NCBI RefSeq assembly: GCF_900187355.1
Contig: NZ_LT906451.1
Coordinates: 297,001 to 361,000 of the forward strand
DNA length: 64,000 nucleotides
From: Legionella lansingensis
GTDB taxonomy: Bacteria; Pseudomonadota; Gammaproteobacteria; Legionellales; Legionellaceae
Direction: 5' to 3'
Below are positions 1 to 64,000 of the stretch, piece by piece. The notes under the pieces are model-generated. The model was not told where the DNA came from. It saw only the letters and a list, made by a program, of their open reading frames with translations, and made no database searches. Position 1 is the stretch's first letter. Each line of letters opens with the position of its first letter. The translations under genes were made by a program, and so were the position numbers.

Positions 1-323
1 GGATAGTCGTAATAATCACGCGAGCGAATGCGCGCGATTTTAGTTGGTGTTCTAAACAGACTATAAGCAATCTGACAGCCCATCATATTGATTTCATCGC
101 TGTTGGTGACTGCTATCAGCATATCCGCTTGTTCAATACCTGCTTCAATCAAAATATTAGGATGCGCCGCTGAGCCGTGAACAGTACGAATATCCAATCG
201 GTGCTGTAACTCGCGTAAGCGTTCTTCATTTAAATCAACCAGGGTAATGTCATTGTCTTCGCGAGCCAAACTACGGGCGAGGGTACCTCCCACTTGTCCT
301 GCCCCTAAAATGACTATTCTCAT
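1..323 (-). CDS. trkA: Trk potassium uptake protein TrkA, N-terminal part (cut by window start)
   Basis: The minus strand encodes a protein beginning [13 protein letters not shown], the Rossmann GxGxxG NAD-binding start typical of RCK-domain TrkA, followed by a run ending in aspartate at the end of strand 2 (ITLVDLNEE) and the region around [10 protein letters not shown]. TrkA is the cytoplasmic nucleotide-binding regulator of the TrkH/TrkG potassium channel. About 107 residues are visible and the rest lies beyond the window. Its ATG overlaps the dapF stop codon by an ATGA, so translation is probably coupled to dapF. Confidence 0.9.
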
Positions 324-1153
324 GACATCAATACCCCCTCATAAACAAAAGTAGCTGGTCCTTTCAAGTAAATAGGCCCCTCCATATCAGGCCAGTGAAC
401 AATCAGCTTACCGCCGGATAAACTTACTTCAATCTCTGGGTGCAGCTGATAATAAAGCCTGCCGACGGCGGCAGCAGCTACAGCTCCACTACCGCAAGCT
501 TTCGTTTCTCCACAGCCTCTTTCATAAACACGCAACCGAATATGATGTTTATCCATTAATTGCATAAAGCCAGCATTGGTTTGTTCAGGAAATAATCGAT
601 GCTCACTGATTTCTTTTCCCAGATGTGGTACATCCATGATATCCACATTGTCAACGAGGCTTACTGCATGCGGATTGCCGACACTAAGCGCATGAATAAG
701 ATGGCTGGAGCCATCTGCAAGCGTTAATTCATATAAAGAGGAGCGCTCCTGAACGAGCAAAGGAATATCGGCAGGATTCAAATTAGGATATCCCATATCC
801 ACAGTAACAGTATCATCTGGATTAATTTCCAGACGCATTTGTGTACTCATCGTTGCAACAGAAATGATTTTTTGTTGCGTCAAACCATAATGACTAAGGA
901 AGCGTGCAAGACAACGCGCTCCATTGCCGCATTGTCCAACTTCTTGACCATCCGCATTAAAAATTCGATAAAAAAAATCAATGTCTTTATTTTTGCTAGG
1001 TTCAATAATTAAACATTGATCAAAGCCTATTCCCGTATCACGTTTAGCCAACTCAGCAATTTTGGTTGCTGGCAAATTAATCTTTTGGTTTACGGCATCG
1101 ATAACCATAAAATCGTTACCTAAGCCGTGCATTTTTGTAAATCGGATAGTCAT
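320..1153 (-). CDS. dapF: Diaminopimelate epimerase
   Basis: DapF interconverts LL- and meso-diaminopimelate for lysine and peptidoglycan synthesis in the cytoplasm. The start [15 protein letters not shown], the first catalytic cysteine in QCGNGARC and the second in CGSGA near the C-terminus are the family signatures. The length from this ATG is 277 residues, normal for DapF. An in-frame upstream extension of 27 residues exists, but it overlaps the lptM gene in another frame and is not part of the protein. The gene lies 7 bp after lptM and overlaps trkA by 4 bp, so the three are likely co-transcribed. Confidence 0.95.
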
Positions 1154-1160
1154 TTCCAAC

Positions 1161-1283
1161 TCATTTAGTGGCTGTGGTTGACTTTTTTTGCGGTTGTGTA
1201 TGGTCTGGCAGATATAGAGGTCCTTTCTGCCCACAAGACGATAACGTCAATACAGCGATTGTAAGTAGCAATAATCCACGCAT
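1161..1283 (-). CDS. lptM: Small LptM/YifL-type lipoprotein
   Basis: A 40-residue reading frame begins MRGLLLLTIAVLTLSSC, a lipoprotein signal peptide with lipobox LSSC, followed by GQKGPLYLP, the conserved motif of the LptM (YifL) family. In other bacteria LptM sits beside dapF and helps the LPS translocon LptD/LptE mature. The frame stops 7 bp before the dapF ATG. It is too short for ordinary ORF lists and lies in a different frame from the spurious N-terminal extension of dapF. Family and neighbourhood agree, so the call is firm; the LptD role is taken from the family. Confidence 0.88.
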   Translation of the reverse strand: MRGLLLLTIAVLTLSSCGQKGPLYLPDHTQPQKKSTTATK

Positions 1284-1353
1284 AGTTAACACGGTTTTTT
1301 AGCAAATTATTATAAGTATATGGGTGGCATATATTTAAAACAACTAGGCGTTG

Positions 1354-3174
1354 CTAATGCAATCCCGGACCTCTAAAAACGTTCGAGTTGGTTGATTCGG
1401 TGGTGGCATTTATATCTTTGGTCTTCGCCTGTTCAAAGGAGGCTGCCATAACCTTATAAGCTGTAGCACCCGAACCAGGTATGGCGGTTATTTTAGAATG
1501 TGCAGCGATTTTTTCTAAATCACCTTTAGTTAAATAAATAGCTCCATTCTGAGCCCTTTTCATGATACCTTGTCCGGAAGTCAGACTATGAACGCCATAT
1601 TCATTTAGCAATTTTTTAGCGAAAAGCTGTGCTTCAGCATCTGAATTAAACTGAATTTTCATGGCTGTAGCATCATGTCCAGCGGTATGAGCTCTCCTGT
1701 TATCAACCATGCTGACCTTTACATTCGTATCTAAATTTCCTAATACATGTTTTACGGCATACTTAACGATTAAGTCTGCCGCTTCTTTCCTTTTATTAGA
1801 ATCAAAGCTCTGCATGCATTCATCCAAAGCTGTTTTTCCAGCTTCTATTAACGGGATTGATCCTTGACGCAGTTGATTTTCTATTACTTGTACAGGCAAT
1901 TTTGCATTTGATTGAAGTGGAGCGCTTTCTTTTAAACTATCTACTGAGGGAGTGCTTCCAATAGGGGATTGAGTATGTTGGGTTTTTACAGCTCCCCATT
2001 TAGACGTTGATGGTGGAGGTGAGTGATGGGGTGTTAGAGGTGGAGGTATCTGCTGATGTGGAGGGGCGGGTGGTTTTGCTGAACTAGTCACCACGGATTG
2101 GGGTATTTTAACAAAATCAAAATGTTGAGGATTTTGATCTTTATTTTGAATATATAAAAAATTGGATACTTGACCTAATTGCTCTTCCAACGCTTTAGGA
2201 TGCCCATTAAATTTACCTGGATGATTTGGATCTGCGCCTTTACCCTGGTTATAAGCATGACCACCGTTTTTTAGCGGTTTATCGCGATCGTCATAAGCCC
2301 CTCCTCCAGGCACATGATCTGAGCCTGGATTACAAATGGTAATTTCTTTTCCAGATTGAACCCTTTGTCTTCCTAAAGTAAGCATATCTGTATCACTTAA
2401 GGTAATGGATTTTTGTGAGGTGGATTTAGACATCACATCTTCAATTAATTTAAAGTCGTCAGTCTCGCCCCTTGCTCCATTGGGAATAGAAAGATGAATC
2501 TCATCTATATTTTGAAAAGAGGGGCTATTGGCTGCCTCTATCATCGTTTCTGCTATAATGCGTTTTGCCTGTTGTCTTTCTGAGGGTGGCAAATCCTCTA
2601 AATAAGCGCCAGCTCCAATTAAAGGGGTAATAATATCAACTTTTTTTCCAGTCCGCTTTGCTTCCTCATTTGCGGCAAAAAAGTATCGTGTCCACACTTT
2701 TTTCATTTCCGCTCTAAAAGCGTCATCATTCAAATTACCGTCTGCTTTGACGAAATCTTTATAATCTTGGGGATTTTCTGGGACACCACTTGGTTTTCTT
2801 CTTAAATTAGGGGTACAGGTAGTTAACATAGTGACACCGACCGGAGCATTTGGGTCAAAGTTCCCAGAACTGTCAGCAATATAATGGGCTTTACTGGCTA
2901 TTACTCTTTCTCTGGTTTTATATCGTTCGGCAGGTGGGATAGCATACCCTTCTTTTCGAGATAATGTGGTTCTGATATCTTGTTCTGGTAGAGAACTATA
3001 AACCCTTACCCCTGCACTTCTATCCTGATCAGTTAATTGTCTTAAATTCGCATTGGTTTGAAAAGCGTCATAGGACTTTTTACGTGCATTAACATCTGTG
3101 CTTAAATTGAATGAAGATAGGGTCGTGAAATCAGTGGAACTTTGTTGCGACCCTATGGTTTTAAATTTGGCCAT
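1354..3174 (-). CDS. Putative effector with PARG/macrodomain-like motifs
   Basis: A 606-residue protein with no signal peptide or membrane segment. Three blocks recall macrodomain/poly(ADP-ribose) glycohydrolase proteins: VTMLTTCTPN (around residue 115), PLIGAGAY followed by a helix (around 184-215), and NPGSDHVPGGGAYDD (around 282-296) followed by ALEEQL (around 328-333). The GGG...EE pair resembles the bacterial PARG signature, but it comes after the other blocks, opposite to the usual order. A proline-rich linker (around 365-405) separates a second domain of unknown type. The ATG at 3174 is chosen over an upstream TTG. Size, composition and context suggest a Dot/Icm substrate, which is inference. 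Another reading is an unrelated orphan with chance motif resemblance. Confidence 0.5.
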   Translation of the reverse strand: MAKFKTIGSQQSSTDFTTLSSFNLSTDVNARKKSYDAFQTNANLRQLTDQDRSAGVRVYSSLPEQDIRTTLSRKEGYAIPPAERYKTRERVIASKAHYIADSSGNFDPNAPVGVTMLTTCTPNLRRKPSGVPENPQDYKDFVKADGNLNDDAFRAEMKKVWTRYFFAANEEAKRTGKKVDIITPLIGAGAYLEDLPPSERQQAKRIIAETMIEAANSPSFQNIDEIHLSIPNGARGETDDFKLIEDVMSKSTSQKSITLSDTDMLTLGRQRVQSGKEITICNPGSDHVPGGGAYDDRDKPLKNGGHAYNQGKGADPNHPGKFNGHPKALEEQLGQVSNFLYIQNKDQNPQHFDFVKIPQSVVTSSAKPPAPPHQQIPPPLTPHHSPPPSTSKWGAVKTQHTQSPIGSTPSVDSLKESAPLQSNAKLPVQVIENQLRQGSIPLIEAGKTALDECMQSFDSNKRKEAADLIVKYAVKHVLGNLDTNVKVSMVDNRRAHTAGHDATAMKIQFNSDAEAQLFAKKLLNEYGVHSLTSGQGIMKRAQNGAIYLTKGDLEKIAAHSKITAIPGSGATAYKVMAASFEQAKTKDINATTESTNSNVFRGPGLH

Positions 3175-3353
3175 TACAAAAACTCGGATTAACAAATATA
3201 GTATAGCAAATCGATGATACTTAAATCTGGATTAGAGGCCTCTACCTGCAGCAGAACTCCGGGGTCTGAGAGATCCGTCAACATTGTGGCTCGCTGTAGT
3301 AACCTTGCTATAGTTATAGGCTTTAGTGATAATTAGAGTTTTTGGCTGGAGAT

Positions 3354-4019
3354 ATGGTGTTAAACGTTTATATTAAAGAGCCACAAAAACAGGCAGAGGC
3401 CTGTATTATTTGGATGCATGGGTTAGGTGCGGATGCCAGCGACATGTCAGGGTTGGCTCAACAGTTGCTCCTCAATGAACTCGCGATTCGTCATGTCTTT
3501 TTGGATGCACCTGTCCGAGCAGTTACCATTAATAATGGGATGCACATGCGTGCATGGTACGATATTTATGATTTTGGGTTTACACAGAAAGAAGACAGGG
3601 ATGGAATTTTAAATTCAGAGGCAGAGATTCTCAAAATCGTCCATGCTGAAATAGAGAAAGGAATACCCTCCAATAAAATTTGGTTGGCAGGTTTTTCCCA
3701 GGGTGGGGCTATGGCATTACACACGGCATTGAAGTTAACGATGCCTTTTGGGGGCATTATCGCCTTGTCTGCGTATTTGCCGTTAGCGGCTGAATGCAGA
3801 CCTGTTTTGGCAGATAACACACCTATCTTTTTTGCCTATGGGACCTACGACTCTATTGTTTTGCCAACCTGGAGTAAACTCACCATAGACTGGTTAACTG
3901 CTAAAGGATATGCCAATTTAACATTCTATGAGTACCCTATGGAGCATGCCATTTGCATGGAGGAGGTAAGACATCTCTCTCAATGGCTTACTAATCTCCT
4001 CAAGGGAGAGAGCGAATGA
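3354..4019 (+). CDS. Alpha/beta-hydrolase, phospholipase/carboxylesterase family
   Basis: The protein has the nucleophile elbow GFSQGG in the middle, an early oxyanion-hole stretch WMHGLGADASD, and a C-terminal histidine in PMEHAIC with the acid in YGTYDSIV. These are the features of the esterase/acyl-protein-thioesterase-like family (COG0400), about 220 residues, cytoplasmic. A TTG at 3342 would add four residues, but the ATG at 3354 has GGAG five bases upstream and is preferred. The stop overlaps the start of ratA by ATGA, suggesting one transcript with ratA and rnfH. The natural substrate is not evident. Confidence 0.85.
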   Translation: MVLNVYIKEPQKQAEACIIWMHGLGADASDMSGLAQQLLLNELAIRHVFLDAPVRAVTINNGMHMRAWYDIYDFGFTQKEDRDGILNSEAEILKIVHAEIEKGIPSNKIWLAGFSQGGAMALHTALKLTMPFGGIIALSAYLPLAAECRPVLADNTPIFFAYGTYDSIVLPTWSKLTIDWLTAKGYANLTFYEYPMEHAICMEEVRHLSQWLTNLLKGESE

Positions 4020-4450
4020 CTATCGTGAAAAGAAACCGTGTGGTGCCATTTACCTGTGAACAAATGTATGGTTTAGTCAATCAGGTTGAGGAATATGCTG
4101 AATTTTTACCTTATTGCGCGCAAAGTTTAGTCCACCACCGTGATGAAGATGAGGTGCAAGCAACCTTAGTCATTTCTGCTGCTGGTATGAGTAAATCATT
4201 TACCACGCGTAATCGCTTACAAGCCAATAAGATGATAGAAATTCGTCTTGTTGATGGTCCTTTTAAACACTTGGAAGGTTTCTGGCGATTCGACGAGGTG
4301 CCAGAAGGCTGCAAGATTTCATTCGACCTGGAATTTGAATTTGCAGGGTGGATGTTTTCCATGCTTTTGGGGCCTGTTTTTGAACAGGTTACAGAAAAAA
4401 TGGTTGACGCCTTTTGTGAACGAGCTGAGGCTCTATATGGTAAAGGTTGA
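4016..4450 (+). CDS. ratA: RatA-type START/coenzyme Q-binding domain protein
   Basis: At 144 residues the whole protein matches the polyketide cyclase/START fold of RatA/Coq10: N-terminal VPFTCEQMYGLVNQVEEYAEFLPYC, central FTTRNRL, the GPFKHLEGFWRF strand and a C-terminal helix ending in FCERAEALYG. In eukaryotes Coq10 chaperones ubiquinone; Escherichia coli RatA was described as a ribosome-association toxin, but the ubiquinone role is the safer general expectation. It overlaps the upstream esterase by 4 bp and the downstream rnfH by 14 bp. The ratA-rnfH pairing is conserved in gammaproteobacteria. Confidence 0.88.
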   Translation: MTIVKRNRVVPFTCEQMYGLVNQVEEYAEFLPYCAQSLVHHRDEDEVQATLVISAAGMSKSFTTRNRLQANKMIEIRLVDGPFKHLEGFWRFDEVPEGCKISFDLEFEFAGWMFSMLLGPVFEQVTEKMVDAFCERAEALYGKG

Positions 4451-4709
4451 GATCATTTATATCAAAGCAGATGGCGCCACGGTACAGCTTGAACTTTCCT
4501 TAGAACCGGGTTCAACCATAGCCGATGCACTGAATGAAGCTAAATTGTTTGAGACATATCCCGAAGCTAAAAACCTACCGCTAGGAATTTTTTCTAAACA
4601 AATGCCTCTGGATACGGTATTAAAAACAGGTGATCGCATTGAAATCTACAGACCACTTTTGCTTGATCCTAAGGAAAAAAGAAGACAGCGTGCAAAAGCT
4701 AAGTCATGA
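4437..4709 (+). CDS. rnfH: RnfH family protein (UPF0125)
   Basis: A 90-residue ubiquitin-like beta-grasp protein beginning MVKVEIIYIKADG and ending in IEIYRPLLLDPKEKRRQRA, the family hallmark. The real ATG at 4437 lies inside the end of ratA; the open frame extends much further upstream (to 4248), but that part is the shadow of ratA. The molecular role of RnfH is not established. A basic C-terminal tail follows the conserved RPLxxDP motif. Confidence 0.88.
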   Translation: MVKVEIIYIKADGATVQLELSLEPGSTIADALNEAKLFETYPEAKNLPLGIFSKQMPLDTVLKTGDRIEIYRPLLLDPKEKRRQRAKAKS

Positions 4710-4755
4710 ACGTTATATGTTCTATACTTTTCTTTAAAAACCGAGAAATAATAAC

Positions 4756-5658
4756 ATGGACATCCGGGATATAAAATCTTTTTTTGCTGTCATTGAATAT
4801 CGCTCCATTACTTTGGCAGCTAAAAAAATGCATGTTACGCAATCTGCCATGAGTAAACGTATTCAAAAAATCGAAAATGAGTTAGGGGTTCGGTTGTTAA
4901 TCATGGAGGGGTCAAAAATAATATTGACTGAAGCAGCTAAACATCTTATCCCTCATGCCAGGCAAATGCTTTCCGCACATCAAAATATGATTCAAACACT
5001 CAAAAAAACTCAAGAGTTTAGTCAGCATGCGGTCATAGGTGCTTCCGTTTATGTCTCCCATTATGTGCTACCAGGTTTTCTAAAATACTTAAAAGAAAAG
5101 AATGCCTTGATTCAAGCGCACATTAAAGCCATGAGCGAACTTGAGGTGGGAAATTATTTGAATCATGGAATCGTTGATGTAGTGATCTGCCCAGCGCGAG
5201 AGATACCGGAGAAATTAATAACACCTGTTTTTCTATGGGAAGAAAAATTAAATTTGGTTGTCGGTGCTAATCATGAACTTGCCCTGCGCCATTCATCCAT
5301 TTCACTTTCACAATTGGCAGACTATCCAGCTATTTTAACTGAAAAAGGAGGGGCCTTTCGCGATAAAATAGAAGGTTTATTTGAAGAACATCATTTATCA
5401 TTAAAATTAGGTTTTGAAATTAGCACGATAGATGCCATAAGATCTTTGGTCGAATATGATCTAGGCTGGAGTTTCTTACCTGATAGTTTGCTATCAGAAA
5501 AATTAAAGGTTCCAAAGGTTAGAGATATTGAAGTTGTGATTCCATTTTGCGCCTATTATCTTAAAAAAAGAGCTGATGAACGGTTAATTCATGATTTATT
5601 AAGCCATTTTACTAGATGGCAGAATCCCAATGAGAAAGAAGAAAAAATTATGTGGTAA
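4756..5658 (+). CDS. LysR family transcriptional regulator
   Basis: The N-terminal 65 residues form the winged helix-turn-helix of LysR regulators (MDIRDIKSFFAVIEYRSIT, then AAKKMHVTQSAMSKRIQKIENELG). A periplasmic-binding-like effector domain follows to residue 300. The length is typical. No divergent partner gene is next to it: rnfH ends 46 bp upstream on the same strand and bamE converges from the other side, so the target cannot be guessed from context. Confidence 0.85.
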   Translation: MDIRDIKSFFAVIEYRSITLAAKKMHVTQSAMSKRIQKIENELGVRLLIMEGSKIILTEAAKHLIPHARQMLSAHQNMIQTLKKTQEFSQHAVIGASVYVSHYVLPGFLKYLKEKNALIQAHIKAMSELEVGNYLNHGIVDVVICPAREIPEKLITPVFLWEEKLNLVVGANHELALRHSSISLSQLADYPAILTEKGGAFRDKIEGLFEEHHLSLKLGFEISTIDAIRSLVEYDLGWSFLPDSLLSEKLKVPKVRDIEVVIPFCAYYLKKRADERLIHDLLSHFTRWQNPNEKEEKIMW

Positions 5659-5758
5659 TGGGGTAAAGGGGTGACAGAGTTTGGTAAACACTCGCCCCAC
5701 ATTTGTATGAGGCGTGTCATGTACGTATGCAACAATCTCTTTGAGGAAGCGAAACCCA

Positions 5759-6082
5759 TCAAGGCTTATGTTCAATACGTACCAGTTTTCCATGAGAAAA
5801 ATACAAAGTTACATTACGTACTATAAGAGCACGTGCTCCTCGACGCCAAGTGTAGGCGTAATCCCAACGGTCATTGTTAAAGGTGGGGCTTAGTAGGCTC
5901 GTTCCCATTAAAATGGCAACATCGCGCTTACTCATACCAAGCTTTAAGCGCTCAATCTTTGATTGTGGTAATAGGTTACCTTGTTGCACAATTCGTCTTG
6001 CATAGTCATAAGAGATGCAATTTGTTAGACAGAATGTGAGCGCTATACTAATGAAAAGAATGAGAATGGTTCTAATTCGCAT
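5759..6082 (-). CDS. bamE: Outer membrane assembly lipoprotein BamE (SmpA/OmlA)
   Basis: A 107-residue lipoprotein with a hydrophobic signal ending in the lipobox LTNC, followed by the BamE fold: QGNLLPQSKIERLKLGMS, then VAILMGTSLL and a WDYAYT strand. BamE is a subunit of the outer-membrane beta-barrel assembly machine. It is divergent from fur, the arrangement found in many gammaproteobacteria, and the 97-bp space between them must hold both promoters. Confidence 0.92.
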   Translation of the reverse strand: MRIRTILILFISIALTFCLTNCISYDYARRIVQQGNLLPQSKIERLKLGMSKRDVAILMGTSLLSPTFNNDRWDYAYTWRRGARALIVRNVTLYFSHGKLVRIEHKP

Positions 6083-6179
6083 TTTTTTTGCCTGTTAGGA
6101 AAAAGTTCGCCATAATATCACGTCATCCATAGAAAGACATCTAGGATAGAGGTGCTAAAGTAGCTATAGGAGTGCTCTG

Positions 6180-6599
6180 GTGGAAGAGAGTCAACAGTTA
6201 AAAGATGCTGGTTTGAAAATTACCATGCCACGCTTGAAGGTGCTGCAAATATTAGAACAATCCGGTGATCATCATTTAAGCGCAGAAGGGGTGTATAAAG
6301 CGCTATTGGAAATGGGTGAAGATGTTGGGTTAGCTACTGTTTATCGTGTGTTAACGCAATTTCAAACAGCTGGATTAGTCACTCGCCACAATTTTGAAGG
6401 AGGACATTCGGTATTTGAACTCAGTCAAGGAGAGCATCACGATCATCTTGTTTGTGTTAAGTGTGGTAGAGTTGAAGAATTCATCGACGAGGTTATCGAG
6501 CAACGTCAACAAATGATTGCCCAGCAAGCTAAGTTTAAAATGACCGATCATGCTCTTAATATTTACGGCATTTGCCCCGAATGTCAGAAGGAATCTTAA
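6180..6599 (+). CDS. fur: Ferric uptake regulator Fur
   Basis: A 139-residue Fur protein. It has the winged-helix domain (KITMPRLKVLQIL, then GLATVYRVLTQF), the metal-binding HHDHLVCVKCGRVEEF segment, and a C-terminal CPEC. It represses iron uptake genes with Fe(II) as co-repressor. The start is GTG at 6180, preceded by AGGAG seven bases upstream. A candidate Fur box could not be assigned confidently in the short bamE-fur intergenic region. Confidence 0.95.
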   Translation: MEESQQLKDAGLKITMPRLKVLQILEQSGDHHLSAEGVYKALLEMGEDVGLATVYRVLTQFQTAGLVTRHNFEGGHSVFELSQGEHHDHLVCVKCGRVEEFIDEVIEQRQQMIAQQAKFKMTDHALNIYGICPECQKES

Positions 6600-6665
6600 G
6601 GTAAAGATTCAGCAAACAATTTTTACTATAATTGATTATCCCTCCCAAACAAGGACGTTACTTTC

Positions 6666-8177
6666 ATGTACGATGACTTAATCAAACCCTACCAATCTTC
6701 TGATCTCCCAGCTTTACAATTAGGTGGGATACTGATGAATGAGCATTTACTCCCTAATTCGCCTGTAAATCTGGTGTTAAAATCACTTAACCGTCATGGA
6801 TTAATCGCGGGTGCCACAGGCAGTGGAAAAACAAAGACGATGCAAGTGTTGGCCGAGCAATTGTCCTTACAAGGAATACCTAGCCTTGTTATGGATATTA
6901 AAGGTGATGTTTCGGGATTGGCTATTCCGGGTGAGGCAAATGAAGCTTTGATAGCCCGTTGTCAATCACTGAATTTAACGTTTAGTCCAAGAGCATACCC
7001 TGTCGAAATGTTAAGTTTGAGTAACTTAATTGGTGGTGTCCCTCTGCGAGCAACAGTAACGGAGTTCGGACCTCTTCTCTTTTCGCGAATGTTGGATGTT
7101 AATGAGACGCAAGCGGGAGTGATTACTGTTCTTTTCGAATATGCAAAAACAAAAGACCTACCATTGATTGATTTGGCTGATTTTAAAGCCTTACTTCAGT
7201 ATGTACAAACGGAGTCAGGAAAAGCAGAAGTAGAAGCCCAATTTGGTGGTATTGCCACTGCCTCCGTGGGAACGATTGTACGAAAAATCATTGAGCTCGA
7301 AGCTGAAGGAGGTCAACAATTTTTTGGCGAACCTGCCTTTAATGTCATGGATCTTGTAAGAGTGAATAGTGAAGGGTTAGGAATCATCTCTATTTTACGC
7401 CTCATGGATATGCAGGATAAACCAAAACTGTTTTCTACCTTTATGCTGAAGTTGTTGACGGATGTTTATCGCTTGCTGCCTGAACTCGGTGATCCCCCCA
7501 AGCCGAAATTGGTCTTATTTATTGATGAAGCGCATTTGATTTTTAATAATGCCAGTAAGGCTTTGCTAAAGTTGTTGGACACCATTGTTAAATTAATCCG
7601 TTCCAAGGGTGTAGGCTTAATTTTCTGTACCCAAACACCTGATGATGTGCCTGAGTCAGTGTTGGGGCAGTTAGGGTTAAAGATACAACATGCTTTAAGG
7701 GCTTTTACGGCAAAAGATCGTAAAGCGCTTAAACTCGTTGCACAAAACTTTCCTCCGTCTGAGCATTATCAGACAGAGCAGTTATTAACCAATCTTGGGA
7801 TTGGTGAAGCCCTAGTGAGCGCTCTGGATGGAAAAGGTCAACCCACGCCCCTGGTACAGTGTTTGATTAGACCACCGGAATCACGGATGGGAGTACTAAA
7901 TGCTGATGAAATTCATAGGGCGATAGCCATGTCTACGCTCTTACCCAAATACGAACACCGCATAGAACGAAGTTCGGCAAAGGAGATCTTAGCTGCTGAA
8001 GTAGCTATGACAAGCCATGGACAGAGGAATGCCAAAGAGAGTAAAGCCGATGTGCAAGAGCCCTCTGTAGTCGATCAAATCAGTAAAAACACGTTATTCC
8101 GTCAGATCATAAGACAAATTATCCGCGATATTACGCGTTCCATTCTCTCTGCATTAGGTATTAGTAAAAAACGTTGA
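6666..8177 (+). CDS. HerA-like/YjgR-type ATPase (DUF853)
   Basis: A 503-residue ATPase with Walker A GATGSGKTKT (around residues 48-57), Walker B LVLFIDEAHLIF (around 276-287) and a downstream FCTQTPDDVP sensor-like motif, the pattern of the DUF853/YjgR branch of the HerA-FtsK superfamily. Such proteins are predicted DNA translocases or helicases, but no defined role is known for this branch. The C-terminal 90 residues are basic and poorly conserved. The end of the gene lies 28 bp before the left arm of the GIY-YIG cassette. Confidence 0.85.
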   Translation: MYDDLIKPYQSSDLPALQLGGILMNEHLLPNSPVNLVLKSLNRHGLIAGATGSGKTKTMQVLAEQLSLQGIPSLVMDIKGDVSGLAIPGEANEALIARCQSLNLTFSPRAYPVEMLSLSNLIGGVPLRATVTEFGPLLFSRMLDVNETQAGVITVLFEYAKTKDLPLIDLADFKALLQYVQTESGKAEVEAQFGGIATASVGTIVRKIIELEAEGGQQFFGEPAFNVMDLVRVNSEGLGIISILRLMDMQDKPKLFSTFMLKLLTDVYRLLPELGDPPKPKLVLFIDEAHLIFNNASKALLKLLDTIVKLIRSKGVGLIFCTQTPDDVPESVLGQLGLKIQHALRAFTAKDRKALKLVAQNFPPSEHYQTEQLLTNLGIGEALVSALDGKGQPTPLVQCLIRPPESRMGVLNADEIHRAIAMSTLLPKYEHRIERSSAKEILAAEVAMTSHGQRNAKESKADVQEPSVVDQISKNTLFRQIIRQIIRDITRSILSALGISKKR

Positions 8178-8205
8178 AATGATTGATGAAATGACAGAAA
8201 TTAAG

Positions 8206-8259
8206 GTGTTGACAATTGCTCCCCAGCGCCTACGTACCGCGACTTGTTCGCGGTATCCA
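8206..8259. repeat. Left 54-bp inverted repeat of GIY-YIG cassette
   Basis: This arm is matched at 53 of 54 positions by the reverse complement of 8746-8799. Each arm contains an inner palindrome (8235-8255 here) with stems TACCGCGA/TCGCGGTA around a 5-base loop. The two arms bracket only the GIY-YIG gene. Confidence 0.9.
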
Positions 8260-8270
8260 ATAGATCTTAA

Positions 8271-8561
8271 TCAGCTATAAATTTCTTCATAAAGATCACG
8301 CCACTCTGGATTTAAATCTTCGATCAAATTCAACTTCCACTGTCTGGACCAGTTTTTGAAACGTTTCTCACGACGTGCAGCCCCTACATAGGTTTCATGA
8401 ATTTCATAATAAACTAACCTATGAACATTATATTTGGCTGTAAACCCTGGAGTTAACTTATTTTTATGTTCCCAGACTCGTGTAATTAGATCAGACGTGG
8501 AACCGACGTACAGAGTGCCATTACGCTTGCTCGCCATGATATAGGCATAAAATAATTTCAT
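8271..8561 (-). CDS. GIY-YIG nuclease superfamily protein
   Basis: A 96-residue single-domain GIY-YIG protein (UPF0213/YhbQ-like group). The GIY and YIG strands appear as YAYI and LYVGST, the conserved arginine helix as LITRVWEHK, and the distal part as ARREKRFKNW. AAGGA sits eight bases before the ATG. Stand-alone members are predicted nucleases; some act on structured DNA. The gene fills almost all the space between two 54-bp inverted repeats, so it is likely the functional partner of those repeats, by analogy with REP-associated enzymes. That mobility role is inference. Confidence 0.85.
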   Translation of the reverse strand: MKLFYAYIMASKRNGTLYVGSTSDLITRVWEHKNKLTPGFTAKYNVHRLVYYEIHETYVGAARREKRFKNWSRQWKLNLIEDLNPEWRDLYEEIYS

Positions 8562-8864
8562 CTTGCTTCCTTGTTATCGAGTTTTTTGGACTGCACATCG
8601 ATGATATTACTTGAGTTATTCTGATTACATAGGGGGCCCAAATTGTTTTATACTTGGCATTAGAACCGCTATAATGCGATCTTTCTCTTATTAATCAATG
8701 CATTAGAAATTTATTAAAGTTCTGATTTTAAATTTGACCATTTACTGGATACCGCGAACAAGTCGCGGTACGTAGGCGCTGGGGAACAATTGTCAACACA
8801 CCCTAGTGATTTAAAAAATGTGCTATTGTATCGATTCTATAGATGGAAAAAGGAATTTTCACAC
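8562..8864. other. Intergenic region holding the right arm of the cassette
   Basis: Between the GIY-YIG start and the frameshifted gene there is no coding signal. The first 184 bp are AT-rich and may hold the GIY-YIG promoter. The right inverted repeat occupies 8746-8799. An open frame from 8790 runs into the downstream gene, but its first 25 codons lie on the repeat and lack a convincing ribosome-binding site. Confidence 0.7.
8746..8799. repeat. Right 54-bp inverted repeat of GIY-YIG cassette
   Basis: Reverse-complement copy of 8206-8259 with one mismatch (ggggaac against ggggagc). The inner palindrome lies at 8750-8770. The match stops abruptly at both edges of the arm, giving a unit of 594 bp from 8206 to 8799. 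Confidence 0.9.
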
Positions 8865-9403
8865 ATGATCAAGAGCTTGCTCAGCGCATTGGTAATATTC
8901 ATTCTATCAATTATAACAGTCCATGCAGATAATTTTGTTGCTTGTAAGAGTAAATATGCTTTGTGTACTACCGCTCCTTGCACCCCTATGGCAGGTAAAG
9001 AAAATATTGTTTCATGTCATTGTGATGTAAAAGAGGGTTATTCTGCCGCGACCCAACCTTGTCAACCAGCCAAGCAAACAAAAGATGGCGAGTTAATTTA
9101 TTCTCGTTATTTTCCAATAAAAAGTTATATCAAGTGTTCAAATGGCCTTGGGCATGGTGTCTTGATAAACCTTGTTTGATTGATAAAAAGGATTCTACTA
9201 AGGCCAAGTGTGAGTGCAATGTCGTAAACGATCGAGGAGATTATGTGATTGTTGTCAATCCTGCGATTAGTCCAAACAGTAAGAACACCTGTACTGCAGG
9301 GATTATTTCCTCAGCGACTGTTAAGCAAGCTGAAGAAATTACTGATTTTTTAAAATCTCAAAAGGAATTACAGCCCTATCCTATTCAGGTTATTAATGAA
9401 TAA
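8865..9403 (+). pseudogene. Frameshifted cysteine-rich secreted protein gene
   Basis: The frame from ATG 8865 encodes a signal peptide (MIKSLLSALVIFILS, then VHA cleavage) and a Cys-rich segment (CKSKYALCTTAPC, CHCDVKEGY). It leaves frame near 9141 and stops at 9179. The +2-shifted frame continues in the same style (WPWAWCLDKPC, KAKCECNV, then GIISSATVKQAEEIT) to 9403. Adding one T at AAATGG would rejoin the halves as a roughly 180-residue periplasmic protein. This is either a real one-base deletion or a sequencing error. The product family is not recognised. Confidence 0.75.
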
Positions 9404-9416
9404 ATTTAATGGTGAT

Positions 9417-10118
9417 TTATTTGCGGAGTAAAGTCTTAAGAGTTACAGCTAGGGTATCACAAAGATTAGATGAAGCCTCGGGATGAGTGGTCAAGGCTTG
9501 ATTCGCCTCGACTTCTAAGCCCAGGTATTCATCATTTGTAAATTCTGGGCGCAAGAAACTTGTAAAACCATCAGTCACTCCGCGATAAGGATAATTCATG
9601 CGTACCCGCAGTGCACTTGAGTGAGACTTCAATCGTAATTGCCATTCTTTTGCAAGCATACGCTCGTCACTGCGTTTGGGGTCATATAGGAGACCAATAT
9701 CAGCATCACGGACAAGATCATTGAAAACCGGTGTAAAGCTATGTATGGACAAATGCCAGACTTGTTGTCCAGCATTGATATGTTTTCGCACTGTGGATAT
9801 AAGTTGTTCTCTGAAAGGAAGGTAATATTCTTGAATAATGTGTGCTTTTTCCTCCGAAGTTAAGTTACGGGTGATTTCTGAAAAAACATAAGGGTTTGAC
9901 AAACGACGATTGCAATCAATGAGCAATCTTGTAGCCTGAGCGCATACTATGTCACAAGCAAAAACTTGTGACAGATGGTTAGCAATAGTGAGTGCCCCCA
10001 AATCAACGCCTCGATGGGTCTGCAGCACATCCTTATATTCAGCAAAATACTTTGTGTACTTCTCTGGAACGGTATTGACGGCATGCTCACAACTTAAGAC
10101 TAGAACTGGCGGTTTCAT
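9417..10118 (-). CDS. N-formylglutamate amidohydrolase family protein
   Basis: A 233-residue member of the N-formylglutamate amidohydrolase (HutG2-like) family, a zinc-dependent amidase fold. Visible motifs are LVLSCEHA near the start, THRGVDLGAL, IDCNRRL, and HLSIHSFTP for the metal/catalytic histidine. It hydrolyses small N-acyl amino acid amides in characterised relatives. No other histidine-degradation gene is near, so the histidine pathway is unlikely. It is the last gene of a four-gene unit and overlaps the ligase gene by ATGA, so it probably acts on a product or intermediate of that cluster. Confidence 0.82.
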   Translation of the reverse strand: MKPPVLVLSCEHAVNTVPEKYTKYFAEYKDVLQTHRGVDLGALTIANHLSQVFACDIVCAQATRLLIDCNRRLSNPYVFSEITRNLTSEEKAHIIQEYYLPFREQLISTVRKHINAGQQVWHLSIHSFTPVFNDLVRDADIGLLYDPKRSDERMLAKEWQLRLKSHSSALRVRMNYPYRGVTDGFTSFLRPEFTNDEYLGLEVEANQALTTHPEASSNLCDTLAVTLKTLLRK

Positions 10119-11338
10119 GTTGCTTTAAACAATTGATTCGTGAGCAAGCAATGTGAAAGTTGGCGGTAAAGGCGAGTCAGTGTTTGTTGACTGATTTCAG
10201 CACCACAAGCATACAAAAGTCGCTCGCTTAAATTTCCTTGGCTCAAAATAAATTCTAGTGTCTGTTGACTGCCATAATCAAGTTCTGGACTTATGCGTTC
10301 TATTAGATGTGACCAGATATCACGGGTTGTCATGCTTCGTGTAGGTAATTGCCATTGTCGATATAATTCGGGATCATCTACACAGACGGTAAAACCCTCT
10401 TGAATGGTTTTGTCATAGACTGTTTTTAAACGCGGAGTTTCACAGGGTTTATCTAAGTAGTAGGACGAATTACTCTGCCAGTTTTTCAAAATCGCATGGA
10501 TGGCAAGAGCAATTGCGATGTCTGCTTGCACACACTCTTGCGAATCAAGAATACGGATTTCAATAGCGCCATAATCGAATTTTGGGATAGCTGCTCTTGA
10601 ATTCAGCCATTCATATTGCAAGATACCTTGTGGATCAAAAGGACTGATCGCTTTATACATTGGCGCTAAAATGTTTTGTCGATACTCCTCTTCGCTGCGA
10701 ATAAATTCAGGGATAATCTCGCCACTAATCGATGGGATTGCTTGCTGATTTTTGCCATAAAAATATAGGCGTGAATCCTTTAACCCAGTTTTTTTGCCGT
10801 TCAAAAAAGGTGTACTCGCTGCCAAAGCAGGTAATAAAGGCAAAATTAAGCGGATAGCATTATGTAGGTGACTAAATTCTTCATCATTGGCAAAAGGTAA
10901 ATTAACATGCATGCTCTGTAAATTTGCCCAACCATGTCCCTGGCAATTAAAAATTTTATCGTATTGAAGATAAATTTCGCGGTTGCCATGAGGCCAACGC
11001 TTTGTTTCTTGCAAAGGGTCCATCCATGGATGGGCTCCTGTGGGGAGTAATTGTAGGTTTTGCTGCACAAGAAGAGGTTGCAATTGCTCTATCGTTTTTT
11101 GAAATTGCTCTGCTATGGCTCTTGAAGGTGGTTTGGGGCCATTGTTTTTTAATTCCAGCACGTGCATGACCAATTCATTGCTAATTGCAATATCATCCAA
11201 TACCACTTCATTAACAAGTGCTCCGGCCAACGTTTCCAAAAGCTCGTCACTTCGAGGCTGGACATGCAGGCTATCGCGGTCAACGAGCATGTATTCAATT
11301 TCGATGCCTAGAACAGAAAAAATAGGATAATTAGACAT
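10115..11338 (-). CDS. Carboxylate-amine ligase of the GCS2 (glutamate-cysteine ligase-like) family
   Basis: From the ATG at 11338 the protein has 407 residues. The N-terminal LGIEIEYMLVD carries the glutamates that bind metal-ATP in the glutamine-synthetase-like fold; QSMHVNLPF and GAIEIRILDSQEC are further active-site strands. GCS2 ligases form amide bonds between a carboxylate, often glutamate, and an amine. The start overlaps the upstream ATP-grasp gene by 8 bp; an ATG at 11344 is an equal alternative. Two unrelated amide-forming ligases side by side suggest stepwise assembly of a small peptide-like molecule. Confidence 0.8.
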   Translation of the reverse strand: MSNYPIFSVLGIEIEYMLVDRDSLHVQPRSDELLETLAGALVNEVVLDDIAISNELVMHVLELKNNGPKPPSRAIAEQFQKTIEQLQPLLVQQNLQLLPTGAHPWMDPLQETKRWPHGNREIYLQYDKIFNCQGHGWANLQSMHVNLPFANDEEFSHLHNAIRLILPLLPALAASTPFLNGKKTGLKDSRLYFYGKNQQAIPSISGEIIPEFIRSEEEYRQNILAPMYKAISPFDPQGILQYEWLNSRAAIPKFDYGAIEIRILDSQECVQADIAIALAIHAILKNWQSNSSYYLDKPCETPRLKTVYDKTIQEGFTVCVDDPELYRQWQLPTRSMTTRDIWSHLIERISPELDYGSQQTLEFILSQGNLSERLLYACGAEISQQTLTRLYRQLSHCLLTNQLFKAT

Positions 11339-12785
11339 AACCATGTTTCCTGCGAATACGCTGTAAAAAAACCCCCATGATATGTTGATAGAGCGATTCG
11401 CCCATAATTTTATCTTCTGTGCCAGAGTCAATATTCGGGTTATCGTTTACTTCAATGACATAATGTTTGTCGCCCTGACTTTTAATGTCCACGCCATACA
11501 AGCCATCACCAATCAGTCGCGTGCATTTTAAAGCGGTTTTAATGATAGCTTCCGGAACCTCATGAATGGGAACCGTTTCATGAGCGCCTTCACGTTGATC
11601 TTTCCTGGCACCCCAATTGTATATTTGCCAATGATCTTGAGCCATATAATAACGGCAAGCAAAAATAGGTTTATTATCTAAAATGCCAATTCGCCAATCG
11701 TATTCAGTTGGGATAAAGGGTTGGATTAAAACTAAATCAGAAATTTTAAAAAATTGACTTAATGATTTCTGTAACGCTTTTGCATCATCGAGTTTAATCA
11801 CTCCATGAGAGAAAGCACTATCAGGCCGTTTTAAAACGCAAGGAAATTCAATCTTCGGGATTTCTTTGTCGAATTTGCTGATAAAGATGGTTTCCGGGGT
11901 TAAGATTTGATGGCTGCGCATCAATTCAGCCAAGTATACTTTATTACTGCATTTTATAATGGATTGTGGATCATCAATGACCACTAAATTTTCTTGCGCC
12001 GCACGTCTTGCCATGCGGTAGGTGTAATGATTGACAGCGGTGGTGGCGCGAATAAATAAAGCGTCATACTCAGCGAGTGATTTAGTATCACTTTTTTCGA
12101 TAAAGTCAACGTTTAAGCCCATTGCCTCCCCAGTTTCAGCAAAAGTATCTAAGGCTTTTTTATTCGAGGGAGCATTCTGTTCGCTGGGATCAATCAAAAT
12201 AGCTAAGTCATGATAGCGCTGTTTTTTACGCCATTGATGGAAACGTTTTTTAGAGAGGTAGCTTTCCGCAGCTTGACGCATGAAAGTCAGATGGTGTTCA
12301 GGAATCTCGGCTAGTGATAACACTTGTAATGTTTTTATCCGCCACTGTTTCTTTTTCTCCAGAGTAAAGCGCATAAGAGGTAAAGGAAATAAGCCATGCA
12401 ATTTTTTGGCTAGATTGGCGTGACACTTGGCCATGTTTTGACCAAAATAGAGGCTCAAAATAAATTCTTCGCCTTTAATCTCATTTAAGCTATGCTGAAT
12501 TTCCTCATCCACATCCTGAGAGATAAACTTGGACAACTCTGCGTTTAACGCGTCTTGGATGCTGTGAACGGATGGTATGGCTTTATGATCTCGAGCATGA
12601 GCTAATAGGGAGACATAGTAGCCAATGGTTTGATGGTTATAGGATTGACAGAGATTGATTACCCGGATGGATTTACTTTGGTAGTAATTTTCGTTCGACA
12701 AGTATTCTGAAGCTTGTACTATGCTTGCTAGAGGATTCAAGAACTCCCACCCTGACGGATCATCCGTTACAATTAGTGTTTCCAT
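11331..12785 (-). CDS. RimK-type ATP-grasp ligase with RLAN-like N-terminal domain
   Basis: A 484-residue protein. The first about 190 residues match the extension seen in RimK-like ATP-grasp proteins of this cluster type (RLAN). The ATP-grasp fold follows: KCSNKVYLAELM, FPCVLKRPDSAFSHGV (ATP-binding lysine and loop), YDWRIGIL, and the metal site GLYGVDIK and VIEVNDNPNID. Such enzymes ligate an amino acid, often glutamate, to a carboxylate with ATP. It starts directly after the stop of the peptidase gene with no gap. The substrate is unknown. Confidence 0.82.
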   Translation of the reverse strand: METLIVTDDPSGWEFLNPLASIVQASEYLSNENYYQSKSIRVINLCQSYNHQTIGYYVSLLAHARDHKAIPSVHSIQDALNAELSKFISQDVDEEIQHSLNEIKGEEFILSLYFGQNMAKCHANLAKKLHGLFPLPLMRFTLEKKKQWRIKTLQVLSLAEIPEHHLTFMRQAAESYLSKKRFHQWRKKQRYHDLAILIDPSEQNAPSNKKALDTFAETGEAMGLNVDFIEKSDTKSLAEYDALFIRATTAVNHYTYRMARRAAQENLVVIDDPQSIIKCSNKVYLAELMRSHQILTPETIFISKFDKEIPKIEFPCVLKRPDSAFSHGVIKLDDAKALQKSLSQFFKISDLVLIQPFIPTEYDWRIGILDNKPIFACRYYMAQDHWQIYNWGARKDQREGAHETVPIHEVPEAIIKTALKCTRLIGDGLYGVDIKSQGDKHYVIEVNDNPNIDSGTEDKIMGESLYQHIMGVFLQRIRRKHGYV

Positions 12786-13505
12786 TTAGCACTCTTTAGG
12801 TTGAATTATTATCAAATTGGCATCATAAGTTAAAACGCCGACCATGATGGCATTAATTAAGCGGTTGCTGCTGACTTTGTAATAGTTGTCTCCTGAAATA
12901 GGATTCTCCCGATGAGGGTCTGCAACAACGACTAACCTTTTCTTGTCATCGTAACCGCATAAAACCACAAAATGACCACAAGGGGTCCCGCGAATATCAT
13001 CATAAATTGATTCACCGTTGATAAATCGTTCACGTGAACTTCGGTAGAGATAAGTCGCGCTCAAGCCAGTTAAGATGGGAATCTTTTGTAAGAAATAATC
13101 CTTAAGTAGTTGCACACTGAGTGTGCGGAAACGGAGTTCCCCTCCTAGAGAGAGGTATTCAAGATAAGCTTTACTTGCTTGCAGAATACCTTTCGTTCTT
13201 TTATGTTTCATTTGGGCAATTAATTTGATTCTTAATAAATGTTGACAAGCTTTTTCTTGCTCAAAATCAAACCATGTAGGATCAAAAATATTAAGATTAT
13301 TGATATAAATAGTTACCTTAAAACCATGAAGAAGGGCATGTTTACCTAACATAGGAGCCAACGTTCCACCGGAAAGGGAACGTTCCACATTTTTAATTAC
13401 CTCCCCTAGATCGAGATTCAAACCATAATAGCGATAAATAGCATGTAAACTAGTTGGGCCACAGGTTTCGTCATCAGGTTGCGTATGTATTGTGAGATCG
13501 ATCAT
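12786..13505 (-). CDS. C39-like papain-fold cysteine peptidase
   Basis: A 239-residue protein. The N-terminal QPDDETCGPTSLHA contains the oxyanion glutamine and the catalytic cysteine. GHFVVLCGYD supplies the histidine and VVADPHRENP the aspartate, so the triad is complete. This is the peptidase_C39-like type (DUF3335-related) found next to RimK-type ligases. No ABC transporter is adjacent, unlike bacteriocin C39 peptidases, and no membrane segment is visible. It heads the four-gene cluster and may cleave a leader, a conjugate or an amide made by the downstream ligases. Confidence 0.78.
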   Translation of the reverse strand: MIDLTIHTQPDDETCGPTSLHAIYRYYGLNLDLGEVIKNVERSLSGGTLAPMLGKHALLHGFKVTIYINNLNIFDPTWFDFEQEKACQHLLRIKLIAQMKHKRTKGILQASKAYLEYLSLGGELRFRTLSVQLLKDYFLQKIPILTGLSATYLYRSSRERFINGESIYDDIRGTPCGHFVVLCGYDDKKRLVVVADPHRENPISGDNYYKVSSNRLINAIMVGVLTYDANLIIIQPKEC

Positions 13506-13619
13506 AATGGCCAGGTTGGTAAAACACTATTTTTATACCCATCATTTGTTAACGTTAGACTTCCCATTTTCATTTGTCAACAATCAGTTTTGCAAAGAGG
13601 TCGAAAAAGATATTTGTTT

Positions 13620-14924
13620 TCAACGAGTTAATGATGGCCAATCGATATGAAAAAGCCGACCTAGGAAGCTTAGAATAGGAACTAAGAGCCCGAAAGCGAT
13701 GATGACATAGACAACAGGCAAGTATTTGTTACCAGTATTATTTTCATTTAGCTCAACTTTTTTCATTCTTGTTTCCGTAACCACAAGATACAACAATAGC
13801 GCCAAACCATAAAAATAAAAGGAATTAAAAAATAGTTTGCTTTGTATCGTCAATATCTTAGTCGATCGCAAATAATCCATGGGAAAATTAAGCATAAACA
13901 TACTTATGAACCACAAGCATTTTCCTTTACTATTGCCATCAGTCGCAAAAATAATTAACCAGGTTAAGATTAAAGGAAAAATCAACAAGGAAAAGTAGTA
14001 TAGCCAACCAAAAGGACTCATGATTAGCATCATTACGAGGGTTAAAGCAAAGGAGTATGTTTTTTCCGTTCCAATTTGTGCTATTTTTCTTAAATACCAC
14101 AAGAGACAAATTGAAAATAAACTAACGTAAAGTATTTTAATCCAAAGAATACTCTGTGTCTGATCGCGAGCGTCAATAAACAAACGAAACAAAAAGCCAT
14201 AAATAGAAGCGTTCCAGCTATCTCCATACCATAAAACCCTTACGATCATGGAAATATATTTATAATAAACATCGCTACCGTAGATGAAAGCAGGCATTAA
14301 TGTTAACAGCAGAAACACGAAAAGCATAACCCAGAATACTTTAAAGCGTTTTTGTAGCAAGACGTAGAAGAATAATAATCCTGGGAACAATTTGGCAGCG
14401 ATAATGAATCCCCACATGATGCCTGCGGCATAATCCCGGTTTTGGCAATAAAAATGATAACCTAGCATAATAGTAAACAGTAATAATGCTCCAATTTGGG
14501 CTATTGCTGTATCCATTAGGGTCGCAAAAAAAGAAAAGTAGAGAAGATATAAATTTATCCAGTTCCTTTTGAGAAAATGATGTGGAAATAGATAATGGAA
14601 AGTAATCCCAGCGCCGATTGCTCCTAAGCCTAGCGACAAGAACCACCAAATAGTAAGTGCAGTTTTATAGGTAAGCTGAACAAAAGGGTTCAAAAGCAGT
14701 AACACAATAGGTGGATTGAGATTCGCGGCTATTTTTTTAGCAGTGGGTAGGTAAGTTGCGAAAAGTATCTGATAAGGATTCTCGCCCATAGCTAACAGCT
14801 GAGCAGCGGAGTAAAACGAAGCGAAATCAATGCCTTGTTGATGGGTGTAAATAAAATAAAACAACAAACTATAGGTAAATAGTAGAAGTAAAAGAACAGC
14901 ACGTTGCCAATAGCCTAAGTTCAT
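13620..14924 (-). CDS. Polytopic membrane glycosyltransferase, GT87/DUF2029-like
   Basis: A 434-residue protein with roughly ten or more hydrophobic segments. The N-terminal loop GIDFASFYSAAQLLAMGENPYQ after the first membrane segment holds the acidic D/S/Y pattern of GT-C glycosyltransferases of the DUF2029 (GT87) type, and ANLNPPIVLLLLNPF follows. Characterised relatives use polyprenyl-phosphate mannose. The substrate here is unknown. It lies 14 bp after the DUF4442 gene on the same strand, suggesting an operon with that gene and the BON gene. Confidence 0.7.
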   Translation of the reverse strand: MNLGYWQRAVLLLLLFTYSLLFYFIYTHQQGIDFASFYSAAQLLAMGENPYQILFATYLPTAKKIAANLNPPIVLLLLNPFVQLTYKTALTIWWFLSLGLGAIGAGITFHYLFPHHFLKRNWINLYLLYFSFFATLMDTAIAQIGALLLFTIMLGYHFYCQNRDYAAGIMWGFIIAAKLFPGLLFFYVLLQKRFKVFWVMLFVFLLLTLMPAFIYGSDVYYKYISMIVRVLWYGDSWNASIYGFLFRLFIDARDQTQSILWIKILYVSLFSICLLWYLRKIAQIGTEKTYSFALTLVMMLIMSPFGWLYYFSLLIFPLILTWLIIFATDGNSKGKCLWFISMFMLNFPMDYLRSTKILTIQSKLFFNSFYFYGLALLLYLVVTETRMKKVELNENNTGNKYLPVVYVIIAFGLLVPILSFLGRLFHIDWPSLTR

Positions 14925-14938
14925 TTTAATCCGCTGAT

Positions 14939-15409
14939 TTAAACAACTTTAATTGATAATTCCAGGATAAAGTTAGCCACTTCTTCGGGTGCTTTAGGGT
15001 AGTTTACAAATGCTTTAATCTCTATGGGTTTATTAATGCGTTGTTCTGTTTTCTTCGCTTCTTCTATCATGGCTCTCACCACCATTCCCTGATCGCACAT
15101 AAAATAAACATCCGACTCAGGACGGCGTAAAAATTGTGCTTGAAACGATTTAAACACAATTGAAACCTTGAGATTGGCCTGTTTTGCATGATAAAAGCCA
15201 TGCAGACCACCTGCAAGATCCGCTCCCACGGCCAATGCTCCAAAGTACATTGAATGAAGATGATTTTTACTGCGACGTTTAAGAGGCAACTTAATAATAA
15301 TATCTTGCTCATCAAGTTTGAGGAGTTTGGGTCGTAAGTGGCCAATCAAAGGTACCTTGAAACAACCAAAGTACCATAGAAAAAACTTAAATCGGGTTAA
15401 GGTTTGCAT
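14939..15409 (-). CDS. DUF4442 hot-dog fold protein (thioesterase-like)
   Basis: A 156-residue protein. It matches the DUF4442 branch of the hot-dog superfamily: IIIKLPLKRRSKNHLHSMYFGALAVGADLAGG, where the N/H..S..FG.L pattern forms the core helix, and later IEIKAFVNYP. Members are predicted acyl-CoA or acyl-ACP thioesterases, but few are characterised. Its ATG shares a base with the stop of the BON gene (TAATG), a sign of translational coupling. Confidence 0.78.
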   Translation of the reverse strand: MQTLTRFKFFLWYFGCFKVPLIGHLRPKLLKLDEQDIIIKLPLKRRSKNHLHSMYFGALAVGADLAGGLHGFYHAKQANLKVSIVFKSFQAQFLRRPESDVYFMCDQGMVVRAMIEEAKKTEQRINKPIEIKAFVNYPKAPEEVANFILELSIKVV

Positions 15410-15963
15410 TAAGCGTCCTTGTTAATTTGTAACCTTGAAATAATTTTTTTCACACCACGAACAGCGCTTACACGTTTGATGATTGCACTTATCGCTTTTT
15501 CTTTCTTGAGGCTTCCCGATAATGTAACTATTCCATTGGTGGTTGTCGCATTAATCCCTACTAAAGGGATGGATTCATCATCAAATACTTTTGCTTTTAA
15601 AACAGCTGCCTCTACTTTGGCTGTGATGTAAGCATCCGTTAAGCCCGTGTTAACTTCCTTGATCATAAGTTCCTCGGTATCAACTTCCTTTACCCCCGTG
15701 GTGGTTATAGCAAGTCGTAAAGCTTCCACAAACGCTTGACGATCTTTTACGTGACCACGAAGACAAACGACACCATCTTTTGTTGAGACATAAATCTTAA
15801 AAGGATTCAGATTGCGATTCTTGGTGTATTTAGCCGTTATTTTTGTGGTGATAACTGAGTCACTAATGTCTTGCTCGAACTCTTTTAAATTGTTATCCGC
15901 ATGAGCTACAGTAATCCCGACAATGAGTAAGAGACTGATTAAAAAATTAAATATTGCTCGCAT
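15409..15963 (-). CDS. Periplasmic BON-domain protein (OsmY-like)
   Basis: A 184-residue protein with a signal peptide (LISLLLIVGITVAHA) and two BON domains, each with the alpha-beta-beta pattern ending in glycine: DGVVCLRGHVKDRQAFVEAL (first) and GIVTLSGSLKKEKAISAI (second). BON proteins bind phospholipid or the outer membrane and often respond to envelope or osmotic stress. It is the first gene of the probable BON-DUF4442-GT87 unit. Confidence 0.85.
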   Translation of the reverse strand: MRAIFNFLISLLLIVGITVAHADNNLKEFEQDISDSVITTKITAKYTKNRNLNPFKIYVSTKDGVVCLRGHVKDRQAFVEALRLAITTTGVKEVDTEELMIKEVNTGLTDAYITAKVEAAVLKAKVFDDESIPLVGINATTTNGIVTLSGSLKKEKAISAIIKRVSAVRGVKKIISRLQINKDA

Positions 15964-16105
15964 GCACGGTCAAATTAAAAAAACATGGCGAAAGTATATC
16001 ATTTTAAAATGGTCTACCAAGAGTTTCTTTGAGGAATTTTACAAAATCTTGAAAGTTCAATGGCTTTATTCATTATCGCTTTTTTATGACCCCCAGCATA
16101 TGCAT

Positions 16106-16242
16106 CACTGCCATTAAGTTAAGCTTCTCGAATCCCCGCGGGGCATCGACCGCGGGGTCCATCATGTCAGTCTGGACATGGATACCGCGGTCAAGCCGCG
16201 GTAATTCGAGACGATAGAAAAACCCTTAACTTAATGACAGTG
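16106..16242. repeat. MITE-like palindromic element (137 bp)
   Basis: Terminal inverted repeats of 18 bp (16106-16123 and 16225-16242, one mismatch) bound inner inverted stretches (TTCTCGAAT against ATTCGAGA), a GC-rich pair of CCGCGGGG motifs, and a 21-nt hairpin at 16183-16203 with stems TACCGCGG/CCGCGGTA. The hairpin core closely resembles that of the GIY-YIG cassette arms. The element fills most of the space between the BON and IcmL-like genes, which otherwise shows no gene. Confidence 0.8.
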
Positions 16243-16261
16243 AGCCTATGTATTCCTGGTT

Positions 16262-16699
16262 CTATTTAAGGTCTACGCTTAGACTTTGTATTATATAGGG
16301 TGGATTAGTGCTTTGAACGATAAAAAGGGAAAAGGAAGCTCCTCTATTGATGGCTGGGAAGTAATAGTCTTTATTTACCCGCCAATAATTGGTTCCATAA
16401 ATTATCCCTTTTTCCACAATCACTGCTGGACCTAATGACTGAGGTTCAGGAATGATCTTTTGATCTTTTAACATTTGAATCTGTTGACTGAAAAACGTCT
16501 GTAATCCGTCCCAGGCGTTAGGTGAATAATTGGCCCGTATAGTGTTTACCTCTGAGGTTGGTACGGCGTAATTAAAGGTAAGGGTGGAATATAGCACTTG
16601 TTCTGCCCAAGCAGTCACAGCAGCATCATCTGCTCGGCTAATGGAAGGAAGAAAAAGAGTCAACGAGAGAATCAAGGGCATCAAAAACTGAAAATTCAT
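16262..16699 (-). CDS. DotI/IcmL-like secreted protein
   Basis: A 145-residue protein with signal peptide (cleavage near SISRADD) and the DotI/IcmL/TraM domain: AAVTAWAEQVLYSTLTFNY, then IRANYSPNAWDGLQTFF and a C-terminal VQSTNPPYIIQSLSVDL. DotI/IcmL are inner-membrane parts of the Dot/Icm type IV secretion system; this one lacks the N-terminal membrane anchor of DotI and is a stand-alone periplasmic paralogue. Its function is unknown. A good ribosome-binding site (AAGGAAAG) precedes the ATG. Confidence 0.82.
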   Translation of the reverse strand: MNFQFLMPLILSLTLFLPSISRADDAAVTAWAEQVLYSTLTFNYAVPTSEVNTIRANYSPNAWDGLQTFFSQQIQMLKDQKIIPEPQSLGPAVIVEKGIIYGTNYWRVNKDYYFPAINRGASFSLFIVQSTNPPYIIQSLSVDLK

Positions 16700-16811
16700 G
16701 GTCTTTCCTTATGCGTTCCATTTGACTTGTACGCTATAGAAATCACGAAATAATCATTTGTTTAAAAAGTATAGCAGAGCTATAATTTGGTTTTTTTTGA
16801 ATCAAAATGCT

Positions 16812-19637
16812 ATGCATCATATTCATATTCGCGGTGCAAAAACACACAATTTAAAAAACATCGATGTCGACATTCCACGTGATCAATTAACTGTTATTAC
16901 TGGTCTTTCAGGTTCCGGTAAATCTTCTCTTGCTTTTGATACATTGTATGCAGAGGGACAACGTCGCTATGTAGAATCACTATCAGCCTATGCTCGTCAG
17001 TTTTTATCCATGATGGAAAAGCCTGAGGTGGATGCAATTGAAGGGTTATCGCCAGCCATATCCATTGAACAAAAAGCGACTTCGCATAATCCACGCTCAA
17101 CAGTGGGAACGATCACTGAGATATATGACTATTTACGTTTGTTGTTTGCTCGGGTTGGTGAGCCGCGCTGTCCTACGCATGGCGTGAGTTTGCATGCACA
17201 GACGATTAGTCAGATGGTCGATCAGGTTTTAGCTCTCCCAAAAGAAAGCAAAGCAATGATTCTTGCTCCTGTCGTGCGTGAGCGCAAAGGAGAGCATGTA
17301 CAGTTGCTGCAGCAATTACAGGCGCAAGGTTATATACGGGCTCGCATTGATGGCGAACTTTATGAGTTGGATGAGCCACCGAAATTAAGCTTGCGACAAA
17401 AACATACCATTGAAGTGGTGGTGGATCGATTTAAAGTGCGTGAGGATTTAGCGCAGCGGTTGAGTGAATCGTTTGAGAATGCTTTAAATCTGGCGGATGG
17501 TTTGGCGATCGTTTCAGCGGTGGATAAGACGTTTTCTGATTTGGTATTCTCTTCAAAATTTGCCTGCTCTGAATGTGGCTATAGCTTAAGTGAATTAGAA
17601 CCCAGGCTTTTCTCTTTTAATAATCCCATGGGAGCATGTCCTTCCTGTGATGGCTTGGGTGTCAATCAATTCTTTGACGCAGAACGTGTCGTTCATGATC
17701 CGTCAGCTAGTTTAGCTGATGGCGCCATTCGTGGTTGGGATAGAAAAACAACGTATTATTATCCCATGTTGGAATCATTAGCGCGTCATTTCAATTTTGA
17801 TATAGAAACCCCTTTTTGTGATTTGCCGGAGACTATACGGAATATCATCCTCTATGGCAGTGGACAAGACATCATTGAATTTCATTATTACCGCCCACAG
17901 GGTGGGTTTATGTCTAAAAGACATACTTTCGAGGGTGTTATACCTAATATGCAGCGACGATATCGTGAATCGGATTCATCGATGATACGCGAAGAGCTGG
18001 CTAAATATTTATCTTCCCGTCCTTGTGAAACTTGCCAGGGAACTCGGTTGCGTGAGGAAGCCAGGCATGTTTTTGTAGCGAATAAAAACTTGCCGGAACT
18101 TACTGCTTATTCGATTGAAAAGGCCTATGAGTTTTTCCAGAATTTACAGTTGACTGGTTACCGTGGAGAAATCGCGGCTAAAATCAACAAGGAAATTGTT
18201 GAGCGTTTGGGATTTTTGGTCAATGTTGGCTTAGATTATTTATCGCTCACGCGTAGTGCTGAAACGCTATCTGGGGGTGAGGCCCAACGTATTCGTTTAG
18301 CAAGTCAAATTGGTTCAGGTTTGGTTGGGGTCATGTATATTCTAGATGAACCTTCAATCGGTTTACATCAGCGTGATAATGATCGCTTATTGAAGACACT
18401 GCTGCACTTGCGTAATTTAGGCAATACCGTCATTGTCGTGGAGCATGATGAAGAGGCCATTCGTGCCGCTGATTTCGTTTTGGATATTGGTCCTGGTGCC
18501 GGGGTGCACGGTGGAAGGATTGTTGCCAAAGGTGCACCCGAAGAAATCATGAGTAATGCGCAATCATTGACGGGACAATATTTGGCAGGAGTGCAATCTA
18601 TTCCAGTCCCCTCAGCTCGAGTACCAGTTAACAACAAGCGAATGCTTCGTTTGTCAGGGGTCAAGTGCAATAACTTAAAGAATATTACGATTGATATTCC
18701 TTTAGGCGTTATCACATGCGTTACTGGTGTCTCAGGTTCCGGGAAGTCGAGTTTAATCAACGATACCCTCTACCCAATTGCTGCGAACAAGCTTAATCGC
18801 GCAAGCCTGCTTACCCCAGGCTCAGTAACTGAAATTAAAGGTTTGGAGCTATGTGATAAGGTTATTGACATCGATCAAAGCCCAATCGGCCGAACCCCAC
18901 GTTCCAATCCAGCGACCTATACTGGGATATTTACACCTATTCGTGAATTATTTTCATCCACTCCTGAAGCTCGCGCTCGTGGTTATCAACCAGGGCGATT
19001 TAGCTTTAATGTTAGGGGTGGTCGTTGCGAAGCTTGCCAAGGAGACGGATTAATTAAGGTCGAGATGCACTTTCTTCCAGATATTTATGTTGCCTGTGAT
19101 GTTTGCAAGGGAAAACGTTACAATCGAGAAACCTTAGAAATTCAGTATAAAGGAAAAAATATCCATGAAATCTTGGACATGACTGTTGAAGATGCTCGAC
19201 TATTTTTCGATGCCATCCCCATTTTGGCGCGAAAATGCCAGACCCTGATTGATGTTGGGCTGTCTTATATTCGTTTAGGTCAAAGTGCTACTACCTTGTC
19301 TGGAGGAGAGGCACAAAGGATCAAGTTAGCAAGAGAATTATCCAAGCGAGACACGGGAAATACGCTATATATCCTTGATGAACCAACGACAGGTTTGCAT
19401 TTCCACGATATCAAACAATTGCTCCATGTTTTATTTCGTTTACGAGAACAAGGCAATACGGTCATTATCATTGAGCATAACTTGGATGTCATTAAGACCG
19501 CTGATTGGATTATTGATCTTGGTCCTGAAGGAGGAAATAAAGGTGGGCAAATCATTGCTACAGGTACACCTGAAGACGTTGCACGATGTGCTGTTTCCTA
19601 TACCGGGCAATTTCTTAAACCACTGTTGAACAGGTAG
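16812..19637 (+). CDS. uvrA: UvrABC excision repair ATPase subunit A
   Basis: From the ATG at 16812 the protein is 941 residues, the normal UvrA length, starting [20 protein letters not shown]. Two ABC ATPase modules are visible: Walker [10 protein letters not shown] and GVSGSGKSS, two LSGGEAQR signatures, and zinc fingers CSECGYSL...CPSC and CEACQGDG...CDVCKGKR. UvrA recognises DNA damage and loads UvrB. The frame extends 18 codons upstream but that part is not family sequence. Its TAG stop is the first three bases of a dispersed repeat. Confidence 0.96.
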
Positions 19638-19790
19638 TACAGTGACAGCCTAATTTTGACAGATAAAAAAGTTTCTTTTTAATTGTTGCTCAGAGAATTC
19701 CTCGTCTCGGGGTAGGAGCTACTGCCATTAAGTCCATTTCGAATCCCCGCGGCATTGACCGCGGGGCCCATTCTGAATCTTGGGAGATAG
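19635..19790. repeat. Composite repeat: half of a TIR-bounded element joined to a half of another
   Basis: The first 27 bases, starting with the uvrA stop codon, are identical to 61294-61320. The following stretch through CTCGTCTCGGGG (to about 19712) matches the reverse complement of the right half of the element at 53208-53393. From about 19721 the sequence (CTGCCATTAAG, then TTCGAATCCCCGCGG and ACCGCGGGG) matches the left half of the element at 16106-16242. It therefore looks like a fusion or nested insertion of two repeat families. The right edge is approximate. Confidence 0.65.
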
Positions 19791-19795
19791 GCTTC

Positions 19796-21199
19796 TTATA
19801 AAACCTTTAAAAATGCGGTGAGGTCTTCTTTTTCTTGCTGTGTCAATTGCGTTTGTAAAATCAAGTTAAAGAATTCCACAGTATCCGCCAAGGTTAAAAG
19901 TCGTCCATCATGCAAGTAAGGTGGAGAATCTTTAATACCACGCAGCGGGAAGGTTTTTATCGAGCCATCGCCTATCGCTTTCATGTTATTGACCATCACT
20001 GGATTAAAGAAACGCTCCGTTTTTAGGTTGTGCATCGAATTATCGGTATAGTAAGGCGGTGCATGACAGATGGAGCATTTTGCCTTACCAAAAAATAGCG
20101 CTTCCCCGCGCAATTCGGCTTCTGTGGCTTTTGTGGGATCTAACCGTCCATCAATCCCTAACTTGGGTGCTGGTGGGAAATCCAAGAGTTCTTGAAACTC
20201 TGCCATGAAGTGTACCTGGCTTCCACGCTCAAGAATATTGACACCTTTTTTGGTCGCAATCACGGGGTCACCGTCAAAATAAGCTGCCCGTTGTTCAAAT
20301 TCGGTAAAATCCTCAACATTTTTAAGTGCGCGCTGGGAGCCAAACAGACGTTGAATGTTGACACCTCTTAAACTTGGTGTATCAATACGATGGCGAATTT
20401 CTTGTGGGCGAATATCACCGACGAGATGGGTACCTGCATTGGTATGTCCATTGGCATGACAATCAAAGCAAGCTACTCCACGACTTGGGGTTTTTGTACG
20501 GCGATCATCCGTTTGGTTAAATTGTTGTTGGGGAAAGGGAGTAACCAATAACCGCAGGCCTTCCAATTGCTTTGGATTAAGTATGCCATTGAACAGTTCA
20601 AAGAAATTATTAATTGTAACCAGTTTACCTTGAGAAACATCACCCAGATCGGGACGAGTGGTCAAAAATATGGGAGCGGGAAAAGGGGGCAGGAAGTGAT
20701 CGGGTAAATCAAAATCTAAATCAAAACGCGTCAAATCACGGTCTTCCTGCTTGTTTATTTCATCAATGGCAAATTTTGGAAATAGCATTCCTCCCTCAGG
20801 ATGATTAGGATGAGGAAGAGGCAAAAATCCTTGAGGATATAGGCCTTTCTTTTTAATTTCATCAGGCGACATTTTACCTAGCTCTTCCCAAGTAATGCCT
20901 GCTGGAAGTTTGATTCGAACACCTTCTTGAATGGGCTTGCCATTAGACATTTTGGTGTCTGTTGATGGTTTGTTGCTCAAGTCATAGCGTTGATTGAGTA
21001 GATCACGTTGCCGTTGATTAATAGCTGCTTTTTCCGCACTCATGCGTTCCATGATCGATTGAAAAGATTCTTTAATAACCACAGGCATATAACTGGTAGG
21101 TGGAGCTTTGGAGGTTGTCTCTGCTGGTGGGGTAGAAGTGGCGTAAACCGAGGACAGGCCACAAGAAAAAAGAGCCAGATATATCGCTTTTTTTAGCAT
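19796..21199 (-). CDS. Di-haem c-type cytochrome, cytochrome c peroxidase/MauG-like
   Basis: A 467-residue protein from the ATG at 21199, with a signal peptide (LALFSCGLSSVYA). Two CxxCH haem sites are present: CFDCH in the middle and CSICH near the C-terminus, followed by FPLRGIKDSPPYLHDGR, the motif around the peroxidase second haem ligand and loop. This is the di-haem peroxidase superfamily, in the periplasm. Members reduce hydrogen peroxide or oxidise protein substrates; the specific reaction is not clear. The N-terminal 150 residues are not typical of classical CcpA and may form a separate domain. Confidence 0.78.
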   Translation of the reverse strand: MLKKAIYLALFSCGLSSVYATSTPPAETTSKAPPTSYMPVVIKESFQSIMERMSAEKAAINQRQRDLLNQRYDLSNKPSTDTKMSNGKPIQEGVRIKLPAGITWEELGKMSPDEIKKKGLYPQGFLPLPHPNHPEGGMLFPKFAIDEINKQEDRDLTRFDLDFDLPDHFLPPFPAPIFLTTRPDLGDVSQGKLVTINNFFELFNGILNPKQLEGLRLLVTPFPQQQFNQTDDRRTKTPSRGVACFDCHANGHTNAGTHLVGDIRPQEIRHRIDTPSLRGVNIQRLFGSQRALKNVEDFTEFEQRAAYFDGDPVIATKKGVNILERGSQVHFMAEFQELLDFPPAPKLGIDGRLDPTKATEAELRGEALFFGKAKCSICHAPPYYTDNSMHNLKTERFFNPVMVNNMKAIGDGSIKTFPLRGIKDSPPYLHDGRLLTLADTVEFFNLILQTQLTQQEKEDLTAFLKVL

Positions 21200-21349
21200 G
21201 ATAAAAGTCCATTTTTGAAGAGAAATTCTTACCATCATAAATAAGTTATATTTTCATTTCAATATATGGAAGTCTTTGTTTTACATTGATAATTTGTGCA
21301 CGTTAAGACAGGTCACCTGAAACGCTTTATGTATTGAGCACGACAAAAT

Positions 21350-21868
21350 CTAAGGAGCCAGATTTGTGGGCTGAGTTGTTCCCGTAGGAGTGGTTGTTCC
21401 CGTAGGAGTGGTTGTTCCCGTAGGAGTGGTTGTTCCCGTAGGAGTGGTTGCTCCCGTAGGGGGGGGTGTTCCCGTAGGGGGGGCTCCTGTAGGAGGCTCT
21501 GTTGTTGTAGTTGTGTAAGTTCCACTTGTGGTACCAATTACCGTCGTTACCTCAGCACCCGTAGGTGAACTGGTTCCAGTAGAGGTAGTAGTACCTGTTT
21601 TGCTTCCAGTGGTGGGAGGATTTACGGAAGGTGTGGGTGTTTGAGCATTAGGATCCGTTGTAGTTGTGTAAGTTCCACTTGTCGTACCAATTACTGTTTT
21701 TACAGCGGCTCCTGTAGGGGAGCTGGTTGATGTTTCTGCCGGTCCTGTATTACTACTTGTGCTAGCATTAGGGGCGCTGGAGCTTGGCGTTTGCGATGCA
21801 CTAGGTGATGCTCCATACCCAGCAAAAGTCATAATCATAGCTGTTAGCAGTGCTCCTAAAACTTTCAT
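21350..21868 (-). CDS. Secreted Thr/Pro-rich low-complexity protein
   Basis: A 172-residue protein with a signal peptide (MKVLGALLTAMIMTFAGYGA) and then almost only Ser, Thr, Pro and Gly. Two copies of VIGTTSGTYTTTT occur, followed by TPTGTT repeats encoded by an 18-bp tandem array. There is no lipobox and no recognised domain. Such proteins are usually surface or exported spacer-like proteins. Because the unit is 18 bp, copy-number change would keep the frame and only alter the tail length. Confidence 0.6.
   Translation of the reverse strand: MKVLGALLTAMIMTFAGYGASPSASQTPSSSAPNASTSSNTGPAETSTSSPTGAAVKTVIGTTSGTYTTTTDPNAQTPTPSVNPPTTGSKTGTTTSTGTSSPTGAEVTTVIGTTSGTYTTTTTEPPTGAPPTGTPPPTGATTPTGTTTPTGTTTPTGTTTPTGTTQPTNLAP
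21375..21495. repeat. 18-bp tandem repeat (minisatellite) inside a coding sequence
   Basis: Four perfect head-to-tail copies of GTTGTTCCCGTAGGAGTG lie at 21375-21446, followed by two degenerate copies (with GTAGGGGGG) and a partial copy. On the coding strand each unit reads TPTGTT. The degenerate copies contain runs of seven to eight guanines. Confidence 0.9.
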
Positions 21869-22088
21869 CTTTTTCCCATGGTTTATGTCAATAAATATGC
21901 GGTATTATTTGAAAGTATAGGATATTGAGCAATTATTACGCTCACTTAGGGACATTACACGCCTGATCAAGGTCTGCAAGATTTACCCTCATTTCTTTTG
22001 TTTTAATGAAAACTCTTCTACGCTTAAATCATGAGGTCAGCATAACAAAAACGATTGTATTTCTTATGGTTGTGGCTATGAGGAAAAC

Positions 22089-23489
22089 ATGAAGAATAAT
22101 AAATACTTAGCCTTGTCGAAAAAAATTATTATGCTGGGGTTTGGAAGTATTGGACAGGCTGTCTTACCCCTATTATTCCGCCATCTTGAACTTTTGCCAT
22201 CACAAGTCATTATTATGACTAAAAATGATGATGGAGAAAAAATAGCGAGAGAATTTGGCTTAACACTACAAATTAGTGCCATCACAAAAGAAAACTATAG
22301 CTATTTAATTGGTAGTAAACTCAATGAAGGAGATTTCTTATTAAATTTAACTGTTGGTATTTCAAGTGTTGCACTTATTAAGCTTTGTCAAGAAAAGGGT
22401 GCCCTTTATCTGGATACATGCACGGAACCATGGATAGGGGGTTATGTTGATAATTCTTTACCTCCTTCTCTGCGTTCGAATTACGTATTACGCGAAGAAG
22501 CGCTGAAGCTTAAGTCAGGATCAGGACCCACTGCAGTGCTCACTCATGGGGCTAACCCTGGCTTGGTCTCACATTTTGTGAAACAGGCACTTTGGAACAT
22601 GGCCACTAATGCCAAGCTTGTTATCAACCACCCTCAAAACACCTCTGAGTGGGCCTATTTAGCTAAAATCCTTGGTATTAAGGTGATTCATATTGCAGAG
22701 AAAGATAGTCAGGTTGCTTCCAAAATTAAAGCAGAAGGAGAATTTGTCAACACTTGGTCAGTTGATGGGCTTATTGCCGAAGGAGGACAACCGGCTGAGC
22801 TTAGCTGGGGTACTCATGAGCGTCACTGGCCAATCGATGGAAACCATCATAAATTTGGGACAAAAACAGCGGTTTATCTTAACCGTCCGGGGGCAAGTGT
22901 GAGGGTTCGTTCATGGACACCAACCGGACCTTATCATGGTTTTTTGATTACACATGCTGAGTCTATTTCCATTGGAAATTATCTGACTCTAGAAGAAAAA
23001 GAGGCGTATCGGCCCACTGTCCATTATGCTTATCTTCCCTGCCCAGATGCGAGACTTTCTTTATGTGAATTGCAAGGGAATGAGTGGTATGAACAGCAAA
23101 ATAAACGAATTATTTTTGCTGAAATTATTGAGGGCGTGGATGAACTTGGCGTCTTACTTATGGGTAACAAGCGAGGAGCTTATTGGTATGGTTCTCAGCT
23201 CTCAATTCATGAGGCTCGAAAGCTTGCTCCTCATAATAATGCGACAAGTTTGCAAGTTGCTGCAGGAATTCTAGCTGGCGTCGCTTGGGCTATCCAAAAT
23301 CCTAAACAAGGTGTGATTGAGCCAGAAGAACTTGACTATCAGTTTATTTTAGACGTGGCGTCTCCTTATTTAGGAAGGGTGGCTGGTTATTATACGGACT
23401 GGACGCCACTAAAAAATAGGGAAAGATTATTCAAAGAACAATTAGATCACAGTGACCCTTGGCAATTCCTCAATATTCGAGTTAATTAA
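22089..23489 (+). CDS. hss: Homospermidine synthase
   Basis: A 466-residue protein with an N-terminal Rossmann motif IIMLGFGSIGQAV, then DTCTEPWIGGY, THGANPGLVSHFVK and an NNATSLQVAAG segment, all characteristic of bacterial homospermidine synthase (saccharopine-dehydrogenase-like fold). It makes homospermidine from putrescine with NAD. AGGAAA precedes the ATG. No other polyamine biosynthesis gene is adjacent, and the product may be the main long polyamine of this organism, which is typical of Legionella. Confidence 0.92.
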   Translation: MKNNKYLALSKKIIMLGFGSIGQAVLPLLFRHLELLPSQVIIMTKNDDGEKIAREFGLTLQISAITKENYSYLIGSKLNEGDFLLNLTVGISSVALIKLCQEKGALYLDTCTEPWIGGYVDNSLPPSLRSNYVLREEALKLKSGSGPTAVLTHGANPGLVSHFVKQALWNMATNAKLVINHPQNTSEWAYLAKILGIKVIHIAEKDSQVASKIKAEGEFVNTWSVDGLIAEGGQPAELSWGTHERHWPIDGNHHKFGTKTAVYLNRPGASVRVRSWTPTGPYHGFLITHAESISIGNYLTLEEKEAYRPTVHYAYLPCPDARLSLCELQGNEWYEQQNKRIIFAEIIEGVDELGVLLMGNKRGAYWYGSQLSIHEARKLAPHNNATSLQVAAGILAGVAWAIQNPKQGVIEPEELDYQFILDVASPYLGRVAGYYTDWTPLKNRERLFKEQLDHSDPWQFLNIRVN

Positions 23490-23548
23490 TGTTTTTTTGT
23501 GGCTTGTTTGCAGTTAAACTTAAAGTAGAAGAAAACATGGAGTAAACC

Positions 23549-23731
23549 ATGAAGAAATTAAAGAATAAGAGTGTAGGTATATCTACTCTGGTTATCATTA
23601 TCCTTTTAGCGATTATTGGTTTCATATACTACTATTATGTTACGTCACCTGTCGCAAAAAAGCTTGATACAACACCGCCTATACCCGTAGAAGCCCCCGA
23701 AGCTGATCCAGATGTTATTCATGCACAATAA
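23549..23731 (+). CDS. Small single-pass membrane protein
   Basis: A 60-residue protein: a basic N-terminus (MKKLKNKSVG), one hydrophobic helix (TLVIIILLAIIGFIYYYYV) and a Pro/acidic C-terminal tail. GGAG lies eight bases before the ATG. It is in the same direction as lemA, 44 bp upstream of it. No family is recognised. The ribosome-binding site and neat membrane helix support it as a real gene. Confidence 0.6.
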   Translation: MKKLKNKSVGISTLVIIILLAIIGFIYYYYVTSPVAKKLDTTPPIPVEAPEADPDVIHAQ

Positions 23732-23775
23732 CACTTAGGCTAGGTTTGTCAAAATGATCATGGAGGAAAGATTAA

Positions 23776-24357
23776 ATGAGTACCTTTCTTATCGCAATTT
23801 TAGTCATCATCGCACTTCTCTTTTTCTGGTCAATTGGTATCTTCAATACCTTAATTGGGATGATTGAAGCCGTCAACAATAATAAACGTCAGATTGATAT
23901 TCAATTGGATCGTCGCTTTAAAGTATTTGAATCGCTAATTGAGACGGTCAAAAAATACATGGATTACGAAAAAACCACCTTGAAAGATGTGGTGGCTTTA
24001 CGTAATCAAGCGCAAACTGCAAAGGCTGCAGGTGATGAGAAGGCTCGTATTGCAGCTGAGAATGGGATTTCGCAAATCGCCGCTGGTTTAAATGTTGTTT
24101 TTGAACAATATCCTGACTTAAAAGCCAACACCAATGCTTTGCAATTGCAAGAGGAAATAGTCAACACTGAAAATAAATTATCTTATGCCAAGCAAGCCTA
24201 TAACGATAGTGTCGAGCGTTATTATGCAAAGAAAAAATCTTTTTTTGAGTCAATGATTGTTAACCTATTTTCTGACAAATTGGACAAAGAGTATGAGTAT
24301 TGGGCATTGCCTGAAGAACAAATTAAGGCACATGAAGATTATAAGGTTAAATTCTAA
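23776..24357 (+). CDS. lemA: LemA family protein
   Basis: A 193-residue protein with an N-terminal membrane helix and a short cytoplasmic-facing coiled domain: IEAVNNNKRQIDIQLDRRFKVFESLIETVKKYMDYEK, then LQLQEEIVNTENKLSYAKQAYNDSVERYYAKK, the LemA signature. GGAGG precedes the ATG. LemA is commonly paired with the HtpX-type protease that follows here, although a 71-bp repeat now separates them. Its molecular role is not known. Confidence 0.9.
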   Translation: MSTFLIAILVIIALLFFWSIGIFNTLIGMIEAVNNNKRQIDIQLDRRFKVFESLIETVKKYMDYEKTTLKDVVALRNQAQTAKAAGDEKARIAAENGISQIAAGLNVVFEQYPDLKANTNALQLQEEIVNTENKLSYAKQAYNDSVERYYAKKKSFFESMIVNLFSDKLDKEYEYWALPEEQIKAHEDYKVKF

Positions 24358-24392
24358 TGTCCATAGTCTCTTTTCAAGGTAAAGAGCAAGTT

Positions 24393-24463
24393 TGTCATCC
24401 CTCGCTGCGCGAAGGATCTCCTGAATCCTGCGAGTTTCTCATCGCGAACTCTTAGGGATGACA
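24393..24463. repeat. Short palindromic repeat between lemA and htpX
   Basis: A 71-bp stretch bounded by perfect 10-bp inverted repeats (TGTCATCCCT and AGGGATGACA) with inner complementarity (CGCTGCGCGAAGGATCTCC, then CGCGAACTC). Ends of this type are common in dispersed palindromic elements of gammaproteobacteria. It sits within the likely lemA-htpX transcript and could fold into a hairpin in the RNA. Confidence 0.65.
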
Positions 24464-24481
24464 GGACGGTAGGAGTAAATT

Positions 24482-25519
24482 ATGGCCTTAGCGGATTATC
24501 ATGCATCCTCAGGAGATTGGCGAGAGCAATTGCGTAAGAATGAGCATAAGACGCGTCTCGTTATTGCAATTTTTTTTGGGGTATATCTTGGCATTGGTTT
24601 GTTGGCCGACACGATGATTCTAGTTTATCTCTACCCAACTGCGTCAATAGAAGAATGTTTCTTCGCTTTAATAACTCTAAGAGTTATCCCTTATGCCACT
24701 TTGTTGATGCTTGGTTTGGGGATCGTATCTTTGTTGATTACTTATACGCTTTATGATCGCATCATGTTACTCGGCACAAATTATCGTCAGATTACGCCAG
24801 AGACAGCAAAAAGCTTACAAGAAAAGCAACTTTATAATGTCGTAGAAGAAATGAAGGTCGCCGCTGGATTGAAGTATATGCCTAAGGTTTATCTTATTGA
24901 AGCCAATTATATGAATGCCTTTGCGAGTGGCTATAGTGAAAAATCAGCCATGGTCGCGATGACTCGAGGATTAATGGAAAAGCTCGATCGTGCAGAGATG
25001 CAAGCAGTGATGTCACACGAGCTTAGTCATATCAGGCATCATGATATTAAGTTAACCCTAACTGTCGCAGTGCTAAGCAACATTTTATTAATCGTTATCG
25101 ATGCTATGTTCTATTCCATGATGTATAAACGCGATAGGCGTGATAGTAATAGTAATCGTTTGTTCATGGTTATTTTGTTGTTGCGCTATTTATTGCCTTT
25201 AATTACTGTCGTTCTAGCCCTCTTTCTCAGTAGAACTCGTGAATACATGGCTGATGCTGGAGCTGTGGAATTGATGCGTGATAATGAGCCTATGGCTCGA
25301 GCTTTGCTTAAAATAACGGAAGACCATCAACAACATGCGGAGCAATATAGTCATGAATATGGGGAAACACCTCATGAACAGGTTCGTCAAGCCTCCTATC
25401 TTTTTGATCCCTCAAGCATTGATCCAATCAAATCCTTGAGCAATGCGTTTTCAACGCATCCCACCTTGGATCAACGGTTACGTGCATTAGGATTTAAACG
25501 TAAAGCGAAATCCGTTTAA
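24482..25519 (+). CDS. htpX: HtpX-type M48 zinc metalloprotease
   Basis: A 345-residue membrane protease. Two N-terminal membrane helices are followed by HELSH at residues 179-183, the zinc-binding motif, then further hydrophobic segments and the third zinc ligand region SRTREYMADAGAVEL. The C-terminal STHPTLDQRLRAL is typical of HtpX/M48B. These enzymes degrade damaged inner-membrane proteins. The LemA-HtpX pairing is conserved. A good AGGAG precedes the ATG. Whether this is the true HtpX or a paralogue cannot be judged here. Confidence 0.88.
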   Translation: MALADYHASSGDWREQLRKNEHKTRLVIAIFFGVYLGIGLLADTMILVYLYPTASIEECFFALITLRVIPYATLLMLGLGIVSLLITYTLYDRIMLLGTNYRQITPETAKSLQEKQLYNVVEEMKVAAGLKYMPKVYLIEANYMNAFASGYSEKSAMVAMTRGLMEKLDRAEMQAVMSHELSHIRHHDIKLTLTVAVLSNILLIVIDAMFYSMMYKRDRRDSNSNRLFMVILLLRYLLPLITVVLALFLSRTREYMADAGAVELMRDNEPMARALLKITEDHQQHAEQYSHEYGETPHEQVRQASYLFDPSSIDPIKSLSNAFSTHPTLDQRLRALGFKRKAKSV

Positions 25520-25526
25520 TCGGTAC

Positions 25527-26474
25527 TTAACGTTGGTGGCAGATCACACAACCGTACCCTGAATTGAACATGATTGTTTTATCAGGATTAGGTAAATCTT
25601 TCTGAAAATTGCCAACATTTTCTTTGGCATTTTTTATTTTTGCCTCTAAGAGTTGTCGGTAAGGCCATGAGGAATAATTTTTAGCTAGCTTGGCATTTTG
25701 GTAGATTTTTATGCCTGTTTGCCAATCCCCTGCTTTAACTAACATGTCGCCCATGTTCATAAAAAATCCTTCGAAATTATGGGGTGCAATCCATGAATCT
25801 TGGCATGCTCGGTTTAATTTGGTTTGATGACCCATATACTTACTGAATGAGGGTGCGTCTCGGCTGACTTTTTCTCCTGCGCATAAATCCAAGACTTTCC
25901 ATTGCCATTCTAGTGCTTCTTGAAAATGCTCAGAGTTTGCAGGCAAGTCGCTCATTGGATATCCAGCAGTAAAATAATTAAATTCAGGCCAACGCTTAAT
26001 TGCACGTTTTAATGTGTAGTATCCTCGTACTTCTTCACGCTTATCATTAAAAATCTTACCTTCAATCAACTGACTATCACCAAAAAAACCTTGATAAATA
26101 GGATTTTCGGGTGCAAGTTGCACGGCGTCACCGAAATATTTCTTAGCCAAGACAATCTCATTCGTAATTTTTGGCGATTGCTGAGCTTCTCGCTTTCGTT
26201 CAGTGATTTTCCAAATATGGATAAACCCTAACCGCGCTGCAAGTTTGGGATCGTTTGGATTTGCGAGATAAGCTGCCATTAATAAATAGTCGGCTTTGGG
26301 AATATCATAGTAACGTCCCTGATGAAGTGTATCCCAGAAATAATTCTCTGCTTTTTTTGCTAATTCACTGGTTGAGAGGATAGGTTTCTTGGCAGGAGTA
26401 AATAGCAGAGCCATTTTTTCGCAAGCGGAGAGTCCTACCGCTAAGAACACTAAAAGAATATGTGGTAACCTCAT
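25527..26474 (-). CDS. TPR-like lipoprotein with C-terminal CxxCH motif
   Basis: A 315-residue protein with a lipoprotein signal (lipobox LSAC) and a helical body suggestive of TPR-like repeats (KADYLLMAAYLANPNDPKLAA, LAKKYFGDAVQLAPENP). The last residues read GYGCVICHQR, a haem-c attachment motif CxxCH placed at the very end. Such proteins could be lipid-anchored electron carriers or haem-binding scaffolds. No cytochrome-like fold is visible around the motif, so a metal or structural role is possible. It ends 8 bp from the convergent htpX stop. Confidence 0.65.
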   Translation of the reverse strand: MRLPHILLVFLAVGLSACEKMALLFTPAKKPILSTSELAKKAENYFWDTLHQGRYYDIPKADYLLMAAYLANPNDPKLAARLGFIHIWKITERKREAQQSPKITNEIVLAKKYFGDAVQLAPENPIYQGFFGDSQLIEGKIFNDKREEVRGYYTLKRAIKRWPEFNYFTAGYPMSDLPANSEHFQEALEWQWKVLDLCAGEKVSRDAPSFSKYMGHQTKLNRACQDSWIAPHNFEGFFMNMGDMLVKAGDWQTGIKIYQNAKLAKNYSSWPYRQLLEAKIKNAKENVGNFQKDLPNPDKTIMFNSGYGCVICHQR

Positions 26475-26508
26475 ATATTTTCCTTGTCAACGGACTTTAG
26501 TTTTGGGT

Positions 26509-27477
26509 TTACAACCATTTTTTCATTTTAAAATATTTATATGGGAGCAGCGCTGAAAGGAACATGACAATAAGTGCAATCCAATACCCCCATTTCGTAT
26601 CCAGCTCAGGCATCCACTTAAAGTTCATCCCGTAAATACTGGCAATAAGAGTAGGGGGCAGGAAAATGACAGCTGCTACGGAAAATATTTTGATAATGGC
26701 GTTCTGCTCAATATTGATCATCCCTAACGTAGCATCCAGCAAAAAGTTAACTTTACTAGAAATAAAGGTGGCATGGTCACTTAATGAGTTGATATCTTTG
26801 CTTAAGGTAGCTAAGCGAATTTGTCCCTCGTTATCCATCTGGGCGTTTATTGATTGACTAAAAAAAGCAACAAGGCGATTGAATGAGACCAGGCAATCCT
26901 TGGTATTGGTATTTAAATCTGCATGGGTACCGATATGCAGAATAATTTGTTGATAGCTGATTTTCTCTCTCTCTTCGGGGGCGAAAATGGTTTTAGAGAC
27001 TTCTTCGAGGTTATGACCAATGCTTTCAAGGATATCTGCAAGCCTGTCGACAGTAGCTTCCAGCAAGGCGATAAGCAAGAGAGCCGGGTTATAATCAAAA
27101 TCAAATTGGTGCAACTGCACGATAAACAGTTTAAACGCAGAGGGCTCTATATAGCGAATTGTAATTAATTTTTCTTTGCTGAGTACAAAGCTCACTGCTT
27201 CGTGCTTAGGACGTGGAGAGTCTGCTTGGGCTATCATATTCGCGGTCATAAAGAGAGCATCTTTATTTCTGTAAAGCCGACTGGATAACTCGATCTCAAG
27301 CATTTCTTCGCGTGTTGGTATATTCAAGCCTAGCTTATGCTCAAGCATAAGTTCTTCTTCATTACTAGGACAAAGCAAATCAATCCAAATGGCTTGTTCA
27401 AGTAATGGAAGATTATCCTTGTTAATTTCATGGGCTTGTAGGGCTCCATGATTTAGATAGGCTGTGATCATCATCAT
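26509..27477 (-). CDS. corA: CorA family magnesium/divalent cation transporter
   Basis: A 322-residue protein with a soluble N-terminal domain and two C-terminal membrane helices separated by YGMNF, the CorA selectivity-filter motif. The C-terminus is KMKKWL. It forms a pentameric inner-membrane channel for Mg(II), Co(II) or Ni(II). The ORF opens with three consecutive ATGs, so the exact start within 6 bp is open. The IS element lies about 100 bp upstream of the start and may have replaced its native promoter region. Confidence 0.88.
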   Translation of the reverse strand: MMMITAYLNHGALQAHEINKDNLPLLEQAIWIDLLCPSNEEELMLEHKLGLNIPTREEMLEIELSSRLYRNKDALFMTANMIAQADSPRPKHEAVSFVLSKEKLITIRYIEPSAFKLFIVQLHQFDFDYNPALLLIALLEATVDRLADILESIGHNLEEVSKTIFAPEEREKISYQQIILHIGTHADLNTNTKDCLVSFNRLVAFFSQSINAQMDNEGQIRLATLSKDINSLSDHATFISSKVNFLLDATLGMINIEQNAIIKIFSVAAVIFLPPTLIASIYGMNFKWMPELDTKWGYWIALIVMFLSALLPYKYFKMKKWL

Positions 27478-27613
27478 CCTAATATTGAGCGATGAGTCTT
27501 TTAAGTTAGCGTACTTGACTTGGATAATCCAGATGTTTTTTTGAAGGGTTTAACAGTTCATATCGCAGTGAGTGTAGGTCGGGCCTTTGGCCCATAGCCG
27601 TCAGGCTAAGAGT

Positions 27614-28753
27614 TTAAAAGCACTCTCCTTCGCAGAAGTCAAAGGTCAAAAGAGGTTTCTTTTTTGAATCTTTGATAGCAAAGAGGGAGAGATTTTCATA
27701 GAAATCATTCAAGAAATGCTTTAATCGATAAGGAGACATGAGGGCGATAATCAATCCAGTAGCCTTGGAACTTAGTTGGTGACAGGCTTTATAAAAAGAG
27801 AGTTGTTTGCCTTCTATGTTGCGCATGGGATTGCATAGCAAAAACAAAAGCATCATTGCAATAAACTTACCATAGGTTTCAATAATCACTCGAGCAAACT
27901 TTTTAGTTTTGATAGAGTCAATATGCATTAAGGATTTACTTAATTTAAAGAGGAGTTCTACCTGCCATCGTAAAGCATACGTTTGATGAATTGCTTTATT
28001 ATTGATTTGAGTTTCAGAGGTATTGGTAATATAAATAGACCAACTTTGTAAAGCCAACGATTCCTGGTTTGGTGTGGAACCACGGCGACGATGATCTTTT
28101 ATAAGTCTTCTCCGCCTTTGCTCGGCAATGACTGGTGGTAATCGTTGAGCGACCAAGCGGACAGGAATTTTATGCGTTGCTCCCATAAGGACCTGCTGAG
28201 AAAAGAATGGTGCAGCATTCTCCAAGGTAACGAGTAAATCAAAAGGTTTCTTATCTTGTGTTAGAAGTTTAGTTCCGGTGAGCAAGCGGCTTATGAAGAA
28301 AGCGTTTTCTTCCATAATTTTCTTAAACGTGTTCAGTTTAAAATAACCTAAATCCATTAAATAAAGAGCTCCTTTTTCAATAGTATTAAAATAATTATCA
28401 AAGCCCTGATCGTTATCACAGCCCGAAGTTAGAGTAAGCTCTTTTATTTGTCCACCACCTGTTGCCTCAATAGAACCTGTTGCCGAAGGACAAAAAATAT
28501 ACTGAGTCGTTGCCTCAGAATAGGTGTTGCTTTTGAGAGGTTTTGTTGCGATTAAAAAATAATTGCTATTGAGCCTGGTGGGTGTGTGGGCGAGAAGCCT
28601 GTGAGTGTGGGCAATAACTGTGAATAACGTCTTTTTGTTATTCATGGTTTTGTCCACACGTCCCATAGGGCACAGGCTGGTCCGAAGGACTCGTCCATCA
28701 TATCCACAGGCTTTATGTTCCTGTCTTTTTACAATATTGAATAAGACTTTCAT
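27614..28753 (-). pseudogene. Chimeric frame: orf2 of inner element fused to C-terminal part of IS4 transposase
   Basis: The C-terminal about 280 codons (27614 to about 28461) are IS4-transposase sequence: LYLMDLGYF with the second catalytic Asp and the YREK signature YALRWQVELLFKLSK. The first about 97 codons lie within the inner element, start at an ATG overlapping the inner transposase stop (TAATG) and encode an unrelated stretch (MKVLFNIVKRQEHKACGYDG). The two are joined in frame across the insertion edge. This lacks the first Asp domain of IS4 and cannot be a working transposase alone. Whether the fusion is expressed is unknown. Confidence 0.8.
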
Positions 28754-30030
28754 TAAAGAGCCTTTCTTTGTTTTACATGTTGAATATTCACTAATCTAAA
28801 TATTAATTTTAGCTTTTTTTGAATCTTTTTTTGCAAGTCAAACGGGTCGAGTGTATTAAAGGTCTCTTGTAATTTTGTTTTCTGAGCGAGAGTAAGACCA
28901 TTCGACGTCATCAGTCGCTGATAGGGCGTTTGGGGTTGATCATATTTTTTGATTACACGGGATTGAATTCGTACTTTGTCAATGAGCTTAATGCAAGGAT
29001 AGAAAAAATTAAATAACAAGGAGACTTCGTTAGAATATAAGTCATTCATAAGCTCAACGAGCTTTGGATTACCAAAACGATGATAACCAAACAGTTGACG
29101 CACATGAGTCCAGTTCTTTTGTTCAACATGTGCATTATCGTCTTTTTTATAAGGACGAGAGCGAGTAAATTGAACCGCTTTTTGTGGGTCCCGCTCAGTA
29201 AAATAATGAATGAGATGCCAATTGAGAAACTCTGAGCCGTTATCACAATCAAACCCTTTGATTTCAAAAGGTAAATTTTTTTCTATGTCTTGAATACCCC
29301 CCAAGACACCATGAGCTCCTTTATTCCAAGTGGCCCGCATTTCTGTCCAGCCACTGAAAATATCCGTCAGCGTAATAGACCAAACAAAATCACCGGCTAG
29401 TGATGCTCCACAATGCGCAACGCTGTCGGCCTCCATAAAACCCACTTCGTTAGTATTCCACTGATTCGTATTGACTGGAATTTGATTCCTGAGAATACTT
29501 CCAGGCTTTGTTCCACTTAAGCCTTTTCCATAGCGAGTTTTAACAGGCTTGAGTAAGCGATCAATTGTAGCAGCGCTCATGGTTAGCAGTTGAGAGGATA
29601 TCTCCGCCGCTAAAGGCTCATAATGATTTTGATAATGAGGTAACCATAAGGGAAGAGCTCTCTTTAATCGTTTACCACACATCTGATCCGTGCCAAGCCA
29701 TATCTTTTTTAAAGGCTCCAGCAATATGGATGGGTCATAGGTCTTCTTTTTTCCAACTTTCTTCGGACTTTTATCAGAAATGGGTAACTGTCTTAATAAA
29801 CGAGCTGCTGCTTTGCGATGATAATGATGCGTCTCGCAAAATTCATCCAGAATGCGTTTTTTTAACGCTCTATTGCCTCGTTGATAGCGGATACGCTGTA
29901 TTTTTAGATACAAATCCATATTCACTTGCCCCATTTCTGTTCCTCTCGCTCGGCAACAGCCATATTGAGGCAACGAAGCAATTTATGGACTTATTTACGT
30001 CATCCTTCGGCAACAGATAATTTGAGGCAA
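28462..30030 (-). mobile_element. Inner 1.57-kb DDE insertion element
   Basis: The imperfect inverted repeats at 28462-28490 and 30003-30030 read TTGCCTCAA, a short spacer, then CTGTTGCCGAAGGA. A second, similar site (GTTGCCTCA...TGTTGCCGA) lies inside the right end at about 29950-29977 and a weaker one inside the left end. It carries one DDE integrase-type transposase and a coupled small frame. Removing it and joining at a shared GGTG restores a single IS4 transposase frame, so it inserted into that gene. The family may be IS481-like or ISNCY; not settled. Confidence 0.78.
28753..29934 (-). CDS. DDE integrase-core transposase of the inner element
   Basis: A 393-residue protein from the ATG at 29934, which has AGAGGAAC eight bases upstream. 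The N-terminal half holds helix-turn-helix-like segments (FCETHHYHRKAAARLL, MSAATIDRLLKPVK). The rve-type catalytic core shows the DDE residues: FMEADSVAHCG, IKGFDCDNGSEFLNW and DNAHVEQKNW. The reading frame is intact, so the element could still be active. The stop shares a base with the following small frame. Confidence 0.85.
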   Translation of the reverse strand: MGQVNMDLYLKIQRIRYQRGNRALKKRILDEFCETHHYHRKAAARLLRQLPISDKSPKKVGKKKTYDPSILLEPLKKIWLGTDQMCGKRLKRALPLWLPHYQNHYEPLAAEISSQLLTMSAATIDRLLKPVKTRYGKGLSGTKPGSILRNQIPVNTNQWNTNEVGFMEADSVAHCGASLAGDFVWSITLTDIFSGWTEMRATWNKGAHGVLGGIQDIEKNLPFEIKGFDCDNGSEFLNWHLIHYFTERDPQKAVQFTRSRPYKKDDNAHVEQKNWTHVRQLFGYHRFGNPKLVELMNDLYSNEVSLLFNFFYPCIKLIDKVRIQSRVIKKYDQPQTPYQRLMTSNGLTLAQKTKLQETFNTLDPFDLQKKIQKKLKLIFRLVNIQHVKQRKAL

Positions 30031-30503
30031 TTCGCACCAAGATAATCAAACATCATTTGGATTTTCATAGCGGAACTGGATGCGGCTCCGCCACTGCCTT
30101 TAAAAAGCTCATTCAGCGCCTGATGTAAGGATATAGTACTGCTATCAATGATGTTAAGGCTACTAAATTGCTCCAATCCTTGGAGTTGAGGTAACTTTTT
30201 CATTTGAAAGTGCTTTAAACAGAATAATGAAAAGGCTTTAAGAAATCCGGCTGTTCGTTCGTTAAATCGCTCATGTAATGATTGTTTTTTGATATAAACT
30301 TTTTGCGTTTTTACCAATCCACAGAAAAGTTCCAAATTAAAATGTTCTGAAAAACAGAGCGTTATCAATGATTTTATAAAAACACTAGGTGTCAATTTTG
30401 AACGGCGTTTCTGAAAACCTGTTTCCTTTCCTATCCGATCCGCTTCATAAGTAAAAAATTTAAAGATTTCTTGAGGAATATTTGATAGGGTATCCAGCAG
30501 CAT
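30000..30503 (-). pseudogene. N-terminal fragment of IS4-family transposase
   Basis: A minus-strand frame beginning MLLDTLSNIPQEIF, with the IS4 N-terminal helical region and the first catalytic aspartate in LNIIDSSTISL. It runs in IS4 sequence to DYLGA and then enters the inner element, where it stops after about ten foreign residues. The missing remainder is found at 27614 to about 28461. The transposase is therefore split by insertion. Confidence 0.85.
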
Positions 30504-30642
30504 AGAGTCCCTTTTGGTTGTTTTCCTGGCGGGAAAAAATTTAAAAGGGTACTCTAGCTTTTTTTATTATTATTTCAATAAGTTAAACAAACAATTTCTT
30601 TCTTAGCCTGACGGCTATGGGCCTTTGGCCCGACAAATATAG

Positions 30643-31881
30643 CTAGCTTTTCTCTTCAGAGACAATGTCTGACAGAGAGCATCCCTTGTCCATTGCTTCT
30701 CTTACCCACTGTCCCACCTGATGGTGTGCATCCCTAAAAGGAATGCCTTGCAACACAAGTGATTCAAGAATTGTGGTCGCATTTAAGTAGCCGTTCTCAG
30801 TTTTCTCTTGCATAACATGGGTATTGAATGTTGCACTTTGTAGAAAAGGGGAGATCACAGAGAGACAAGCTATCAGCGTGTTAACTGTGTCAAATAGACT
30901 TTCTTTGTCCTCTTGCATGTCTTTGTTATAAGCAAGTGGTAAACCTTTCATAACCGTTAATAAGCCAAAAAGATGACCAAATACCCGCCCTGTTTTCCCA
31001 CGAATGAGCTCTAAAACATCTGGATTCTTTTTGTTCGGCATGAGGGAAGAGCCTGTAGCGAAGGCATCGTCCAAGGTTATAAAATTAAATTCTTGCGTCG
31101 CCCACAAGATAAGATCCTCACATAACCGGGATAAATGCATCATGATAATCGAGGCAGTGCTTATAAACTCAATAACAAAATCTCTGTCACTGACCGCGTC
31201 CAGCGTGTTTTCCACAATACCATCAAAGCCTAGTTCCTGGGCAACCCAGTTTCTGTCCAAAGGCAAACGGCTGCCTGCTAAAGCACCTGCTCCAAGGGGT
31301 GAGACGTTCATTCTCTTATGCCAATCAACTAAGCGACTAAGATCCCTGTTAAACATAGCAAGATAGGCGTTGAAGAACCAACTTAATTGAATAGGCTGAG
31401 CTTGTTGTAAATGCGTATACCCAGGCATTTTATCGTTGTCATGTTTGGTTGCCAGTGTCTTTAGGGTATCGGTTAGTTGTTGTAATAATGCTTTGATCTG
31501 ACTAGCTGCATCTCGGGTGTACAGTCTAAGATCAAGAGCCATTTGGTCATTGCGACTTCTCCCTGTATGTAATTTTTTGCCAACGTCGCCAATTTTGCTA
31601 ATAAGTAACTGCTCAATGAACATATGAATGTCTTCACATGAGGCATCTAAGGCATGTTTGCCAGCTGATATTTCTGCTTCAATGGCTGCAAGTCCGTCAT
31701 GAATCATTTTTGCTTCATCTGAAGTGATTAACCCTTGACGTGCAAGCATTTTCGCATGAATTTGGCTTCCAGTAATGTCATATTTATAGAGGATGTGATC
31801 GAAGGATAAAGAGGCATTAAATTTGACTACTTCGTCAGCTAAAGGCTTCTGGAAACGTCCTCCCCAGGTTTTATTGTTCAT
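30643..31881 (-). CDS. argH: Argininosuccinate lyase
   Basis: A 412-residue enzyme from the ATG at 31881 ([12 protein letters not shown]), with [33 protein letters not shown], and the signature [11 protein letters not shown]. It cleaves argininosuccinate into arginine and fumarate in the last step of arginine synthesis. The ORF opens 50 codons upstream inside argG, but that part is not family sequence. It overlaps argG by 11 bp. The C-terminus is slightly short and the IS element starts 8 bp beyond its stop. Confidence 0.95.
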
Positions 31882-33091
31882 GTTTCTCTTCCTCATGCAC
31901 CATGCCGTAGATTTTGGCAGATAGCGAAAAAAGATTGATAAATCCTTCCGCATCTTTTTGATCATATACCGTATCCGCTTCAAAGGTAGCGAATTCAGGG
32001 TTGTGTAGACTGAACGGCGAGTGCATACCACAAGGGATAATATTCCCTTTAAATAGTTTTAAGTTAATGGTGCCTGTGATGTGTTTTTGCGTTACATTGA
32101 TAAAAGCATCCAGGGCGTCTTTGCTTTGAGAAAACCAGCGTCCCTCATAAACTAAATTGGCATAGGCTTGCTGCAGCGATTGCTTAAGATGCAGCAATTG
32201 CCGTTCCAAACAGAGGCTTTCCAGCATTTGGTGGGCTTTGTAAAGGACGGCTGCAGCCGGTGCTTCATAAACTCCCCTGATTTTCATTCCGACAAGGCGA
32301 TTCTCTACGATATCGCAAACGCCAATTCCATGAGCGCCTGCTTTCTGATTCAATGTCTGCAAAAGCTCTGTCGGGGAGAGAGCTACATTATTAAGTCCTA
32401 CAGGTACTCCTTTTTCAAATTGCAGACTTATCTTTTCAGGGTGGTCGGGGGTATGTTCAAGTGCCGTAGTCATTAATAGCAGATCATTAGGCTGCTCCTG
32501 GCTTGGATCTTCCAGCACACCACCCTCGTGAGAAATATACCAAATATTATGGTCTCGTGAATAAGGTGATTTGGGGGTGACAGGGACTTCTATGCCATGA
32601 TCTTTTGCATAATCTATAGCTGCTTGTCGGGATTTTATTGTCCAAATTCGCCAGGGAGCAATCACTGTGAGTTGAGGCGCCAGGGCTTTAATCGTGTATT
32701 CAAAACGCACCTGGTCGTTTCCTTTACCAGTTGCACCATGAGCGACAGCATCTGCTTTTTCCTTTATAGCGATTTGAACCAATTTTTGCGCAATTAAAGG
32801 TCTAGAAATGGTCCCTAAAACATACTGATTCTCATATAGAGCCCCAGCCTTAATCAATTTCCATAGGTAGTTTGTGACAAATTCATCTTGTACATCAACG
32901 ACATAAGCTTTTGCAGCACCACTGTTGAGGGCTTTTTGCTTAATGGCAGCCAGATTTTCTTTCTGCCCAAGATCACAGATTACAGCGATGATCTCGGCTT
33001 GTTCATAATGTTCTTTAAGCCAAGGGATCATGATCGACGTATCAAGTCCACCAGAATAGGCTAGTACAATTTTGTGAATGGCATGTGTCAT
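31871..33091 (-). CDS. argG: Argininosuccinate synthase
   Basis: A 406-residue enzyme: N-terminal [19 protein letters not shown] (pyrophosphate-loop motif), [13 protein letters not shown], and [15 protein letters not shown]. It joins citrulline and aspartate using ATP. An excellent AGGAGG lies seven bases before its ATG, which overlaps the stop of the transporter ATPase gene by ATGA. Co-transcription with an amino acid transporter suggests that arginine or citrulline uptake and synthesis are controlled together. Confidence 0.96.
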
Positions 33092-33756
33092 ATCGATTCC
33101 TCCTGATAATATTTTTTTAATGCTTGGACGGGATGGATGAGGTCTTTGGGTTTGACATCAGCTACTAATTGACCATGTTTGAGGATGAGCAAGCGCTCAG
33201 TCATTTTAGTCAGAAAATCGAGATCGTGAGAAGCAATTATCATGATCATTCCCGCTGTTTTGATTGAATGTAACAGGGTTATGACATCTTCAATTGCGGC
33301 CAAATCCAAACCTGAGGTAGGCTCATCACAAAGTAATAGAGAAGGACGCATCATCAGGCTCCTGGCCAAAGCCACACGCTGTTTTTGTCCGCCTGATAAT
33401 TGCTGTGGAAAGACATGTGCTTTCTGTGCAATACCTAAACTGTGAAGTAAAGAAAATGCTTCGATATCATGATCATGCGATTTATTTTTTAGCTTTGGAG
33501 CATAAGTTAAGTTTTGCAGTACCGTCATATGAGGAAAAAGCTGAAAATCTTGAAACATAAAGCCACTTGTTCCCTCAAAATGAATCGAGCCCGCGTCTAA
33601 TTTTTCTAGCTGTTGAATACACCTTAGCAAGGTGGACTTACCACTACCTGAGGAACCTGCCAGTCCAACGACTGCTGAGGGTTGAATGCTCAGATTAATA
33701 TCTTGCAGGATTCGCTGAGGGCCGAAGTTCTTATAGGCGTTGTTAATTTGCAACAT
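33088..33756 (-). CDS. Amino acid ABC transporter ATP-binding protein (ArtP/GlnQ-like)
   Basis: A 222-residue ATPase from the ATG at 33756 (AAGGGGGT five bases upstream). Walker A is [11 protein letters not shown], the signature is [15 protein letters not shown] and Walker [13 protein letters not shown]. This is the polar-amino-acid uptake subclass. It overlaps the permease gene by 14 bp. It energises import by the adjacent permease and binding protein. Confidence 0.9.
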
Positions 33757-34390
33757 GTTGACCCCCTTGCTCAATTTTTCTCCCCAGGTATTCAATCAGC
33801 AAGACCATGCTGTAGTAATATAGTCCTGCAATACAAAGGGGCAAAAAATAAGTAAATTGTTCCGCGGCTACAGATTGGGCTTTGCGCATTAGATCCATAC
33901 CACCAATGGTGGATATTAAAGCGGTTTCTTTAAGAAGAGCTATCATTTCATTGATCAATGCAGGAAGAATATTTTTAATCACTTGCGGTAAAATAATATC
34001 TTTCCACAAATAAAATGTTGAGATTTGCAATGTCCTTGCTGCTTCAAATTGCCCTTTAGGGATATTTTCGATCCCTGATCTTAAGATCTCGGCGATGTAA
34101 GCAGAGCTATTAAGGCCAAAAGTCAATATTCCCGCTATAAGAATACTAAGTCTTAAACCGAGCAAACTGGGTAGCGCAAAATAAATAAAACTAAGTTGTA
34201 GAATTAAGGGGGTACCGCGCATCAGAGAAATGAAACGATTGATGAGGGGTTTCGCAAATCCTTTGTAACGGGAGATGGCAAGTAAAGTTCCAAGGAGAAT
34301 GCCAATAAACATCCCCCCTGCTAAAAGTTCCAATGTTAGAAGTGTACCCTGACCGATAAATAAAAGCGTTTGTCCTAATTCTATCATCAT
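33743..34390 (-). CDS. Amino acid ABC transporter permease (HisM/ArtQ-like)
   Basis: A 215-residue inner-membrane permease with about five hydrophobic segments. RGTPLILQLSFIYFALP and the EAA loop EAARTLQISTFYLWKDIILPQ are the signatures of polar amino acid transporters. The chosen ATG at 34390 overlaps the stop of the binding-protein gene by ATGA. Only one permease gene is present, so the transporter is probably a homodimer. Confidence 0.9.
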   Translation of the reverse strand: MMIELGQTLLFIGQGTLLTLELLAGGMFIGILLGTLLAISRYKGFAKPLINRFISLMRGTPLILQLSFIYFALPSLLGLRLSILIAGILTFGLNSSAYIAEILRSGIENIPKGQFEAARTLQISTFYLWKDIILPQVIKNILPALINEMIALLKETALISTIGGMDLMRKAQSVAAEQFTYFLPLCIAGLYYYSMVLLIEYLGRKIEQGGQHVAN

Positions 34391-35121
34391 GCACCTAGGA
34401 ACCATTTGTTTTTGAGTTTTTCGATTTCACCGTTGGCTTTAAGCGTATTTAAAGCACGGTTGATTTGACCGGTGAGTAAAGAATGCTTTTTGAATGCGAT
34501 ACCATAGCCATCATCAGAGTGAGCAATAAAGGCGTAGGATAAGCCAGGGTTTTTTTGACTGAAGATAACCGCTTGTGCCCCATCCATGAGAACGGCATCA
34601 ACATGACCTGCTTTTAGAGCTTCTATCGCTTGGTTATTATTATCCATCGCGATTGTGTTTTCACTTGGGAAATTTTTTTTCAGCCAGATTTCCATTGTAC
34701 TGCCGAGCTGACAAGCTGTTTTTTTTCCCTCTAATTGCTGAGGAATCGCTACAGGGTTGTCTTTTCTGGAAACAGCGGCCATTTTTTCAAAATAATAAGG
34801 TTCGCTGAAATCGAAATTTTTTTTGCGCTCCTCGGTAATGGTTATGGTTGAAATAGCCGCATCAACTTGATTTGATGTGAGTGCAGGCAAAATAGTACTG
34901 AATTGCATATTGTCAAACACCGCTTGCTTGCCCAAATGCTGGGCTAGCAAGTTTGCAAGATCAATGTCAAAACCCTTAAGCTTACCTTGCTCTTGATATT
35001 CAAAAGGTGGATATTCTGCGGCAATGGCAAAATGAATGACATTGTCGTCTTTTTTGCTTTCATTACAGCCGGAAAGGCCGATGGCGGCAAGGGAAAATAA
35101 AGCGATAATTAATATTCTCAT
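34387..35121 (-). CDS. Amino-acid-binding lipoprotein of ABC transporter
   Basis: A 244-residue binding protein from the ATG at 35121, with a lipoprotein signal ending in LSGC, and the periplasmic-binding fold typical of arginine/histidine/glutamine binders: IAAEYPPFEYQEQGKLKGFDIDLANLLAQ, then DAAISTITITEERKKNFDFSEPYY. Lipid anchoring of the binding protein is unusual for the proteobacterial art systems, in which it is normally free in the periplasm. Context with argG, argH and argR suggests arginine, citrulline or ornithine. Confidence 0.9.
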   Translation of the reverse strand: MRILIIALFSLAAIGLSGCNESKKDDNVIHFAIAAEYPPFEYQEQGKLKGFDIDLANLLAQHLGKQAVFDNMQFSTILPALTSNQVDAAISTITITEERKKNFDFSEPYYFEKMAAVSRKDNPVAIPQQLEGKKTACQLGSTMEIWLKKNFPSENTIAMDNNNQAIEALKAGHVDAVLMDGAQAVIFSQKNPGLSYAFIAHSDDGYGIAFKKHSLLTGQINRALNTLKANGEIEKLKNKWFLGA

Positions 35122-35152
35122 GGTTTTGTATCCATTTTTTATGCATTTTATG

Positions 35153-35181
35153 ACTATACTTAGTCTTTGTTGTGTTGTCAA
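35153..35181 (-). promoter_or_regulatory. Sigma-70 promoter for the transporter-argGH operon
   Basis: On the minus strand TTGACA (35181-35176) and TATAGT (35158-35153) are separated by 17 bases, a near-consensus sigma-70 promoter 32 bp before the binding-protein ATG. It overlaps the argR promoter on the other strand. AT-rich palindromic stretches nearby (ATGCATTTTATGAC and TTTTGAATTCATAAT) resemble half-sites of ArgR boxes, so repression by ArgR is plausible. Confidence 0.6.
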
Positions 35182-35198
35182 CAACTAATGGATATAAT
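35170..35198 (+). promoter_or_regulatory. Sigma-70 promoter for argR
   Basis: TTGTGT (35170-35175), 17 bases, then a perfect TATAAT (35193-35198), 37 bp before the argR ATG. A TGAATTCAT palindrome lies just downstream at about 35215-35223 and could be part of an autoregulatory ArgR site. The assignment rests on sequence match only. Confidence 0.6.
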
Positions 35199-35235
35199 TT
35201 CATAAAAATGATTTTGAATTCATAATGGAGAAAGC

Positions 35236-35703
35236 ATGTCTTACGATAGAGACCTTGATGCTCATATTTTAAGCATTGTACATACGCAGGAGATTACTGA
35301 ACAAATTGACTTACAAAATTGCCTTAAAGAACGAGGCTATGATATCCCTCAGGCTACTTTATCTCGTAAACTTAAGAAATTAAACATTGCGAAGGTAGCT
35401 GGCGTATATAGGGTAGTTGACTTTTCGACCCCGAATCTGCCCCTCATCCTTAACTTACAAGTTTCTGATTCCGGTTTAATCGTCTTACATACTCACCCAG
35501 GAAATGCGAGTAGCCTGGCCCTATATTTTGATAAAAGATACGTTAGTTATTCTTTTCATCAGGAAAATACCTCAGGGATTCTTGGGAGTATTGCCGGAGA
35601 TGATACCGTTGTTTTGATTCTGAAAAGCAAGGCTTTACTGAACAAAACCTTACAAATTCTGCAAATGGATTTTCCGTATCTGAAAATTCCTCAATCGAGA
35701 TAA
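35236..35703 (+). CDS. argR: Arginine repressor ArgR
   Basis: A 155-residue protein with a winged-helix N-terminus (LKERGYDIPQATLSRKLKKLNI) and a C-terminal oligomerisation domain ending in the arginine-binding signature TPGN/GTIAGDDT variants, here HTHPGNASSLALYFD and GSIAGDDTVVLIL. It binds DNA as a hexamer with arginine as co-repressor. GGAGA precedes the ATG. It is divergent from the arginine transporter-argGH operon, which is its likely target. Confidence 0.92.
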   Translation: MSYDRDLDAHILSIVHTQEITEQIDLQNCLKERGYDIPQATLSRKLKKLNIAKVAGVYRVVDFSTPNLPLILNLQVSDSGLIVLHTHPGNASSLALYFDKRYVSYSFHQENTSGILGSIAGDDTVVLILKSKALLNKTLQILQMDFPYLKIPQSR

Positions 35704-35774
35704 TGGCTCGATTTCTTCAAGAGTATCGTGCAGTGATAACCTAATCTGATGGGTAATGATCTTAAACGAGAGGC

Positions 35775-35814
35775 CTTGCCTTTTGCTTTTTTAAATTAAT
35801 AGGCAAAAGGCAAG
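35775..35814. terminator. Bidirectional hairpin between argR and the convergent permease gene
   Basis: A perfect 12-bp inverted repeat CTTGCCTTTTGC/GCAAAAGGCAAG encloses a 16-base AT-rich loop. It lies between two converging genes, so it can serve both. The T-run on the argR side lies within the loop rather than after the stem, so it is not a textbook intrinsic terminator. Confidence 0.5.
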
Positions 35815-35846
35815 ATCTCAACCATTATACTTGTAAACACTCAGAA

Positions 35847-37133
35847 TTATAGGAATAAACTATATACAATTAGAAATAAGACTTGTACCACAGTCACGGT
35901 TAGTCCGTTTTGTATCATTGCTTTGACATTCTCGCTTCCAGCAAAACCCATTGCAGCAAACATATTAGCACCAGGATAGGCATAATTAGTAACACGGGTC
36001 GCGAAGATCATGCACAAAGCAAAAGTTATCATGGGCAATTGCATCTGAAGCACACTAGGTAAAAAGAGCTGATGCAGCATTTTAATGGTTGCTTCAGCAG
36101 CGCCTGGCATGCCAAAAGCTCCAGTGAACCCAATTAACATCGATAATACAGGTTTTCCACCTAAATTAATTAATGGGGTTAATAGTTTTGTTAGTGCATT
36201 AAATCCTCCCGCTTGATGAATTAAAACCATAAAAGGATCAAATAAAATAAACAAAAAGAAGATATGCAGGCTTTTTCGCATTCCCTCAACGAACAATTTA
36301 AAAATTTGATTTAAGCTTAATTTATGCGCCAATCCAGTAATAAGCGCTAGAAATAACATGACAAAAATAACATAAGTAGTTTTTGCCTGAGCAAATAATC
36401 CATAGGCTACACAAGCCACAAAGGAGATCAAAAAGAGTAAAGTGGTGCGCTTTTGTTGTTTATTGGGAGCAAATGGCTCTGAGGTGTCCTCGTCTTCGCA
36501 AGATTCATTCGCATACTGTCGTTGTAATCGGTTAGCCATAACCCATGTGGTAATTAAAGTCACCAGGGCCACTGGAAGAGATGCATAAAGAAGTACGGCC
36601 TCATAACTTAGTCCTGTAACGCCCAGTAAAGCCACCACTGGAGGGGCAAAAGGTCCAAGAATTAAGGCCTCTTCAGCTGAAGCCTGCATTAATACAGCCA
36701 AACTGGGGCGTGATAGTCCAACAGAACCTGCAATAGGGCGTAAACTGGGTGCTAAAATAGCTAATCCTCCAGCCAAGGTGCCAAGCAAACCTACAATGAT
36801 AAAAGATGAAAGCACAATACCAATTTTAGCGCGTCGTTGAGTATTAATCCCAATCCCATAAACAATTTGGTGCACCAAGGTATGACTGACCTGAGTATGC
36901 GTTAAGATCTCGCCTAAGCCATGCCCTAGCATGATAATAAAACCAACTAGGGCCATGAATGAGCCTAAAGCATTAGCCATAGAATTTCCGATGTCAATTG
37001 GATTGCTTAGATTCCACAAATAGCCCAGTCCAACACAGAGTGCAGTTGCTACTAAAGGGTCAACATTGCGAAATAACATCACGGCATAAAGAACAATAAT
37101 GGATAAACTGGCTAACTGAATGTAAAAAGACAT
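35847..37133 (-). CDS. Ion-transporter superfamily permease (GntP/CitMHS/NhaC-like)
   Basis: A 428-residue protein with about 11-12 hydrophobic segments, with re-entrant-like Gly/Ala/Pro-rich stretches (QASAEEALILGPFAPPVVALLG and FTGAFGMPGAAEATIK) that resemble the two pseudosymmetric pore loops of ion-transporter superfamily carriers. The exact family is not certain. Its ATG overlaps the dipeptide epimerase stop (TAATG), so it may import the dipeptide or a peptidoglycan-derived substrate of that enzyme. Confidence 0.6.
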   Translation of the reverse strand: MSFYIQLASLSIIVLYAVMLFRNVDPLVATALCVGLGYLWNLSNPIDIGNSMANALGSFMALVGFIIMLGHGLGEILTHTQVSHTLVHQIVYGIGINTQRRAKIGIVLSSFIIVGLLGTLAGGLAILAPSLRPIAGSVGLSRPSLAVLMQASAEEALILGPFAPPVVALLGVTGLSYEAVLLYASLPVALVTLITTWVMANRLQRQYANESCEDEDTSEPFAPNKQQKRTTLLFLISFVACVAYGLFAQAKTTYVIFVMLFLALITGLAHKLSLNQIFKLFVEGMRKSLHIFFLFILFDPFMVLIHQAGGFNALTKLLTPLINLGGKPVLSMLIGFTGAFGMPGAAEATIKMLHQLFLPSVLQMQLPMITFALCMIFATRVTNYAYPGANMFAAMGFAGSENVKAMIQNGLTVTVVQVLFLIVYSLFL

Positions 37134-38239
37134 TAATGGATCACTCCAATCTGATTTAATCCTTGGGTAATACCTTCAATTCCTAAACCAGGTTTGTCTG
37201 ACAAAATAATTTTATTGCCGATACGTTGTGCGCCGCCCAGAATATAATTGTCACGAATCAAATAAATAGGATCAAGGTCCGCATACAAGATATCAGGCTT
37301 ACTTAAAGCAAAACTGGCTATAGCAGCAACTCCAATGGGTGATTCCAGCATACACCCGACCATTATTTTCATTTGTGCTGTTTTAGCAATATTATAAATC
37401 GCTTGAGCATTCTCAATGCCACCCGATTTCATCAACTTAATATTGACCCCATCACAAGCATTAATTTTGGCAATATTCAGAGTATCTTCAGGGGAAAAAC
37501 AAGCCTCATCTGCAATGATAAGACAGTCAACCTTTTCGCTAATAGCCTTTAAGTGCTGTAGATCTTGAGCACTAATAGGTTGTTCGACCAAAGCGATGTT
37601 CAAATGCTGTTGTTTCAATGAATCAATAACCTTTAAGGCACTTTCATAAGACCAACCTTGATTGGCATCTACAAGTAAAGTAATAGAATTGCCTACAGCT
37701 TGACGAATAGCATGGACACGCTTAATGTCTTCAATTGGATTTACTCCTAATTTTATTTTTATTGTTTGGTGCCCTTGATTGACTAGCTCAATAGCATCCT
37801 GCACCATAGCGTCAATCTCTTTGACGCTTAAAGTAATACACGAGCTAATACTGTTCGTATTACCTCCCAGCAATTTATAAAGAGGTAAGCCACAATATTG
37901 GGCAAATAAATCATGCAATGCGATATCAATGGCAGCTTTTGCAGAAGTATTTCCTACTATGGCCTGATTATTCATTTGGAGTAATAAATTCAATTCAGAA
38001 ATACTTCGTCCAATTAACTGTGGACCAATAATGGTTTTAATTGCAGTAACAATAGATTCCGTACTGTCTCCAGTGATGGCTGGAGTTGAGGCTGCTGAAC
38101 CATAACCCAGATTGCCGCTATCCGTTTTAATCATTACCACCACATCCTCAACGCATCCGGTACGTCTTACGGCAGTTATGAATGGGCGAATTAATGGAAT
38201 AGTTAATTGCGCAATATGAATCTCCGTAATATTCATCAA
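37133..38239 (-). CDS. Dipeptide epimerase, enolase superfamily (L-Ala-D/L-Glu epimerase-like)
   Basis: A 368-residue enzyme with the muconate-lactonising subgroup pattern: the KxK motif in TIKIKLG (catalytic Lys), metal ligands in LLVDANQGW, LVEQPI and IADEAC, and the second-side lysine in NIKLMKSGG. A close reading is L-Ala-D/L-Glu epimerase, used in murein peptide recycling, but related dipeptide epimerases have other preferences. It is translationally coupled to the permease gene. Confidence 0.82.
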   Translation of the reverse strand: MMNITEIHIAQLTIPLIRPFITAVRRTGCVEDVVVMIKTDSGNLGYGSAASTPAITGDSTESIVTAIKTIIGPQLIGRSISELNLLLQMNNQAIVGNTSAKAAIDIALHDLFAQYCGLPLYKLLGGNTNSISSCITLSVKEIDAMVQDAIELVNQGHQTIKIKLGVNPIEDIKRVHAIRQAVGNSITLLVDANQGWSYESALKVIDSLKQQHLNIALVEQPISAQDLQHLKAISEKVDCLIIADEACFSPEDTLNIAKINACDGVNIKLMKSGGIENAQAIYNIAKTAQMKIMVGCMLESPIGVAAIASFALSKPDILYADLDPIYLIRDNYILGGAQRIGNKIILSDKPGLGIEGITQGLNQIGVIH

Positions 38240-38404
38240 GCACCTTTTTTAAAGTTTATAGCGTCTAAAAATACATTCTCTTTTCAAGTTTAGAGGGATA
38301 TTTTTTAATTGACATGATGGCACAAAATACGGGTCAAGTCTTAGGCTAAACGCGGTTTTGTTGTGGACGGATAGGTGTTGTATATTAGCAAGCGTAACCT
38401 AACT

Positions 38405-40234
38405 TTAGCTAGGTTTTATACCAAATAGTTTAGTTAATTCTTCGTTTTTTTCACTATCCCAGGTATCAACCTTGCCGTCTTGGACAAATTTGGTAGCTTC
38501 TTTAAAAATTCGATTAATCCTTCGCGTATGGCTCGCTTTTTTAGAGCTGCGTAGTGCTTCGCTAAACAAAGAATTTATTGCTTGCTGAAAGCCTTCTTCC
38601 TCGAGTAAATTTTCTACACCTGATCGATGTTTAATTTCCTGTTCAAATTGGCCGATTTGCTCACGAAGAGCTTTTCCTCGTCCATTATCAAGCTCTCTGG
38701 ATAAAATTAATGAAGTGGCTGTATTACGATAAGACTCAATATGCTTAGTTAACGCCTTCTTTCTTTCTTCATCAACGTCATGAGTATCCAGAAAATTTTG
38801 CATTAAATTGGCTAATTGAGTGTAAAAATATCTGGATTGTAACGTTGAGGATTTATTTTCTTCTAATGCTGGGAGCAATGGATGTTTTGGCGTCGAAAGA
38901 ATTGTATGAGCTATTGGTAAATCATTTGTTCCTTTAACTAAAATGGAAGCCCCATGGCGAATCAAGACAGATAAACAAGGAGCCATTGATTTTTTTTGAC
39001 AGGTGCTAAAACAATAGTGAACTGCAGATTTATAAGTTTGTCCATCTATTCTTATGGGTTGATTATCGAGGGTATACTCACCATAACTCAACAAAAAATC
39101 CAACAATTCTGCATCTGCCTGTTCAAGGGCCTGAACAATTAGTTTCTCATCTAACTTATAATGAAAAGGAGAAAGGGTCTTTGCAGATTCAAATTGTCTT
39201 TGTGTTAGTAAGCTAAGCAATAAATACGTACCTCTGTGGTCGATTTGTAACTGTAATTTATTAACGTTAGCAATAAATCCTTTAGGAAGTTCAGTATTGT
39301 TATCACTTAAAAGCGAAATGGAATTTACGTATGCATATAAATCACAAATTTCGCTAGCAGCTTTAATGTCATCTTTTTCTAGAATGTTAAATTTTGCAAT
39401 AGCTTCTAGCAAGTCGGCTTCAAAGTTCGAGGATGTTTTGACTTTAGATTTAGATGGCCTTTTTGTGGTTTTATGTCGTGTTGGCTCGCGTTTTTGTTTT
39501 GGTGGTTCAGCTTCTTTTGTTTCAGGTACTGAATGTTTGGTTTGAGCATGATTAGACGCTTGTGGTAGCTGAGGCGTTGATTCAAGCCATTTAGCAATTT
39601 TAATATAAGAATCATGTTTGAATAATGGGTTCAACTCTTTAAGCACTTTTATCATGCGTTGAACGATACTATTGTACTCTGATTTTTTTGCTTTTAAATC
39701 TGCTGATAGTTCTGACGCAAGACGCTCATCTTTCTCATATTGGTTTTTTAATTGCTTAATTTTTTCACTTTTTCTTCGCTGCATCTCAGAGATAATAGGA
39801 TCGACTTTCTCTTTTGCTAAAGTAATCAATTGATCGGATAACTCTTCCTCTATTTCTATAGAAGTTTTTTCATCATTATTAATCACTTTGGCAAGTATTG
39901 GTGATTGGGTTAACTGGTTTCTGTCATTAAAATATACATGTAGCACATATTCTTGGTTATTTTTATCCCTAAAATAACCAGAATAATGAAATTGGCTTAG
40001 TGAAGGGTTAGCTGAGGTTTCACCCTTATAAACACTAATGTGGTGTTTTGCTAAATTTAATTCCAATTCGTTAAGTTTGAAGGAAATGGGGTGTTTAATG
40101 GGTAAATCAAAACGAAAATAAGGGTGTTTTGTCTTATCCTGTGCTTTTATAAGATAAACATCATTACCCATATGAAGTTTTTTGTTTTTATAAACACAAT
40201 GCTCAAGAAAGTTGTAAAGGGTATTTTTAGGCAT
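38405..40234 (-). CDS. Putative effector: coiled coil, basic linker and ankyrin-like part
   Basis: A 609-residue protein from the ATG at 40234 (GGTG six bases before it). The first 130 residues look globular, followed by a coiled coil rich in Glu/Lys (EMQRRKSEKIKQLKNQYEKDE), then a Lys/Thr/Pro-rich linker (KRPSKSKVKTSS). A helical region shows an ankyrin-like stretch (CLSVLIRHGASILVKG, PIAHTIL). No signal peptide or membrane segment. This architecture is common in Dot/Icm substrates, but no catalytic motif is seen. An in-frame TTG at 40264 is a less likely start. Confidence 0.5.
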   Translation of the reverse strand: MPKNTLYNFLEHCVYKNKKLHMGNDVYLIKAQDKTKHPYFRFDLPIKHPISFKLNELELNLAKHHISVYKGETSANPSLSQFHYSGYFRDKNNQEYVLHVYFNDRNQLTQSPILAKVINNDEKTSIEIEEELSDQLITLAKEKVDPIISEMQRRKSEKIKQLKNQYEKDERLASELSADLKAKKSEYNSIVQRMIKVLKELNPLFKHDSYIKIAKWLESTPQLPQASNHAQTKHSVPETKEAEPPKQKREPTRHKTTKRPSKSKVKTSSNFEADLLEAIAKFNILEKDDIKAASEICDLYAYVNSISLLSDNNTELPKGFIANVNKLQLQIDHRGTYLLLSLLTQRQFESAKTLSPFHYKLDEKLIVQALEQADAELLDFLLSYGEYTLDNQPIRIDGQTYKSAVHYCFSTCQKKSMAPCLSVLIRHGASILVKGTNDLPIAHTILSTPKHPLLPALEENKSSTLQSRYFYTQLANLMQNFLDTHDVDEERKKALTKHIESYRNTATSLILSRELDNGRGKALREQIGQFEQEIKHRSGVENLLEEEGFQQAINSLFSEALRSSKKASHTRRINRIFKEATKFVQDGKVDTWDSEKNEELTKLFGIKPS

Positions 40235-40297
40235 TATTTCACCATAAAGATCATAATTGTCCAAATGGTATGATTTGTGATCATGGTAGTCAATAAG

Positions 40298-40912
40298 TTA
40301 TTTAATAAAAGAACTAGTACAGTGGCACGAACGAAGTGTATTTTTCACGAAATCGACGAGCTGCCTGTTAAGCTGGCTATTTATTTCTATATCCATATCG
40401 TTCAATAGCCAGTGTAGATAACCGAGCGCTATTTCTTCATTAGACTTCTTTCGCAACTCTATTGCAGCAGAGGACTGTGTCTGCGATATGATGCTCGAAT
40501 TCTTATTTACTGACATGTCCACTGCGGTTCTGTGTTTAAAGTAAGAAAAGAGGAGTTGCTGTTGATAAGCCTCCGACGTTATTTCGGCATTCAATATTGT
40601 ATGGTAGAAGAGATTGACCCAAGACTCTGATTGCTTGTTTTTTAAAAATCGACGGACTTGGCGTAAGGATTCTGTAACCTGTTTATGCCAGTCTTCAACT
40701 AATCGACAGGCTGCAATAAACTCAGCCTGTTCAATAGCTTCGGTATAACTAGAAAGCCAACAGCACAGCAGGAGTAAATTCACATTTACTCCTGTGCTAT
40801 TTTGTAGGTTTAAACAACATTCTTTGACATCGGGGTTTTGATAAACGTGCAAAGAAAATTGCCAAAAGGCATTATCGACACATTTAACTAAGTCATTGTC
40901 TTGAGTTGACAT
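40298..40912 (-). CDS. TIGR02444/DUF2390 family protein
   Basis: A 204-residue protein beginning with the family pattern FWQFSLHVYQNPDVKECCLNLQNSTGVNVNLLLLCCWLS. The family is widespread in gammaproteobacteria, cytoplasmic and of unknown function. It lies 60 bp beyond the ABC exporter genes' end, in the same direction, and may be transcribed with them. Confidence 0.78.
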   Translation of the reverse strand: MSTQDNDLVKCVDNAFWQFSLHVYQNPDVKECCLNLQNSTGVNVNLLLLCCWLSSYTEAIEQAEFIAACRLVEDWHKQVTESLRQVRRFLKNKQSESWVNLFYHTILNAEITSEAYQQQLLFSYFKHRTAVDMSVNKNSSIISQTQSSAAIELRKKSNEEIALGYLHWLLNDMDIEINSQLNRQLVDFVKNTLRSCHCTSSFIK

Positions 40913-40972
40913 TTTATTAACTAGCGTTCCCTCTTAACATGAGTCCGTCCTTTAAATAATTAAAATAATTCA

Positions 40973-41746
40973 TTAATCTCGGAGCCCCACACCTTTTCTT
41001 AATAAAACCATATTCAGCCAAGCCAGTAGAACAACCATTGCGCAAATAATGATCATCGCAGCCGATATACTTACTTCCTGCTGGCCGATCATCGCATAAC
41101 GTAAGGCATTAACCATGTAGAGAACAGGATTTAAATGAGAGATGGTTTGCCAAAAAGGCGAAAGCATATCTGTTGCGTAGAATACTCCTCCTAAATACGT
41201 CAAAGGAGCTAACAGAAATGTTGGGATAATCATCACATCATCAAAATTACGGGCTATCATGGCGTTAGTGAAGCCTGCCAGTGAAAAAAGGGCAGACACT
41301 AATAAAACAACGAGTAAGCTCAATGGTAAATTGGTGAAATGTATTCTTAGGAAGAAACACGAGACTAAGAAGACTAATATCGCTACGAGCAGTCCACGAA
41401 GCACGCCACCCAAAACATAGCCTAAGAGCAGTAAACTATCATGCATAGGACTGATCAATACTTCTTCAATGCTTTTTTGAAAACGAGTACTAAACAAAGA
41501 CGTAGAAACATTGCTGTAAGCATTGGTAATCACAGACATCATGATGAGTCCAGGCGCTATGAATAGGGTATAAGTCGCGCCTTGGATTGGACCAATACGC
41601 TCACCGATCAGGTTACCAAAAATGAGGAAATATAAGGCTGTGGTAATAACAGGTGGTAAGAACACTTGACTTGCGATACGAAACATCCTTACCAATTCTC
41701 TGCGTACAACCGTGTAGAGGGCAATGACTTGTTCTTTAATGGCCAT
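40973..41746 (-). CDS. ABC-2 type transporter permease (YadH-like)
   Basis: A 257-residue membrane protein with six hydrophobic segments and the ABC-2 motif FTNAMIARNFDDVMIIPTFLLAPLTYLGGVFY. It pairs with the ATPase gene, which it overlaps by 11 bp. This resembles the YadGH exporter of unknown substrate found in many gammaproteobacteria. Confidence 0.87.
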   Translation of the reverse strand: MAIKEQVIALYTVVRRELVRMFRIASQVFLPPVITTALYFLIFGNLIGERIGPIQGATYTLFIAPGLIMMSVITNAYSNVSTSLFSTRFQKSIEEVLISPMHDSLLLLGYVLGGVLRGLLVAILVFLVSCFFLRIHFTNLPLSLLVVLLVSALFSLAGFTNAMIARNFDDVMIIPTFLLAPLTYLGGVFYATDMLSPFWQTISHLNPVLYMVNALRYAMIGQQEVSISAAMIIICAMVVLLAWLNMVLLRKGVGLRD

Positions 41747-42650
41747 GATTAATTAAATCCAGAAATAATTCTTCTAAGCGGTTCGTTTTATTTCGCATGC
41801 TGGAGATTTCTAGCCCATGCTTGCTCAATTCAGCAAAAACGTCATTCAAAGACCATTGATTGTCCACTCGCAATTCAAAGCTATTGTTATCAATTAACGT
41901 TGCAACGAAGGCCTCCATCTCAGGTAATTTGTTGATTGGTTTAATGGTATTAAGGATAAATGTTTGATGGCGTAAGTTTTTTAACAGGTTTTTCATCGAC
42001 GTATTTTCTATAATTTGACCTTGATCAATGATGGCAATATGCTTACAAAGCTGTTCAGCCTCCTCCAAATAGTGAGTGGTTAGAATAATGGTTGTGCCCT
42101 CTTCATTTGTACGTGTTAAAAAATCCCACATGGTACGACGAATTTCAATGTCTACACCGGCAGTAGGCTCATCAAGAATTAACACTTTGGGGCGATGAAT
42201 TAAAGCGCGAGCTATCATCAAACGCCGCTTCATACCGCCCGATAAATGACGCACAATGGCTCGTCTTTTGTCCCATAGACCCAATTGTTCCAGTAGCGCT
42301 CTTGCGCGAGAGGTCGCCTCTTTGCGCCTAATGCCATAGTAACCAGCTTGGTTAATCAAGATTTGTTCACAAGATTCAAAAATATTGAGATTAAATTCTT
42401 GTGGCACCAAGCCTAAACAAGATTTAGCCGAATCCGGTCTCGCTTCCAGGTCATGTCCACAAATATGAATACTACCTGATGTTTTGGTGAGGAGGGTAGT
42501 AATTAAGCCAATCGTTGTTGATTTCCCGGCTCCGTTTGCACCTAATAAAGCAAAGAAATCGCCTTGTCTTACAAGTAAATCAATCCCTTTTAGGGCTTCA
42601 ACCCCATTAGCATAAATTTTACGTAACTGTTTAATTTCCAGAGCGTACAT
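41736..42650 (-). CDS. ABC transporter ATP-binding protein (YadG-like)
   Basis: From the ATG at 42650 the protein has 304 residues (MYALEIKQLRKIYANGVEALKGID). Walker A is GANGAGKSTT, the signature LSGGMKRRLMIARAL, and Walker B VLILDEPTAGVD. It is an ABC-2 exporter ATPase with a C-terminal regulatory extension. The open frame extends upstream by 17 codons, but these are not family sequence and the chosen start aligns with YadG. Its ribosome-binding site is weak. Confidence 0.87.
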   Translation of the reverse strand: MYALEIKQLRKIYANGVEALKGIDLLVRQGDFFALLGANGAGKSTTIGLITTLLTKTSGSIHICGHDLEARPDSAKSCLGLVPQEFNLNIFESCEQILINQAGYYGIRRKEATSRARALLEQLGLWDKRRAIVRHLSGGMKRRLMIARALIHRPKVLILDEPTAGVDIEIRRTMWDFLTRTNEEGTTIILTTHYLEEAEQLCKHIAIIDQGQIIENTSMKNLLKNLRHQTFILNTIKPINKLPEMEAFVATLIDNNSFELRVDNQWSLNDVFAELSKHGLEISSMRNKTNRLEELFLDLINHGH

Positions 42651-42858
42651 AGGGGTGGTTTTTAAATAAAACTTCATTATACAGTGATAAAGTAACACCA
42701 TAAAGAATCTTGTCTAATTTCTAAGTTACCTACGATCTCTATCGAGGGGTGACGGGGTGGTTTGGTACGCGTTTAAGTAAGATGTATATTCGAAATATGA
42801 AAAAGGAATAAGTTGTAAAAGCTGGTACAACATCTAGAATGTTAGAAAGGGACGATGG

Positions 42859-44538
42859 ATGTTAGGATGGCATATTATGAACAAACTCAATGAGCAGAAG
42901 GTTGCAGAATTAATTGTCAAATGTTTGGAAGAGGAAGGTGTCGAATATATATTTGGCTTGCCCGGTGAAGAAAACATTGACTTTATTGAGGCACTATCTC
43001 ATTCCAAAAAAATCCGGTTTATTCTAACCCGACACGAACAAGCTGCATCCTTCATGGCTGATATTTATGGTCGTTTAACCGGTAAAGCTGGTGTTTGTTT
43101 GGCCACATTAGGCCCCGGAGCCATTAATCTTTTATTAGGAACAGCCGATGCGAATTTAGATAGCTCTCCCTTGGTCGCCATTATGGCACAAGCGTCACTC
43201 GATCGTTTAAATAAGGAGTCTCATCAAATCATTGATTTGGTACGTTTATTTTCTCCCGTGACGAAATGGAGTGCCATGATTTCCCTGCCATCAGTGGCCC
43301 CTGAATTGGTTCGTAAAGCCTTCAAATTGGCGCAAGCCGAACGAACAGGTGCTGTGGCTTTAGTTATTCCGGAAGATATAGCTAAAGAGCCGACTCCATC
43401 CACCCTCCCTTTAAAGCCACAATCGCCCAAATTAACCATGCCAAACCAGGATCAAATCAAAAAAGCGGCTAATTATATTAATGATGCCAAAAATGCCATC
43501 ATTTTGGCGGGGGCAGGTATTTATCGGCAAGAAGCAGAAGAAGGTCTTACGCGCTTTGTCAATCAAACTAAAATACCGGTGGCTACTACCTTTATGGCAA
43601 AAGGTGTTGTCTCATCGCATAATCCCTTAGTCATTGGCACAATAGGTTTTATGCGTCATGACTACACCAATTTTGGCTTTGATGAGGCTGATGTAGTGAT
43701 TACCGTGGGCTATGACCTCGTGGAGTATTCTCCTAAATCTTGGAACCCCAAAGGAGATAAGAAAATAATCCATATCCATGGTTCAGTGGCGGAAGTCGAT
43801 ACAAATTACGTATTAGCCGTAGGTATTGAAGGAAGTATTACTGCTGCCCTGGATGCCTTGGCTAAAGAAATTAAACCACGTGAACACCTCGCTTCTCATA
43901 CTCGTTCCCTAAGAAAGATGACAGAAAAAGAGATTAGTGAGCACGAGCAGGATGAAAGCTTTCCGCTAAAACCTCAGCGCATTATTTCGGATCTGCGAAA
44001 AGCTGCAGGTGAGTCAGACATTGTTCTTTGTGATACAGGTGCTCTTAAGATGTGGATGGCACGGTTATACCCCTGCTATCACTCGAATACCTGTATCATC
44101 TCTAATAGTTTGGCAACCATGGGCTTTAGTCTTCCAGGGGCGCTTGCGGCTAAGTTGGTGCATCGCGATAAAAAAGTAATTGCCGTTATGGGAGATGGCT
44201 CTTTCCTGATGAATTCGCAAGAAATTGAAACGGCAAAACGCGAAAAAATTCCTTTTGTTATCTTAATTTGGCGAGATGACGCTTATGGCTTGATTGAATG
44301 GAAGCAAGATTTAGAGTTTGGGCACTCTTCTCATGTCACATTTACTAATCCTGATTTTGTGAAATATGCGCAAAGTTTTGGCATTCAAGCCCATTCGATC
44401 CGATCGGCCAAGGAGCTGTTGCCCACTTTAAATGCGGCATTGTCATCTAATGAAATTGTATTAATTGATTGTCCTGTTGATTATTCAGAAAACGTGAAAT
44501 TGACAGATAAGTTGGGACAACTAACAGCTACGATTTAG
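42859..44538 (+). CDS. Thiamine-diphosphate enzyme, acetolactate synthase-like large subunit
   Basis: A 559-residue enzyme: EYIFGLPGEENIDFIEAL with the catalytic glutamate in TRHEQAASFMADIYGRLTGKAGVCLATLGPGA, and the ThDP-binding GDGSFLMNSQEIETAKREK motif near the C-terminus. It resembles catabolic or acetolactate synthase-like enzymes (AlsS-type). No regulatory small subunit gene is adjacent, and oxidase- or decarboxylase-type relatives cannot be excluded. It is convergent with the next gene and their ends overlap by 18 bp. Confidence 0.8.
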   Translation: MLGWHIMNKLNEQKVAELIVKCLEEEGVEYIFGLPGEENIDFIEALSHSKKIRFILTRHEQAASFMADIYGRLTGKAGVCLATLGPGAINLLLGTADANLDSSPLVAIMAQASLDRLNKESHQIIDLVRLFSPVTKWSAMISLPSVAPELVRKAFKLAQAERTGAVALVIPEDIAKEPTPSTLPLKPQSPKLTMPNQDQIKKAANYINDAKNAIILAGAGIYRQEAEEGLTRFVNQTKIPVATTFMAKGVVSSHNPLVIGTIGFMRHDYTNFGFDEADVVITVGYDLVEYSPKSWNPKGDKKIIHIHGSVAEVDTNYVLAVGIEGSITAALDALAKEIKPREHLASHTRSLRKMTEKEISEHEQDESFPLKPQRIISDLRKAAGESDIVLCDTGALKMWMARLYPCYHSNTCIISNSLATMGFSLPGALAAKLVHRDKKVIAVMGDGSFLMNSQEIETAKREKIPFVILIWRDDAYGLIEWKQDLEFGHSSHVTFTNPDFVKYAQSFGIQAHSIRSAKELLPTLNAALSSNEIVLIDCPVDYSENVKLTDKLGQLTATI

Positions 44539-46905
44539 CTGTGCATCATTTGATATAACCATCAGGGCGAGGAAATAGGCTATTGCGCCTAAAATTAAAG
44601 TAACACTGTAGCCGTAAGCAATCGCTAAGGCCATGGCAATGATGGATCCCAAAACGGATGCCGCACCGTTTAATGCCCAAAACCAAGGGATATTGGACGC
44701 AAATTTTTGTTGAGCTAAACGCAATCCTGAGGGTAAGGCTACTCCCATAGCCAGGGCGGTTGGGCATAATAGCAAAACAAACGCTAAGCATTTTATAACC
44801 CATGAGGCCTCATAGGTATACTCTCTAAGGAGATAGAAACCCAAGGGAAACAAAAAGGCCATTACAGCCACAACGCTTAAGCTCACGAAAAGTAATTTCA
44901 TTAATTGTCTATGTTGATAACGAGTACTGAATATACTTCCAATACCACCAAAAAATAATAAGCTAAATAGACTAACAGATAAGCCATAAATAGGACTTCC
45001 TAAATAGATTGCTCCCTGTTGTATAAATGGTATTTCTAGCAACATAAAGCCTAGGCCTAATAAGATAAAATAAACTCCCCAGGATAGTGAAATTGTATGT
45101 TTTCTTTGGGATAAAAGAAGAGGAGCAAAGTAAAACAATAAAATGAATACGCCAGACAAAATGAGCAGCCAAAATAGAACACCAACACCAAAAAAATTGA
45201 TATATTGACCTGTTATATCCCTCATCTTGAATAAGTCAGTTATTTTTGAAAAATACATCATTTGGAAGAAAAAGGGCCTATCGTCGCTGTTTGGTCGAAG
45301 GTCAAAATAAGATTGCTGCAGAAATTGGTGTAAATTTTTTGTGGTTAAGGCTGTTTGAAATGAGGGCTCATTATGTTGATTATTCGGCAGATACAATATA
45401 GGGAATACCAACTTTTTCGCGATTTGCTTAATTTGCTTTAGCTCCTCTGAAGAGAAGGGGCTGCGTTTGACCAGGATGGTTGCCACCGCATGGTCACCCA
45501 TTTTTGTCGTGTTTCTAATAGCAATGATATGTTTTTCCGGAGAAGAAACACCAAGCCTTTCTAAGGCGACTCGTGCAAGAATCGCAACTTTTATAGTTTG
45601 CGTATCGGGGATGTAATAAAATCTTGTCAAACTGAGAATGCCATTTGCTGTTAGGTGTTGCAAATAGGTAACAAAAGCTTCCAGGGTATATAGGCTATTT
45701 TCTGTCATCGCAAAAGCACCTGAGACAGTAGCTGCCCAGCTGTCAATCAGTGGTATTTGTATCAAATCAAAATGCTGTTTGGTGTTCTCAAGAAAGCTCC
45801 TGCCTTCGGCTACCACAATTTTTACATGGTTAAGGTTAAAAATATGCCCTGAGAATGCTGCAAAACGATTTTTGACCAAATCAACAATGATAGGATGGAT
45901 ATCAACACCCGTGATATCTTTATTTCCAAAGAGCAAAGCGGTTAAAACATCGCGACCACCCCCTGTACCTAAGATAAAGACTTTGGCATTTTTCTTTAAG
46001 TAATAAGGTAAGGCGGTAATATCATATTTCAGATAATCAACCTTGGAGTAATCACCATCAAAAGGCACAATGGGAGTACCTGCGGAGGCATCTTGCTCAA
46101 TCCACAATTGCTTAAAACGAGTGGTTGGTTTATAAACGCTACTCATTCCCCAACCAAAGGGTTCATCACCTTCACCGCGGAAAAAAATCTGGGGGTATAC
46201 GGTAATCCGTGCAAGAGGGGACCATTTTTCAAATATAGGCGGAAAGATCTTTTCTGAATATTTTTTTGTTTGGGTTACCTTGAATAAGGAATTACCGAAC
46301 GCAAGCAGTAAGATTATGCATAGCAAAAGCAATAACGACAATACTCGCATCTGTGAAAAATCAAATAAGATGGCTGCTAGGATGCATGTCAAACTTGATA
46401 TTAAAATGACTTGTGGGCCGGAAAAATAACTAATTAAAATGATACAACCAAAGCATCCTATAGCTGCACCTTGCAGATCGGCGCCATAAATCAAGCTAGC
46501 CTTCTCTGTCCAATTTAAAAATAGGATAGAAAAAATCATACTACTCAGTACAAAAGGAGCGGTACATATTAGATAGACCCATAGCATGCGAAGGATCTCG
46601 ATAATGCTCAATGAGTTTGGTAAGGAATATGAGAGAGTGGTATGTAAATTGAGTGGGATGCTAATCGCCATGGCAAGAGAGAGAGCGCACAAGTTTGCGC
46701 TTATGTTGCATTGAAAATGTTCTTTTAAAAAATAGACAAGCAACCCACCAAAACCAATGCCAAACATGGCTAAGGAAATGACCAAAAAGGAAAAATGGTA
46801 CCATAGCGTTACAGACAGAATTTTTGTCAGCGTAATTTCCAAGAGTAATGTGGAAAAACTGATCAAAAACACAGCAAGGTAGATAGAGATATTGTTTTTT
46901 CGCAT
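44521..46905 (-). CDS. Membrane protein with spermidine synthase-like domain
   Basis: A 794-residue protein from the ATG at 46905 (AAGG seven bases upstream). About seven or eight hydrophobic segments come first, then a soluble middle domain with a Rossmann-type motif KVFILGTGGGRDVLTALLFG and DITGVDIHPIIVDLVKNRF, as in polyamine aminopropyltransferases, then again several membrane segments. This is the membrane-bound spermidine-synthase-like family. The catalytic acidic residue expected after the SAM site appears as QIPLIDSW. The substrate is unknown; homospermidine synthase elsewhere in the window makes polyamine chemistry possible but not shown. Confidence 0.72.
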   Translation of the reverse strand: MRKNNISIYLAVFLISFSTLLLEITLTKILSVTLWYHFSFLVISLAMFGIGFGGLLVYFLKEHFQCNISANLCALSLAMAISIPLNLHTTLSYSLPNSLSIIEILRMLWVYLICTAPFVLSSMIFSILFLNWTEKASLIYGADLQGAAIGCFGCIILISYFSGPQVILISSLTCILAAILFDFSQMRVLSLLLLLCIILLLAFGNSLFKVTQTKKYSEKIFPPIFEKWSPLARITVYPQIFFRGEGDEPFGWGMSSVYKPTTRFKQLWIEQDASAGTPIVPFDGDYSKVDYLKYDITALPYYLKKNAKVFILGTGGGRDVLTALLFGNKDITGVDIHPIIVDLVKNRFAAFSGHIFNLNHVKIVVAEGRSFLENTKQHFDLIQIPLIDSWAATVSGAFAMTENSLYTLEAFVTYLQHLTANGILSLTRFYYIPDTQTIKVAILARVALERLGVSSPEKHIIAIRNTTKMGDHAVATILVKRSPFSSEELKQIKQIAKKLVFPILYLPNNQHNEPSFQTALTTKNLHQFLQQSYFDLRPNSDDRPFFFQMMYFSKITDLFKMRDITGQYINFFGVGVLFWLLILSGVFILLFYFAPLLLSQRKHTISLSWGVYFILLGLGFMLLEIPFIQQGAIYLGSPIYGLSVSLFSLLFFGGIGSIFSTRYQHRQLMKLLFVSLSVVAVMAFLFPLGFYLLREYTYEASWVIKCLAFVLLLCPTALAMGVALPSGLRLAQQKFASNIPWFWALNGAASVLGSIIAMALAIAYGYSVTLILGAIAYFLALMVISNDAQLNRSC

Positions 46906-46913
46906 TCTACGCC

Positions 46914-47513
46914 TTACTTCAACGATCGGGCCTTCATCCATCCAGCAATGCTGTAGCGTGTTTGTTGGGTGGTACAAACCTCATGGGGGAGATCGCTCTG
47001 AAAACAGATAAAGCGATTGCCCACGGGTAAGATGCTCGACAGTAAGTTTTCATTTTTGTCATAAAGTTTTAGTTCCCCACCATAAGCCTCTTCCCAAGTC
47101 TCATTTAAATAATATACGCAAGAAATCCGTCTATCATTGGTACTGGTGAATTGATCAATGTGTTTTTTATAAAATGAACCAGGTTGGTAAATCGCAAAAT
47201 GAGATTCAAAATCGAACAACCCCAAGAATAAGGAATGATTAAGTATTTTGGCAATCTCGTCCATTTTGTTGAGGTAGGTATTGATTGCTTGATCTTTACT
47301 TCTCTCTAGCCAGTAAATTTCATCTTGCCTGATTTCTCCATTCAATGTTGCAGCTTGCTGTCGTCCAATTTTGGCTGTTTTGAATTGTTCGTTACTATAT
47401 AACGACATAGCAGTAGCTGCTAAATTTTGAAAATCATGAGGATTTAAGAAATTGTCGCTAATGTAAAAGCCCTGTTCATAAATATCATCCACAATTTGTT
47501 GCGCATAACCCAT
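46914..47513 (-). CDS. 2-oxoglutarate/Fe(II)-dependent oxygenase, prolyl 4-hydroxylase-like
   Basis: A 199-residue protein with the double-stranded beta-helix signature: HID in YKKHIDQFTS (iron ligands His and Asp), distal His in LPHEV and the 2-oxoglutarate-binding arginine in TRYSIAGW. The fold is complete. Substrate unknown; relatives hydroxylate proline residues of proteins. It lies 8 bp before the membrane spermidine-synthase-like gene on the same strand, so they are likely co-transcribed. Confidence 0.88.
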   Translation of the reverse strand: MGYAQQIVDDIYEQGFYISDNFLNPHDFQNLAATAMSLYSNEQFKTAKIGRQQAATLNGEIRQDEIYWLERSKDQAINTYLNKMDEIAKILNHSLFLGLFDFESHFAIYQPGSFYKKHIDQFTSTNDRRISCVYYLNETWEEAYGGELKLYDKNENLLSSILPVGNRFICFQSDLPHEVCTTQQTRYSIAGWMKARSLK

Positions 47514-47543
47514 AACTTCATTACTCGTTACAGTTTCTAATAA

Positions 47544-48518
47544 TTAACTTAATCTAGCCTGAGCCTCAGGTAACTCATCATCAAAATGGTTCCTTTTTCT
47601 CGGTTCTGGATAGAAAAATTCATATCTTAAACCACGTTTCCTGGGTGACTCAATCTCGGGGTCAATCACACTTTTTTGACTATAAACACTCAGTGCTTCG
47701 AGGAGCGTTTCTGAAAGTGGGACATCAGAATCATTTAGTACGCTTATTTGATGAAATAGATTATAAGTAAGTTTTACTTTATTGGTTCGAAACCATGTCA
47801 ATGCTTGGATATTTTTTAGCGAAATTTTGCTGTCTTGGCAAAGTATATCCATTTCATTATCATCTAAACTATCTTCTAGATAAAGTAAATTTCGAGTAAC
47901 CTCAAGGGTTTTGGGCATGCTGAGATGAAGTTGGGGATCTATCCAATAAGTAGCAAAGCGGGTGTTTAAATTTTTAGCAAAATCAATACTAGCTAGTGAA
48001 GTTCTTCGTTTAAGGGCCAAGTCCATATCCACTAAAACAACTTCTCCGGTATCCTTTAAAGTAATAAAATTACCTTTGGTTGCAGCATCAACCGTGATTC
48101 TTCTTGTGTCACGGAAAATTTCTACTAGTTTTTGCGCAATTTCATCATCTGTCGCAGGTCTGCTGTTCTCTAAATAAGGAGCGACCCAACCTCTTTTATA
48201 CAATCCAGCTTTGGGTAGCTTAGGATTGATTTCATTCCAGAGTCGAACGGCTCTGTGTTTGTTATTCATGGCATTAGATACTGGATCTTTTGAGGGGATT
48301 GCGTATTTAAGCACCCATGGGCCTTGGTATGACTCGCCCGGCACTAAAGCTTGAGGTGAGTCAAAATTTGATCTCCAGACATGATTGTAGCTGCCGCCTT
48401 GAAGGGATAACCAAGTATGGTGTTGTGGATTTGATGTATCTTTTTGAGATATTAAAGGAGCTTGGCTATCAGTTAACTCAATAGTTGACGGTAATTTTTC
48501 ATCCTTTTGTTTTGTCAT
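47544..48518 (-). CDS. Putative effector with protein-kinase/APH-like fold
   Basis: A 324-residue protein. Several kinase-like elements appear in order: glycine loop LQGGSYNHVWRS, a beta-3 lysine in WVLKYAIP, a helix-C glutamate in AVRLWNEINP, hinge-like GWVAPYLE, a catalytic-loop-like VDAATKGNF with Asp and Asn, and the metal-binding VVLVDMDLA. The C-terminal tail is rich in charged residues (PRKRGLRYEFFYPEPRKRNHFDDELPE), which fits the E-block seen in many Dot/Icm substrates. No signal peptide. The family is not identified; it could phosphorylate a protein or small molecule, or be inactive. Confidence 0.5.
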   Translation of the reverse strand: MTKQKDEKLPSTIELTDSQAPLISQKDTSNPQHHTWLSLQGGSYNHVWRSNFDSPQALVPGESYQGPWVLKYAIPSKDPVSNAMNNKHRAVRLWNEINPKLPKAGLYKRGWVAPYLENSRPATDDEIAQKLVEIFRDTRRITVDAATKGNFITLKDTGEVVLVDMDLALKRRTSLASIDFAKNLNTRFATYWIDPQLHLSMPKTLEVTRNLLYLEDSLDDNEMDILCQDSKISLKNIQALTWFRTNKVKLTYNLFHQISVLNDSDVPLSETLLEALSVYSQKSVIDPEIESPRKRGLRYEFFYPEPRKRNHFDDELPEAQARLS

Positions 48519-48568
48519 TAAAACTCACAGACCAATGGTTTTGGCTTTTTATTATATTATTTTTAAAT

Positions 48569-48595
48569 AAAAAGGCTAACTAAGTTAGCCTTTTT
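48569..48595 (-). terminator. Intrinsic terminator
   Basis: A perfect 12-bp stem AAAAAGGCTAAC/GTTAGCCTTTTT with a 3-base loop. In the minus-strand RNA the stem is followed by a U-run, and it lies 42 bp after the stop of the binding-protein gene, so it should end that transcript. The symmetry allows action on both strands. Confidence 0.85.
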
Positions 48596-48637
48596 GCTCT
48601 TATATATACTTCTGCTCGGAGAGCACGGCTGAACCTC

Positions 48638-49420
48638 TTATTGAGTAAACCATTTTTCGTAAAATTTGTTATAAGTTCCATCTGCTTTGATTTCTTCTAA
48701 GGTTTTATTCAGTACTTGCAATAGCAGCTTATTGCGCGGATTTACACCAAACCCTAGTGGTTGTGGATGATTGGGTACAGCTGTAAGAATACGTATTTCA
48801 GGATGTAGCTGGGTATAATAATTAGCGACAGGAAATACTTTCATGACAGCCCCAACTTTTCCGGTTATTAGATCTTGAATAGCTTCATTGAAATCTGCAA
48901 AAGGATAAATTTTTATCTCTTTTATTTTTCCAGACTTTTGCATTTGTAAAGCAATATCATAGTCAGTCGTCTTTGACTGGACACCTATCGTTTGATTCTG
49001 TAAATCATTCATGAACTTAATGTTTGGTGTCTTCTTAATATTAATTAAAATGCTTAATGTCGTTGTCATATAAGGTATGGTATAAGGTACAATCTTTTCC
49101 CGAGCAGGTGTAATAGTAATACCCCCCATGATTACATCATATTTATTATTCTCCAATTGCTGAATAATTACTTCCCACGAGGTATTAACATATATAGGCT
49201 TTAAATGAAGGCGCTTGGAAATTTCGTTCATTAGATCAATTTCAAAACCAACTTGCTTATTCTTTTGTAAGAATTCTAGAGGTGGGTTGGTGAAATAGGT
49301 TCCTACAGTCAATTGATCAGGCTGTAATGTCTGGAGAGTTGCAGTATATCCTATCTCATAATAGCTAAATAAAATTATGAAGGGATAAATAATATATCTA
49401 TATAAGCACTTCAATTTCAT
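48638..49420 (-). CDS. Periplasmic amino-acid-binding-type protein
   Basis: A 260-residue protein with a hydrophobic signal sequence (YIIYPFIILFSYYEIGYTA) and the SBP_bac_3 fold: PPLEFLQKNKQVGFEIDLMNEISKRL, GGITITPAREKIVPYT, and the C-terminal LEEIKADGTYNKFYEKWF. No permease or ATPase gene is adjacent, so it is an orphan binding protein that may serve a distant transporter or act as a sensor. AAGGAA precedes the ATG. Confidence 0.85.
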   Translation of the reverse strand: MKLKCLYRYIIYPFIILFSYYEIGYTATLQTLQPDQLTVGTYFTNPPLEFLQKNKQVGFEIDLMNEISKRLHLKPIYVNTSWEVIIQQLENNKYDVIMGGITITPAREKIVPYTIPYMTTTLSILINIKKTPNIKFMNDLQNQTIGVQSKTTDYDIALQMQKSGKIKEIKIYPFADFNEAIQDLITGKVGAVMKVFPVANYYTQLHPEIRILTAVPNHPQPLGFGVNPRNKLLLQVLNKTLEEIKADGTYNKFYEKWFTQ

Positions 49421-49481
49421 AAGTTTTTCCTTTTAAAATGCTTTCTATGAATAAATGAATTGCCAACAACTCCTTACTATT

Positions 49482-51353
49482 TTAATAAAAAGCTAACGTG
49501 CGTTGAACTTGGTGGGTGTTTTTATTTTCCTGTGTAAGTTTAGCACCTAAGCTAAATACATCTTCAATACTCTTTTCCAATGAGCTTTTTATTGACGATT
49601 GCAATGACACACTATTCCATCCTTTATTTTTTTCAATGGTGCATTTAAGTGCAGACAAGTTGGCTTTCCCAGATAATACGGCAAACGCCGTGTCAATCAC
49701 TGCCATTTTAGACTGAAATACCTCTTTGCTGAATGGATTTTTTGAACTTTGATTTTGAATGATTTTCTTCATTTCTTTTGATAAATGTTCCTTTAACTGT
49801 CTAATCTCTTCTAACTCGCCAGTACTGGGGGTTTTAACATCTGGAAGGAATATCTTCTGTAAATCGACATTGTCCAAATCTATTTCAGCAATGTTACTGT
49901 CCTTGCCTCTGTCTCCTTGAGGAATTGCGTGTCTCAGATCGACTGCCCCATTTTCTTGTCGCACTTGGGATAACTCGGCACCTAAGGCACGTGAACCATT
50001 GACTTTTACCCTCTTTATCCATTCATCGAGTGCGGGCGGTGCTTTTTGGACCCATTCTAGCAAGCGATTGAGCAATGTCGGTCCAATATTATCTTCAGTT
50101 GATCCTAATTGGAGTGAGGGCAATTCCTCAACCATTTTTTCTATCAGTTCATGCGTAATGAGATCGGGATGAAAACGCAATCCTTTTTCTGGGGTTAGTT
50201 TTTTTACTTTCTGAGCAGTACGAAGTGCGTGGTATAGCAAAATTCCCTTTCTGAAATCTTCAAATTCTAAATCCTGTAACAACTGTTTATTAATACTACG
50301 ACAATGCTTGGTAAGATCCGCTGCGAATGTCTCATATTCCATGAGATCTATCTCGTCGAGTATTTGATCAGGTGATTTGCAATATTCTTCTCGAGGGCTA
50401 GATCTCCTGGAGCCAGAGCTGAAAGAGAGAAATGTTTTTGGCGATTCGAGTTCCTTGTCTAGAAGAATCTCTTGTTCTAATTTGGGAGCAAATTGTGCAT
50501 ATAAGATGCGGTAGTTCTTCTTTAGAAAATTTTTTATGTCCTCTTTTTTCTTATCGTTCTCAGGAAAACCAAATCCTTCTGCTAATTTGAACATACTTTT
50601 CCCATATTCAGAGGCAAAAAATTCATCTAATTGTCTGTCAGCCTGATCGGGTGTTAGTTTTCCTGCGATTGCAATATCTTTAAGTTGCAGGAGCATTTTC
50701 TCTAATCCACCTTCTCCTTTTATACCTGAAAAGGCGACGTATTTGATATCCAAATCGTAGTCAGCCCAAAAGATAGCGAACTTTAAAATGATTCCGTCTC
50801 TTTCCTCTGCAGTGGGAATAAATATTTTTCCTTCCATTTGTGCACAAAAAGCAAGCAAATGTTCGTATACTTCAACAGGAGTTATGGGGCTATTATCTGC
50901 TGTGCGGTAATGATTATGATTAAACAGTGCTTCTCCTGGATAAAGATGCATCTCCTTGAAATGAAGGCTATCCGTACCGCGATAATAGGTTTCACATGCG
51001 TTCTTAACATGGGTGTGGGCCTTAGCTGCCGTATTAAATACCAAATCACGAAATGATTGATGAGTTCTATCCGTTGGTGCAATAAAAAACCACGTAATAA
51101 CTGGACCCTTTACTTCAAATTTGATTGGCACCGTTGCGGTCTCGCCTTCATCGAACATTTCGTACACCTCACCCCTCGTTCTAATAAACTGGTGTGGGTT
51201 TGTCTCATCCCCGGTGAGTTCAGTCAGGCGTTGTATATACCCTTTTCTATTCCCTTTATCTAATAAGTCTTGTAGCTCAAGTGCGGCATCCGTTTTTTTG
51301 AAAGTCCACATCTTGGTGGTTTGTTTTGTGAGTAAATCGATCTTAAATGGCAT
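49482..51353 (-). CDS. Large orphan protein, putative Dot/Icm substrate
   Basis: A 623-residue soluble protein with no signal or membrane segment. The first 170 residues look globular, with the His-rich stretch FNHNHYRTADN. A Ser/Arg-rich loop near residues 313-330 (SFSSGSRRSSPREEYCKS) joins a helical second half. The C-terminus is helical and charged (SLEKSIEDVFSLGAKLTQENKN). No catalytic motif or named domain could be recognised. Its size, context and composition fit an effector, but this is a guess. Confidence 0.4.
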   Translation of the reverse strand: MPFKIDLLTKQTTKMWTFKKTDAALELQDLLDKGNRKGYIQRLTELTGDETNPHQFIRTRGEVYEMFDEGETATVPIKFEVKGPVITWFFIAPTDRTHQSFRDLVFNTAAKAHTHVKNACETYYRGTDSLHFKEMHLYPGEALFNHNHYRTADNSPITPVEVYEHLLAFCAQMEGKIFIPTAEERDGIILKFAIFWADYDLDIKYVAFSGIKGEGGLEKMLLQLKDIAIAGKLTPDQADRQLDEFFASEYGKSMFKLAEGFGFPENDKKKEDIKNFLKKNYRILYAQFAPKLEQEILLDKELESPKTFLSFSSGSRRSSPREEYCKSPDQILDEIDLMEYETFAADLTKHCRSINKQLLQDLEFEDFRKGILLYHALRTAQKVKKLTPEKGLRFHPDLITHELIEKMVEELPSLQLGSTEDNIGPTLLNRLLEWVQKAPPALDEWIKRVKVNGSRALGAELSQVRQENGAVDLRHAIPQGDRGKDSNIAEIDLDNVDLQKIFLPDVKTPSTGELEEIRQLKEHLSKEMKKIIQNQSSKNPFSKEVFQSKMAVIDTAFAVLSGKANLSALKCTIEKNKGWNSVSLQSSIKSSLEKSIEDVFSLGAKLTQENKNTHQVQRTLAFY

Positions 51354-51542
51354 AATGATTGACTACATTGACAAATTAGATGGCATCATAATATAAATTA
51401 ATCTTCATGATCAAATGAAAATCATCATGGGTTATGAGGGTTCAAACAAAGTAAGAATTTTGGGAAAAATTTTGAGAAATCATAGACTAGTAATGGTCAC
51501 TAGGTGGTAACCCATTTTGGGTGCTGTAACTTGAGATACATT

Positions 51543-52259
51543 TCAACTCATGCTAAGGAGGCTTTGCTGTACCCTCCACTCTGGCAAGAATTTGTCCATT
51601 AATGCATAAAATCGTTTCGTATGATTGGTTTCTAATAAATGAATCATTTCATGCACTAAAACATACTCCAAACAAGATAACGGTTTTGTTATTAAACTTA
51701 AGTTTAGCCAAATTCGGCGCGAACGTATGTTGCATGAACCCCACCTTGTCTTCATTATTTTTATTCCCCACCTATTTACGGCTACGTTGAGAATGCTCTC
51801 CCATTTTTTTATCATGTCAGGTAGTATGATTTTCATTTGTTGTCTATACCAATTTTGCAAAAGCTGTTGTTTCTCTTTTATCGTCCCGTTGGTTTTCATT
51901 TGAAGGTGTATAAATTCGCCGTCAACCAAAATGCGGGAGCGTTTTGTTGTCTCGTGCACAAGTAAACGCAAGGGTTGTCCCATGAAATTGAGCGTTTCAT
52001 CGGTAGTAAAGGTTTGTGGTTGATGAGTTGTTAAGCGTTTTCGTTGCTGATGAATCCAGGGGAGTCGTGCCTCAAGTTGCTGACGAATGTCATCCAAGTG
52101 AAATTTAAAAGGAGCACTAACCTTAACTTGTCCATTAGGAGGATAAACCCGCAAATGCATATTTTTGATTGCTTTTCGCTGTATTTCTATGAAAATACCA
52201 TCAATTTCAAGCTCATGTTTCGTCATAAAATCAGAATCGTATGAATGGGTGCTTATCAT
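51543..52259 (-). CDS. YgjP/SprT-like zinc metalloprotease-fold protein (DUF45)
   Basis: A 238-residue protein from the ATG at 52259. It has the DUF45 (M48-related) pattern: RKAIKNMHLRVYPPNGQVKVSAP near the start, KTRWGSCN, and the zinc motif VLVHEMIHLLETNHTKRFY with HExxH and a third His. These are predicted zinc-dependent hydrolases, partly annotated as UPF or YgjP-like. An ATG at 52226 is possible; the upstream one has AAGAGATGG before it. It diverges from the SDR gene. Confidence 0.8.
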   Translation of the reverse strand: MISTHSYDSDFMTKHELEIDGIFIEIQRKAIKNMHLRVYPPNGQVKVSAPFKFHLDDIRQQLEARLPWIHQQRKRLTTHQPQTFTTDETLNFMGQPLRLLVHETTKRSRILVDGEFIHLQMKTNGTIKEKQQLLQNWYRQQMKIILPDMIKKWESILNVAVNRWGIKIMKTRWGSCNIRSRRIWLNLSLITKPLSCLEYVLVHEMIHLLETNHTKRFYALMDKFLPEWRVQQSLLSMS

Positions 52260-52311
52260 ACCATCTCTTGCTAAGATAATAATTCCTATCACAATAAAAC
52301 GGTAACAAAAC

Positions 52312-53178
52312 ATGAAACCAAAAGTTATTTTAATTACCGGTTGTTCAAGTGGTATTGGTTATGATGGTGCACTGGCTTTGGCACAGCGCGGACATCATGT
52401 TTTCGCTGCATGTCGCAAGGAAAGTGATGTCAAAAAACTTAAAGCTTTAGGCCTTGAAGCGGTACAGATGAATATGGATGACACGCATTCCATTGCTTTG
52501 GCGTTTTATGACATCATTAAAAAAACCTCAGGCCGTTTGGATATTGTGATTAATAATGCAGGCTATGGCCAGGCTGGTGCTTTGGAAGATGTACCTCGTG
52601 ATGCCTTGCGCTCTCAGTTCGAGACCAACGTTTTTGGTCTTATGGATCTAACGCGATTGGCAATACCTGTTATGCGCAAGCAAGGACACGGACGCATTAT
52701 CAACATTAGTTCCATTCTTGGGGTAGTTAGCATGCCATTTCGGGGTGCATACAATGCTTCTAAATATGCAGTGGAGGGGTTGAGCGATACATTGCGTCTT
52801 GAACTCAAACCCTCTGGCATTCAAGTTATAACAATTGAGCCTGGTCCTATTGAAAGTCGTTTTAGAGACAACGTCATTAATCATTCATTAAAAAAGATTA
52901 ATCATGAGAAAAGTCATTTTCGTGATCAATACGAAGTGATGTTAAATGGATTCCAGCAGCAAAAAAATCAATCTATCTTTACTCGTAAAACGGATGTGGT
53001 AATAAGTAAATTGATTCATGCTATTGAGTCAAACGCCCCCAAAACAAAGTATCGAGTTACTTTTCCTGCCCATTTATTTGTTTTTTTAAAACGAGTACTG
53101 AGCGTAAGAATGCTGGATTATATGCTATCCTATCTATCCAAAAAGGAGCTTGGTCAACGTCCAGGGGAAAGAAGATAG
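52312..53178 (+). CDS. Short-chain dehydrogenase/reductase
   Basis: A 288-residue classical SDR: cofactor motif ITGCSSGIGYDGALALAQRG (TGxxxGIG), NNAG in VINNAGYGQ, catalytic Ser in NISSIL and YNASK with Tyr and Lys. The C-terminal extension (FLKRVLSVRMLDYMLSYL) is somewhat hydrophobic, as in retinol/steroid dehydrogenase-like proteins. It uses NAD(P)(H); the substrate is unknown. Divergent from the DUF45 gene with 52 bp between starts. Confidence 0.9.
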   Translation: MKPKVILITGCSSGIGYDGALALAQRGHHVFAACRKESDVKKLKALGLEAVQMNMDDTHSIALAFYDIIKKTSGRLDIVINNAGYGQAGALEDVPRDALRSQFETNVFGLMDLTRLAIPVMRKQGHGRIINISSILGVVSMPFRGAYNASKYAVEGLSDTLRLELKPSGIQVITIEPGPIESRFRDNVINHSLKKINHEKSHFRDQYEVMLNGFQQQKNQSIFTRKTDVVISKLIHAIESNAPKTKYRVTFPAHLFVFLKRVLSVRMLDYMLSYLSKKELGQRPGERR

Positions 53179-53207
53179 CGCATTTTGGGGATCTATTTGA
53201 CCAAGTG

Positions 53208-53393
53208 CAGTGGCCCGCCTAATTTTGACAGGTAACGATCTTGGTCGAGGGGTGGCGCGGAAGGAGGGCTCCTACCGCGCGCAGCTTGCGAGCACGGTGG
53301 GATACCTGCAGCGACAGGACCCCGAGACGAGGAATCCTCTTAGAGGAACGATTAAAAAGAAGCATCTTTGCCTAACTAATTAGGCGGCCCCTG
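53208..53393. repeat. MITE-like element (about 186 bp)
   Basis: The ends read CAGTGGCCCGCCTAATT and, reverse-complemented from the other end, CAGGGGCCGCCTAATT (one gap, one mismatch). Inside are GC-rich palindromes (CGCGG...CCGCGC) and a tract CCCCGAGACGAGG followed by ATTAAAAAGAAGC whose reverse complement recurs after uvrA (19660-19712). The element fills the space between the SDR gene and the next small gene, and no gene is present in it. Confidence 0.75.
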
Positions 53394-53416
53394 TAGTAGA
53401 AATGTCTTAACAGACC

Positions 53417-53707
53417 CTAAGGGAATGATAAAAAGCGCTCTGCTGGAATACAGGGACTATCAATGTATTCACCGTTTACTTTTAATACCATATTCACATT
53501 AGCTCTTTGGTAACACGCCAGTGTTTCCCACTGTGCTTGGGTGAGATAGACGCGTGTATTGCCGCAGTAAACCAGGGAATAGGCAGATGAGGAAGGTTTA
53601 ACACGAGCTCCGAGATCGCATTCCCAGCGAAATCGAGTTAAATCGCAATTCGCGAAGGCATTGCTTAGTAATAGGGGTGAGACTATGGCTATAATTATTT
53701 TTTTCAT
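53417..53707 (-). CDS. Small secreted cysteine-containing protein
   Basis: A 96-residue protein with a signal peptide ([19 protein letters not shown], cleavage near ANC), then five cysteines in the mature part ([34 protein letters not shown]). Disulfide bonding in the periplasm is likely. No family is recognised. It is isolated between a repeat and a divergent gene. Confidence 0.65.
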
Positions 53708-53778
53708 GCCAGCGCTCCATGATATCTTTTAATTATTATCGTCGTCTGATAGAAATTCTTTAAGGGCAAGGAGATGCT

Positions 53779-54675
53779 ATGGATGCAACCACAGAAGAGT
53801 ATTTAGACGCATTAAGAAAAGGGGATTATTTACAAGCGCTGCAATGGGTAAATTCCCTTGTAGAATGGTACGATGTTAGTGAGGGCGATGCTGATACCGT
53901 TCTGCAACTTGCCATTTTTGAGCTTATTCATCATGGCTTTTCTCCTGAGGATTTTCATCATATTCAGCTGCTATATATTCTTCTTTATGATCATTTGCCT
54001 CCTTTTATTGAGCAAGTCGCTTATCAGGCTACGATACTTTGTAGTGCTGCCATTCAGTGCATGGTTTATTACGAAAACGATTTAATCCCTTTTTATTTAA
54101 CGACCTCAATGAATCACAAAATGGCAGATAATAGGGACGAAATATTGGATTGGATGCAGCGAAGTCCTGTCAATTTTGATGTTACAAAAAACAATGATGG
54201 ACTAAGTGAGAAATACAAATTCTTAAATCAAGGATTCTCTCGTTTAGAGAGTCAAGCACGAGAAATTAGAAGGAAAATTAATCATGTCTTTAATTGCCAA
54301 CTTCTTCTCCAGACTTATGTAGAGGAGTTAGCGAAGTATCACGATAAGGATGATAATGGGTTTACTGCTGTACGTCTTGGGGTAATCAATTCTCTAACCC
54401 ATTATTTGTGTGACAAAACCATAATGACAGAAGAGGTCGAGAATAAGATAGCAAGCTTTGTGAATAAGATTCAGGAAATGGATCCTAAAGATTGGGAAAA
54501 ACTGCTTTTAGATAAAATGCGGCCAAAAACTTCGTCTGATAAACCGTTTGTCTCCTGGTTCTTTGATAAAGCAGCGGAGAAATTTCAGCTTCTCTCTGTT
54601 AAGATGCTGAATCATATTGTGCCAAAAGTTGATGCTACAGATGCTCCTTCTCAGACTCCGCAGCAGAAGAATTAG
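53779..54675 (+). CDS. Hypothetical helical protein, possible effector
   Basis: A 298-residue acidic protein, mostly helical by composition (TTEEYLDALRKGDYLQALQWVNSLVEWYD, resembling a TPR-like helix pair), with a charged middle and a C-terminal tail of DAPSQTPQQKN. No signal peptide, membrane segment or catalytic motif. AAGGAG lies upstream of the ATG. It resembles many Legionella orphan proteins; a Dot/Icm substrate is possible but unsupported. Confidence 0.45.
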   Translation: MDATTEEYLDALRKGDYLQALQWVNSLVEWYDVSEGDADTVLQLAIFELIHHGFSPEDFHHIQLLYILLYDHLPPFIEQVAYQATILCSAAIQCMVYYENDLIPFYLTTSMNHKMADNRDEILDWMQRSPVNFDVTKNNDGLSEKYKFLNQGFSRLESQAREIRRKINHVFNCQLLLQTYVEELAKYHDKDDNGFTAVRLGVINSLTHYLCDKTIMTEEVENKIASFVNKIQEMDPKDWEKLLLDKMRPKTSSDKPFVSWFFDKAAEKFQLLSVKMLNHIVPKVDATDAPSQTPQQKN

Positions 54676-54740
54676 GTTAGTGCTTGCTGTATTTATAACC
54701 TGATGCCTTATTTAATTTTAATGCTTTGGAGAAGCGGCAG

Positions 54741-55205
54741 TTACACTGGACACTCATGAGCAAGTAAATTGATTTTATAGCATAGCGCTTCAGGATGTCC
54801 CATATAGCCACCTTGATCATGTTTTCCTACGACCCGATGACAAGGGATGAACAAGGCAATAGGATTATTTTTACATGCTTGACCAATGGCGCGCGGACTT
54901 GATTGCAACACATTTGCCAATTCACCGTAGGTCACTGTACGTCCAACAGGTATAACCAATAGAGCATTCCAAACTTGCTGTTGGTAAGCAGTGCCTTGTG
55001 GTTTTAAAGCGAGTTGGAAACGATGGTGAGGGTTGTAAAAATATTGCTTAAGTTCGTTAGAAATAGTGGATGTAAGTGAATTGTGGTCACCCTTTTGGGT
55101 GGGCGACTCAGTAAAGCTTGCACCAAAGACATAATGCTCATTGTATGTAACTTCAAGCCAGCCGATAGGTGTGGTGAATGCAGTGACAATGAGCATAGAG
55201 TTCAT
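54741..55205 (-). CDS. ogt: Methylated-DNA-protein-cysteine methyltransferase
   Basis: A 154-residue protein with the active-site motif IPCHRVVG (acceptor cysteine), preceded by the DNA-binding helix YGELANVLQSSPRAIGQACKNNP. It removes O6-alkyl groups from guanine irreversibly. It starts directly after the rplS stop, so it is a distal gene of the ribosomal operon here. Confidence 0.93.
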   Translation of the reverse strand: MNSMLIVTAFTTPIGWLEVTYNEHYVFGASFTESPTQKGDHNSLTSTISNELKQYFYNPHHRFQLALKPQGTAYQQQVWNALLVIPVGRTVTYGELANVLQSSPRAIGQACKNNPIALFIPCHRVVGKHDQGGYMGHPEALCYKINLLAHECPV

Positions 55206-55574
55206 TTAGTCTTCTTTTTTACCGGCGGTTAACTTTTCTTTAATACGTGCTGCACGACCAGCCAAATCGCGTAAATAGTATAGCTTTGCGCGTCGTACAT
55301 CCCCTCGACGTTTAACAATAATACTATCAACAACAGGGCTGTAGGTTTGGAAAACACGCTCAACGCCGACGCCGTGGGAAATTTTGCGTACAGTAAAAGC
55401 GGAATTTAAGCCACGATTTCTTTTCGCAATGACAATACCTTCGAATGCTTGCAAACGCTCGCGTCCACCTTCTTTTACTTTTACTTGTACTGAAATGGTA
55501 TCGCCAGGACTAAAATCAGGAATATTTTTGCCTTGCATTTGCTCAGTATTTAATTGGTCAATGATATTACTCAT
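55206..55574 (-). CDS. rplS: 50S ribosomal protein L19
   Basis: A 122-residue L19 ([13 protein letters not shown], then [35 protein letters not shown]). GGAG precedes the ATG at 55574; the GTG two codons upstream is less likely. Last of the classical rpsP-rimM-trmD-rplS cluster. Confidence 0.97.
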
Positions 55575-55598
55575 GGTCACTCCTCAAATTGGAATTCC

Positions 55599-56351
55599 TC
55601 AGCAGGAATTACCCTGTTCGTTTTTAAACTCGATAAGTAATTGCTTATCGGTGTCACTTAACTCGATGCTGTCTAATAAGTCTGGGCGCTTAAGCCATGT
55701 CTTACCTAGACTTTGCTTTCGGCGCCAACGCTCAATCTCGCGATGATTACCCTTTAACAATACGGAAGGAACATCCAAACCGTTGATTGTTGCTGGTCGA
55801 GTGTAGTGAGGGTAATCCAGCAAACCATTCATAAAAGAATCTTGTGCAGCTGATCGTGAATGCCCTAAGCTACCAGGTAAAAGACGAATAATTGCGTCAA
55901 TAAATACCATGGCCGCTAATTCACCACCACTTAACACAAAATCTCCCAAGGACCATTCTTCGTCAACATGATGAAGAATGATTCTTTCATCAATTCCTTC
56001 ATACCGTCCTGCTATAAAGAGCAAGGACTGGTCTTTAGCTATTACCTGATTTAGGTCGGATTGGCGAATGATTTTACCTTGCGGGCTCAAATAAACCGTT
56101 TTGCAAGAAGGAGGCATTTGAGTCTTTGCATGACTAATTGCCCCATGCAAGGGTTCATACATCATCACCATGCCCGGACCACCTCCATAAGGTTTGTCAT
56201 CAACCTGACGATAGGGCCTGGGTGCCCACTCCCGTGGGTTCCAACAATCTACTTTCGCTAAGCTTTGTTCGATGGCCCGACCGACAACACCATGTCTTAA
56301 CACTTCAAACATTTCGGGCATCAGGGTTATTACACCCAAATGTAGCATCAT
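55599..56351 (-). CDS. trmD: tRNA (guanine37-N1)-methyltransferase
   Basis: A 250-residue TrmD. The trefoil-knot SAM site is visible as DKPYGGGPGMVMM and LFIAGRYEGIDERII, followed by WSLGDFVLSGGELAAM. It methylates G37 of tRNAs to prevent frameshifting. Two ATGs open the frame. It directly follows rimM with no gap. Confidence 0.97.
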   Translation of the reverse strand: MMLHLGVITLMPEMFEVLRHGVVGRAIEQSLAKVDCWNPREWAPRPYRQVDDKPYGGGPGMVMMYEPLHGAISHAKTQMPPSCKTVYLSPQGKIIRQSDLNQVIAKDQSLLFIAGRYEGIDERIILHHVDEEWSLGDFVLSGGELAAMVFIDAIIRLLPGSLGHSRSAAQDSFMNGLLDYPHYTRPATINGLDVPSVLLKGNHREIERWRRKQSLGKTWLKRPDLLDSIELSDTDKQLLIEFKNEQGNSC

Positions 56352-56861
56352 TTAAAAATCCACATCCCAGTCAACAGTAATAGTATGCTGGCTGGGGTTT
56401 ATGTCAAAAATAAACTGACCTGGTAGATACGGAATTAAATACCGCTTTTTACCTTCAACAACTAAAACATCATTGGTCCCGGTGGGCATAATTTCTTTAA
56501 CCGTGCCAAGCAATATGTCTTGTTGATTTTTTACCTGCATGCCAATAAGCTCATGCCAGTAGTACTCTCCTTCCTCTAACGCAGGAAGTTGTTTGCGGTT
56601 AACTGCAATTTCAACATTGGTCAAAGCAGCTACTTGCTCACGTTCATGATAACCCTCAAGCTGTGCCAGAATGGATTTTTCATTCATTTCCACCTGCAAC
56701 AGCTTAAGAGGCTGCCATTGCTTGTTTATATAAGCATGCCAATCAGTATAACGTAGAATGTTATCGCGAGGTTCTGTAAAAGAATGAACCGTGATTAATC
56801 CCTTTATCCCATGGGGGCGACCAAAACGACCGATAACAACCCAATCACTAACGGCGTTCAC
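56352..56861 (-). CDS. rimM: Ribosome maturation factor RimM
   Basis: A 169-residue RimM: IGRFGRPHGIKGLITVHSFTE at the start and the C-terminal PRC-barrel YYWHELIGMQV ending in PYLPGQFIFDINPSQHTITVDWD. It assists maturation of the 30S head with S19. The start is a GTG. It is between rpsP and trmD as in other gammaproteobacteria. Confidence 0.95.
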   Translation of the reverse strand: MNAVSDWVVIGRFGRPHGIKGLITVHSFTEPRDNILRYTDWHAYINKQWQPLKLLQVEMNEKSILAQLEGYHEREQVAALTNVEIAVNRKQLPALEEGEYYWHELIGMQVKNQQDILLGTVKEIMPTGTNDVLVVEGKKRYLIPYLPGQFIFDINPSQHTITVDWDVDF

Positions 56862-56864
56862 TTA

Positions 56865-57125
56865 CTACTTAGTGTCTTCAGCACTTTTCTTATATTCTTT
56901 TACCAAGGCTCGAACTCGGTCAGAAAGCTGTGCACCAACACTTTGCCAGTAGGTTAATTTATCCATTTCTAAATGCAAACGAACTTCTGCTCCGCGAGCT
57001 ATAGGGTTGAAATAGCCGATGCGCTCAATGTAATTGCCATCGCGACGTTTGCGACTATCAGTGACAACCATATTGTAAAATGGACGCTTTTTTGCTCCAG
57101 CTCGTGATAAACGTATAACTACCAT
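56865..57125 (-). CDS. rpsP: 30S ribosomal protein S16
   Basis: An 86-residue S16 beginning [25 protein letters not shown] and containing [14 protein letters not shown]. It is the first gene of the rpsP-rimM-trmD-rplS cluster, 94 bp after ffh. No clear promoter or terminator was made out in that gap. Confidence 0.97.
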
Positions 57126-57219
57126 TATGTCCTCTACTTTAAGAGTGTTTACGTAAAAATGCCGTGTATTGTACGAAAATTAAATCGGCATTGGAAGTCA
57201 TTATTGGCAATTATTTCCT

Positions 57220-58590
57220 TTATTCTTCGGGAAATAGACCTTTTAGACCTGTCATTCCACCCATGCCACGCATCATTTGTTTGATACCACCGGGCTTGGT
57301 AAATTTTTTCATCATTTTTTGCATCTGTTCAAATTGTTTCAGCAAGCGGTTCACATCCTGGATCTGTGTACCTGAGCCTAATGCAATCCGTTTCTTCCTT
57401 GAGCCTACAATGATCTTTGGAATGCGGCGCTCTTTGGCTGTCATCGAATTGATGATAGCTATCGTTTGATTCATCGCTTTGTCGTTGATTTGACCTATTG
57501 CTTTCTGAGGTAATTGACCCATACCAGGTAACTTGCTCATCATGCCAGCAACGCCACCCATCTTATTCATTTGTAATAGTTGTTGTTTAAAATCTTCTAA
57601 ATCAAAGCCTTTGCCTTTTTTGAGCTTTTTGGCTAACTTTTCACTGGTTTCTTTGTCAGCCTTGCGTTTAACCTCTTCAATGAGGGTAAGAATATCTCCC
57701 ATGCCTAAGATGCGCGAAGCAATCCGGTCGGGATGGAAGGGTTCGAGAGCATCAATTTTTTCACCACTGCCTAAAAATTTAATGGGTTGGCCAGTGATAT
57801 GTTTAACCGAGAGAGCAGCACCGCCACGAGCATCACCGTCCGTTTTGGTGAGGATAACACCAGTAAGAGGAAGGGCTTCATGAAATGCCTTGGCAGTATT
57901 AGCAGCATCTTGACCTGTCATACTATCAACAACGAACAGGGTTTCTACAGGAGTCACTGCTTTGTGTAAGGCTTTGATTTCAGCCATCATTTCTGCATCG
58001 ATATGTAAACGGCCGGCAGTATCGAAAATAATTACATCAATAAATTGCTTTTTGGCGCTTTCCAAAGCCTTTTGAGCAATGTCTAAAGGCTGCTCGTGTG
58101 CTTGTGCTGGATAGAAAGCAACATCTAATTGCGTGGCGAGTAAATGAAGCTGTTCAATAGCGGCAGGTCTATAAACGTCTAGACTTACGAGCATGACTTT
58201 TTTATTTTCGCTTTCTTTTAGATAGCGGGCTAATTTCGCGGCACTGGTTGTTTTCCCTGAGCCTTGTAGACCTGCCATTAAAAAGATCGCAGGGGGCTGA
58301 GTTTTAAAATTTAACTCAGCGCGTGTATCCCCTAGCACGTGAACTAATTCATCGTGAACGATTTTGACGAAAACCTGATCAGGTTTCAGATTACCTGAAA
58401 CCTCTTGCCCTAAGGCTTTTTGTTTGACTTCCTCAATAAATTCTTTGACCACAGGGAAGGCAACATCTGCTTCAAGCAAAGATAGCCTTATTTCTCGTAA
58501 GGCATCATGGATATTATCTTCGGTAAGACGTCCTTGGCCACTGATGGTCTTAAAGGCACGGGTTAAACGGTCAGTTAAATTTTCAAACAT
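57220..58590 (-). CDS. ffh: Signal recognition particle protein Ffh
   Basis: A 456-residue SRP54 GTPase from the ATG at 58590 (MFENLTDRLTRAFK). G domain motifs GLQGSGKTTSAAKLA, DTAGR and TKTDGDARGG are present, followed by the Met-rich M domain (LLQMNKMGG, FEQMQKMMKKF, MMRGMGGM). It binds 4.5S RNA and signal peptides during co-translational targeting. Confidence 0.97.
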   Translation of the reverse strand: MFENLTDRLTRAFKTISGQGRLTEDNIHDALREIRLSLLEADVAFPVVKEFIEEVKQKALGQEVSGNLKPDQVFVKIVHDELVHVLGDTRAELNFKTQPPAIFLMAGLQGSGKTTSAAKLARYLKESENKKVMLVSLDVYRPAAIEQLHLLATQLDVAFYPAQAHEQPLDIAQKALESAKKQFIDVIIFDTAGRLHIDAEMMAEIKALHKAVTPVETLFVVDSMTGQDAANTAKAFHEALPLTGVILTKTDGDARGGAALSVKHITGQPIKFLGSGEKIDALEPFHPDRIASRILGMGDILTLIEEVKRKADKETSEKLAKKLKKGKGFDLEDFKQQLLQMNKMGGVAGMMSKLPGMGQLPQKAIGQINDKAMNQTIAIINSMTAKERRIPKIIVGSRKKRIALGSGTQIQDVNRLLKQFEQMQKMMKKFTKPGGIKQMMRGMGGMTGLKGLFPEE

Positions 58591-58684
58591 GACAATACTC
58601 AAACGCAAAAGAATTAATATAGCACAGTGGGCAGAGTTGCTAAAGGTTGCTATTTACAAAGCCACCGAATATGTTCCCTAAGTA

Positions 58685-59206
58685 TTATAACATTTTTTTG
58701 CTATCAGGGTCCGATTGTAGCCTTGGCTCACGCAGGCTTTTAATCAGGGTTTTAGTTTTCTTACTTAGTGTAGTAGCGATATAGCCTTCACTTAATAGTA
58801 TCTCAGCAACTTTAGGATGCTCTTTTGCAAGAAGATAGAGAGGGTCTGGAATATTCGTTTTATATCTCTTCATCGTTTGTTCTAGGCAATTATCCTTCTT
58901 ATATTGTTCTTTTGTATAATCTTTCTGCAGCTTTTGCTTATTATCCCCATACAAACTTTGATTAATTTTGTTGACAAGCTCAGGAATTTGCACAACAAGC
59001 AGTGCTAATCCTTCATGTTGCATAGCTGTGTAAAAAAGATCATGAGGGTTAAGTGTGCCAAGGGCAAGGTCAAATGGCGTAATTTGATGAAAAAATCTAC
59101 TAATTTCTGTTAAGTCTGCAACGTCTTTTCGATTTAAAAACTGCTCAAAATAAAGTATAAGCTCAGTAGGCAAATTGTCGAGTGACGGTATTATAAAATT
59201 TGGCAT
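58685..59206 (-). CDS. F-box-domain protein, putative Dot/Icm effector
   Basis: A 173-residue protein. Residues 12-43 fit the eukaryotic F-box: LPTELILYFEQFL, RKDVADLTEISRFFHQIT, with Leu-Pro at 12-13 and the Leu/Ser/Arg/Phe pattern of the third helix. F-box proteins dock on SKP1 in SCF ubiquitin ligases, and several Legionella effectors (AnkB, LegU1, LicA) do this. The remaining part has a helical piece (PLYLLAKEHPKVAEILLSEGY) that could be an ankyrin-like target binder. No signal peptide. The role as an effector is inferred. Confidence 0.65.
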   Translation of the reverse strand: MPNFIIPSLDNLPTELILYFEQFLNRKDVADLTEISRFFHQITPFDLALGTLNPHDLFYTAMQHEGLALLVVQIPELVNKINQSLYGDNKQKLQKDYTKEQYKKDNCLEQTMKRYKTNIPDPLYLLAKEHPKVAEILLSEGYIATTLSKKTKTLIKSLREPRLQSDPDSKKML

Positions 59207-59282
59207 AATGGTCCATTATCTTGAGGGACTATTTGATTATTATTATATATTATTAAATTTATTCCCATAGGTTTCCTCTTAT

Positions 59283-59981
59283 ATGTTCAAAACGCAAAAT
59301 ATGACCCATGACTTCTCTAAAAGAGACCATGAAACAGTTGAGTTTAGCAAGGTCAGTCATCCCAGAATTAAAATACGTCCTATGTATTTTGAACAAGGTC
59401 TAAGTAGCTATCCATATATTTTTGGACGATATGCTGTACTAGACAGATTGCTTGGAGCATTGAGTTTTCTGCCAGAAAACTATGGCTTTCTTGTTTGGGA
59501 TGTTTATCGGCCAAGGGGCGTGCAGCGCAAACTCTTTGAGTTATTCAGCGAAAAAATTCGTAGAGCATCTCCTCATTTAAGTGAGCAAGAGCATTTAGTG
59601 GAAGTCTTAAAATATGTTGCTTCCCCAGCCAAAATTGGTGAAAGCTATTGCTCTCCTCATCTTAGCGGTGGGGCTATAGACTTGACCTTATTTGAAATGA
59701 AAGAAGATAAAGAATTAGATATGGGTACAGTTTTTGATGACTATACACAGCGAGCAGGCAGAGATTACTTCGCCTTAAAAACGGATTTAACTGCACAAGA
59801 ACGCGTTTTCCAAGAGAGAAGAAACCTTTTGCGTCAAACGATGGAAAGGGTAGGCTTTACATCTTACGAACATGAGTGGTGGCATTTTGATATTGGAAAT
59901 ATATTTTGGGGGGATGTGGTTAAGAAGCCTGCAGTTTTCGGTCCATTGTTTGGTGATGAGGAGTGGCCTTCATTTGTATAA
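59283..59981 (+). CDS. D-alanyl-D-alanine dipeptidase family (VanX-like) protein
   Basis: A 232-residue M15D metallopeptidase. The zinc site is SPHLSGGAID (His126 and Asp133 in the SxHxxGxAxD motif) and EWWHFD near residue 199, with the catalytic Glu in HEWWHFD. WDVYRPRGVQRKLF supplies the conserved arginine. VanX cleaves D-Ala-D-Ala; in non-resistant bacteria relatives probably recycle murein dipeptide. No vanA/vanH gene is nearby. An internal ATG at 59301 is an alternative start. Confidence 0.85.
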   Translation: MFKTQNMTHDFSKRDHETVEFSKVSHPRIKIRPMYFEQGLSSYPYIFGRYAVLDRLLGALSFLPENYGFLVWDVYRPRGVQRKLFELFSEKIRRASPHLSEQEHLVEVLKYVASPAKIGESYCSPHLSGGAIDLTLFEMKEDKELDMGTVFDDYTQRAGRDYFALKTDLTAQERVFQERRNLLRQTMERVGFTSYEHEWWHFDIGNIFWGDVVKKPAVFGPLFGDEEWPSFV

Positions 59982-60012
59982 GAAATAGTATTTGTTATGA
60001 TGATGTTTTCCA

Positions 60013-61296
60013 ATGGCTTATGAGGACTCGGTGCACTTTTCTTTGACAACTCTTTTTATTGCTGTACTAGCGTTAATTATTCTTTCTGCCTTCTTTTCGG
60101 GGTCAGAAATCGGAATGATGTCTTTAAACCGTTATCGTTTACGTCATTTAGTAAAAAAAAATAACAAACAAGCAATCCGTGTTAACCAAATGCTAACCAG
60201 ACCGGATCGCTTGTTAAGTGTTATTTTAATTGGCAATACCTTTGCCAATATTGTGGCATCGATGGTTGCGACACTTATAGGGCAGCGTTTATATGGAGAT
60301 GCCGGTGTTGTAGCAGCAACTATATTCCTCACTTTAATTATCTTAGTATTTTCAGAAATGGTTCCGAAAACACTGGCAGCGCTTCATCCACAGCATATTG
60401 CTTTTACTGCTTCTTTCCCTCTAAAACTGCTACAGGGTCTATTCTCGCCTGTCATACGAATAACTGCATGGATAACCAATGCGATTCTAAGCCTGTTTGG
60501 TATTTCGATAGATAAGGTACAAAGAGAAGCGTTGACAGGAGAAGAATTACGTTCGGTAGTCCATGAAGCTGGAGGGTTATTACCGATTGAGCATAAAAGC
60601 ATGATCATTAGTCTGTTGGACTTAGAGGAAGCGACAGTGGAGGATATCATGATTCCTAAGGGGGATATTGTAGGCCTGGATTTGGAGCAACCTTGGCATA
60701 AATTGATTGAGGAACTAGAAACAGCGCAACACACACGTTTGCCGTTATATAGGGATTCCATAGATAATTTAGTCGGTCTGGTTCATGTACGCAGTGTTTT
60801 AAACCTTGCTCTCGAAGAGCGTTTAGACATGGAGAATTTACTAAAGATTGCTGATGTGCCTTATTTTATTCCTGAGGCAACCCCATTGAATGTGCAAATT
60901 TTAAATTTTCAAAAAATGAAAAGACGCAGTTGTTTTGTGGTGGATGAGTATGGAGATTTGTTAGGATTGGTCACTTTAGAAGATATTCTTGAAGAAGTGG
61001 TGGGTGAATTCACCACAGATGTGGCTGACTTAACTAAAGATATCATTCAACAGGCAGATGGTTCGGTAATCGTGGATGCCAGTATAACTTTGCGTCAATT
61101 GAAGAGACTATTAAGTTGGCAGCTTCCATCGATTGGCCCAAGAACTCTCAGTGGTTTGATCATTGAGCATTTGGGTTATATTCCACCTCCGGATTGTTGT
61201 TTACAAATCGAAAACGTTCAGATAGAAATTCTTAAAGTTAGTGAGAATACAATTAAGACAGTTCGAATGCTAAAAGCTGCTAGTAGAAGGAGCTAG
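60013..61296 (+). CDS. CNNM/CorC (HlyC/CorC) family membrane protein
   Basis: A 427-residue protein: an N-terminal DUF21 domain with hydrophobic segments (FFSGSEIGMMSLNRYRLRHLVKKNNKQA), two CBS domains (IMIPKGDIVGLDL, RRSCFVVDEYGDLLGLVTLEDILEEVVGEF) and a C-terminal CorC/HlyC domain. This is the YfjD-like family linked to Mg(II)/Co(II) efflux. The TAG stop coincides with the first bases of a dispersed repeat shared with the uvrA end. Confidence 0.88.
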   Translation: MAYEDSVHFSLTTLFIAVLALIILSAFFSGSEIGMMSLNRYRLRHLVKKNNKQAIRVNQMLTRPDRLLSVILIGNTFANIVASMVATLIGQRLYGDAGVVAATIFLTLIILVFSEMVPKTLAALHPQHIAFTASFPLKLLQGLFSPVIRITAWITNAILSLFGISIDKVQREALTGEELRSVVHEAGGLLPIEHKSMIISLLDLEEATVEDIMIPKGDIVGLDLEQPWHKLIEELETAQHTRLPLYRDSIDNLVGLVHVRSVLNLALEERLDMENLLKIADVPYFIPEATPLNVQILNFQKMKRRSCFVVDEYGDLLGLVTLEDILEEVVGEFTTDVADLTKDIIQQADGSVIVDASITLRQLKRLLSWQLPSIGPRTLSGLIIEHLGYIPPPDCCLQIENVQIEILKVSENTIKTVRMLKAASRRS

Positions 61297-61320
61297 TACA
61301 GTGACAGCCTAATTTTGACA
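61294..61320. repeat. 27-bp repeat end identical to that after uvrA
   Basis: The sequence from the CorC-type gene's TAG stop through CCTAATTTTGACA is identical to 19635-19661, where it also begins at a stop codon. Beyond 27 bp the two diverge. A related end lies at 53208-53230. The rest of 61321-61530 shows no gene or clear palindrome. Confidence 0.8.
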
Positions 61321-61530
61321 TGGAAAAAAGGTCAGAAAGTTTGTGCTTTTAGATGGTTTGTTGAGCATTTCATCGTGAGATCAAGCAGTAACCGGTATCG
61401 ATAAATATCAATGTAGAAAACAACAAATCCAACGTAATCACATTGAAGTCGGTCATTTAAAATTCAAATGACTTATATGGGGTAAATAAATGCAATTTTT
61501 TGCAGAGAATAGGAAAATTATCGGCGGGAT

Positions 61531-61977
61531 TTAATTTTCCAGGTTAGTCCGATTACAATTAGAACACAAGCCTTTGATTTCCACAGTACAATTAATAATT
61601 GAAAATTGAATGGAATTCGCCGCTTCTGTTACCGAAGGGAAATCAACTACACATTCCAATTCTTTGACAAAATCACACTGAGTGCATATAAGAAATTGGG
61701 CCTGCCCCACATGATGCCCATGCAAGCAGGCGACATAGGATTTCAGGCTGTCAATGCAATGAATAAATCCCTCTTGATGCCAAAATTGAATAGCCCGATA
61801 TACTGTTGGTGGTTTGGGGTTATCAACTTCCATAGATAATCTTTGCAGTATATCATAAGCGCCGAGAGGCTTTCTCTCATCGACCAATATTTTGAGGACA
61901 CGCTCCCTTGGCTCTGTAAATCGATAGCCATGGTTTATACAATGCTTATAAGCTTTATCCAACAAATTATGTTTCAT
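61531..61977 (-). CDS. zur: Fur-superfamily regulator, Zur-like
   Basis: A 148-residue protein from the ATG at 61977 (MKHNLLDKAYKHC). Winged-helix segment YRFTEPRERVLKILVDERKPLGAYDIL and KPPTVYRAIQFWHQEGFIH, metal-binding FLICTQCDFVKELE and C-terminal CSNCN, the two CxxC zinc sites. The cysteine arrangement is closer to Zur than to Fur. It diverges from the His-rich ATPase gene, and the 357 bp between them hold candidate operators, so it likely regulates its neighbour. Confidence 0.82.
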   Translation of the reverse strand: MKHNLLDKAYKHCINHGYRFTEPRERVLKILVDERKPLGAYDILQRLSMEVDNPKPPTVYRAIQFWHQEGFIHCIDSLKSYVACLHGHHVGQAQFLICTQCDFVKELECVVDFPSVTEAANSIQFSIINCTVEIKGLCSNCNRTNLEN

Positions 61978-62334
61978 GAATCTTCTTTCAAGCGAATAGT
62001 CAGTACACACTGTTTTATCACAATCTCTCAGGACTTACGAAAAACCCCAATCTCTATTTCAAGGAAAAATGGTCAAACAACAGCCAATTATTGTTTCATA
62101 GAAATCACTTGCTGTCTAAAAATTATTTAAATTTCCTTGTTATCTAACAATTAAACGTTACAATATAACATTTTCGAGAGAGGCGGTAAGTTATTGTAAC
62201 GCCTGGCTTAGGAAGAAAACTTGTTAGGGACAAATTTGCTGGCTCTATTTTGTAGGGCCATTTTCACACTAGGCATTTGCATACAAGGAACCTTTCTCTA
62301 TAGCAACCAGATAACCTTTAAATAGAGGAAACCC
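61978..62334. other. Divergent intergenic region between zur-like and P-type ATPase genes
   Basis: No coding signal was found on either strand. The middle contains two close GTTA...TAAC palindromes, annotated separately. AAT-rich stretches upstream of both starts could be promoters, but none was strong enough to assign. AGAGGAAA precedes the ATPase ATG. Confidence 0.6.
62157..62200. promoter_or_regulatory. Candidate Zur operators
   Basis: GTTACAATATAAC (62157-62169) and GTTATTGTAAC (62190-62200) are near-palindromes that resemble the GTTATANTATAAC core of gammaproteobacterial Zur boxes. They are 21 bp apart, roughly two helical turns, in the region between a Zur-like gene and a metal ATPase gene. 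Match by eye only. Confidence 0.5.
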
Positions 62335-64000
62335 ATGCTGTATAGTAATTATCGATTCTACCTTGCAGAAGATGCCCAACTTCTCGACCCGGAACAAGCG
62401 AAAGAAGTAATTGAGCAGATTTTGGCTAAAACCAAAGAGCTGGAGTTAGTGCGAGTAGCGGTCGATTTGACTAGTTCCAATAAAAGCATCAGTTTATTGT
62501 GCGCATCCAAAGAGAATCAGGTCATAAAAATCAAAGTGTCCCAGCTTTTAAAGGAGCAAGGTCTTGCTGTAACAGACATGATGGAAATGGAAGTACTCCA
62601 GGATATTGAAAAAATGGAGCACCACCATCATACACACAAGCCTAAGAATACACATCTTCATCTCATTAAAAAGCACCAAAAAAAAACAAAACATGACCAT
62701 CCTCATAGGCATGGGCACCATCATGAGCATCATCATGAAAATCATTGGATTAAAGCCGCATTAGGTTTGACTTGGGGAATAGGGTTACTGATTCTTTCTA
62801 TTGGTAGCTTTAATATTCCCTTGGTTGCCTACTATATCATCACAGGACTTACCTCTTTAATGACTTTGTATTTGGGTCGTACAGTTTATCAATCAGCTTG
62901 GCAAGCATCGAAAGAAAAAAAATGGGACACCACCACTTTATACTCAATTAGCACTCTAACCATTCTTGTGGTGTCTATTGCTAGCGTTTTTATCCCGGGC
63001 CTGCCTATGATGTTTGAGGCAGCCCCTCTTGTGTTAGGCTTTTGGCATTTAGGTGAAGGAATTGAACATACTCTGGTCGGTAAAATCAATAAAAAATTAG
63101 ATGTCCGGGATTGTGTGCCGCCATTAATCCTGTTAAAAGGTAATCCCGATAGAGAGATTTCAGTAAAGACATTAATTCCTAACGACCTGATTATTGTTAA
63201 AAAAGGACAAGTTATTCCTGTTGATGGTGTCTTAACGAAAAAAGCGCTCCTTTATACCACAAGAATTGATGGCTCGCCTAAACTCAAAGAGTTTAACCCT
63301 GGCGATGTTGTAAAAGCGGGCATGCAGTTAGCCGATCATATATCTTCGTTGGAAATGCGGGTTACCAAAACTTATCAAAACTCTTATTTGTCATTGATTG
63401 CCAAAAATATTAATAAAGCCAATGATGAAAAAGCCCCTATTGAAATGTTTGCAGATAAGGTACTGAAATATTTTATTCCCGGATTAATTACCGTGGCGCT
63501 TGTATCAGGCGTTGTCATCGCTTCATTGTTTAACCCTACTCTTGCCATTCAATGCGTCATCTCTGTTCTGGTGAGTGCCTGTCCCTGCGCTTTGAGTTTG
63601 ATTACTCCCATGGCCGTTAAAATTGGCATGAAAAAAGCCTCTGAAAATGGCATTCATTTTAACAACGGCAAAGCCTTACAAGCAGCAGCCGACATCGACA
63701 CCATTGTTTTTGATTTAAATGGGACTCTGACTCAAGGCAAAATAGTAGTGAAATCGTTGCATATTAGCGATAAAAAATTTTTACATCATATTGCATTGCT
63801 AGAAAGCCAATCTGATCATCCGGTAGCGAAAATTATTAAGTCTTACATACAAGATCAAGACACTGTTGCAACCGAGCCATTAGAAATCACTTCTATTGAC
63901 AAAAGTCATCACTCTGGAATGAAAGGTATTATTAATGGTGAGACATTTATGATAGGGAATAAAGACATGCTTTTAGCTAATGGAATTACCTCTATCGACA
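62335..64000 (+). CDS. His-rich P1B-type metal ATPase with altered motifs (3' end beyond window)
   Basis: The first 555 codons of a P1B-type ATPase. Residues 1-95 form a divergent N-terminal domain without CxxC. Residues 96-138 hold 19 histidines. Membrane segments follow, with CPC at 416-418 in ACPCALSLITP. The phosphorylation motif is DLNGT (Asp460) in place of DKTGT, and the actuator motif is DGSP (312-315) where TGES is expected. SDHP at 493-496 fits the usual HP motif. AGAGGAAA precedes the ATG. Metal specificity is unclear; the His-rich stretch and Zur-like neighbour suggest zinc, cobalt or nickel. Confidence 0.85.
   Translation, partial: MLYSNYRFYLAEDAQLLDPEQAKEVIEQILAKTKELELVRVAVDLTSSNKSISLLCASKENQVIKIKVSQLLKEQGLAVTDMMEMEVLQDIEKMEHHHHTHKPKNTHLHLIKKHQKKTKHDHPHRHGHHHEHHHENHWIKAALGLTWGIGLLILSIGSFNIPLVAYYIITGLTSLMTLYLGRTVYQSAWQASKEKKWDTTTLYSISTLTILVVSIASVFIPGLPMMFEAAPLVLGFWHLGEGIEHTLVGKINKKLDVRDCVPPLILLKGNPDREISVKTLIPNDLIIVKKGQVIPVDGVLTKKALLYTTRIDGSPKLKEFNPGDVVKAGMQLADHISSLEMRVTKTYQNSYLSLIAKNINKANDEKAPIEMFADKVLKYFIPGLITVALVSGVVIASLFNPTLAIQCVISVLVSACPCALSLITPMAVKIGMKKASENGIHFNNGKALQAAADIDTIVFDLNGTLTQGKIVVKSLHISDKKFLHHIALLESQSDHPVAKIIKSYIQDQDTVATEPLEITSIDKSHHSGMKGIINGETFMIGNKDMLLANGITSID

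What the first reader, a model, noticed from the sequence alone, without database searches (positions are those of the whole stretch)
9417..13505. Four-gene amide-ligase/peptidase cluster, a probable uncharacterised peptide-modification system
Two structurally unrelated amide-forming ligases (ATP-grasp RimK-type and GCS2-type), a C39-like cysteine peptidase with a full Cys/His/Asp triad, and an N-formylglutamate amidohydrolase family protein are coupled by zero-gap or overlapping start/stop junctions (12785/12786, 11331/11338, 10115/10118). Comparative-genomic work on amidoligase families has predicted that such clusters build or modify small peptides, but I know of no established product. No ABC exporter, regulator or obvious precursor peptide is adjacent, so the product may be made from free amino acids such as glutamate. 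The four genes would form, trim and recycle an amide-linked molecule.
Basis: partly seen in the sequence, partly recalled or inferred. Interest (0 to 1): 0.75.

Follow-up and report, generated by a model that had tools for sequence, protein, structure and literature searches.

The report
Widespread four-gene peptide-bond cassette, function unknown
Four adjacent genes that look able to make and break amide bonds form one fixed package that recurs in the same order in bacteria of about ten phyla, so they very probably run a single unknown pathway for a small peptide-like molecule or tag.

Summary
On the minus strand of a Legionellaceae genome four complete genes lie in the order C39-like papain-fold enzyme, RLAN-RimK ATP-grasp ligase, GCS2 ligase, FGase-family hydrolase, with junctions of 0, 8 and 4 nt. 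The coupling is not local chance. In the 80 kept, from about ten phyla, RLAN-RimK is adjacent in 79, C39 in 71, FGase in 69 and all four in 61. In 103 Legionellaceae genomes GCS2 and RLAN are present or absent together (57 both, 41 neither, 5 discordant). One genome of the Planctomycetota draw fuses the two ligases into one 974-residue frame inside the cassette. A sister system, GNAT::DUF3335 plus RLAN-RimK, forms a separate clade. The genome has its own gshA/gshB, so this is not glutathione synthesis. Most likely it is a cytosolic pathway in which two ligases build an amide-linked small peptide that two hydrolases trim or recycle. The product is unknown. The kind was predicted in the amidoligase literature (Iyer 2009, recalled; not held), so: new variant of a known kind.

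The parts
12786..13505 (-). C39-like papain-fold cysteine enzyme, first gene; no N-terminal hydrophobic stretch seen by eye, so probably cytosolic
11331..12785 (-). RLAN domain + RimK-type ATP-grasp ligase, second gene
   Evidence: PF14401 3e-45 and PF08443 1.6e-9; AlphaFold pLDDT 86.0, ATP-grasp part matches D-Ala ligase, RimK, LysX/ArgX; K282, K319, D433, E445, N447 invariant in 38 rows
10115..11338 (-). GCS2 (glutamate-cysteine-ligase-like) amide ligase, third gene
   Evidence: PF04107 3.4e-26; E13, E15, H144, R248, E260, R262 invariant in 38 rows and shared with two YbdK-type paralogues of the same genome; none of the 11 NCBIfam models it matches reaches its cut-off
9417..10118 (-). N-formylglutamate-amidohydrolase-family hydrolase (FGase), fourth gene; fastest evolving of the four and sometimes absent elsewhere
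   Evidence: PF05013 1.6e-20; PDB relative 2odf 1.1e-33; E11, H12, H126, E202, E204 invariant in 28 rows; dN/dS 0.20
13461..13463 (-). codon of candidate catalytic Cys15 of the C39-like protein
   Evidence: position computed; invariance
12972..12974 (-). codon of candidate catalytic His178 of the C39-like protein
   Evidence: position computed; invariance
12918..12920 (-). codon of candidate catalytic Asp196 of the C39-like protein
   Evidence: position computed; invariance
11331..11338 (-). 8-nt overlap of the RimK stop and the GCS2 start (ATGTCTAA)
   Evidence: sequence
10115..10118 (-). 4-nt overlap of the GCS2 stop and the FGase start (ATGA)
   Evidence: sequence

Best explanation
A single cytosolic pathway. 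Two unrelated ATP-dependent ligases (GCS2 and RLAN-RimK) act one after the other to build a short amide-linked, probably glutamate-containing peptide, in the way GshA and GshB build glutathione. The C39-like enzyme takes the product as an acyl-enzyme and hydrolyses or transfers it, in the manner of phytochelatin synthase. The FGase-family metallo-hydrolase removes an N-acyl-glutamate unit and recycles it. Shown here: the four genes are one evolutionary unit, look constrained by selection, and keep the residues expected for catalysis. Inferred: which bonds are made, the order of the steps, and that the product is a small molecule rather than a tag on a protein.
Confidence: 0.5

Rival explanations
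1. Reversible protein tailing: RLAN-RimK (helped by GCS2) adds amino acids to a chromosomally encoded protein and the C39-like enzyme and FGase trim the tail, as RimK and its protease RimB do on ribosomal protein RpsF.
For: RimK glutamylates RpsF, RimB trims it, and a RimB-RimK hybrid enzyme exists (PMC11957791, abstract and outline; PMC10092738, passages). The ATP-grasp part of the model matches RimK structures. A ligase with a cognate peptidase is the same logic.
Against: Two ligases of different folds suggest two different amide bonds. No neighbour gene that could be the target recurs beside the cassette; a target encoded elsewhere is not excluded. RimB is a retropepsin, another fold than the hydrolases here.
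Confidence: 0.25
2. A ribosomally made and modified peptide system (graspetide-like): the ATP-grasp and GCS2 enzymes cross-link or extend a precursor peptide and the C39 enzyme removes its leader.
For: Graspetide loci use ATP-grasp ligases, and a C39 peptidase/ABC transporter family heads the list of families found with them (PMC8939145, passages). The C39 model is closest to C39 leader peptidases.
Against: None of 55 small-ORF clusters near the cassette (1473 small ORFs, 67 upstream and 68 downstream flanks) joins Legionellaceae and other groups. No exporter or other fifth gene recurs. The exporter C39 domains that match best in structure are parts of ABC transporters; this one stands alone.
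Confidence: 0.1
3. Catabolic or salvage pathway: the hydrolases degrade an imported amide or peptidoglycan fragment and the ligases merely re-use the released amino acids.
Against: The ligase pair is the most constant core and is fused in one genome, whereas the hydrolases are the parts most often missing (exception G026, which lacks RimK in a 67% complete assembly). No transporter or sensor recurs beside it.
Confidence: 0.1
4. Each gene belongs to a separate known pathway (glutathione synthesis, histidine degradation, protein glutamylation) and the cluster is accidental.
For: Each protein has a familiar family name.
Against: Linkage over about ten phyla, fusion, joint presence and absence, and a dedicated gshA/gshB pair at another locus. 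Histidine degradation itself was not searched for.
Confidence: 0.02

Closest known systems
GNAT::DUF3335 + RLAN-RimK two-gene loci of other Pseudomonadota (called type A here)
   Same: Shares RLAN-RimK and a C39-like papain-fold partner: the cassette C39 aligns to DUF3335 by profile (hhalign E 3.3e-11). GNAT or GNAT::DUF3335 lies within 500 bp of RimK in 71 of 74 loci.
   Different: Has a GNAT domain instead of GCS2 and FGase; its RLAN-RimK proteins form a group separate from the four-gene type (SH-aLRT 100, quick method, 35 of 74 loci sampled). I found no function for it; PMC10318531 (passage) says the fused GNAT might be a peptide ligase or acetylase, citing Iyer 2009.
Amidoligase-peptidase gene neighbourhoods of Iyer et al. 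2009 (doi 10.1039/b917682a; recalled, text not held)
   Same: As recalled: ATP-grasp and glutamine-synthetase-like (GCS2-type) ligases linked with peptidases of unrelated folds, predicted to make or modify peptides.
   Different: Could not check whether this exact four-gene cassette, its spread or the ligase fusion is described there.
Glutathione synthesis plus phytochelatin synthase
   Different: The genome has its own gshA/gshB. The cassette GCS2 reaches no GshA cut-off and carries an invariant H135-G136-W137 segment that is a gap in the two YbdK-type paralogues.
RimK/RimB(/RimA) ribosomal modification system of Pseudomonas
   Same: ATP-grasp ligase paired with a trimming protease; a fused form exists.
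   Different: The term RLAN does not occur in PMC10092738; the cassette adds GCS2 and has hydrolases of other folds; RimK has a known protein target.

Membership tests
RLAN-RimK ATP-grasp ligases | RLAN (PF14401) and RimK ATP-grasp (PF08443) over curated cut-offs in one protein | tested here: met
   154 bits (cut-off 25) and 38.1 bits (cut-off 21)
RLAN-RimK ATP-grasp ligases | ATP/Mg residues of the ATP-grasp fold conserved (roles recalled) | tested here: met
   K282, K319, D433, E445, N447 invariant in 38 rows; catalysis itself not tested
GCS2 carboxylate-amine ligases | GCS2 family PF04107 with the GxExE and R / E-I-R core | tested here: met
   92.7 bits (cut-off 21); core invariant in 38 rows and shared with two paralogues
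YbdK or glutamate-cysteine ligase (GshA, EgtA) equivalogs | score over the NCBIfam cut-off | tested here: not met
   best equivalog 70.7 bits against 371, subfamily TIGR02050 70.3 against 176.4; no cut-off reached
Glutathione biosynthesis | the cassette is the genome's gshA/gshB | tested here: not met
   gshA (TIGR02049, 531 bits) and gshB (TIGR01380, 413 bits) lie together at about 661-663 kb
N-formylglutamate amidohydrolase family (PF05013) | family score over cut-off and conserved metal-site-like residues (roles recalled) | tested here: met
   74.7 bits (cut-off 28.9); E11, H12, H126, E202, E204 invariant in 28 rows
Histidine-degradation HutG | genomic link to hut genes and N-formylglutamate activity | not tested
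   no hut genes were searched for
C39-like papain-fold cysteine peptidases | Pfam C39 or C39_2 over cut-off with the Cys/His/Asp triad | tested here: met
   38.1 (cut-off 24) and 25.7 (cut-off 22) bits; triad invariant in 39 rows
Bacteriocin-exporter C39 leader peptidases | fusion to, or neighbourhood of, an ABC exporter | tested here: not met
   single-domain protein, neighbours scanned in the window are not ABC exporters, and no fifth gene of any kind recurs in 80 loci
Graspetide RiPP systems | co-encoded precursor peptide | tested here: inconclusive
   no small ORF within 900 bp is shared between Legionellaceae and other groups; a distant or lineage-specific precursor is not excluded
RimK/RimB ribosomal modification | retropepsin RimB partner and RpsF target | not tested
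   neither RimB nor RpsF tails were searched for
Anti-phage defence | hit in PADLOC-DB | tested here: not met
   no hit for the 4 proteins at E up to 0.01; a defence role outside that library is not excluded

The most novel reading that the evidence does not exclude
The cassette makes a so far unknown low-molecular-weight peptide, a parallel to glutathione with its own dedicated turnover enzymes, shared by bacteria of about ten phyla; a sister GNAT version in other Pseudomonadota makes an N-acylated variant of the same product.
Probability: 0.3. Interest if true: 0.85.

Novelty: new variant of a known kind. Interest (0 to 1): 0.6.

Why it matters
Four genes kept together, in one order, in bacteria as far apart as Legionella, Pontibacter, Planctomycetes and Geobacteraceae must do something of lasting use, yet nothing in the searches I could make names a product. 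The ligase fusion and the sister GNAT system narrow the biochemistry enough for direct in vitro tests with free amino acids, and cultured carriers outside Legionella exist (named strains among the records).

Tried and rejected
Rejected: (1) glutathione synthesis, since gshA/gshB are elsewhere. (2) A Legionellaceae-only system. I first thought so because the narrow profiles found nothing convincing in 397 other Pseudomonadota genomes (GCS2: none at E up to 1e-10, with at most 4 candidates scored in some genomes; C39: 4 weak partial matches). The scan of genome contigs then showed the cassette in about ten phyla, some other Pseudomonadota included. (3) An adjacent conserved precursor peptide, an RNA element (no Rfam match at gathering score in 5000-20000), a catalogued defence system. 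(4) Promoter and terminator scans gave nothing above shuffles (15 against a mean of 12.3, 2 against 4.0), so no promoter is claimed. (5) A plasmid-borne cassette: tblastn of C39 against plasmids gave no match; RLAN-RimK gave 21 records, of which I looked at 2: a 9-kb Legionella adelaidensis record named 'plasmid 27' with RimK, GCS2 and FGase genes beside fur and dapF, and a Pseudomonas aeruginosa plasmid with an RLAN-RimK relative but no such neighbours. The other 19 were not examined. (6) A substitute for FGase where it is missing: of the 8 non-Legionellaceae loci without it I scanned the following frame in 3; L218 has a helix-hairpin-helix protein, L229 and L230 frames without a Pfam match.

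Dead ends: Iyer et al. 2009 is not held. Nine word searches of the library showed no paper on the cassette in their listings; PMC2922099 (passages) deals with other peptide-ligase operons. The phylum draw around the Desulfobulbus locus (L212) found only the centre genome, 1 of 118.

Full report
What is there. The window lies in a single-contig, 2.99-Mb genome whose closest RLAN-RimK relative in the tree is Legionella brunensis (91%), so it is Legionellaceae. Four intact genes run on the minus strand: C39-like 12786-13505, RLAN-RimK 11331-12785, GCS2 10115-11338, FGase 9417-10118. The next gene upstream on the same strand is a GT87-family glycosyltransferase-like gene, 114 nt away (13620-14924).

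Is it a unit? In the family draw RLAN is present in 67 of 112 genomes. I fetched wide loci for 40 of these as L114-L153, and for four further genomes with weak or multiple RLAN hits as L108-L113. In 39 of the 40, RLAN-RimK, GCS2 and FGase are adjacent, in order and on one strand; the exception is L125. C39 is there in 34 of 40, one of the misses (L149) being close to a contig start. L129 has a broken GCS2 and L146 a broken RimK. In the four further genomes no GCS2, FGase or C39 lies on the fetched loci. Over 103 genomes of the family, taken as G000-G102, GCS2 and RLAN are both present in 57, both absent in 41, RLAN alone in 4 (G045, G059, G063, G067), GCS2 alone in 1 (G026); they are adjacent in 56 of the 57. 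The four RLAN-only genomes carry either the sister-type RLAN (G045, G063) or orphan copies (G059, G067). In G003, where RimK sits about 950 kb away, C39, GCS2 and FGase still form a block.

Beyond the family. The others carry record names or taxonomy of Bacteroidota, Planctomycetota, Thermodesulfobacteriota, Myxococcota, Acidobacteriota, Gemmatimonadota, Hydrogenedentota, Spirochaetota, Bdellovibrionota and Pseudomonadota. With strict adjacency: RimK 27 of 28 and 52 of 52; C39 24 of 28 and 47 of 52; FGase 27 of 28 and 42 of 52; all four 23 of 28 and 38 of 52. Part of the misses are contig ends: C39 2 and 2, FGase 0 and 2. The 80 were chosen by similarity of GCS2 only, not by linkage. In draws not chosen by similarity, 16 of 198 genomes of the Bacteroidota centre's phylum, 22 of 119 of the Planctomycetota centre's phylum and 1 of 118 of the Desulfobulbus centre's phylum have the GCS2, centre included each time. 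RimK is beside it in 16 of 16 genomes and 22 of 23 loci (L273 lacks it), and an FGase lies in the 1.5-kb flank in 9 of 16 and 15 of 23; these loci are too short to show C39. The FGase is therefore the least constant part. No fifth gene recurs: of 89 other gene clusters found at more than one of the 80 loci, 12 have members on both sides of the Legionellaceae divide, and none covers more than 7 of the 52 outside loci. None of 55 small-ORF clusters crosses that divide.

Fusion. In one genome of the Planctomycetota draw (G859) RLAN-RimK and GCS2 are one 974-residue frame, between a C39 gene and an FGase gene (L287; first seen as L279). This is the strongest single argument that the two ligases act in one pathway.

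Sister system. In the 398-genome Pseudomonadota draw RLAN occurs in 72 genomes, own included. All 74 places outside the own genome were fetched. None has a match to the family-built GCS2 or FGase profiles within the roughly 14.5-kb loci, some shorter. In 71 of 74 a GNAT or GNAT::DUF3335 gene lies within 500 bp; Pfam describes DUF3335 as 'Peptidase_C39 like family'. The cassette C39 and DUF3335 align by profile with E 3.3e-11 and share the CGP, H and DP positions. A tree of 106 RLAN-RimK proteins (35 from the 74 outside loci, 11 of the 28 Legionellaceae cassette loci plus the window, 50 of the 52 other cassette loci, and 9 from L108-L113 and L125) separates the two types with SH-aLRT 100, quick method, no bootstrap. 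So the GNAT of one type is replaced by GCS2, usually with FGase, in the other. I infer that both supply an acylation step on the same kind of intermediate.

Results against. The hydrolases are missing in some lineages, and G026 has GCS2 and FGase without RimK (67% complete assembly). No substrate is known. The fold evidence does not choose between peptidase and transferase. In the drawn Pseudomonadota outside the own genome the cassette was not seen: narrow GCS2 profile 0 of 397, C39 profile 4 weak partial matches among 397, although named records of other Pseudomonadota do carry it. Linkage of absences with genera makes the Fisher value only indicative.

Novelty. Linked amidoligases and peptidases as a kind were predicted in 2009 (recalled; the paper is cited in PMC4431377, PMC8939145 and PMC10318531, passages seen). 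Nine word searches of the held library listed no paper on this cassette, but the 2009 paper itself could not be read, so 'new variant of a known kind' is the most I claim.

Noticed in passing
L108 (5648-10469), L109, L110, L111: In a Legionellaceae genus (g33; G067, G059) RLAN-RimK is duplicated, with three tandem copies plus one elsewhere in G067 and two places in G059, and C39, GCS2 and FGase are not on these loci. The copies fall inside the Legionellaceae branch of the four-gene group.
   Followed up: partly
L112, L113: Two Legionellaceae genomes (G063, G045) carry the sister-type RLAN-RimK with a stand-alone GNAT gene, grouping with other gammaproteobacteria.
   Followed up: partly
L063 10282-11415 and cluster 13 (14 loci): A DUF2817 gene (one member scanned) lies near the GNAT-type RLAN locus in a group of genomes, a second hydrolase-like companion perhaps.
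   Followed up: no
L193 9958-11022 and L216 5280-6320: M42 glutamyl-aminopeptidase-like genes directly follow the cassette in two distant organisms.
   Followed up: no
L180, L129, L146: The cassette looks broken in single genomes: RimK is split into two frames in Legionella norrlandica (L180) and into three in L146; GCS2 is broken in L129.
   Followed up: no
L160 (NZ_CP133752.1): A Pseudomonas aeruginosa plasmid carries an RLAN-RimK relative (39.8% identity) without GCS2, FGase, C39 or GNAT genes among the annotated features beside it.
   Followed up: no
window 6666-8177 and 8271-8561: A HerA-like ATPase gene next to a short GIY-YIG-like ORF (by eye) near the cassette.
   Followed up: no
window 13620-14924: The GT87-family gene in front of the cassette keeps its place in a number of Legionellaceae but varies strongly in sequence, 36-58% identity over the pieces seen.
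   Followed up: no
L194: A record titled Klebsiella pneumoniae (a metagenome bin) carries the cassette and groups with gammaproteobacterial MAGs in the tree; probably mislabelled.
   Followed up: no
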